Positions 1 through 30,481 of a DNA stretch of 30,481 nucleotides are shown piece after piece. The DNA is taken from positions 1 to 30,481 of the IMG/VR virus record IMGVR_UViG_3300013094_000186. One strand, written 5' to 3'. The position numbers were made by a program, and so were the translations under genes. The notes beneath the pieces were generated by a model. It made no database searches, was not told where the DNA came from, and saw nothing but the letters and a program-made list of their open reading frames with translations. Origin of the DNA: a virus. Each line of letters opens with the position of its first letter. Within the stretch, counting starts at the first letter, position 1.

Positions 1-1
1 A

Positions 2-121
2 GCAAAGACACTAACAGATGAGGAAATATGGCAGATTACCGAAGATTTTTGGAAAAGAGATTGGACAACGCTTGATGTTGGGTTTGCTAGAGCAATACTA
101 AGAAAGGCACAAGAGAAATGA
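2..121 (+). CDS. Partial small phage protein ending FARAILRKAQEK (5' truncated)
   Basis: An open frame runs in from the left edge and ends at the TGA at 119-121, leaving 39 residues. It closely resembles the C-terminal half of the next gene: both have a KTLTD(D/E)E segment and the same FARAILRKAQEK tail, and the last 40 bp (82-121) are identical to 288-327. The stop overlaps the next start as ATGA. It is therefore the 3' part of a tandem paralogue. The (L/P)T(D/E)xxI...(F)ARAI pattern recurs in the gene at 6131. Function is unknown; no catalytic motif is visible. Confidence 0.75.
   Translation, partial: AKTLTDEEIWQITEDFWKRDWTTLDVGFARAILRKAQEK
82..121 (+). repeat. 40-bp direct repeat, copy 1 (includes junction cassette)
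   Basis: These 40 bases are identical to 288-327. They encode the shared FARAILRKAQEK tail and end exactly on the A of ATGA. A second block, 4-28, matches 207-231 with one mismatch, offset by 3 nt relative to the 40-bp repeat. Confidence 0.9.
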
Positions 122-327
122 ACAATGAACCAGTAGCGTGGACTGCGTGTTTAGATTGTGGACAAAGAGTTACAGGCGATTCTATTCATACTTGCTCGCC
201 ACAACTAAAGACACTAACAGATGATGAAATAGACCATGTTTGGTTTAATTACGGCTGGGGAAGTGTTGAAAAAGATGATTTGATGAAGTTTGCTAGAGCA
301 ATACTAAGAAAGGCACAAGAGAAATGA
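118..327 (+). CDS. Small hypothetical protein, FARAI/KAQEK paralogue 2
   Basis: This 69-residue protein starts at the ATG overlapping the previous stop (ATGA). Its ribosome-binding site lies in the previous gene's last codons (AGG...AGAG). The N-terminus holds CLDCGQRV and a further cysteine (HTCSPQ), a possible small zinc knuckle. It is followed by KTLTDDEIDHVWFNYGW and the tail FARAILRKAQEK. The C-terminal half duplicates the upstream partial gene. I recognise no domain of known function. Family resemblance suggests a small phage accessory protein whose members recur in one genome. Coupling to both neighbours supports real translation. Confidence 0.75.
   Translation: MNNEPVAWTACLDCGQRVTGDSIHTCSPQLKTLTDDEIDHVWFNYGWGSVEKDDLMKFARAILRKAQEK
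288..327 (+). repeat. 40-bp direct repeat, copy 2
   Basis: This is the second identical copy, at the end of the next paralogue. The match ends precisely at the ATGA; the next coding sequence shows no similarity. Confidence 0.9.
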
Positions 328-533
328 GCTATTTTGTTGATGATATTTTTAGAAAACACGGATTGGTAGTTCCACTTGATGTAAAAAACGCATTAGACCT
401 TGACCAACAATATGCAATATTTGCTAATGTAATTTTATTAAGCCCTAATTCTATTCGTGAATTTTTACAGGAATTAGAAGAACGAATCGAAGATTCTGTT
501 TGGGAAAAGATAAGAAAGGCACAAGAGAAATGA
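324..533 (+). CDS. Small hypothetical protein with KAQEK tail
   Basis: This 69-residue protein starts by ATGA overlap with the upstream gene. The body (SYFVDDIFRKHGLVVPLD, then an acidic helix near LEELEERIED) is unrelated to the two preceding paralogues. Its last six residues, RKAQEK, and the underlying 23 nt are nonetheless identical to theirs. It looks soluble and mostly helical, with no signal peptide, membrane segment or catalytic motif. It ends by ATGA overlap with the glycosyltransferase gene, so it probably supplies that gene's ribosome-binding site. Function is unknown. Confidence 0.7.
   Translation: MSYFVDDIFRKHGLVVPLDVKNALDLDQQYAIFANVILLSPNSIREFLQELEERIEDSVWEKIRKAQEK
511..533 (+). 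repeat. 23-bp junction cassette, copy 3
   Basis: Bases 511-533 match 99-121 and 305-327 exactly (23 nt) and end on ATGA, at the tail of an otherwise unrelated gene. The cassette supplies the ribosome-binding site and start of the glycosyltransferase gene. Confidence 0.85.
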
Positions 534-1234
534 GGATTGCAGTAATCACTCCGACTATTGGGACTGATTGGTTGCCTCAAGCTATGCATAGTGTAGGCAA
601 TGATGCCGAGCATTGGATAGTAGTTGATGGTCTTGCTTACGCTACACGAGTTGCTAGCATGATTCAGGCACATCCATATAAGCAGAGCTTCATTGTGCTT
701 CCTGAGAACACTGGAACGCCTATTCAAGGGTTTAATGGTTTACCCTATACTGGGTTTTATAACGGTTACAGGATCAATGCCGCCATTCCATTCCTAACCA
801 ATGCAGATTATGTAATGTTTTTGGACGAAGATAACTGGTATGAACCAAACCATATATCTTCCATGGTAGAGGCTTTAGAAAAGAATAATTGGGACTGGTG
901 TTATAGTCTTAGACGGATTGTAGATAAAGAGGGCAATTTCTTATTTAACGACGAATCGGACAGCCTAGGAAATGCTCCTAGCTGGGAGGGTGGCTATACA
1001 TTTGTGGATATGAACTGTTATTTATTCAAGAACTGCGTGATTAACCGTATATCTCAAAGACTATTCCACACCCTTGATCCGTATAACGGGGATAAAGAAT
1101 TGTTTAAAGCAGCCAGTAACCAATTTCCAAACTTTGGTGGTACAGGGCTTTACACAGTGAATTACAGACTTACAAAACCTAATCAAAAAGATTGGTATGC
1201 AAAAGGAAACGAGAGGAAAAAGAATGGAAACTAA
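530..1234 (+). CDS. GT-A family glycosyltransferase-like protein
   Basis: This 234-residue protein begins IAVITPTIGTDWLPQAM, the usual first strand of family-2 type (GT-A fold) glycosyltransferases. The metal-binding acidic motif is FLDEDNWY (D99-E100-D101). The first half thus looks like a nucleotide-sugar domain and the second half like an acceptor region. I chose the ATG at 530 because it overlaps the preceding stop as ATGA and follows the AGG/AGAG ribosome-binding cassette. A TTG 30 nt upstream is less likely. It is followed, with 11 nt overlap, by a second GT-like gene. Substrate is unknown; lipopolysaccharide, virion protein or modified DNA bases are all possible. Confidence 0.8.
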   Translation: MRIAVITPTIGTDWLPQAMHSVGNDAEHWIVVDGLAYATRVASMIQAHPYKQSFIVLPENTGTPIQGFNGLPYTGFYNGYRINAAIPFLTNADYVMFLDEDNWYEPNHISSMVEALEKNNWDWCYSLRRIVDKEGNFLFNDESDSLGNAPSWEGGYTFVDMNCYLFKNCVINRISQRLFHTLDPYNGDKELFKAASNQFPNFGGTGLYTVNYRLTKPNQKDWYAKGNERKKNGN

Positions 1235-1976
1235 ACCGTATTTATTTGTAGCTACCCCGATGTATGGCGGTCTTTGTCATGGACAATACGCAGTAGGCAT
1301 TATGCGTTGCGTAGGAGTCTTTGGACAAGCTGGAGTCCAGATGCAGTACTCTTATATGATGAATGAGTCTTTGATTACTCGTGCTAGGGATGCAATGGCT
1401 TACGACTTCTTAGAAAGCGACTGCACCCATTTAATGTTTATTGATGCGGACATTGGCTTTAGAGCAGAGGACATCATTCCGATGATTGATGCTGATAAAG
1501 ACATTATCTGCGGGCTTTATCCAAAGAAAGAGATCAACTGGACACAGGTATCTGAGGCGGTAAAAGAAGGTAAGACTCCGCAAGAGCTATACGACTATAC
1601 GGGCGTATTTGTTTTGAATGCCGTTGATGGAGCTGCTGAAGTCTATATGACTTTAAGTGAGCCATGTGAGATTGCTAACGGTGGCACAGGATTTATGTTA
1701 ATTAAGCGTGAAGTGCTTGAAGGGTTGGCTGATAAGGTTCCGGAATACAACAGTGATATGTTTACTATCATTGATGAAGAGCGTAAGCCAAAAGTTATTA
1801 AGCAGTTCTTTGATACTAGTATTGATGTAGAAAACAATAACCGCTTGCTTTCCGAAGACTATCATTTTTGTAAGCTGGCTAGAGAAAATGGATACAAGGT
1901 GTGGGCTGCTCCCTGGGCACGATTATCTCATTGTGGCTCTTACATCTTTAGCGGTGCACTAAGGAGTGCAGAATGA
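1224..1976 (+). CDS. Glycosyltransferase-like protein (GT-A, DxD motif)
   Basis: This 250-residue protein starts at 1224 behind a clear GAGAGG ribosome-binding site. It opens with LFVATPMYGGLCHGQY and carries MFIDADIGF (D74-A75-D76), the DxD metal site of GT-A transferases. ESLITRARDAMAYDFL before the DxD and GGTGFMLIKREVLE after it match the Anp1-like/GT2-type proteins common in tailed phages. It overlaps the upstream glycosyltransferase by 11 nt, so the two probably act together. No membrane segment is visible, which suggests a cytoplasmic enzyme. The sugar and acceptor cannot be told from sequence. Confidence 0.8.
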   Translation: METKPYLFVATPMYGGLCHGQYAVGIMRCVGVFGQAGVQMQYSYMMNESLITRARDAMAYDFLESDCTHLMFIDADIGFRAEDIIPMIDADKDIICGLYPKKEINWTQVSEAVKEGKTPQELYDYTGVFVLNAVDGAAEVYMTLSEPCEIANGGTGFMLIKREVLEGLADKVPEYNSDMFTIIDEERKPKVIKQFFDTSIDVENNNRLLSEDYHFCKLARENGYKVWAAPWARLSHCGSYIFSGALRSAE

Positions 1977-2119
1977 GTTCTTGGTTAATTATTGTTACAG
2001 GGTTAATTTATGCGTACATCGGACTGGAGCAAGGGTTTAAAGGGAATGTTGCTTTATGCATTACCTACTGTGCTTATTCTGCTGCTAATGTGGGTCTTTA
2101 TATGATGGCGACAAAATGA
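1973..2119 (+). CDS. Small membrane protein (48 aa)
   Basis: This short frame starts by ATGA overlap with the glycosyltransferase gene and ends by ATGA overlap with the next gene. Coupling at both ends makes it a likely real gene despite its size. It opens with a hydrophobic segment (WLIIVTGLIYAYIGLEQG) and has a second apolar stretch (VALCITYCAYSAANVGLYMM), consistent with two membrane helices. No homologous family is recognised. It could be an inner-membrane accessory protein working with the next, also membrane-anchored, product. Confidence 0.65.
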   Translation: MSSWLIIVTGLIYAYIGLEQGFKGNVALCITYCAYSAANVGLYMMATK

Positions 2120-2484
2120 AAAATGATTGGCAAAGAGCGTATTGGCAGGGCTATTGGTCTGGATCTTTGATTGGGATTATCGGCTGTATAGTTGGGCTAT
2201 ATATTGGTACACATGCTAAATTAGCATGTAGCCAAACCTTATGGGATAACAGTCCTATGAACTTTAAAAATAGCGAGTTGAACTATAATAACAGCCCGCA
2301 AAATTTTAATAACAGCCCAATGGACTATCACAACAGTACTGTAAATCCGTACAGTGGGGTTTACGATAATAGCGGAAGTCGTATTGGCTATGAAACAATC
2401 AGTCCTAGTGGTGTTCAAAACTACTACGACAACAACGGAAACAGAGTAGGATACAGAGGAGAAAGCAATGGTAGATTACAGTGA
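2116..2484 (+). CDS. Membrane-anchored protein with NSPxNF heptad repeats
   Basis: This 122-residue protein has one membrane segment at about residues 15-32 (SGSLIGIIGCIVGLYIG). Five consecutive 7-residue repeats follow, beginning at N45: NSPMNFK, NSELNYN, NSPQNFN, NSPMDYH, NSTVNPY. The C-terminus has two copies of a DNxGxRxGY unit (DNSGSRIGYE and DNNGNRVGYR). The layout suggests an N-terminal anchor with a regular Asn-rich repeat domain, probably a short beta-structured rod outside the cytoplasm. The start is fixed by ATGA overlap with the small membrane protein upstream. No enzyme motif is seen; function is unknown. Confidence 0.75.
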   Translation: MKNDWQRAYWQGYWSGSLIGIIGCIVGLYIGTHAKLACSQTLWDNSPMNFKNSELNYNNSPQNFNNSPMDYHNSTVNPYSGVYDNSGSRIGYETISPSGVQNYYDNNGNRVGYRGESNGRLQ

Positions 2485-2638
2485 AGCATTTTTAAGATTA
2501 GATAAGTCTTTAAGATCAGTTTATGAGTTGCTGCTTAAAAACAAAAAGGATGAAGCAGAGGCTTTATTGCTAGAAATGGCTCAGATTGCGGTGATTACTG
2601 CTTCATGGATAAAGAATGAAGATAACGAACAAGTATAA
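2468..2638 (+). CDS. Small hypothetical protein (56 aa)
   Basis: An ATG at 2468 follows GGAGAAAGCA, a good ribosome-binding site inside the end of the previous gene. The frame runs to TAA at 2636-2638 and overlaps the nuclease gene start by 23 nt. The product is a charged, helical polypeptide (EAFLRLDKSLRSVYELLLKN, then EAEALLLEMAQIA) with no recognised domain. Overlaps on both sides and the ribosome-binding site support it. Function is unknown; its position suggests co-expression with the recombination module. Confidence 0.6.
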   Translation: MVDYSEAFLRLDKSLRSVYELLLKNKKDEAEALLLEMAQIAVITASWIKNEDNEQV

Positions 2639-3506
2639 TCTTCCGCAAACTTTTCTCAATGTGGCTAAGCGTCCTGCTTACACAAAGGGGAAGGCACACG
2701 TATCGGCTACTGAGCTTCTCAATAGTCCACGCATAGTCCAGCTTAAGAAAAAGTATGACGATCAGATTGAGACCGATGTGTCCGATATGATTTGGTCTAT
2801 TATTGGAACCGCAATTCACGGAGTATTGGAGCATGGGAAAGATGCTAACCACATTGTTGAGCAAAGACTACATGAAGTACTTGATGGTTGGCATATTTCT
2901 GGCGCTATTGACCTGCAAATTGTACATCCTGATGGCATAGAGATTAACGACTACAAGAATGTAGGCGTATGGTCTGTCATGAACGAGAAGATTGAGTGGG
3001 AGCAACAGCTCAATATCTATGCTTGGTTAGTCGAGAAGGTTAAAAAGACGCCAGTAGTTAAGCTAGCCATCATCGCTATCATCCGTGATTGGAATCGTAG
3101 GGATGCCAAGACTCGTGAGGGTTATCCCCAATGCCAAGTGGAAACAATTCCGATTACTCTATGGCCTATGGAGCAACGAGAAGAATTTATTCGTAATAGA
3201 ATACATATTCAGTCAGAAGGGTTATTCGCCATGGAGACTGGAGAAGTGCTACCATTATGTACACCGGATGAGATGTGGGAAAAGCCTACAACTTATGCGG
3301 TTAAGAAGGAGGGAGCTGCACGGGCAAAGTCTGTCCATGCAGATTTAGAGGAAGCCGAAGAAGCGTTAGAAAAAGCAGGCAAAGGATATGCTCTAGAAGT
3401 TAGAGAAGGTGAGCGCACCCGTTGTGCAAACTTTTGTCCAGTGTCTGAATTTTGTGACCAATACAAATCTTACTTAGAGGAGAAACAAAATGAGAAAGCA
3501 AGTTGA
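2616..3506 (+). CDS. PD-(D/E)XK exonuclease, Cas4/RecB-like with four-Cys cluster
   Basis: This 296-residue protein has the RecB-type nuclease signature in order: H68 in IGTAIH, D99 in SGAIDL, D112 and K114 in NDYKN, and Q131/Y135 in QQLNIYAW. Cysteines at 215, 270, 274 and 280 (LCTPDE, then RCANFCPVSEFC) match the iron-sulfur cluster of Cas4 and AddB nucleases. Such phage proteins trim DNA ends to expose single strands. The ERF annealing protein follows downstream, so together they form a Red-like recombination module. Length and motif spacing are normal, and the enzyme looks intact. Family assignment is firm; polarity and the metal cluster are inferred. Confidence 0.88.
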   Translation: MKITNKYNLPQTFLNVAKRPAYTKGKAHVSATELLNSPRIVQLKKKYDDQIETDVSDMIWSIIGTAIHGVLEHGKDANHIVEQRLHEVLDGWHISGAIDLQIVHPDGIEINDYKNVGVWSVMNEKIEWEQQLNIYAWLVEKVKKTPVVKLAIIAIIRDWNRRDAKTREGYPQCQVETIPITLWPMEQREEFIRNRIHIQSEGLFAMETGEVLPLCTPDEMWEKPTTYAVKKEGAARAKSVHADLEEAEEALEKAGKGYALEVREGERTRCANFCPVSEFCDQYKSYLEEKQNEKAS

Positions 3507-3696
3507 AATTAAAAACACACCAATCGTAACAGGTCAATTAAGCGAAGAGCTTGGCGTAACATTAAGCAAAGAGTTTATTATGCACAAGCTAAAAGTTAAG
3601 CCATTGTTGGAAACAAAGACAAGCGCTTACTGGGATGATGTTAAGTTAATTCAAGCACGACTTGGCGCATACTTTACTAGAATCTCAAAACTGTAA
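3490..3696 (+). CDS. Small hypothetical protein, possible DNA-binding
   Basis: This 68-residue protein starts behind GAGGAG inside the end of the nuclease gene (17 nt overlap). It contains GQLSEELGVTLSKEFIMHKL and then TSAYWDDVKLIQARLGAYF. That is a pair of helices with a possible recognition-like segment, as in small winged-helix or excisionase-type proteins, but the match is too weak for a family name. There is no signal peptide or membrane segment. Position between nuclease and annealing protein genes suggests a role in replication or recombination. Confidence 0.65.
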   Translation: MRKQVEIKNTPIVTGQLSEELGVTLSKEFIMHKLKVKPLLETKTSAYWDDVKLIQARLGAYFTRISKL

Positions 3697-3705
3697 GAGA
3701 AAAAA

Positions 3706-3930
3706 ATGAGCTATGAACAATTTGTCATGGGGTACAGAAGATATACAACAACCGCTAGATCATTATCCGAAGCATTTAGAGATGCAGATTATGCAACACC
3801 TATCTGGAGATGTGAGACGGATTATGACCGAACAAAGCATTACTTACAGGAGATTGCAATATTTGCGGCACTGTTTGTGGTTGCATTTTCAATCTTTGGA
3901 TCGGGACTCTACGCATGGATAACAAGATAA
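3706..3930 (+). CDS. Small single-pass membrane protein
   Basis: This 74-residue product has a charged N-terminal domain (SYEQFVMGYRRYTTTARSL, then TDYDRTKHYLQE) and one C-terminal membrane helix (IAIFAALFVVAFSIFGSGLYAW). It is therefore probably C-tail anchored in the inner membrane. The start follows AAGAG, and the end overlaps the DUF3310 gene by 16 nt. An alternative frame at 3713 is a shadow. Function is unknown. Confidence 0.65.
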   Translation: MSYEQFVMGYRRYTTTARSLSEAFRDADYATPIWRCETDYDRTKHYLQEIAIFAALFVVAFSIFGSGLYAWITR

Positions 3931-4160
3931 AAGCCAATGAATATCAGGTTGCCGGTACTCATTATTCTGACAATGCCATTCAGCCTTGGGATTATATTGT
4001 GGCTAATGGGCTGGGATACCTTGAAGGAAACATTATTAAGTACACGACTCGCTGGCGCAGGAAAGGCGGGATACAGGATCTTGAAAAAGTTATTCACTAC
4101 GCACAGAAACTAATTGAAGTAGAAAACTTAAGAAAACTGAAAGAGGAACACGATAAATGA
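3915..4160 (+). CDS. DUF3310 (SaV-like) protein
   Basis: This 81-residue protein fits the DUF3310 family closely. It has GTHYSDNAIQPWDYIVANGLGYLEGN, then the helical IIKYTTRWRRKGGIQDLEKVIHYAQKLIE. The family is widespread in phage early regions and is sometimes labelled a nucleotide kinase, without firm proof. Length is typical. It overlaps the upstream membrane-protein gene by 16 nt and the ERF gene by ATGA, so it belongs to the recombination operon. Confidence 0.88.
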   Translation: MDNKIKANEYQVAGTHYSDNAIQPWDYIVANGLGYLEGNIIKYTTRWRRKGGIQDLEKVIHYAQKLIEVENLRKLKEEHDK

Positions 4161-4846
4161 GTATTTATAAAAAGTTACAAGAAGCACGAATAATGCTTCA
4201 GAATACAAAACTAAAGAAGTCTGGACACAATAAGTTTGCCAACTACTATTACTTTGAGTTGGGTGACTTTTTGCCAGAGATCCAAAATATTTGCCAAAAG
4301 GTTGGCATGTGCGGAGTGGTAGCGTTTAATAAAGAAGATGCATATCTAACCATTTATGATACAGATGATGGTAGCTTTGCTACATTTACATCTCCTATGT
4401 CTAGCGCTGCATTAAAAGGCTGCCACGATGTTCAAAACTTGGGCGCAGTGCAAACCTATCTGCGTCGCTATTTATGGGTCAATGCATTTGAGATTGTGGA
4501 GCATGACGCATTAGAGCCATTGACTGGAAAAGAAACACCAGTTATTATACAAGCACCTAAAGTGTCTAATATCCCTGCTCCAGAGAAAGCCGTTGAGAAA
4601 GCCATTAAAACAAGCAAGGAATGGCATTTGATACCAGAGGGTGAAGAAGGCTCTCCTGAGTGGATTAAAGGGCTTATAGCAGGCGCTAATGTATTATTAG
4701 AGACTGCATCAACATCAGACGATGTAGCAAACATATTCAAAAATAATCGGTCAGTCTTTGACATCTTTAAAGCCAAAGATGAACCCGCTTATTCAGAATT
4801 AATGAGTAAATTTTCAGAAACCAAAAAAGCACTAGCGAAGGAGTAA
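4157..4846 (+). CDS. erf: ERF superfamily single-strand annealing recombinase
   Basis: This 229-residue protein carries the ERF core. The N-terminal helix MSIYKKLQEARIMLQ is followed by a strand-rich part (AYLTIYDTDDGSFATF) and the hallmark QNLGAVQTYLRRYLWVNAF at about residues 93-111. ERF proteins, like Red beta, form rings on single-stranded DNA and anneal complementary strands. The C-terminal third (from about residue 160) is helical and variable, as in the family. It is coupled by ATGA to DUF3310 and followed by an SSB-like gene, consistent with partnership with the PD-(D/E)XK nuclease. Function is well supported by motif and context. Confidence 0.88.
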   Translation: MSIYKKLQEARIMLQNTKLKKSGHNKFANYYYFELGDFLPEIQNICQKVGMCGVVAFNKEDAYLTIYDTDDGSFATFTSPMSSAALKGCHDVQNLGAVQTYLRRYLWVNAFEIVEHDALEPLTGKETPVIIQAPKVSNIPAPEKAVEKAIKTSKEWHLIPEGEEGSPEWIKGLIAGANVLLETASTSDDVANIFKNNRSVFDIFKAKDEPAYSELMSKFSETKKALAKE

Positions 4847-4849
4847 TAA

Positions 4850-5125
4850 ATGGACTATCCAAATCAAGGAACCATGTGGCACAACCAAGAGAAAAAGCAC
4901 CCAAAGGCACCAGACTTTGCAGGCTCTATGTTGTTTGAGAAAGCGTTTCTACAAGACTTAATTGAAAAGTCTAAGAATGGTGAAGTAGAGCTTAAACTAG
5001 ATCTTTGGAAGGGTAAGGTAAACACTCGTAACGGCGAGCGCAATGTATTAAATGTAAAAGTTAACACATATGTTAAGCCCGATGAGCAAGCACAATCTTC
5101 TGCAAAAGATCCATGGGATGAGTAA
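4850..5125 (+). CDS. Putative small single-stranded-DNA-binding-like protein
   Basis: This 91-residue protein starts behind AAGGAG (7 nt spacing). The body has two strand-like stretches (VELKLDLWKGKV and NVLNVKVNTYV) around a basic turn (NTRNGERN), as in a minimal OB fold. It ends in an acidic, aromatic tail, DPWDE, like the partner-binding tips of SSB proteins. The start, GTMWHNQEKKHPKAPDFAGSM, recalls DUF736-type phage proteins. Location directly after ERF supports single-strand binding. The call rests on composition and context rather than a strong family match. Confidence 0.5.
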   Translation: MDYPNQGTMWHNQEKKHPKAPDFAGSMLFEKAFLQDLIEKSKNGEVELKLDLWKGKVNTRNGERNVLNVKVNTYVKPDEQAQSSAKDPWDE

Positions 5126-5550
5126 TGGAGACTAGTCAGTTTGAAGCTAAAAAGGTAGCTCTTAAGCAGACTAAGGATGGGTATGCTATGACGTTAGCTA
5201 TCCATCCAGATGATCTTCCTGATGAGATTATGCGGGATTTTGTGGGTGCCAGGTATATGGTTGTTATGGTTAGGCTTAACGATAATGAAGAGCCATTAAA
5301 CCGTGAAGAGTTTGCGGGCGCTCAAATGGTTAAGCTAGCAGGAATGCTTTGCCGAGATAAAGACTTTTGGGAATTCTTGCACGAAGAAGGAAGCCTATTC
5401 CAAAAGACTGAAGCAGAATGTGTTGAATGGATGCAAAATTATTTAGTCGTTAGCTCTAGATCTGAAATCAAGACTAACCTAGCCGCTCAAAAGGCGCTTA
5501 AAGATATCTATGCGGAGTATAAAGAGTGGAAAACGACAAAGAATACATGA
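5125..5550 (+). CDS. Phage hypothetical protein (141 aa)
   Basis: The start overlaps the preceding stop as TAATG. The 141-residue protein has a strand-rich N-terminal half (VALKQTKDGYAMTLAIHPDD, then ARYMVVMVRLND) and a helical C-terminal half (DKDFWEFLHEEGSLF, ECVEWMQNYLVV, LKDIYAEYKEWK). Similar proteins sit beside recombination genes in other phages, where they are unnamed. No catalytic motif is apparent. Coupled context suggests an accessory to replication or recombination. Confidence 0.72.
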   Translation: METSQFEAKKVALKQTKDGYAMTLAIHPDDLPDEIMRDFVGARYMVVMVRLNDNEEPLNREEFAGAQMVKLAGMLCRDKDFWEFLHEEGSLFQKTEAECVEWMQNYLVVSSRSEIKTNLAAQKALKDIYAEYKEWKTTKNT

Positions 5551-5720
5551 GATTTTTAGCGGCTTGCTTTGCCATTGTGGGTGGAGCTACGCCTAGGATT
5601 GCCGTAAATATTGCAGATGAGCTTATAGAGGAGCTAGAAAATGAAAAGATTACTGATGGCGGTATCGCTGCTGTGGTGCCTAAACGCAAGCGCAGGAGTA
5701 ATAGCGGAGATGCCAAATAG
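5526..5720 (+). CDS. Small hypothetical protein (64 aa, GTG start)
   Basis: A GTG at 5526 has a GGAG 8 nt upstream, giving a 64-residue product. An ATG at 5547, overlapping the previous stop as ATGA, would give 57 residues. I favour GTG for its ribosome-binding site, but either may be used. The product has an apolar N-terminal helix (MRFLAACFAIVGGATPRIAVNIADELIEELE) and a very basic C-terminus (PKRKRRSNSG). It overlaps the next gene by 80 nt. Function is unknown. Confidence 0.55.
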   Translation: MENDKEYMRFLAACFAIVGGATPRIAVNIADELIEELENEKITDGGIAAVVPKRKRRSNSGDAK

Positions 5721-5928
5721 GGGTGGCGGATCCATTGCTTTGACTAATGTCCCATGTAAGTCTAAAGAAAAATCTTGGGTTGCCTATTCTTATTTAAAGA
5801 GTGGGGAATCATTCTTAGGATGTTGGGTTATGGAAAGCGAAAGAGTATTCATTATTTGGAATGACGGGGATCTGCGATCCTACGATGCCAATTACTTTAT
5901 TATGACAGGCGCTAAGAAATACCTATGA
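5641..5928 (+). CDS. Secreted small protein with signal peptide
   Basis: This 95-residue product begins with a textbook signal peptide: K2-R3, hydrophobic LLMAVSLLWCL, then NASA with predicted cleavage after residue 18. The mature part (EMPNRGGGSIALTN, ...CKSKEKSWVAYSY, GCWVMESERVFIIWNDGDLRSYDANYF) has two cysteines, probably a periplasmic disulfide. Similar small secreted proteins occur in phages and genomes of betaproteobacteria, with no defined function as far as I know. The gene starts inside its neighbour and ends by ATGA. A superinfection-exclusion or envelope role is possible but is inference. Confidence 0.75.
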   Translation: MKRLLMAVSLLWCLNASAGVIAEMPNRGGGSIALTNVPCKSKEKSWVAYSYLKSGESFLGCWVMESERVFIIWNDGDLRSYDANYFIMTGAKKYL

Positions 5929-6134
5929 ACGCAAATGAACTAGCTGATTGGATTGAAGATGATAGCGTTGTTGACATAATGCTTACATCACAAGAGCATT
6001 ATCGGGGTTTAGTAGCCACCATGCTACGCCAGCAACAAGCTGAAATAGAGGCGTTGAAAAACAAAATAAAAAGTTACGAAAACTTAGGAAATATGATGCT
6101 TGACGAATTATTAGAAAAGGCACAAGAGAAATGA
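5925..6134 (+). CDS. Small coiled-coil protein with KAQEK tail
   Basis: This 69-residue protein starts by ATGA overlap. The central helix QQQAEIEALKNKIKSYENL looks like a short coiled coil, preceded by an acidic segment (ELADWIEDDSVVD). The end, LLEKAQEK, and the underlying 19 nt are identical to the junctions at 99-121, 305-327 and 511-533, although the rest is unrelated. It ends by ATGA overlap with the next gene. Function is unknown. Confidence 0.7.
   Translation: MNANELADWIEDDSVVDIMLTSQEHYRGLVATMLRQQQAEIEALKNKIKSYENLGNMMLDELLEKAQEK
6116..6134 (+). repeat. 19-bp junction cassette, copy 4
   Basis: Bases 6116-6134, AAAGGCACAAGAGAAATGA, match the other three junctions over 19 nt. They lie about 5.6 kb away, at the end of a coiled-coil gene unrelated to the rest. 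Confidence 0.85.
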
Positions 6135-6316
6135 CCACCTTCACCACACAAGACCGATTAGATGCGCAACGTACCCCGTTGACAGAGCGACAAATCAGCG
6201 AGATATTTAACGCAGTATTCGGGTGGGGCGATCCCAGCAATGACGAAGTTGAGTTTGCCCGCGCCATCGAACGCGCCCACGGAATTGGTGATACATACCA
6301 CCAGATTGAAGATTGA
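6131..6316 (+). CDS. Small phage protein, distant FARAI paralogue
   Basis: This 61-residue protein starts by ATGA overlap. Its core, LTERQISEIFNAVFGWGDP...VEFARAIERAHGI, has the same LTxxxI...FARAI layout as the genes at 2 and 118, so it is a distant paralogue about 6 kb away. Proteins of this type are common in phages of betaproteobacteria, with unknown function. It ends at TGATG, coupling to the next ORF. Confidence 0.7.
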   Translation: MTTFTTQDRLDAQRTPLTERQISEIFNAVFGWGDPSNDEVEFARAIERAHGIGDTYHQIED

Positions 6317-6432
6317 TGAGCTTTACAATTTATCAAGAAAATGGATTGAAAGTTATTCAATACTTCTTTAATATAGAAGATCTTATTAAATCAATGTTGA
6401 ATAACCCCAAAGACGTCTACCACAGAAATTAA
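6316..6432 (+). CDS. Very small ORF (38 aa)
   Basis: The ATG at 6316 overlaps the previous stop as TGATG, and the frame ends at TAA 6430-6432. The 38-residue product (SFTIYQENGLKVIQYFFNIEDLI and a basic end) has no recognised family. Its only support is tight coupling in a dense operon. It could be a real peptide or a chance frame. Confidence 0.4.
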   Translation: MSFTIYQENGLKVIQYFFNIEDLIKSMLNNPKDVYHRN

Positions 6433-6437
6433 GCGAT

Positions 6438-6623
6438 ATGATAGAGGAACTAGAGGAGATCATACTGGCTCTCAAGCTGGGTGGAGTCTCAATGCCAAAT
6501 TACCAAGTTTTAGAAGACGGATCAGTATATTTATATTATGGACCAAAAGAAACGGATTATTTCCTACTTGACCAAGTTCCCGGGATCAAAGACCGAGAAA
6601 TTGCAAGAGGATCTGTTGATTAA
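6438..6623 (+). CDS. Small hypothetical protein (61 aa)
   Basis: This 61-residue frame begins with an acidic helix (MIEELEEIILALKLGG), then a strand-rich part (YQVLEDGSVYLYYGPKETDYFLL) that reads like a genuine small beta domain. No strong ribosome-binding site precedes the ATG. It overlaps the winged-helix frame at 6538 by 86 nt, so one of the two may be shorter or unexpressed. Function is unknown. Confidence 0.5.
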   Translation: MIEELEEIILALKLGGVSMPNYQVLEDGSVYLYYGPKETDYFLLDQVPGIKDREIARGSVD

Positions 6624-6801
6624 AAGATCTTCTCTAGGGCTGCATTTACGCAATTTGGCAGACTCAGGATCTATCGTAAAGACTCAAGAAGGTGGCTGGC
6701 AGGTGTCAGAAAACCACGTTATGCAAAAGCCTGTAAAGAATTTAACCCCACTGGATATAGCAGGGCTATATATCAGAAAGATGATAGATGTACAGAAATA
6801 A
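6538..6801 (+). CDS. Winged-helix DNA-binding protein
   Basis: This 87-residue protein reads as a winged helix-turn-helix: KKRIISYLTKFPGSKTEKLQ, then LIKRSSLGLHLRNLADSGSIVKT, then the wing EGGWQVSE. It resembles phage regulators with an ArsR/MarR-like DNA-binding core. The ATG at 6538 is the first start after an in-frame stop and has no strong ribosome-binding site. It may regulate early transcription, but no operator can be shown from sequence. It overlaps the YbcO-like gene downstream by 14 nt. Confidence 0.6.
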   Translation: MDQKKRIISYLTKFPGSKTEKLQEDLLIKRSSLGLHLRNLADSGSIVKTQEGGWQVSENHVMQKPVKNLTPLDIAGLYIRKMIDVQK

Positions 6802-7075
6802 GAGGTTATTAGAAATTGTTAGACAATCCCCATGCCAGCACTGCGGTAGATCCGATGGAACAGTGGTTGCAGCGCACAGTAATCAGCTTCGAGACGGTAA
6901 AGGCAGAGGAATTAAAGCAGATGATTTTCGAATATCGGCACTCTGCTACTCGTGCCACATGGAACTCGACCAAGGTGCGAAGTACACCAAGGCTCGCCGT
7001 ATTGAAATATGGGAAGAAGCACACCGCTCAACTATTGGCTGGCTGTTTCAAAACGGGCACATTGAAATAAAGTAG
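6788..7075 (+). CDS. YbcO/DUF1364-like putative nuclease
   Basis: This 95-residue protein has the zinc-linked nuclease layout of the YbcO/DUF1364 family. CQHC is at residues 16-19, followed by VVAAHSN, a GRGIKADD stretch, and CYSCHMELD. The paired CxxC motifs suggest a structural zinc, and the AHSN and CH-containing segments give the beta-beta-alpha-metal active-site residues. Family members lie in phage recombination regions and are proposed endonucleases. It is the last gene of the plus-strand block; its TAG runs into the GC-rich element. Confidence 0.78.
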   Translation: MYRNKRLLEIVRQSPCQHCGRSDGTVVAAHSNQLRDGKGRGIKADDFRISALCYSCHMELDQGAKYTKARRIEIWEEAHRSTIGWLFQNGHIEIK

Positions 7076-7120
7076 GGGGCGACCGAAGGTCTGGACGCAG
7101 AGGAGGGCGCCGCTACCCCC
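7075..7120. terminator. GC-rich structured element between convergent blocks
   Basis: The short gap between convergent genes is much richer in GC than its surroundings. GGGGG (7075-7079) can pair with CCCCC (7116-7120), extended by a CG/CG pair past a small bulge. Inside is GACC-GAA-GGTC (7081-7091), a four-base-pair hairpin. On the minus strand the outer stem is followed by a T-rich stretch (CTACTTTATTT). This fits a bidirectional terminator or a small structured RNA. No folding was computed, so the call is tentative. Confidence 0.4.
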
Positions 7121-7129
7121 GTTGGTATT

Positions 7130-7477
7130 CTACAGCTCCAAGGGATCAAAGCCAAGTTCATCCGAAACTACCTTGGCTCTACGCTTAAATTCCTTATCGT
7201 GAGCAGCCCATCTATCGTTAGACCAGCGGCTCATATGGATGCATTCGTGGCATAACACTCTGATTACGGTGTTCAAATGGGCGCATTTCTCAGTTGAAAT
7301 GGTAATCGTATGCTCAAATTCCTCACCATCTTCATAGATATAGGTGCCCATAGCATCGGTATCTTTATCAGCAACAAACTTAACCTGCTCTGGCAAAGGC
7401 ATATTCCACCGATGAAATGGCTTCATGCAATAGATTGCAGAGTAAAGATTCTGAAGGATTGCTGGTGTTAATTTCAT
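7130..7477 (-). CDS. SprT-like zinc metalloprotease
   Basis: This 115-residue protein has the zinc motif HECIH (residues 77-81) in VLCHECIHMSRW, a further histidine at 93 (AAHDKEFKRRAKVVSDELGF), and a short beta part before it. This matches the small SprT-like (Spartan-type) domain found in many phages. The domain cleaves or binds protein on DNA in cellular relatives; the phage role is unknown. Its start overlaps the HNH gene by ATGA. It is the last gene of the minus-strand block. Confidence 0.82.
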   Translation of the reverse strand: MKLTPAILQNLYSAIYCMKPFHRWNMPLPEQVKFVADKDTDAMGTYIYEDGEEFEHTITISTEKCAHLNTVIRVLCHECIHMSRWSNDRWAAHDKEFKRRAKVVSDELGFDPLEL

Positions 7478-8034
7478 ACTTTAAACCTATTCCCCTTGCT
7501 AGAATTCAACATAGGATCTAATAATTGTAAGTTTTCCCAGCAATGCAATCCACATACGTTTTCGCCCTGCAAAGGTATTACGTGATCTACCGCAAAACCC
7601 CATTCTTTTGCTTTAATGTAAACGGTTTCAACTAAATCCTTCTCAAACCAAGGTGGCGTAGCTTGCAGTTTTGTAGACCTATATTTTGCTAACCAAGCAG
7701 TTCTTTTGCCACGATTGGCCTCTCGATATTTCTTTTGATATTCATATGATTTATCAGGATTTAATTTTCTGTAAGAATTGTTTTTGTTATAAACATCTTT
7801 TTTATTTAATGCGTACCAATCTTTTTTGACTTGACTGACTTTTTCTGGGTTTTCTTGACGGTATTTTGCAACAGTTTGCTTTACCTTTTCAGAATTAGCT
7901 TGATAGTATTGTTTATCTCCCTGACGTTTGCATAATTTGCACTCAGTAGATAACCCGTCTTTTTTACTTTTGTTACGTCCAAAAGCATCTAAAAACTTGG
8001 TTTCTTGGCATTTATAGCAATATTTCGTCAACAT
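7474..8034 (-). CDS. HNH endonuclease with N-terminal zinc finger
   Basis: This 186-residue protein has CYKC (C6, C9) and CKLC (C32, C35) as an N-terminal zinc finger. A lysine-rich helical middle with repeated EKVKQ/EKVSQ-like units follows. The C-terminal HNH core is VDHVIPLQG (D150-H151), GLHCWENLQ (H164, N168), N177 and K180. This is the layout of phage homing-type endonucleases, which cut alleles lacking them. It overlaps the metallophosphoesterase gene by 7 nt and SprT by ATGA, so it inserted without breaking the operon. It appears intact. Confidence 0.85.
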   Translation of the reverse strand: MLTKYCYKCQETKFLDAFGRNKSKKDGLSTECKLCKRQGDKQYYQANSEKVKQTVAKYRQENPEKVSQVKKDWYALNKKDVYNKNNSYRKLNPDKSYEYQKKYREANRGKRTAWLAKYRSTKLQATPPWFEKDLVETVYIKAKEWGFAVDHVIPLQGENVCGLHCWENLQLLDPMLNSSKGNRFKV

Positions 8035-8987
8035 TGATTAATACATCCCCTAAATTCAAACTCTGATTCGCCGCATACCTGTATTAATTCTGGAAGCATT
8101 AGTCTACTACGCTCAAATGACAGTAATGCGAATCCAGAACGCCAGTCCTTAGGAGCATCTTCAGTATATGCCAAAAATTGCTCGCCATTAGGATCGGCAA
8201 GACAGCCCGTTTGAACGCCATAGCGGGTTCCATTGTAATCGGTAAGGGGTTGGACTGCCAAGTTGTGTGTATGGCCTGTAATCATGTTTACGCCCGAATT
8301 AAGGGCATTGGCACGACCAGCTCCAAAACCACCCTTCCAGCGGTGTTTAATGCAGGTATCCTCGTTAATCCAGTAGCTCCAGCAGGGTTTCCACATAGGA
8401 AAGTGGTCTTTAAGGGTAAACCCTGATACGCCTTCGTACATACTGGTTTGTGCTGACAAAAAGGTCTCAAAACGGGCGTCATGGTTTCCAAGCGTCCAGA
8501 TTAGCTCAGCCCCTTTAGAAACCTTTTCTATGCCTGCCATCATCTCTTTGCAGGCTTCTAGCTCTTCTTTAACCGATGGGGTATTTTCCCAGCCGATACG
8601 AGCATGGCGGGATGCTTGTGAGCCGTCAAAGATATCTCCGTTGGCTACGACCACCTTAGGCTTAAACTCTTTAATAATCATCAGCAAAGCTTTGTATGCG
8701 GTGGTTACTTCGTCAGGCCAAAAGTGTGCGTCTGAAAAGACTACAACTCGACCCTTTTCCATGGTGATTCCACGGCGGGCATTGCCTGCGGTTTGTTCTA
8801 GTTTTTTAAGAGGAGAATTGATTGTTGGAGCGGTGGTTAAATTAATACCATATCGCTGTTCTAAGGCTCGTCGTCGCTGATAAACAGCCCGTACATTCAT
8901 CTTATGTTTATCGGCAAACTTTTGTGGACTGTTGCACTCCTTCCACGCCCTGATAAACTGATCGTCACTTAGGTAATAGCCAGCCAC
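8028..8987 (-). CDS. Calcineurin-like metallophosphoesterase with N-terminal HTH
   Basis: This 319-residue protein shows the metallophosphoesterase motifs in order: SDAH (D86, H88), NGDIFDG (D118), LGNHD (N168, H169), and GHTH at 238-241. These bind two metal ions. About 45 N-terminal residues form a helix-turn-helix-like domain (FADKHKMNVRAVYQRRRALEQRYG), unusual for a simple phosphatase and suggesting DNA or RNA binding. A strong GAGGAG site precedes the ATG. The substrate is unknown; a nucleic-acid phosphodiester is a reasonable guess. Confidence 0.85.
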   Translation of the reverse strand: MAGYYLSDDQFIRAWKECNSPQKFADKHKMNVRAVYQRRRALEQRYGINLTTAPTINSPLKKLEQTAGNARRGITMEKGRVVVFSDAHFWPDEVTTAYKALLMIIKEFKPKVVVANGDIFDGSQASRHARIGWENTPSVKEELEACKEMMAGIEKVSKGAELIWTLGNHDARFETFLSAQTSMYEGVSGFTLKDHFPMWKPCWSYWINEDTCIKHRWKGGFGAGRANALNSGVNMITGHTHNLAVQPLTDYNGTRYGVQTGCLADPNGEQFLAYTEDAPKDWRSGFALLSFERSRLMLPELIQVCGESEFEFRGCINQC

Positions 8988-9065
8988 ATTATTCTCCTCA
9001 GATTAGCTTCCGTAGATAATACATTGATTTATAAGACAATTGTGTGAAACTAGGGTAAACACCTA

Positions 9066-12000
9066 TTATTTTAATGCTTTTACCCGTTCATTGAAATTTG
9101 TCATAATCACTTGTTTGCGATCATTTAGAGCTTTAATGCGCTCTTCTGGAAGGCCACGCTTTTCAGCATCTTTGATCTGTTTGTTGATCTGAGATATTTG
9201 ATTCTCTGCATTATTAGCTTGTTGCCATAAACGAGCATCAGGGTTTTCCCTAATAAAGTCTGCAACATTTTCTTTACGCTCACGCATTCCTTTAATGGTT
9301 GACTCATACTCAGCCATCTTGGTTACGTTGTCATAGAAGTGCTGTGAATTGGCTGCAGGAGAATTAATATCTCCGTAGAAACGACCAGCCAACGGAATTT
9401 GATAGCTTGGTAATTCTTCAGTCTTACCCTCTGCAATAGCGGTTGCAGTTTTACCAATCTTCATTGCTTCACGTCCAGCACCACCAGTAACCTGACCTAC
9501 TAGGTAATCTAATTGATCCGCTGTTGGGCTTAGGAAACCTTTGGTATCTTCTGTACCACCAGTGATATAGTTAATCGCTTCAGCAACGGCTTTATTAACT
9601 TCTGTAGCCTGCTCACGAGAGCGAGCAAATCCTGGAGTAGGAGCAGTGGCACGATCTTCTTTAGAGATTGGACGACCAAATGCATCTTTATTGGTTGCCA
9701 AAGCCACTACTGGATCCAATACGGTAGGAGAAATAGTCTGTAGAGATAAGTCACCACCACCCATTGGGTTAAATGCGTCCGCAACTACAGCTGCCATATC
9801 GCCAGCGTGCTTAATAAAGTTTCCATGCAATCCAGTTTCTACCGCTAAACGCCCAATGTTTGGCAAGAAATGTAGACCTAATGGATAAGGAATGGCAACA
9901 TAACCACCTTCACTTAATGGATTTGGAATAATAAAGTTACGAGACTTAACAAACTCTGGTGGATCATTCTCATCAAATCCAGCCATAGCCATCATACCTG
10001 CTTGCAGGGCGCCAAGACCAATACCACCCATAATAATCTTTTTGCCAGCGGGACCTTTAAGAGTTTGAACCATACGAGCGGTACCTTGAGCGGACGCATT
10101 AAAGAACGCAAAGTAGTTATTAATTGCAGTACCGTAAGCACCCTTGCGGTCAAAGTTAACAGTTAACTCTTTGGCTAAGGTTGCGGCTCTATCAATAGAC
10201 AAACCTTTTTCTTTGGCTACTTTATAAGCCGATAAACGAATAGCGTTTTCAATAGAATCATTAAAGTCTGATAAGCCATTAAAGAAAGCGCTAGCTCTTT
10301 TTTTAGCAGCACTGCTATGAAGTTTGTTGATCTTTTCGTTAATGATGTTTTCTTGATCTGCACGTCTAGATAGTTGTTCACGGTACAGTGTTTGACCGCC
10401 ATTCTCTCTAAATTCTTTGTACAGTTTGCCCATTTCTGTATCTGGATATCCGCCACCTTTACGCTCATCACGCATGGTTTTTAAGATAGTACCCATGGCT
10501 TCTTTAATACCACCAGCAACAGCCTTTTGCTCACCCCTAAGTTCAGTGTTAGATAAGTTAGCCATAGCGGAACCAAAGTCACGCATAAAGTTCAATGCCC
10601 CAAACACTGGGTTCCATTGAGTATTAACCTTAGCCATCCATTGGGTGACTTTACCAATTTGCTGACCAGCTAGTCCGACCGTTGGGGTATCCATACCACG
10701 GAAAGATTTAACCATATTGGCGGATACTGGATTCTTTTTGTTAAAGAAAATATAGCTGTCTTCACCATTAATACGAATGGGAAGAACGTTATTTTTGTAG
10801 CGCTCTAAAGGATTTGTCTTGTAAACAACCTTATCCAATCCGGTGTTAGGATCTTTAACAATGGTGCGAGTTTGACGCTCTTGCATCATACCCACTATAT
10901 CTTTCCCGTCTAATCCCATAGCATCTAGCTCTCTAGCTAAAAGCTCAGGATTCTTAATGGCTTTAGGGCTTACAGGAAGCCATAGGTCTGGATTAGGATA
11001 TTTAATTGCCAAGCCATATAGGGCATGGTCAACCTCCATCTTAGCTGCGTTTTCGATTGCAATTTCACGCTGTCTAATAACGCTGTTTAGAATATCTAAG
11101 ACATCCCGCTCAGAACCCATAGCCCGCTTTTCAAATACATTTCTAGCTGCCATGCTTCTGCCAACGGTAGAGTTATTCATAAACTCTTCTTCCATATCCC
11201 GTTGCAATGGAACGTATTCATCTCCGTAGGTTCTACGCCAAGCATCAACAACATCTTGCTTAATTTGACCAGACTTAACTAAAAGATCTTGTGTACCTTT
11301 AACGATCTTATATACGTCCTGAGCAACGTCTTCTAATGCTTTGCGTTTAGCTTCTGGTAATGCTTTTAGATAAGCCTCAGCATCTTTTGTAGATATACCA
11401 GATCCACGATCCTTTAACGCATACTCATGGGTAATACCATTCTCATCCACAATATCTGGATTAACCTTATTCATTTGCTCATTACGTTTTGGAGCATGCT
11501 TATTGTGCAAGTAATCCGTAACTTCTTTTGTGGTAAGTTTAAGAGAATCAATCTTCTTAGCTAATGGCTCAAGATCATTCTCATCAAACAATCTGAATTC
11601 GTTTGCTGATTTACTGCGCCATAGGCCATCCTTAAGATAAGGATTAAACTTGTCTGCAATCTCACCAAAATTCTTTTTAATAGCTTCAACAGTACGTTTT
11701 AAATCAATATGTTTATCCTGGAATTTGCGAACAATATTTTCTTCTATCCAGCTATTAGGTGTAACCTCCCAATTGGAAGATACATTTTGTCCAAGAACGT
11801 TACGAGCGGTTTCTTTTTTCTTTTCAACTTGTTCAAACTTAGCTCTAGTAATTTCTGGTGCCTTAGTAGCCTTTAGCTTACCTTCCGCTGCCTGACCAAA
11901 GATATCTTCTGCATTCTTAAATCCACGACCACGCAATACATTTCCAACACGCTTAAGCGCATCAATAGCTTTAGCCATAATCGATCTAACTTTAGGAGGC

Positions 12001-14174
12001 TCAGTTCTATAGTCTGCAAAAGCCTTAGCAATTGCTTCCTCTATCTGACCTTCCATTGGTAGATGACCATAATCTTTGGAAATGTCATACTTCTTCATCC
12101 AATCAGACTGGGCTTTTCTAGATAATGTATCCCAATCTTTTGGAGAAAAGAATCCGTGATCCTTCATAGCGTGCAAAGCTTCGTGGTTCATTGTTCTATG
12201 AATGTTGTCTCCGTTTAAAGAGAGCGCAATCATATTGTCAAAATAAGCACCGTTAACCGATTCCATCTTGCCAGCAACACGGGCATTTAAAGAATCCGAT
12301 AATTGAAGACCAATATCTTTTAAACCCATTTGGTCTAATGAACTTCTTAGGGTTTTCCCTAATGACTCTGCATCACCCGCAAATTTAGGAGTATGTGATG
12401 CGGCCTGTCTTTCAAATGGAATATCTTCATCCAAATCAATTCTACGTTGACCGGTCAAAGACTCTTCTGGTGTCTGACCTAACTCAAAGTCTTGAGCACG
12501 CTCTTGGCTGCGCCTTTCAATCTCTTTACGATCACGCTCTGCTTGGGCATCCATTTCTGCTTGAAGTTCTTCATCTTCTCTAGCTTTTCTAGCGGCTTCT
12601 TCTTGAGCCATGCGAGCCTGTGCTTGCTCTGGAGTTTCTTGAGTTTGAAATTGTTTATTAAATTCTTCAACTTCACGGTCTCTTGCTTCCATTTCTGCAC
12701 GGATACGGTCTCCTTCAGCCATATCTGAGTCATGCATATTAACAAGGAAGTCCACCATCTTCTTTTCGTTAGGTGTAAGCTTCTCTCCGTTTAATGCTTT
12801 ATTAACTGCTTTTTGGGTTGCCCGTCCATTGATGTCACCCTTAAGATTTACTGGGCGATCAAACCACCAATTGGCATTTGGTGTCCATCTAGTTCTACCA
12901 ATTACGGGAGAAGAGTAATCGTCTGCTACCTCTCTAATTATTTTTCCGCCAATTTCAGACCATCCAGCTTCATCCGCATAACGCTTAAGGCTTGCTTGAA
13001 CTTCGGGATCCTCTAATCTATTTACAGGGACTGGCTCGACTTTTACAGGCTCAGGAACTGGTTCTTGTTTTTGAGTAAGCTTAGTAATAGGCTCCTCAGC
13101 AGGCACAATCTTAGGAGTTTCAGGAGGCAATTCTTTTTGAATTAAAGGCTCTGTTTTAATTGGCTCTGCAACAACAGGCTCAGCTTTAGCCTCTTCGGCA
13201 GGAGTAACTTCTGGCTGAATTATTGGTTTAGCTTCATTAATAAACTCTGGGTGTTCGTAACCAGGCTCCATAGACTTTATCATCATTGCTGTGTCTTGAG
13301 ACTGGGATGGAGGAACGTACTCTGGGCTAACTGCTTTTTCAGGTGGTATTTCTGGGATGATATTGGGCGTAACTTCTGGCTCTGGTCTACGGAATGCAGC
13401 AACAGCAGCACGTTGAGCAGGAGTGCCTACGAATTCACCAGCACGTACAAGCCCTCTACCAAGCGCTGTTTCTTTCTGACCTAATGCACCGCCTAGTGCA
13501 GCGATACCGACTCTTCCGTAATCCATAGGCTCTTCGCCCATAGCTTGCTGGCCTGCCTCCATACCAGCACCAACACCGGTATTGAGGATAGCGTTTCCTA
13601 CGGCAGCTGTTTTCTCTGCTGCCAATTGTTTTGCGGCATCTTCAGCTAAACCTTTACCGCTTCTAAGTAATGCGCCACTAGGACGGAATGCTGCAAGGTT
13701 AGGGAGCAACTCGCCGGTAAATGATGCATATGGATGTTCTTTAGCTTCTTTAGCTGCAGTTTCTGCATCAATACCTAAGAACTTAGCCGTTTCAGGATGT
13801 GCCTTTAAGAACTCTTCTTGAGCTGCGGCTGCGGCTGCAGATGACGCAAAGCCAGCACCGAGTCCACCAGCAATGGTACCAACTGGACCAGCAGCTGTGC
13901 CTACTGTAGCACCAGCAGCGCCACCGATAAGACCTGCTGCAGATGGAACAATACTACGCAATACTCCATGACCAAGAGCAGCTATACCGCTAGTCTCTGG
14001 TTCTGCTTCAGCAACCGGAACGCCAAAACGCTGCCTAATTGCATCTTTGGTAGCATCATTTGCACCTGAGAAGTCATTATCTAAAGCAGAATACTTATCA
14101 AAGATAGCCTGCTTAGTTGCTTCATTTGCATTGACATAGTTCGGATCCTCTAGGATCTCCATCAAACTAGGCAT
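9066..14174 (-). CDS. Giant ejected/polyvalent virion protein (T7 gp16-like position)
   Basis: This 1702-residue protein is the largest gene. The N-terminus has two copies of an AN(E/D)ATK(Q/D)AI unit, then a glycine/alanine-rich apolar stretch (about residues 70-125). A proline/glutamate-rich linker lies at about 265-400 and a charged coiled region at about 480-570. HEALH at 664-668, with EEAIAKAFADY near 712, is a zinc-metallopeptidase pattern. The C-terminal region (about 1180-1500, with NTQWNPVFGALNFMRDFG) resembles the LPD38 domain of large polyvalent phage proteins. It follows the GNAT-like, Gln-rich and transglycosylase genes, matching the ejection set of T7 (gp13-gp16). It probably enters the host with DNA. 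Peptidase activity is inferred from motif only. Confidence 0.82.
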   Translation of the reverse strand: MPSLMEILEDPNYVNANEATKQAIFDKYSALDNDFSGANDATKDAIRQRFGVPVAEAEPETSGIAALGHGVLRSIVPSAAGLIGGAAGATVGTAAGPVGTIAGGLGAGFASSAAAAAAQEEFLKAHPETAKFLGIDAETAAKEAKEHPYASFTGELLPNLAAFRPSGALLRSGKGLAEDAAKQLAAEKTAAVGNAILNTGVGAGMEAGQQAMGEEPMDYGRVGIAALGGALGQKETALGRGLVRAGEFVGTPAQRAAVAAFRRPEPEVTPNIIPEIPPEKAVSPEYVPPSQSQDTAMMIKSMEPGYEHPEFINEAKPIIQPEVTPAEEAKAEPVVAEPIKTEPLIQKELPPETPKIVPAEEPITKLTQKQEPVPEPVKVEPVPVNRLEDPEVQASLKRYADEAGWSEIGGKIIREVADDYSSPVIGRTRWTPNANWWFDRPVNLKGDINGRATQKAVNKALNGEKLTPNEKKMVDFLVNMHDSDMAEGDRIRAEMEARDREVEEFNKQFQTQETPEQAQARMAQEEAARKAREDEELQAEMDAQAERDRKEIERRSQERAQDFELGQTPEESLTGQRRIDLDEDIPFERQAASHTPKFAGDAESLGKTLRSSLDQMGLKDIGLQLSDSLNARVAGKMESVNGAYFDNMIALSLNGDNIHRTMNHEALHAMKDHGFFSPKDWDTLSRKAQSDWMKKYDISKDYGHLPMEGQIEEAIAKAFADYRTEPPKVRSIMAKAIDALKRVGNVLRGRGFKNAEDIFGQAAEGKLKATKAPEITRAKFEQVEKKKETARNVLGQNVSSNWEVTPNSWIEENIVRKFQDKHIDLKRTVEAIKKNFGEIADKFNPYLKDGLWRSKSANEFRLFDENDLEPLAKKIDSLKLTTKEVTDYLHNKHAPKRNEQMNKVNPDIVDENGITHEYALKDRGSGISTKDAEAYLKALPEAKRKALEDVAQDVYKIVKGTQDLLVKSGQIKQDVVDAWRRTYGDEYVPLQRDMEEEFMNNSTVGRSMAARNVFEKRAMGSERDVLDILNSVIRQREIAIENAAKMEVDHALYGLAIKYPNPDLWLPVSPKAIKNPELLARELDAMGLDGKDIVGMMQERQTRTIVKDPNTGLDKVVYKTNPLERYKNNVLPIRINGEDSYIFFNKKNPVSANMVKSFRGMDTPTVGLAGQQIGKVTQWMAKVNTQWNPVFGALNFMRDFGSAMANLSNTELRGEQKAVAGGIKEAMGTILKTMRDERKGGGYPDTEMGKLYKEFRENGGQTLYREQLSRRADQENIINEKINKLHSSAAKKRASAFFNGLSDFNDSIENAIRLSAYKVAKEKGLSIDRAATLAKELTVNFDRKGAYGTAINNYFAFFNASAQGTARMVQTLKGPAGKKIIMGGIGLGALQAGMMAMAGFDENDPPEFVKSRNFIIPNPLSEGGYVAIPYPLGLHFLPNIGRLAVETGLHGNFIKHAGDMAAVVADAFNPMGGGDLSLQTISPTVLDPVVALATNKDAFGRPISKEDRATAPTPGFARSREQATEVNKAVAEAINYITGGTEDTKGFLSPTADQLDYLVGQVTGGAGREAMKIGKTATAIAEGKTEELPSYQIPLAGRFYGDINSPAANSQHFYDNVTKMAEYESTIKGMRERKENVADFIRENPDARLWQQANNAENQISQINKQIKDAEKRGLPEERIKALNDRKQVIMTNFNERVKALK

Positions 14175-14186
14175 GTTTATCCTTTA

Positions 14187-16118
14187 TTATTTTGCTAACA
14201 ATGGATTGCTTGTATCTACAGCTCCAGGCGTTGGCTTTGCAGAAGATGATGAACCAAACATTCTTTCAAAAAATCCTGGCTTTGCAACTTTAGCAGGAGG
14301 TGGAGGAAGGTTAATTGGCTTATTGCTTGCGTAAGCATCCTCAATCAATTTTAAATTGTTTGAATAATATCCATAAAGTGGATCGCTTGGATCCATAGTT
14401 TCCAATTGCTTAACAATTGATTTGTATTGTGGATTTTGTGCAGCACGAGCTTGGGCTGCTTGTGCCATTTTATCTCTAGCAATATCTTCTTTGTTTCCGT
14501 AAGAACTTTCTAATATATCGTAGTGACGCTTAGATGTTTCTGCGGCAGATTGATACTTAAATAGTCCAAGACGCTCTGCAGCAATATCTTTGGCTTCATC
14601 AGATTGTTGCTTTTGTAATGCCGCATAAGCAGCAACACCCTGTTGCGCACCTTCACCAATACCAGTTAATGCGTATGGAGATTTAGATCCAAGCATTCCT
14701 AAGCCAGCAGACAATAAAGCCATGTATTTATTTGACTCTTTGTCTTTTTGTGCTTGTGCAGTGCGATCTTGAATGTCTTGCAAAATAGCCTGTTGATATT
14801 GATCTGCTGGGGAAAGCTGAGTAATTCCAGCATTAGCTTGAGGCATTGTCTGATTATTTGTAACTGTATTATTTGATGTTGGAGCTTGATTTAAATTTGT
14901 TGAAGCGCTATTAATATTTGCTCCAACAGGTGGAACATCCATATCAGCAATAGCCCCTTGGTATCCAGATGGAGCAACTTTTGGATTGGCGGCTGTATAT
15001 CTTTGGCTAGTCGATGGAATTGCTTTGTTTAATAAACTTGCAATAGATGCACTTTTACCACGAGCAGGACTTTGACCAAATGGTATTCCTGTATCTGTAC
15101 TGGTTGTTGTATCATCAGTGTCGGTTGACATTCCTGATGAACGACCACCTATACCAACCAAACTTCCTGAAGGGCCAGCAAATCCTGGAACCTCTCCACC
15201 TTCTGCATAGTTAGCAACATAGTTACGGGTTTCCTTGGGAACCTTAGCCATGTCACCACCAGATCTTAGCCATTTGTCTACGTTACCTGGACCCCAGTTG
15301 TAAGCCATAGCAGCTAAGCGCTCATCGCCGTTGTACTTATTGCTTAACTGAGATAGATATCTAACGCCCGCATGGATGTTTTGCATTGGATCCATTGGGT
15401 TAGTAACGCCTAATTCTTTAGCAGTCTTTGGCATTAACTGCATCACACCCAAAGCACCCGCCTTGGATTTAGCTGTTTCAGGATTCTCTAGGTTTCCTGT
15501 TTCTTTATTCATTACATGCATTGCTAACTTAGGGGAAACACCTAAATCTTGAGCAAACTTTAGACCCAATCCTGCATATTTGTGGGTTGCCATGCCTGGA
15601 TCCATTCCATAGGATCTGCCTTGGACTTGGATGCCAGCAGAGGGATGTATATCAGATCTTCTGCCACGAGCAGCGATTGCTTGAATGAGGTCATTATCGG
15701 TTCCTGTACCATAGAGCTGTGCCATTTCAGCATCTTCTCTATCATCTGGTGACATGTATTCATCTTCATTAATAATATCTCCGCTAGCAAAGGCTACAAT
15801 ACCGCCGCCTGCCATTTGTTGTGGTAAATTACTTGGTGCTGCAGCAATGCCTTGTTGTGGCATTTGTGGCTGCATTTGAGGCATTTGTGGACGTACAGCT
15901 TGGTCAGCCTTTTGCATAATCTGCTCACCAATGGATGGCTGGTTTTGGTCCTTTTGACCAGCTAATAATTGAGCGGCCTCGTCACGTTGCTGAACCTTCT
16001 CTTGCAGGAGTGGCATACCAACATAAGAAGGTAATGTGCCGTCTTGAATGGACTTTTGGATCTGCTCAATGCTGAGTTTTTGAGCATGCGCTATATTGCT
16101 TAACAAATCACCAATCAT
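14187..16118 (-). CDS. Virion lytic transglycosylase (ejection protein)
   Basis: This 643-residue protein has a proline/glutamine-rich start, then MAGGGIVAFASGD (about 102-114). A soluble-lytic-transglycosylase domain follows at about 190-305: KETG with catalytic E206, SKAGALGVMQLMPKTAKELG, and AYNWGPGNVDKWL. The domain cuts peptidoglycan glycan strands, so the virion can open a local path for DNA entry. The C-terminal half is low-complexity (Ser/Thr/Gln/Ala-rich), then helical. In T7 the transglycosylase lies in gp16; here it is a separate gene before the giant protein. A second glycine motif, YAEGGEV, follows the domain. Confidence 0.88.
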   Translation of the reverse strand: MIGDLLSNIAHAQKLSIEQIQKSIQDGTLPSYVGMPLLQEKVQQRDEAAQLLAGQKDQNQPSIGEQIMQKADQAVRPQMPQMQPQMPQQGIAAAPSNLPQQMAGGGIVAFASGDIINEDEYMSPDDREDAEMAQLYGTGTDNDLIQAIAARGRRSDIHPSAGIQVQGRSYGMDPGMATHKYAGLGLKFAQDLGVSPKLAMHVMNKETGNLENPETAKSKAGALGVMQLMPKTAKELGVTNPMDPMQNIHAGVRYLSQLSNKYNGDERLAAMAYNWGPGNVDKWLRSGGDMAKVPKETRNYVANYAEGGEVPGFAGPSGSLVGIGGRSSGMSTDTDDTTTSTDTGIPFGQSPARGKSASIASLLNKAIPSTSQRYTAANPKVAPSGYQGAIADMDVPPVGANINSASTNLNQAPTSNNTVTNNQTMPQANAGITQLSPADQYQQAILQDIQDRTAQAQKDKESNKYMALLSAGLGMLGSKSPYALTGIGEGAQQGVAAYAALQKQQSDEAKDIAAERLGLFKYQSAAETSKRHYDILESSYGNKEDIARDKMAQAAQARAAQNPQYKSIVKQLETMDPSDPLYGYYSNNLKLIEDAYASNKPINLPPPPAKVAKPGFFERMFGSSSSAKPTPGAVDTSNPLLAK

Positions 16119-16119
16119 A

Positions 16120-17478
16120 TTAGCCTTTCTTGCTCATTGCTTTATGGATGCCAAGTTCAACAATACCGTTGCCTTTATTCTTAACCGCTCCACCTTTTTT
16201 ACCTGCTAGTTTATTTAACGCCAAACCAGTGGTTGCTATGCCAGCTGCTTGATTAATAGCATTTGGAGCTGCGTTGTATTGCAATGTAGAAATATTCTGT
16301 GGAGCACCTGTGTACAGAGATTCCAATTGACCCAACTGAGCCAATGGATACTGTTGCATTGTGCCGTATTGTTGCGCTGCAGTGCTAAGAATGTTTTGAT
16401 TCTGAGCTTGCTGTTGTGCACCGTATTGATTTTGTAAACCAAGGATACCTTGTTGAGCAGCCAGTTGTGAGCCACCAATATTAGCAAGATTAGACGCTGC
16501 TGTATTTGCACCAGCATAACCTTGTTGTGCCGCATTAACACCAGCCAAACCTGCTTGGGCGCCTTGCATACCTTGTGCTGTACCTGCTAACTGAGCGTTT
16601 ACGCCCTGCAATCCAACGCCAGCGCCTTGCATTCCCAATTGAGCAGCTGTTTGCATATTTTGATTAGCAGTATTATATGCTTGGTTATATGCCTGACCAA
16701 TAGCTTGTTGTTGAGCCAGTGCATTGTTCTGTTGTGTAAGTCCTTGTTGAACTGCTTGACGGCTACCACCGAACGCACCTTGACCTACTGCTTGAGCTTG
16801 ATTTTGGTTCTGTGTAATTTGTTCTTGTTGATTCATTAATGCTAGCTCTGGAGCTAAAGCATTCTGAATGTAAGGGTTCATGTAAGCGCTAACTGCACTA
16901 GGATTTGTAGCATTTTGACCGTAGCTTAGACCTTGTTGTGCACCTAATGCACCATACATGCCACCACCTTGAGTACCGATACCAGCGCCTTGAGCGCCGT
17001 ATTGAGCACCAGCAGCGCCGTAACCCATAGAAGGAGCAACCGTTCCTAATGATCCTTGACCAGCTGTGCCAGCCATTTGGCTAGCTTGACCATACTGACC
17101 TGGAACTTGAAGATTTGCTGCGCCTTGGAAAGACTGTTGCTGAAGTGGAGAGAATCCTGCAATTTGGCTAGATGCTGCAGCTAAGGCTTGTTGAGTAGCT
17201 GGGGTATTTGACGTAGCATTGAATGGTGTATATCCACTTTGAGCACCCAGCTGAATATTTCCATTGGCATCCGTTGTCATATTTGGATACACATCCTGCA
17301 TAGCTGAGTTAATCAGCGAAGAAACGCCAGGCTGTGCCCAAGGAGCAATATTAGATACGGTCTGATTAGCCGCCGTAGGAGATGCAGACTGTTGTCCACC
17401 ACCACCTCCGCCACCAAGAAATGGAGTGCGTTTTAAGTCCCAAGTCCAGCCGCTGTGTTTACTTTTAAACATGCTCAT
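16120..17478 (-). CDS. Gln/Ala/Gly-rich virion protein (T7 gp14-like position)
   Basis: This 452-residue protein begins with a basic region and a run of seven glycines, then is dominated by Q, A, G and N. Irregular repeats such as GAGVGLQGVNAQLAGTAQGM occur in the middle, and AAQQG/QAQNQ motifs recur. It ends KKGGAVKNKGNGIVELGIHKAMSKKG. No defined domain is seen. The low-complexity helical composition and place between the GNAT-like and transglycosylase genes match the T7 gp14 internal virion protein, although it is over twice as long. The start overlaps the previous stop by ATGA. Confidence 0.75.
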   Translation of the reverse strand: MSMFKSKHSGWTWDLKRTPFLGGGGGGGQQSASPTAANQTVSNIAPWAQPGVSSLINSAMQDVYPNMTTDANGNIQLGAQSGYTPFNATSNTPATQQALAAASSQIAGFSPLQQQSFQGAANLQVPGQYGQASQMAGTAGQGSLGTVAPSMGYGAAGAQYGAQGAGIGTQGGGMYGALGAQQGLSYGQNATNPSAVSAYMNPYIQNALAPELALMNQQEQITQNQNQAQAVGQGAFGGSRQAVQQGLTQQNNALAQQQAIGQAYNQAYNTANQNMQTAAQLGMQGAGVGLQGVNAQLAGTAQGMQGAQAGLAGVNAAQQGYAGANTAASNLANIGGSQLAAQQGILGLQNQYGAQQQAQNQNILSTAAQQYGTMQQYPLAQLGQLESLYTGAPQNISTLQYNAAPNAINQAAGIATTGLALNKLAGKKGGAVKNKGNGIVELGIHKAMSKKG

Positions 17479-17885
17479 AATTTTATTTCCATTAATGTAG
17501 CTTTTTTAGCTAATCCAACCTTTTCATATAACCTTGCTGCAGAATCTCTTGCATAAGCCTGAATTCTAGTGGCTCCAAATGATCCTGCAATATTCTTTAC
17601 CTGATTAAATAAATCATTGGTAACAACTCCTTTACCACCCAAACAAGTAATGATTGCTGTTCTAAAATTAGCGTCATTACTAAAAGCCACAGTTAAGGCT
17701 CCATGTATTTGCTGATTATCGTCAACAATTACTAACAAAATCCACTGCCCAGATGATAAATAAACCTTAATTTGCTCTGCGCTGTAATCATCTGAAAACT
17801 TTACCGCACTATCAATATACTTTTCAACTAAGAGCCAAGTCTGCGCAATAAAATGAACAGGAACTTGGCGTACATTTAAACTCAT
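17475..17885 (-). CDS. GNAT-like protein (T7 gp13-like position)
   Basis: This 136-residue protein resembles a GNAT acetyltransferase. It has a helical start, strands QWILLVIVDD and IHGALTVAFS, and a C-terminal AARLYEKVGLAKKATLMEIKL typical of the last GNAT helix and strand. Similar proteins lie just before the internal-protein genes of T7-like phages, where gp13 is needed for assembly. The acetyl-CoA loop is not clear, so it may be a structural derivative. It is coupled by ATGA on both sides. Confidence 0.75.
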   Translation of the reverse strand: MSLNVRQVPVHFIAQTWLLVEKYIDSAVKFSDDYSAEQIKVYLSSGQWILLVIVDDNQQIHGALTVAFSNDANFRTAIITCLGGKGVVTNDLFNQVKNIAGSFGATRIQAYARDSAARLYEKVGLAKKATLMEIKL

Positions 17886-19747
17886 TTTCTTTTAGCAATT
17901 AACGCAGCCAAACCACCAGTTGCACCGGAGCTAGGGTTTTGTTGTTGATTTTGATAATTTGCATACTGTTGCTTTATATAGGACTGAAACCCAGGATCGT
18001 TATAAAACTGTGATGGGTCGTTAGCCGCTTTTGCTTGGGCAGCAGCAGATTGAGCACCTTGACCTTGGTAAGCATTAGCATCTGGTGCTGATGTGCTGGA
18101 AGTTGTTGCTGGAGTTTTTGGAGCAATCATCGTTGCACCAGCATTAGTTTCATATCTTCCAGACATGGGGTTAAAAAAGAAACTATTTCCAGCCACTCCG
18201 CTGCCAGCTTCCAATGCTTTGTTTGTCATCTGCGGGCCAGTCATTTGTGCGTAGTTTGCTTGACCTGCTGGATTTGCTTGGGCTTCTTGTGAGCCTGCAA
18301 TAGATTTTTGAATATCAGACAAAGGAGTGCCGCCTAATGCAGACTTTTCCCAATAACCCATTCCCGGAGCATCTGGATTGCGGTTTAATAGGCTCTGATA
18401 GTAGGAATTAATTTGTTGATCTGCGTAATTTTTATAACTTGATTGATCTGTTGGGCTACCTGTATATTCTTGAGATCCAGTAAATCCTTTTGTTACATCA
18501 GCAAGAGATGCGCCACCTTGCATAGCTTTATTCCAATAATCGTATCCAGCTTGGTCTGGAGCACGTCCCAAAACATTTTGGTATAGATTTACTAAGTCTT
18601 GATTGTAATACTGAGGAGATGTTGTTCCGCTAGATGTAGTTGCAACAGGATCAGCTGTAGTAGCAGGAGCTGATGTAGTTGTGCCGCCATCTGCATAACC
18701 TTTGGCTGGCATAAACTTACTAGGGTTAATCTGCTTACCTTGTTTTTTAGTGCCAGTACGTGCTTGACGAACCTTATCCATCATAGAATAAAGTTGTTTA
18801 GCGCCCGCATCTGTAGAGCCATTACCCAAATGTGACACTACATCGGCAGGAACTACGAACTCTCCATCCGCAAGACGTGCAGGTTGATGACCGCCAATAG
18901 AAGCTGGTATGTCATCGGACATGCCGTCACCAGGGCCTTCTAACATACGTCCGCCATCGGAATACGAACCAAGATCAGAGATGCCGCCAGATGCGTAACC
19001 TCTTGATGCAAAAGGATTAACGATGGTTTGGTCAATATCTTTTTGTACTTCAGTTTCAGCAACGCCACCAGATGCCATTGTTTGTGCTGAGAATGGAGGT
19101 ACATTTGATGTAGTTCTAAATGGGGATACGCTTACAGGAGTCTGTGATGCGTTTGCAAATCTATTGGTGGTTACTTGATTTTGAGGATATGTTGCTGTCA
19201 TTGGCACCATACCACCATTAGCAAAACTAGTTGGGTATTGAACGCCCTTAGCAGAATATGCATTATAGTGGGCCAATGGGCTATCTGGGGTAGCTCCAAT
19301 ATTGCTTGGAACGCCATATTTGGGACCAATACCCTGCGTATTTAATAAACCTGTAATTCCTGAAGTTGCTAGTGCAGCATTGGTTGGTGCTCCCATAGCA
19401 ATATTTTGACCAAAAATGTTTGTTCCAGCACCAGTTCCTGATGTAACGCCAGACTCTAATCCATTATTAGCCATATTAGATGCGCTACCAGATGCTCCAC
19501 CTAAAGCACCAGACAATGCGCCGCCAGCACCACCAATAGCAGCTGTTTGCAATGGGTTTTGGCCTGTTAATGCGCCGCCAACTGCGCCAGTCAAGGCTCC
19601 AGTTACTCCAGTAGCCAAGGCAGCAGAACCCGCAAGAGTGCCACCCTCAAACAACATAGGAGCTAATTCGGGCGCTGCAATACCAGCACCGACCATTATA
19701 GCCGTATCCAATAAACTGTTATTACCGCCGCCTCCGCCACCGCTCAT
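17882..19747 (-). CDS. Large virion protein with DUF4214 repeats
   Basis: This 621-residue protein opens with MSGGGGGGNNS and an Ala/Gly-rich hydrophobic segment (about 13-95). A middle region carries repeated (A/S)xGG motifs: FANGGMV, MASGGVA, YASGGIS, YADGGTT. ARLADGEFVVPADVVSHLG lies near residues 285-305, and GAKQLYSMMDKVRQ follows. Two DUF4214 repeats follow, at about 375-425 (LYQNVLGRAPDQAGYDYW) and about 440-490 (YYQSLLNRNPDAPGMGYW). It probably forms part of the tail/internal virion complex. Function is unknown beyond placement between nozzle and ejection genes. An AAAAGGAG site precedes the start. Confidence 0.75.
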   Translation of the reverse strand: MSGGGGGGNNSLLDTAIMVGAGIAAPELAPMLFEGGTLAGSAALATGVTGALTGAVGGALTGQNPLQTAAIGGAGGALSGALGGASGSASNMANNGLESGVTSGTGAGTNIFGQNIAMGAPTNAALATSGITGLLNTQGIGPKYGVPSNIGATPDSPLAHYNAYSAKGVQYPTSFANGGMVPMTATYPQNQVTTNRFANASQTPVSVSPFRTTSNVPPFSAQTMASGGVAETEVQKDIDQTIVNPFASRGYASGGISDLGSYSDGGRMLEGPGDGMSDDIPASIGGHQPARLADGEFVVPADVVSHLGNGSTDAGAKQLYSMMDKVRQARTGTKKQGKQINPSKFMPAKGYADGGTTTSAPATTADPVATTSSGTTSPQYYNQDLVNLYQNVLGRAPDQAGYDYWNKAMQGGASLADVTKGFTGSQEYTGSPTDQSSYKNYADQQINSYYQSLLNRNPDAPGMGYWEKSALGGTPLSDIQKSIAGSQEAQANPAGQANYAQMTGPQMTNKALEAGSGVAGNSFFFNPMSGRYETNAGATMIAPKTPATTSSTSAPDANAYQGQGAQSAAAQAKAANDPSQFYNDPGFQSYIKQQYANYQNQQQNPSSGATGGLAALIAKRK

Positions 19748-19793
19748 AAATGCTCCTTTTTGCGTTATATCCGCATTTTTACAATATTATCAT

Positions 19794-20087
19794 TTAAACC
19801 GTCGTTCCGCTAGCATTTACCCAATTGGTTCCGTTGTACCATATGGGAATGTTAAGGGTTGTATCAAAATAAAACAGCCCAATAGATAACTGTTTTGTAG
19901 GACGATCTGTGGTCGCCCCAGACAAGGGAATTGAAATTCCTTGGGTAAAAGTATCAATTTGGGAGAAATAAAGCCTTATTGTTTTTAAAATCTGCTCTTG
20001 GTAAGATTGTGAATAATCCGATGGTGCCGTAGGCAGGTTTGGAGACCTTGTCGGAAACTGTATTATATTCTTCGCTGCGGTAGCCAT
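19794..20087 (-). CDS. Small virion structural protein
   Basis: The ATG at 20087 gives 97 residues; it overlaps the upstream stop as TAATG. The N-terminus is low-complexity (IIQFPTRSPNLPTAPSDYSQ), then a helix, then LSIGLFYFDTTLNIPIWYNGTNWVNA. The last segment is a short beta motif seen in many phage collar, fibre and neck proteins. Location between nozzle and DUF4214 protein suggests a tail/neck component. No enzyme motif is present. Confidence 0.65.
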   Translation of the reverse strand: MATAAKNIIQFPTRSPNLPTAPSDYSQSYQEQILKTIRLYFSQIDTFTQGISIPLSGATTDRPTKQLSIGLFYFDTTLNIPIWYNGTNWVNASGTTV

Positions 20088-20707
20088 TATCTGCCCACCC
20101 AATGTGTACGCTCTAGCTCTTTACGAGCTGCTACAGCTTCTTCTATAGAAACGCAAGCTTTTGAATAGTACTTATTTTTTTTCACTGTAATTTCTGCATA
20201 CCATTTGCCTTGTCTAAAATGCACCCCAGTATGGCCAGATTTTGTAGTTTTTCGAATTTTTACATTTCTTGCTTGTACTGTAGGGGAAGCCCATCTGACA
20301 TTATTTGGCTCATAATTGCCAGCAGGATCAATCCTATCTAATGTTTCTGTACCAACTGGCTCACCCATAGCATCTCTAAACGTAGCATAGTCCATCCATG
20401 CTGGATAAACGGAAATTCCTTTTGCGCCATAACGCTTATAGTCTTTATCTTTAGGGTTTGTACATCTGCGAACCATAGCTCTCCAAGAGTTATAGGAAGC
20501 ATTTTTATAGCCGCCATGTTTAAAGTTAGGTATAACGCAGCCACAAGACTTGGTATTTCCTGTTATCAAACTACCAGCTACTACATCAATTTCATTGCCA
20601 CAATCACAACGGCATTTCCATAATACTTTTTTAAGAGCATTACGACCGGATTGCTCAACAACTATAAGTTTGCCAAAGCGCTGTCCTGTACGATCTACTA
20701 ATTTCAT
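20087..20707 (-). CDS. HNH-AP2 homing endonuclease
   Basis: The protein starts at the ATG at 20707 behind AAGGAG (206 residues); upstream in-frame codons lie over the nozzle gene and are unlikely. The N-terminus is a zinc finger (KCRCDCGNEI and SCGC; C32, C34, C36, C55, C57). An HNH-type core follows (YNSWRAMVRRCTNP, DRIDPAGNYEPNNVRW), then a C-terminal AP2 DNA-binding domain (GHTGVHFRQGKWYAEI). This is a typical mobile homing endonuclease. It inserted right behind the nozzle stop and ends flush with the next gene (TAATG), leaving its neighbours intact. It has its own promoter-like sequence at 20739-20767. Confidence 0.88.
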   Translation of the reverse strand: MKLVDRTGQRFGKLIVVEQSGRNALKKVLWKCRCDCGNEIDVVAGSLITGNTKSCGCVIPNFKHGGYKNASYNSWRAMVRRCTNPKDKDYKRYGAKGISVYPAWMDYATFRDAMGEPVGTETLDRIDPAGNYEPNNVRWASPTVQARNVKIRKTTKSGHTGVHFRQGKWYAEITVKKNKYYSKACVSIEEAVAARKELERTHWVGR

Positions 20708-20738
20708 ATCAAACTCCTTAAATAACATTGGAGTTTGT

Positions 20739-20769
20739 AGTATACATTTTTTTATTGTATCTGTATACA
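20739..20769 (-). promoter_or_regulatory. Promoter-like sequence and paired palindromes upstream of HNH-AP2 gene
   Basis: On the minus strand TATACA (20767-20762) and TATACT (20744-20739) are 17 nt apart, a sigma70-like arrangement (4/6 and 5/6 of consensus). The start would lie about 25 nt before the ATG at 20707. Two eight-base boxes, TGTATACA and TGTATACT, overlap these elements with centres 23 bp apart. The first is a perfect palindrome and the second differs at one base. This fits a promoter with possible repressor sites, but AT-rich sequence makes chance plausible. Confidence 0.4.
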
Positions 20770-20771
20770 TG

Positions 20772-23279
20772 TCAACGTCTGCCATCTGGTCTAATATCAA
20801 TACGTGGAGAACCAAGTTGCCAAGCAACCCCTAATTGACCGTCTGAGCTAACTGTAATATTCATCTGGCGACCACGGATTCGGCTCCAAATTTGTTGGGT
20901 ATATTGCTGAACCGTGTACTGATTAATTATGGGGGTATACTTTTGAGCACTAGTTACTGGATCAGTAATAGACTTAGTATATGGTGCACCAGGGTAATTT
21001 TTAGGCTCAAACTGGAAATTTACTGATGGATAACCAGAATTTGAGCTAGAGAAATTGACGTCTGGAATAATACGCCATACAAATCCAAACCTATCTCCAT
21101 CCCCAATATCAAAATCAGAAGATTGAATATATGAGTTAAATGGTACAGCCGTAGCTGTAGAAGCATCGTCTAGACCATCTTCGTGATAAAGGAGGGTTCC
21201 TGTAGCAGTGGAAGTTGAATTGGTTGGGTATGCTGCTAAAGGATAGGGCTGGGTATGCGAATCAAGCCAATAAGTACGGCTCATAGTTCCGTAATACCAA
21301 GTATTTTCTAGATAATTGTAGATAACATACTTATCTACTAGAGGTACAGTGTTTGTTTGTGCGGCTGCAGCAACTGCGGCGTTAGACACATAGAACCACC
21401 AAACTTCGTTATAGCGCTCATTAGATCCAGCAACTACTTGGAAACGCTGGTCATAATTAAGATCATCAAAAATATATTGACGCACTGCACAAGGAAGGGT
21501 TTGTACTACGCCAGAATAGCTGTAGAACTTATCGTTACCCATCCAGTAAGCAACGTTATTTACCACAATCGCAGAGTTTGGACCTGTGATTGAGATATTA
21601 TCCATCATAAGGTTGAATCCCCAAACATAGGGAGGGCCAACATACTGCATAGAATATAGAGCGGAATCTGTCCAGATAAGAATCTCTTGACGGTTACGCT
21701 TGGCTTGCATAATGTATGAGCCGTTTGTAAGCCTTAATTCACCAGCTTGGTTTGTAATTTGTGGAGTCCATACTAGTGGGTTTTCTTGATCTGACCAACG
21801 AACCAGCATAGGATCAAATGTAGTTGATCCATAAGAGTTGCATCCCATAGCAATTACAAAACGAGATACGTCTGAGACCAATACCTGATTAGTTCCTACA
21901 ATAGGAACGTCTGTAGTATATGGAGCTGGGGATGAAACGGACAATTGAACAGCCCTTGGGAAGTTAGAAGTGTCATTTATCCAATAATAAATAGGACCAC
22001 CACGAGGGGCAATAAGCAAGTTTTGACCATAGTTATCATTAGTCCACACCCGCATTTGCTCGCCAACTGTATTTCCTGCGCCGTTAGTGGCTTGACCCCA
22101 TCCTGTGCTTCCTAAGTATCCAGTAACAGAATAAACGGTGGGGGCTACTGGAGTGCCATTCGTTGGTCTAGTGCCATGATAAACCGCATAAGATTCATTG
22201 TATTGATTAACTGTTGCGCCTGATAAATGGGTTGCTGCTGTTGTGCCATATGCGCCACGGGTACAGCCAGTTAAAGTATTTGATGAGCTTGTAATGCCTG
22301 TATAGGTAATAAATTCGCTATCAATTTTAATGGTAGCATAACCACCAGATAGCGGCACAATAAATCCAGAAGTGTTTGCTAATTGGATCGAGGTATCTCC
22401 AGTACCAACAGCGGTGGCTGTGGTGCTTGTTTTATATGTTGCGTTGGGATCTTGATAGGGGGCACCACGAACGCATCCTGTAAAACTTGTTGAAGTCGTA
22501 CCGCTATAGGTAATAAGTTCAGCATCAATAATAATTGTTCCAGAAGTTGGAAATCCAATTGTGCTAGTTACATTAATTGTTGTGGAAGTACTGTTTAACA
22601 AGTCTCCGTGAGTCTGCAATCCAGATGTATAAGTTAGCGTGGTATAAACAGTAGAGGAAACATTGGTTCCGTTCCATGGGCCAGCGCCAAATCCATTACC
22701 AGTAGTATAGGCTGGCAAACCAACAGCAATCTGATAGTAGGCATTTACTGTGCCACCACCTGATCCATTACCTGTTGGAGTAACACCTGCTGGAAGAGTA
22801 ATTTGATAGTGCGTAGAGTCAATAACATTAGTAATAGTAAACTCTGTATTTAGGCTAGCTGCAGAAATGCCATTAAACCCTGTAGCTCCAGTAAAGCTTA
22901 CATATTGCCCTGTTGTGCCAGAAAATCCTGGGTCATAAACTGTAACCAACTGAGATCCAGTGGTTGTGGTAAACGGGTCAGATAGACCTGTAGAAGTATG
23001 AATTAACGGGGTAATATCATAATATAGACCACGATTAATGTAATACTTAAGGTGAGTTCCAACACCAATCAGGTTATTGTTATTGAGGTCAATCCAGTTA
23101 ACCATTGCACGGCATACGCCCTGATAATTATATCCAGGGGTAGCTTGATTCCATCCGCCAATCTTTTCGGGATAGCCAGAGCGAAAACGAATCTTATCGC
23201 AATCGTACCAGCCACCTTCGTTTGAATAGTTGGTGCCTTCTCTATTGATACCTGGACGGAACTGTATCTTTTGTAACAT
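20772..23279 (-). CDS. Tail nozzle / DNA stabilisation protein (gp12- or gp10-like)
   Basis: This 835-residue protein begins QFRPGINREGTNYSNEGGWYDCDKIRFR, the typical start of podoviral stabilisation/nozzle proteins, and is largely beta-rich. It probably seals the distal portal and forms the tail tip. At about residues 220-370 it contains two related modules: the first has IGFPTSGTIIIDAELITYSG...FTGCVRG, the second YATIKIDSEFITYTG...LTGCTRGAYGTT. It ends GSPRIDIRPDGRR. Its TGA lies in a TTGACA hexamer beside the HNH-AP2 gene. A 14-bp palindrome overlaps its ATG. Homing endonuclease genes flank it on both sides. Confidence 0.82.
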   Translation of the reverse strand: MLQKIQFRPGINREGTNYSNEGGWYDCDKIRFRSGYPEKIGGWNQATPGYNYQGVCRAMVNWIDLNNNNLIGVGTHLKYYINRGLYYDITPLIHTSTGLSDPFTTTTGSQLVTVYDPGFSGTTGQYVSFTGATGFNGISAASLNTEFTITNVIDSTHYQITLPAGVTPTGNGSGGGTVNAYYQIAVGLPAYTTGNGFGAGPWNGTNVSSTVYTTLTYTSGLQTHGDLLNSTSTTINVTSTIGFPTSGTIIIDAELITYSGTTSTSFTGCVRGAPYQDPNATYKTSTTATAVGTGDTSIQLANTSGFIVPLSGGYATIKIDSEFITYTGITSSSNTLTGCTRGAYGTTAATHLSGATVNQYNESYAVYHGTRPTNGTPVAPTVYSVTGYLGSTGWGQATNGAGNTVGEQMRVWTNDNYGQNLLIAPRGGPIYYWINDTSNFPRAVQLSVSSPAPYTTDVPIVGTNQVLVSDVSRFVIAMGCNSYGSTTFDPMLVRWSDQENPLVWTPQITNQAGELRLTNGSYIMQAKRNRQEILIWTDSALYSMQYVGPPYVWGFNLMMDNISITGPNSAIVVNNVAYWMGNDKFYSYSGVVQTLPCAVRQYIFDDLNYDQRFQVVAGSNERYNEVWWFYVSNAAVAAAAQTNTVPLVDKYVIYNYLENTWYYGTMSRTYWLDSHTQPYPLAAYPTNSTSTATGTLLYHEDGLDDASTATAVPFNSYIQSSDFDIGDGDRFGFVWRIIPDVNFSSSNSGYPSVNFQFEPKNYPGAPYTKSITDPVTSAQKYTPIINQYTVQQYTQQIWSRIRGRQMNITVSSDGQLGVAWQLGSPRIDIRPDGRR

Positions 23280-23320
23280 ATATGTTATATTCCTGTTAAG
23301 TCATTAACAAGGAGACTATT

Positions 23321-24037
23321 ATGTTTGTATACGTTTGGAAACACAACGACATCCCTTTTTATGTTGGCATGACAAAATCTGCTGGCAGAGCTAACCCGCT
23401 TAATGCTGGTGGGCGTGGTTGGCTTTGTAAACAAACACTTAAAAAAATTGGACCAAAAAATGTAGTAACTGAGCTTCATACAGTAGACACCATAGAAGAG
23501 GCCAAAATATTAGAGCGTAGTTTAATAGAAAAGCACGGAAGAATACAGCTTGAAACAGGCACTTTAACTAATTTAAAGCCGGGAGGCGATGGATCTCCAG
23601 GAATGACTGATGCTGGGAAATTGGCTACCAGCAAACGGATGAAAGAAAACAATCCCATGTCTAGATCTGAAGTTCGGGCTAAACTAAATGCACGTATGAA
23701 CGATCCAGATGTAAAGGCTAAATTTACTGGAGAAAATAATCCAGCTAAACGTCCTGAAGTTCGTGCAAAAATTAAAGCTAAATGGGCAGATCCAGAATAT
23801 AAAGCAACTATGATTGCTAATAAAAAGGGGAAACAAATACACTCCAATGAAAGCAAAGAGGCTCGTAAACAAGCACTTTTAGATCCTAACCATCCAATAC
23901 ATGCTTTTAATAAAACCCTTAACTCTGATCCAGAAATTAAAGCCAAACGAGTTGCGGCTTTGCGGTCACCAGAAGTCCAAGCAAAAATATCTGCATCAAT
24001 GAAGTTGGCATGGGCTAAACGTAAAGGACTCATATAA
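23321..24037 (+). CDS. GIY-YIG homing endonuclease with NUMOD-like repeats
   Basis: This 238-residue protein is the only clear gene on the plus strand in the 7.1-30.5 kb region. The start FVYVWKHNDIPFYVGMTKSAGRAN is a GIY-YIG catalytic domain (VYV and YVG with a following Arg). The C-terminal two-thirds have NUMOD3-like repeated modules (NNPMSRSEVRAKL, ENNPAKRPEVRAKIKAKW, DPEIKAKRVAALRSPEVQAK), DNA-binding in such enzymes. AAGGAG precedes the ATG by 7 nt. It is probably a free-standing homing gene inserted between the nozzle and endolysin genes; it ends 4 nt before the endolysin stop. Confidence 0.88.
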   Translation: MFVYVWKHNDIPFYVGMTKSAGRANPLNAGGRGWLCKQTLKKIGPKNVVTELHTVDTIEEAKILERSLIEKHGRIQLETGTLTNLKPGGDGSPGMTDAGKLATSKRMKENNPMSRSEVRAKLNARMNDPDVKAKFTGENNPAKRPEVRAKIKAKWADPEYKATMIANKKGKQIHSNESKEARKQALLDPNHPIHAFNKTLNSDPEIKAKRVAALRSPEVQAKISASMKLAWAKRKGLI

Positions 24038-24041
24038 GGGT

Positions 24042-24632
24042 TTACCCTAATATCAATTTGGCGTGTGCAACTTTAGCTTTACGTGCCTCTAGACCGTTAA
24101 AGCCCCCATTAATTCTTTTGGTTATTGTCTCAATATCTTGAGCATCTGCCAAGTCGTTTAAGCCAGCCCGATTCCAAAACCAGCCTGCAGATAGGGCAGC
24201 ATAGTGAGGATTTAATAACATATCAGGATTATCAACAACAGGAATGCCTATAGCCTTGCCAAAACGCTCATAGTTCTCTTTTCCTGTAAGTTGGAATATG
24301 CCCCTACCACGATACTTCCAGCCATCACCTTCTTCCGTATTTCCTAGTTTCCCAGCGTAAACTTTATTAGCTATCTTTTCTGGCTGTCTTGCGTATTGCT
24401 CTGCCACTTCTGCAGTAGGGAATCGACTGGGCCAAATACGCATAAGTCCCATAAGCGAATAATCGAGATCTTCTTCAAGCACTTTAAAATCTTCCGACTC
24501 ATGCATTGCCTGTCCTAAAAATTGCGCCTGCCGATTTGTTGTGTTAATGCTGTATCGCTTAAACATATCTGTTAATGGCTGATACCAAGTATTAGGGTTT
24601 ACCCCTAGCTTATTAAGCTGATCTGCCGTCAT
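24042..24632 (-). CDS. GH19 endolysin (chitinase-like muramidase)
   Basis: This 196-residue protein has the glycoside hydrolase 19 pattern. AQFLGQAMHESEDF carries E45, the likely acid catalyst, followed by LEEDLDYS; YRGRGIFQLTGKENYERFG comes next, with SAGWFWNRAGLNDLAD near the end. Such phage endolysins cut peptidoglycan during lysis. There is no signal peptide, so it needs the holin encoded upstream. Its start overlaps Rz by ATGA, completing the order holin, Rz/Rz1, endolysin. Confidence 0.9.
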   Translation of the reverse strand: MTADQLNKLGVNPNTWYQPLTDMFKRYSINTTNRQAQFLGQAMHESEDFKVLEEDLDYSLMGLMRIWPSRFPTAEVAEQYARQPEKIANKVYAGKLGNTEEGDGWKYRGRGIFQLTGKENYERFGKAIGIPVVDNPDMLLNPHYAALSAGWFWNRAGLNDLADAQDIETITKRINGGFNGLEARKAKVAHAKLILG

Positions 24633-25048
24633 TCAACGCTAGCCTTTTTAACCTCGTTGTACCACTTTTGCCACTCAACTACTTGGAGGGTTGTTTGAGC
24701 GCATTGTCCAGCAAGAACGTTGTAGGCGGCGATTGCGTCAGAGAGCTTGGAGGTTGAGGAAATGCCGGGCACTGTACTGGCACCTGTGTTGCGCACCCCG
24801 TTAGCATAATACTGGCGCAAAAGACTAAGTTTCGCATCATATTCATCTTGTATTCCTTTAGTTGCTAGTTCGTGTTGCTTCTTGATTGATTCGACTTCCG
24901 CTTGTTGTTTTTCTGCTGCGACTTTAACTTCAGTTTTGTAATTAGAGAAATCGACATCCCGAGTATGCCAGCCATAAGCAAAAGCCCCGAGTACAGCCAC
25001 AACAAGAATTCCAATTTTGACATAGGTGGTAATAGGTAAAGGAAACAT
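24629..25048 (-). CDS. Rz: Rz-like i-spanin
   Basis: This 139-residue protein has one N-terminal membrane helix (VKIGILVVAVLGAFAYGW). A periplasmic charged coiled-coil part follows (YKTEVKVAAEKQQAEVESIKKQ and HELATKGIQDEYDAKL), the classic i-spanin layout. The 3' part is shared with an embedded o-spanin gene in another frame (24679-24846). The pair bridges the inner and outer membranes in the last lysis step. The start lies at the end of the holin gene (1 nt overlap), the end overlaps endolysin by ATGA. Confidence 0.88.
   Translation of the reverse strand: MFPLPITTYVKIGILVVAVLGAFAYGWHTRDVDFSNYKTEVKVAAEKQQAEVESIKKQHELATKGIQDEYDAKLSLLRQYYANGVRNTGASTVPGISSTSKLSDAIAAYNVLAGQCAQTTLQVVEWQKWYNEVKKASVE
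24679..24846 (-). CDS. Rz1: Embedded Rz1-like o-spanin lipoprotein
   Basis: A 55-residue frame lies wholly inside the Rz gene in the +1 frame. It begins MNMMRNLVFCASIMLTGCAT. The hydrophobic signal ends in lipobox LTGC, with C18 as the lipidated residue. The mature part is proline-rich (PAFPQPPSS, then QSPPT), as in Rz1. An AAGGA site lies 8 nt before the ATG. An outer-membrane lipoprotein pairing with Rz is the expected role. It is below common ORF length limits and easily missed. Extra in-frame ATGs at codons 3 and 4 are possible starts. Confidence 0.9.
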   Translation of the reverse strand: MNMMRNLVFCASIMLTGCATQVPVQCPAFPQPPSSLTQSPPTTFLLDNALKQPSK

Positions 25049-25293
25049 TAAGCCCCCGGTCCTGAGTTATCTTCAGGTTCTGTATTTTGTTTAGCCCAAA
25101 TAGCCATACCATGTGCTCCAACAATAGCGGCTACGCCCATATACATTCTTTCTAAGTCAACCGCCCCTGCGTGAAGAGCGTTATAAATTACTGCCCCAAA
25201 AAAACCAAATATCGAGACAAGCAATGACCAACGCCCAATGTCATGCGTCTTACCATCTTTACCAGTAAGAAGATCGTTTAATACTTTGTTCAT
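25048..25293 (-). CDS. Putative holin
   Basis: This 81-residue protein has two membrane segments: SLLVSIFGFFGAVIYNALH and YMGVAAIVGAHGMAIWA. It has a charged N-terminus (LTGKDGKTHDIGRW) and an acidic tail. It starts at TAATG after the S74 fibre gene and directly precedes Rz. Size, topology and position support a holin that permeabilises the inner membrane. The family cannot be named from sequence alone. Confidence 0.78.
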   Translation of the reverse strand: MNKVLNDLLTGKDGKTHDIGRWSLLVSIFGFFGAVIYNALHAGAVDLERMYMGVAAIVGAHGMAIWAKQNTEPEDNSGPGA

Positions 25294-26705
25294 TAAGCGC
25301 CAACTTTAGCTTCTAAATCTGTTACTTTTTTGTTAAGTTCTTGCACTGCTTGCAAAAGCATTGGGACCAAAATTGAATATTTAACGCTTAGCAAATTTTC
25401 TACATCTGGAAAAGCTTCATTTGTAGCTTGTGTTTCGACCAAACCTGGCATAACAGCTTGAACTTCCTGTGCAATTAAACCAAGATATTTATCTGTTCTA
25501 CCAACTAAATTGTAATTAACAACATTTAATTTTTGTAGGTCTGCTAAATATGAACGGGCAGGAGTAATATTTTCTTTAATACGTGAATCAGAAAAAGCAG
25601 TATACGAACCTGAAACGTTTGTAAAACTACCATTAGTGTTATTAATATTAACAATAGTTCCAGAAGATGTTTGGAATCCAAATACAGAGCCATTGTTATA
25701 CATAGACGTTGAACTGTTGTATAGCTGTACTGAGCTACCAAATATACCGCCATATGAAGTACTGCCAGAAGTTCCTGTATAAATATTACTGCCAGAACTA
25801 GCGCTTATATTACCCGTAAATGCTGCTCCACTTAATTGGGCGCCAGTAGTTGTAGTTAATACAGAAGCGCCCCCAATAGTCATTCCAGAAGATGCTGAAA
25901 CACTAGTAAACGATGGTGAGCTACTTATGCTAACAACAGGACTTCCAGTGGTTGGACTAACGCTAATATTGCCAGATCCGCTAACGCTAGAAACTCCAGA
26001 AGATGGAGATGCCGCAGTCCACTGAGAACCATTCCATGTAGCAACCTGACCAGATGTTCCTCCAAGCAATGTTCCAATTGCTCCAGTGCCATTGCCAATA
26101 AGAAGCGCATTAGAAGTCAAAGATGAAGATCCAGTACCGCCATTTGATGTTGGTAATGTGCCAGATACTTGGCTAGACAATGATACGGTAGAAGTTGTAG
26201 TTAAATTTGAAGCGCCACCAGGAGAGGTAACAAATCCTGCAGTAAATGTAGTAACACCAGTACCGCCACCAGATACAGTTAAAGTGCCAGAGCTTGGAGA
26301 TTGAATACCTGTGTATACATTATTGTTACCGTCACAGAAGATAAGAATGCTATTTCCAGACAAAACTGAATAAGTTGCGCTTGGAGAAGCAGTTTGGAAA
26401 ACAATTGTTTGTCCAGTATTGTTTCTAACCAAATATGTTTTTTGAACGTTAGGAACTACTACGGTATTTGCACCTGTAGCAGAACCAGTAATATTTAACA
26501 CTGCAGAACGGGCTTCATCCACTGCACCGTTATAAAATGTTAAGGTATAAGTGGATCCAGAAAGACCCGCAAAACTAATTGGGGTTACGCCAGAGATGGC
26601 TTGGTCGATCAAAGAAAGGTTAGTATTGGTAGTATTACCCCACAAACCCGCTTGGTCTCCCGGATTAATCTGTTCAAAACCTAGCGAACTTGTGTAATTA
26701 GACAT
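25293..26705 (-). CDS. Tail fibre with C-terminal S74 self-cleaving chaperone
   Basis: This 470-residue protein has an N-terminal virion-attachment-like part (MSNYTSSLGFEQINPGDQAG, beta-rich to about 130). A Ser/Thr/Gly-rich shaft fills the middle. The C-terminal intramolecular chaperone (about 370-470) has SDSRIKENI, with the Ser-Lys pair of S74 peptidases, then YLGLIAQEVQAVMPGLVE and a final coiled coil. The domain guides trimer folding, then cleaves itself. A GGAG site precedes the start. The receptor is unknown. Confidence 0.88.
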   Translation of the reverse strand: MSNYTSSLGFEQINPGDQAGLWGNTTNTNLSLIDQAISGVTPISFAGLSGSTYTLTFYNGAVDEARSAVLNITGSATGANTVVVPNVQKTYLVRNNTGQTIVFQTASPSATYSVLSGNSILIFCDGNNNVYTGIQSPSSGTLTVSGGGTGVTTFTAGFVTSPGGASNLTTTSTVSLSSQVSGTLPTSNGGTGSSSLTSNALLIGNGTGAIGTLLGGTSGQVATWNGSQWTAASPSSGVSSVSGSGNISVSPTTGSPVVSISSSPSFTSVSASSGMTIGGASVLTTTTGAQLSGAAFTGNISASSGSNIYTGTSGSTSYGGIFGSSVQLYNSSTSMYNNGSVFGFQTSSGTIVNINNTNGSFTNVSGSYTAFSDSRIKENITPARSYLADLQKLNVVNYNLVGRTDKYLGLIAQEVQAVMPGLVETQATNEAFPDVENLLSVKYSILVPMLLQAVQELNKKVTDLEAKVGA

Positions 26706-26715
26706 TTAATACTCC

Positions 26716-27915
26716 TTATTGATCGTCATCTATTTGTTTCCATCCTGGATCTTGACCGTCATTAATGGCACCCCATCCAGGGTTTTGGGGATTGCTAATT
26801 GAATTCCATAAGGCGGTCTGATTGTCGTTAATTTTAAACCATCCAGTGGCCGCTAGCAAATCTGAAAATACCATGGATTCGCTTACTGAAGGCCTAAAAT
26901 TGGTAGTATTTGAAACTAAATCAGTTAATGTAAGGGATTCAGATACGCTTGGGTTAAACCCAATTATTCCCGCTTCAGCGTCTGTAAGGTTAGCCGTCTC
27001 TAAAATAGACACCATATAACCCCTAAACCCTGTTTCTACGTCTGTAAATGTAATGGTTTCTGCGGTTGTAGCGTAGGTACTCCATGCCCCTGTAGGGGTA
27101 TCTGTTAGGGTAAAGACTTCAGCGGTCGTACTAATAAAGTTTGCGGTAGAGTTTGTAGCATCGTTAAATGCTGCCAATTCAGCAAGTGCAACATTGTAAT
27201 TAAAGTTCTGCGCTCCACCATCGTAGATATTAAAGCTTTCTTGCAGGCTAGACAAGAACTGGGCGTACACAGACTCTGCATCAGAAATGGTAAATGTCTC
27301 GGCAGTTGTGCCAGCAAATCCAGCAAAAGAGCTAACGGCATCAGAAATGGTAGCTGTTTCGGCTGTAGATACTGCATAGCTACTACTAAAATTTGGGGTA
27401 TCCGTTAATGTTGTGCTTTCTGAAACGCTGTTAAAGGCATTTAAAGCGCCGCTTTCACTCTCGGTTAACGTAAAAGATTCAGATATTGATGGTACGTAAT
27501 TGGCTTGGGCAGATAGTGAGTCTGTGGTTGTAAAGCTTTCTGCGGCTGTACCAGCAAAGTTTGCCTGCGCTGATTCTGTGTCACTTAATGAAAATGATTC
27601 ACTTACAGATAGCCCTACAGCAAAAGCAGATGTAATAGTATCGGTTAAAGTAGTTGTTTCGCTGACTGTATCGTAGGCATACCAAGCGCCCCGTTCATCA
27701 TCAGCCAAACTAAAGGAGTCTGTAACAAAAGTAAAGAAGCTATATGCTGGGCTATCGCCATCAACAATAGAAAATGAATCAGTTACTGCACTTCTAAAGG
27801 TTGCCGATACGCTAGTAGCATCCGTTACAGTAAAAGACTCAGAAAGGCTAACCGCATAGGTTGTTTGACCTAAAGCATTAAATGGCGCTTGAGCGAATGC
27901 GGTTAATCCAAACAT
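26716..27915 (-). CDS. Tail fibre-like protein built from 20-residue tandem repeats
   Basis: This 399-residue protein consists, from residue 23 to 362, of seventeen consecutive 20-residue units with no insertions or deletions. The consensus is roughly S-V-S-E-S-F-T-L-T-D-T-x-S-A-x-A-x-F-x-x. Examples are SVSESFSLSDTESAQANFAG and TTAETFTISDAESVYAQFLS. This suggests a regular beta-solenoid or extended rod, one turn per 20 residues. The C-terminus (363-399) has three W-containing units around NPGWGAINDGQ and DPGWKQIDDDQ, perhaps a trimer tip. It adjoins the S74 fibre and other tail genes. No signal peptide or enzyme motif. Confidence 0.8.
   Translation of the reverse strand: MFGLTAFAQAPFNALGQTTYAVSLSESFTVTDATSVSATFRSAVTDSFSIVDGDSPAYSFFTFVTDSFSLADDERGAWYAYDTVSETTTLTDTITSAFAVGLSVSESFSLSDTESAQANFAGTAAESFTTTDSLSAQANYVPSISESFTLTESESGALNAFNSVSESTTLTDTPNFSSSYAVSTAETATISDAVSSFAGFAGTTAETFTISDAESVYAQFLSSLQESFNIYDGGAQNFNYNVALAELAAFNDATNSTANFISTTAEVFTLTDTPTGAWSTYATTAETITFTDVETGFRGYMVSILETANLTDAEAGIIGFNPSVSESLTLTDLVSNTTNFRPSVSESMVFSDLLAATGWFKINDNQTALWNSISNPQNPGWGAINDGQDPGWKQIDDDQ
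26830..27849 (-). repeat. Seventeen 60-bp in-frame coding repeats
   Basis: The 20-residue protein repeats appear as about 1020 bp of 60-bp tandem units on DNA. DNA identity between units is only moderate, so the array is old and diverged rather than newly expanded. Confidence 0.75.
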
Positions 27916-28149
27916 TTAAGCCTCGTTAATAGTTGCAGTAGACGTCTTTTTATCAATCGTCATAACACCATAGCACACAACGTTCCAATCCTCAGAGCTT
28001 TCTTCTTTTTCGCTTTGAGAAACGGTGTTAATTTTAAAGTGTTTAAAAAGATATTCTTTGTCGCCTTCAAAAACACGCCATACATGTTCTTTTGAGCCAC
28101 GCCCATCCATACCCCTGCTTTTGTTAAAACGGATGCGGTATTTATTCAT
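27916..28149 (-). CDS. Small hypothetical protein (77 aa)
   Basis: This 77-residue protein (YRIRFNKSRGMDGRGSKEHVWRVFEGDKEYLFKHF, then WNVVCYGVMTIDK) looks like a small beta domain. Proteins of similar sequence occur in marine and freshwater phages, unnamed. Its stop is immediately followed by the repeat-fibre ATG, and it overlaps the oxygenase gene by ATGA. No catalytic motif. Confidence 0.7.
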   Translation of the reverse strand: MNKYRIRFNKSRGMDGRGSKEHVWRVFEGDKEYLFKHFKINTVSQSEKEESSEDWNVVCYGVMTIDKKTSTATINEA

Positions 28150-28796
28150 ATTACTTCCGCAGGCTTACAAGTTGTTTGCGCTGGGGCAGGTTGAACCCCT
28201 AAATTAAAATGAATAAAACGAATAGGTTTTTCAGAAGAATGACGAGTAAATGAATGAGGCAACCAAGCATTGGAAAACAACAATAAACCTTCTTTTGGCT
28301 CAAAATTAATCATATTGCTTGCAGGTGTTGCATTTTCTACATTTTCTTCGGGCAAATTAATTTGAACTTTTCCTGCCCTAGGGTCATGGAATATAGCCCT
28401 CGAACTATTTTCTGGAACATCAACAAAATAAAAACCTACAATTTGTGAGCCATAATTGTGAACGTGTTGTTCCATTGAAGAATGTTTGTGGTGTTCTTGC
28501 GCCCACATTTCTGTAAAATGGGTATTCAATTCGTTCATTTTGTAGCCTTGCTCAAACAAAATATTCCAAGCAGTTTGACCTACAAACTCGGCAAATTTAT
28601 CCATGCCATCGTAATCAAATAAATTTCCTGTCATATAAGCAGGATAAATTTCATCTAATGGCTGGTCTTTTTTTTGTTTTTCAATGGCTAATTCGCAAGC
28701 TAATTTTGCATCTTTTAAAAATTCAGGTTTATCAATAGCATAAACAGCAGAAGGAAAATAATAAAATGCTTGTAATTCTTTATTTACATCACTCAC
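28146..28796 (-). CDS. 2OG-Fe(II) oxygenase-like protein
   Basis: This 216-residue protein matches the phage 2-oxoglutarate/Fe(II) oxygenase type. EQHVHNYGSQIVGFYFVDVPENSS carries H111/H113, with HDPRAG (D138) nearby. FEPKEGLLLFSNAWLPHSF carries H181, and R193 lies in PIRFIHFN. Members occur in tail regions of cyanophages and similar phages; they may hydroxylate a virion protein or act on DNA, neither shown. It overlaps the 77-aa gene by ATGA and looks intact. Confidence 0.82.
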   Translation of the reverse strand: MSDVNKELQAFYYFPSAVYAIDKPEFLKDAKLACELAIEKQKKDQPLDEIYPAYMTGNLFDYDGMDKFAEFVGQTAWNILFEQGYKMNELNTHFTEMWAQEHHKHSSMEQHVHNYGSQIVGFYFVDVPENSSRAIFHDPRAGKVQINLPEENVENATPASNMINFEPKEGLLLFSNAWLPHSFTRHSSEKPIRFIHFNLGVQPAPAQTTCKPAEVI

Positions 28797-28805
28797 AATT
28801 TATCC

Positions 28806-29012
28806 TTAACTTTCTGTTATTGTCCAAGTATCTTGCCAAGTTTTTCCATCTAGGCTAAGAGTATAAGTGCAAACTGCATTTGGGCTAGGCTGTGGAATAC
28901 GTTTAAATGGTTTCCAATTAGCAGGAATAGAACCAAACGCTTGTATAAGATTATCCTCAAAAGCAGGGTGATTTATGGGTTTACCATTTTCAACTTGAAT
29001 ATATAGGTTCAT
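28806..29012 (-). CDS. Small tail-region protein (68 aa)
   Basis: The ATG at 29012 overlaps the preceding adhesin stop as ATGA; 68 residues follow (NLYIQVENGKPINHPAFEDNLIQAFG, then WKPFKRIPQPSPNAVCTYTL). Similar proteins follow fibre genes in aquatic phages. The role could be fibre chaperone or minor structural protein; sequence does not decide. Confidence 0.65.
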   Translation of the reverse strand: MNLYIQVENGKPINHPAFEDNLIQAFGSIPANWKPFKRIPQPSPNAVCTYTLSLDGKTWQDTWTITES

Positions 29013-29800
29013 GGAGTGCCTACACAAGTAGATGGGAATAATCTAGCGCATCCAGGCCATACTATACGAACAGCTCCTGTGGATGCTACACCATTTGGGC
29101 CCCATCCAACACCATATCCACCACCATAAGACCCCCCATTTCCACCATTTCCACTAGAATTAGAACCTGCGGTACCAGCAGTTCCACCAGAACCACCACC
29201 TCCGCCACCAGCATTATTGCTTCCTAAATTTGTGCCGCCAGTACCAGAGGTACCTTGCCCAAATAATCCAACACCACCACCACCACCACCATTGTAACGA
29301 GTAGCAATGCAGTTAGAATAATAAGCACCGCCGCCGCCACTACCACCACTACCAGCACATCCGGGGATTACAGCACAACAAACTCTATTTGCTCCGTTTC
29401 CGCCATTGCCACTATATCCACCCGCACCGCCACCACCATTACCGCCAGCTCCTCCATTACCACCACCTGTACCTGTATATGTTCCACCACTACTGTTAGT
29501 GCCACCGCCACCTTTAACTACTGAGGTAGAACAAAAATAACTGCAACCGCTAGTTCCACCAACAACTACGGCGTAGGAATTTCCGGGTGTTACTGCACGA
29601 TTATTAATATAACCTAAACCTCCGCCGCCACGACTGCCACCTCCGACAGCCACTACAGAAACTTTAGTAACTCCAGCAGGAGCTACCCAAGAATAAGTTC
29701 CAGGAGTTGTATAGGACTGAGAGCCAATAACTTTAGCTGCGCCACCACCAAAGCCATAAGCTTTAGCAGAAGCAGCTCCTCTGGTAATAATTGTTGGCAT
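29009..29800 (-). CDS. Glycine-rich tail adhesin
   Basis: This 263-residue protein has a beta-like start (SQSYTTPGTYSWVAPAGVTKVSVVAVGGG). A long glycine-rich section then contains many GGNGG and GGGG runs, as in polyglycine-II-helix adhesins of phage tail tips. It ends GAVRIVWPG...RLFPST, seen in related tail proteins. Eight cysteines (CSYFC, CCAVIPGC, SNC, PGC, STC) are unusual for this class. It probably binds a host surface receptor. Confidence 0.78.
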   Translation of the reverse strand: MPTIITRGAASAKAYGFGGGAAKVIGSQSYTTPGTYSWVAPAGVTKVSVVAVGGGSRGGGGLGYINNRAVTPGNSYAVVVGGTSGCSYFCSTSVVKGGGGTNSSGGTYTGTGGGNGGAGGNGGGGAGGYSGNGGNGANRVCCAVIPGCAGSGGSGGGGAYYSNCIATRYNGGGGGGVGLFGQGTSGTGGTNLGSNNAGGGGGGSGGTAGTAGSNSSGNGGNGGSYGGGYGVGWGPNGVASTGAVRIVWPGCARLFPSTCVGTP

Positions 29801-29801
29801 A

Positions 29802-30332
29802 TTATTTAAACTGAGTTAAAGAAGCTAATACAGTAAATGTAGCAGAAGCCGTTTTAATAATAGTATATGTATATACATCAATACCGCTAGCATTACCTGC
29901 GCTAGGTGCTCCACCCTGCCATTTTGTAGTTACACCAGTAGTTGTGCCGTCAACTTGAACAGTAGAATTGTAATAAGCAGTAGCACCTTGAGTAGTCAGT
30001 ATTGCCATCGTTACAGACTGTCCTGTTGATAACAAAGTATTCATAGCTACAGTAGAGTTACCACGCAAATTAATTGTCCAGTTATTAGCCGCACTTGTTG
30101 TGAAGTATTGAACTGGCTGTGTAAGCAAATCAAAGTTTTGTGTTGAAGCTGGGGCTGCTGCAGTAATTGTGGCGGCTTCTAAAATAGCATTAGTAGGAGT
30201 AATTGTTTGATATAAGCCTAAAGTTAAAGCAGTTACACCATTATTAGTTTGTAAAGCCAATACTCCTGAAGCATCTCCAGTTTGGATTAATCCGCTAGTT
30301 GAGCCATTACTGGCATTAATTGTAGTAGCCAT
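29802..30332 (-). CDS. Tail structural protein
   Basis: This 176-residue protein is rich in Thr, Ala, Ser and Asn and mostly beta (ITPTNAILEAATITAAAPAS, PVQYFTTSAANNWTINLRGN, VTMAILTTQG, YTYTIIKTASATFTVLASL). This pattern is common in phage fibre or baseplate-linked proteins of aquatic phages. No cleavage or enzyme motif. It precedes the adhesin in transcription order. Confidence 0.7.
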   Translation of the reverse strand: MATTINASNGSTSGLIQTGDASGVLALQTNNGVTALTLGLYQTITPTNAILEAATITAAAPASTQNFDLLTQPVQYFTTSAANNWTINLRGNSTVAMNTLLSTGQSVTMAILTTQGATAYYNSTVQVDGTTTGVTTKWQGGAPSAGNASGIDVYTYTIIKTASATFTVLASLTQFK

Positions 30333-30342
30333 GATTTACCTA

Positions 30343-30481
30343 TTAAGATGAGATGCCATAGAGAGTAGCAGAGCCTGTTCCAATAGCAACAGAAGTATCT
30401 GCAAAAGATATTCTAATAGCTGTAATTGGTGTAGCACTAGCAGATGTACCAGTAGATACATCTTGTTCATAAACAGGTGTG
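30343..30481 (-). CDS. Partial structural protein (C-terminus only)
   Basis: A minus-strand frame enters from the right edge and ends at TAA (30345-30343), leaving 45 residues (...TPVYEQDVSTGTSASATP and ...FADTSVAIGTGSATLYGISS). The Ser/Thr-rich beta text and the LYG ending are typical of phage fibre or decoration proteins. The rest lies outside the window. Confidence 0.6.
   Translation of the reverse strand, partial: TPVYEQDVSTGTSASATPITAIRISFADTSVAIGTGSATLYGISS

Follow-up and report, generated by a model that had tools for sequence, protein, structure and literature searches.

A stop/start sequence repeated at gene junctions as a probable recombination joint for small-gene exchange between phages

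We analysed a 30,481-nucleotide stretch of viral DNA (IMG/VR record IMGVR_UViG_3300013094_000186; hereafter the window) in which four gene junctions carry the same short sequence, here called the cassette. We consider it likely that the cassette is a short-homology recombination joint, made up of a stop, a Shine–Dalgarno (SD) signal and a start, at which single small genes are exchanged between phages. The idea of boundary sequences is old (lambdoid phages; mycobacteriophage SAS). What is new is the scale, the occurrence of one multi-copy sequence across unrelated phages and the clean swapping of units. No description of the cassette was found in the literature, in a search limited to open-licence papers.

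Within the window, the 18-mer AAGGCACAAGAGAAATGA occurs in four exact copies (104-121, 310-327, 516-533 and 6117-6134), on the + strand only (table 1). The chance expectation, with up to three mismatches allowed, is 0.04, and none of 100 shuffles gave four copies. A preliminary description, made from the letters alone, had reported 19-23 identical nucleotides at the four junctions, each encoding a C-terminal KAQEK and ending in the ATGA at which the next gene starts. This was confirmed: three junctions share 23 nt and one 19 nt, and by their reading frames all four upstream genes end in KAQEK, with the TGA overlapping the next gene's ATG. The reported extent captured the shared core but fell short for copies 1 and 2, which sit in a longer 39-nt common block. 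An SD-like signal is present as described, but it is AAGG/AAAGG ten bases before the ATG and not AGAG. Identity does end at ATGA, the following dinucleotides (AC, GC, GG and CC) differing at all four copies. The same description held genes 324 and 5925 to be otherwise unrelated to the FARAI paralogues, and BLASTP of their products, with the tail trimmed, gave no match to FARAI proteins or to each other; the two FARAI products in the window, trimmed in the same way, match each other. One caveat applies: other phages have the N-terminal module of the 5925 product (MNANELAD...MLRQQQAEIEALK) joined to LTDEEI-FARAIL C-termini, so that this gene belongs to the same modular pool.

Table 1. Cassette copies, related blocks and genes discussed in the text, with their positions in the window.
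Feature	Position	Strand	Remarks
39-nt block encoding FARAILRKAQEK and stop, includes copy 1	83..121	+	sequence common to both FARAI paralogues
Cassette copy 1, 23 nt TAAGAAAGGCACAAGAGAAATGA	99..121	+	C-terminal RKAQEK and stop, SD-like AAAGG, ATGA start of gene 118
Second nucleotide-fixed joint ATGAACAATGAACCAGTAGCGTGG, MNNEPVAW, at gene start	118..141	+	
Small gene of the EPVAW-LTDEEI-FARAI family, 69 aa, no assigned function	118..327	+	
Third nucleotide-fixed joint AAAGACACTAACAGATGATGAAATA, KTLTDDEI, within gene	207..231	+	same block at 4-28
39-nt block encoding FARAILRKAQEK and stop, includes copy 2	289..327	+	sequence common to both FARAI paralogues
Cassette copy 2, 23 nt TAAGAAAGGCACAAGAGAAATGA	305..327	+	links gene 118-327 to gene 324-533
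69-aa gene ending KAQEK	324..533	+	unrelated to FARAI genes
Cassette copy 3, 23 nt TAAGAAAGGCACAAGAGAAATGA	511..533	+	links gene 324-533 to the family 2 glycosyltransferase gene 530-1234
Glycosyltransferase family 2 gene	530..1234	+	start supplied by copy 3
PD-(D/E)XK exonuclease	2616..3506	+	cassette strand; possible recombination partner
Erf-type single-strand annealing protein	4157..4846	+	cassette strand; candidate recombinase (inferred)
Possible single-strand DNA binding protein	4850..5125	+	weak match, E 3e-4
69-aa gene, MNANELAD/MLRQQQ N-module, KAQEK end	5925..6134	+	
Cassette copy 4, 19 nt common with the others	6116..6134	+	links gene 5925-6134 to gene 6131-6316
61-aa gene, diverged FARAIE segment inside	6131..6316	+	start supplied by copy 4

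The cassette is not confined to this genome. An exact scan of IMG/VR for the 18-mer returned at least 120 stretches, many of which contain between two and five copies, and a variant lacking the A before the core was present in 60 stretches. Scans of subsets defined by the next base (C, G or AC) give lower bounds only, more matches existing than were listed. At least 378 non-redundant IMG/VR records carry the cassette, with up to nine copies each and 653 copies on one strand against one on the other. As a control, replacing the last A of ATGA by any other base (ATGB) yielded 30 IMG/VR stretches over the three bases; roughly 10 of about 390 A-form records are therefore expected by chance, and a single copy in one record may be chance. 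The 257 Gb of bacterial and archaeal genomes contained 12 stretches, about chance level, including four multi-copy contigs from metagenome bins. A plasmid search gave no match to the cassette, and among known phages a single GenBank environmental phage (MW202753.1), with two copies, was found. In 50 longer whole records there were up to nine copies, all on one strand per record, and the reversed control gave none. When repeated start-site 18-mers in the collected loci were ranked, the cassette came top with 522 contexts, and the next had 19.

As far as their terminases can tell, the carriers are unrelated phages: the large terminases (TerL) of 23 carrier records fall into nine groups below 50% identity, several of which include multi-copy carriers. 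Nearly all carrier records are metagenome contigs, and most are fragmentary. We take the carriers to be mostly freshwater phages, on the basis of the Manatee Spring record and of IMG sample and metagenome-assembled genome (MAG) project origins. Carrier contigs in MAG bins are labelled beta proteobacterium, cyanobacterium and Nitrosotalea. A search of these carrier bins for 16S found none; the 16S of relatives of one of them ends CACCTCCTTTC, which does no more than hint at a host.

The cassette has a core of 18 nt and a usual form of 23 nt, TAAGAAAGGCACAAGAGAAATG(A). Among 526 contexts, the upstream reading frame terminates at the TGA of ATGA in 452, giving a 4-nt stop/start overlap between co-directed genes, and at the TAA of TAAGAAAGG in 41, so that in the latter KAQEK is not translated. 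The third upstream frame through the cassette is open and would fuse both genes. Over 608 contexts the codon choice for KAQEK is 95-100% fixed, third codon positions included. Because the TAA-stop contexts skip KAQEK and the synonymous sites are fixed, the cassette is a DNA- or RNA-level unit and not a protein tail. At orthologous junctions, counted only in records with another exact cassette copy, mismatches amount to 2.5% in the cassette (4.2% at its third codon positions) compared with 14.2% in the arms; 12 of 60 orthologous pairs have an indel in the cassette region. Conservation at the sequence level also covers the entire unit, not the SD alone: among 893 starts where AAGG precedes ATG by ten bases, CACAAGAGAA accounts for 525 and the second most frequent spacer for 22. 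Pairing of the 18-nt core with the standard anti-SD is predicted to be weak (-2.9 kcal/mol). For AGAAAGG and the CCUUUCU end of betaproteobacterial 16S, 7 bp and -7.9 kcal/mol are predicted, although neither the host nor the mature rRNA end is established. Translational coupling across the ATGA overlap is inferred from the overlap only, without coupling data; PMC6728339 is a paper on the mechanism.

To locate seams, we took pairs of records in which one 130-150-nt arm is at least 95% (or 98%) identical and asked if the other arm is unrelated, with other true ATGA overlaps within 3 kb as the control. At 95% arm identity, 51% of cassette pairs (103/200 by left arm) had an unrelated second arm, compared with 18% of control pairs (68/385); at 98% the figures were 32% and 8%. 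These pair counts are not independent; once pairs were collapsed to arm clusters, switching stood at 41% versus 13% (P 6e-7) and 40% versus 17% (P 5e-5). Neighbour switching is thus enriched at the cassette but not unique to it, other ATGA junctions switching in 13-17% of clusters. Right-hand identity ended at ATGA without one extra common base in 108 of 163 cases. Left-hand identity mostly broke off 0 to 8 bases ahead of AAGG, whereas a FARAI-derived group had its limit at 21. This pattern is the expected trace of crossovers in a short common stretch that has a fixed right-hand boundary at the start codon. Window copies themselves appear as switch points when aligned with other records: against L298, the copy at 104 has a 100% identical left arm and an unrelated right side; against L253 it is the right side that matches, at 93%, and the left that is unrelated; for the copy at 6117, L125 matches at 99% on the left only.

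Switching also extends to whole genes. The first 296 distinct sites comprise 71 upstream and 133 downstream protein clusters in 172 distinct pairings. Near-identical cassette-bounded units whose two arms could be read gave 61 classified pairs: the neighbours on both sides are the same in 35 and unrelated in 18, and these 18 represent eight unit families that are 91-100% identical. The best example, a 39-aa gene (MISKASVVLG...), shows 100% identity in L261 and L101 and has unrelated flanking genes on either side. In a few records a gene lies between two cassettes where a relative has a single cassette, as an insertion or deletion of a cassette-bounded gene would leave it; a strict search for indels and swaps returned only four indel pairs and one swap. 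The preliminary description had proposed a module by which small genes are added or swapped while the stop/start overlap is kept, or a recombination seam. Both proposals are supported: junctions where one neighbour changes beside a near-identical partner flank, and the transplanted units, are direct support for exchange. It had also predicted recurrence at ATGA junctions with differing flanking genes, now seen in hundreds of records, and would have been refuted by a cassette found only in this genome or with flanks that always co-occur; neither is the case.

The cassette is not the only fixed stretch of this kind. Genes of the EPVAW-LTDEEI-FARAI family contain three further nucleotide-fixed blocks, AATGAACCAGTAGCGTGG, CCACTCTACACCCATCCA and ACACTAACAGATGAGGAAATA, at which switching at high arm identity reaches 46-76%, compared with 1.1% at ordinary common 18-mers nearby. 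That baseline is a loose one, consisting mostly of plain orthologous DNA. Since the companion blocks are both fixed and switching, the family looks like variable segments on fixed joints, and the junction cassette looks like the last of these joints.

The cassette supplies every signal required between one gene and the next: stops in two upstream frames (the early TAA, or the TGA of ATGA), a suitably spaced SD-like AAAGG and the start ATG. In the recombination-joint model, homologous recombination over 18-40 identical bases, involving any pair of copies, would install a new gene with stop, ribosome entry and start intact; recombination could place it because many genes in many phages begin or end with the same letters. 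With stop, ribosome entry and start kept, recombinants would be viable and the joint would spread further. We infer, without phage crosses, that the exchange is most likely carried out by phage or host recombination at short identity. In the window the enzymes are perhaps the Erf annealase and the PD-(D/E)XK exonuclease, and the joint itself may have originated as the 3' end of FARAI-family genes; both suggestions are inferences. A common recombinase was sought in 50 carriers, many of them fragments: Erf was found in 11, YqaJ in six and RecT in one, and none was general. Each occurs in few carriers, so no single enzyme is implied, and host recombination or other annealases may serve. More tentatively, and as a possibility that we hold with low confidence, unrelated aquatic phages might maintain an integrase-free gene-cassette economy, in which the one joint and the intragenic companion joints let single genes or segments be traded between any members, and might be preserved either through selection for exchangeability or through a dedicated joint-acting factor. 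No integrase search was made in carriers. Selection for a functional start element could alone keep 18 nt fixed, a point against the joint model; the lack of a general recombinase, the indels in the cassette region and the switching at other ATGA junctions also count against it.

Such selection is central to another explanation, a regulatory translation-start element recognised by a protein, an RNA or the ribosome over 18-23 nt and controlling early genes, with shuffling as a by-product. The fixation past the SD, the single strand and the small-gene clusters would all fit, and there is a published parallel. The SAS of cluster K mycobacteriophages are short, asymmetric and present in many copies per genome in one orientation, at the starts of varied non-structural small genes, where they overlap upstream stops, include the SD and are conserved beyond SD pairing (PMC3203893). 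Their role is still unknown, and the DUF3310 domain has been speculated to act on SAS genes (PMC11373665); a DUF3310 protein is also encoded in the window. The cassette resembles SAS in lying at start codons in one orientation and in several copies per genome. The two differ in that the 13-bp SAS GGGATAGGAGCCC has no match in the window with up to two mismatches, and in that SAS ends 3-7 bp before the start codon, whereas the cassette includes stop and start. SAS contains a core SD, AGGAG; the cassette has only AAGG/AAAGG, though its AGAAAGG might still pair over 7 bp if the host had a betaproteobacterial 16S end. SAS occurs in a single phage cluster, and descriptions of it do not present it as a gene-exchange seam, whereas the cassette spans unrelated phages. 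Against the regulatory explanation, DUF3310 occurs in only 18 of 50 carriers and was on that account rejected as a translation factor general to them, nor was any other shared factor identified. The NEPVAW, PLYTHP and TLTDEEI blocks, moreover, show the same fixation and switching without being junction starts, and the conserved length on the left of the cassette varies with the partner. We therefore regard a regulatory element as unlikely, though not to be dismissed.

The other explanations fare worse. Chimeric metagenome assembly at short repeats could produce apparent switches, given that nearly all records are metagenome contigs and that small k-mers could be misled by the 39-nt FARAI block. 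A span of 18-26 nt does not exceed the smallest k in common use for assembly. Most switch pairs have only such a span in common across the seam, and in 87-108 cassette pairs the two arms stay together in different records. Because the common stretch is under 27 bases in most pairs and many junctions are seen again in other records, an artefact is very unlikely; the much weaker effect at ordinary ATGA junctions also speaks against it, as does GenBank environmental phage MW202753.1, listed as a complete circular genome, with two exact copies. Simple duplication and gene conversion within one phage lineage would account for copies 1 and 2, which lie in tandem paralogues, but the unrelated flanking genes, the TerL divergence among carriers and the transplants of units between records leave it extremely unlikely. 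Conservation of KAQEK as a sorting, stability or binding tag, with the DNA merely following, might be read from the 452 contexts in which it forms the upstream C-terminus; the TAA stops before the tail and the fixed synonymous sites led us to reject this reading, which is scarcely credible.

Boundary sequences have reportedly been worked on in the lambdoid nin region, and lambdoid boundaries are, as far as is known, particular to each junction. The cassette, unlike these, is one sequence that recurs at hundreds of junctions, with several in a genome, and its carriers have unrelated terminases. The boundary (linker) model, as summarised in PMC3233612, treats a conserved short intergenic sequence as a homologous-recombination target for module exchange. 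By sequence comparison, and without crosses, the cassette meets this description, being a conserved short sequence at points of module exchange. The origin of phage mosaics has long been disputed: recombination may act at short conserved boundaries, or joining may be random with selection afterwards (PMC3233612 and PMC3945230). With hundreds of countable natural exchange points and a matched ATGA control, the boundary model becomes quantitatively testable. Like integron gene cassettes, single genes lie between a repeated short sequence and are exchanged as units; unlike them, there is no attC-like inverted repeat, the genes overlap by ATGA and no integrase, for which we did not search, is implicated. 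A hairpin or attC-like site was rejected, since folding of the cassette gave no stable hairpin and no structure above shuffled sequences (z-scores 0.4 to 1.9). In the glycine-rich motifs of T-even gp38, conserved blocks between variable segments are said to act as crossover points. The cassette blocks resemble these motifs but lie in small non-structural genes, and the last block doubles as a gene junction.

The cassette offers a natural linker for translation stop and restart and a marker for mobile accessory genes in phage metagenomes. Downstream genes are shorter than 100 aa in 397 of 500 cases. Larger downstream products include DNA polymerase A, cytosine methylase, amino acid:DNA transferase, radical SAM, FkbM methyltransferase, YqaJ and PD-(D/E)XK nucleases and a transketolase-like protein, together with the glycosyltransferase of the window.

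Among 18-mers in the cassette-bearing IMG/VR loci, minor variant forms of the joint were each found with several unrelated flanks: AAGGCACAAGAAAAATGA, a KAQE* form that is 3 bases shorter (AGAAAGGCACAAGAATGA) and the KASEK and KANEK forms (AAAGCGAGTGAGAAATGA and AAGGCTAATGAGAAATGA). In the EPVAW-PLYTHP-LTDEEI-FARAI small-gene family (window 118-327 and paralogues in the loci), blocks fixed at the nucleotide level alternate with variable segments; the member at 118-327 had no match in Pfam.

A DUF3310 domain was detected in 18 of the 50 longer cassette-carrying phage records. Mycobacteriophage Adephagia also has DUF3310, and a role in translating genes with start-associated sequences (SAS) is speculation (PMC11373665). 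By eye, look-alikes of GIY-YIG- and HNH-type homing endonucleases lie amid the structural genes of the window.

Selected features of the window
Feature	Position	Strand	Basis
DUF3310 protein	3915-4160		
Homing endonuclease-like ORF (GIY-YIG/HNH type)	7474-8034	-	by eye
1702-aa protein with large polyvalent protein domain LPD38	9066-14174	-	
Homing endonuclease-like ORF (GIY-YIG/HNH type)	20087-20827	-	by eye
Homing endonuclease-like ORF (GIY-YIG/HNH type)	23321-24037	+	by eye

Within the gene at 2116-2484, consecutive near-repeats (2239-2420) encode NNSPxNFNNSPxxYxNS-like peptides.
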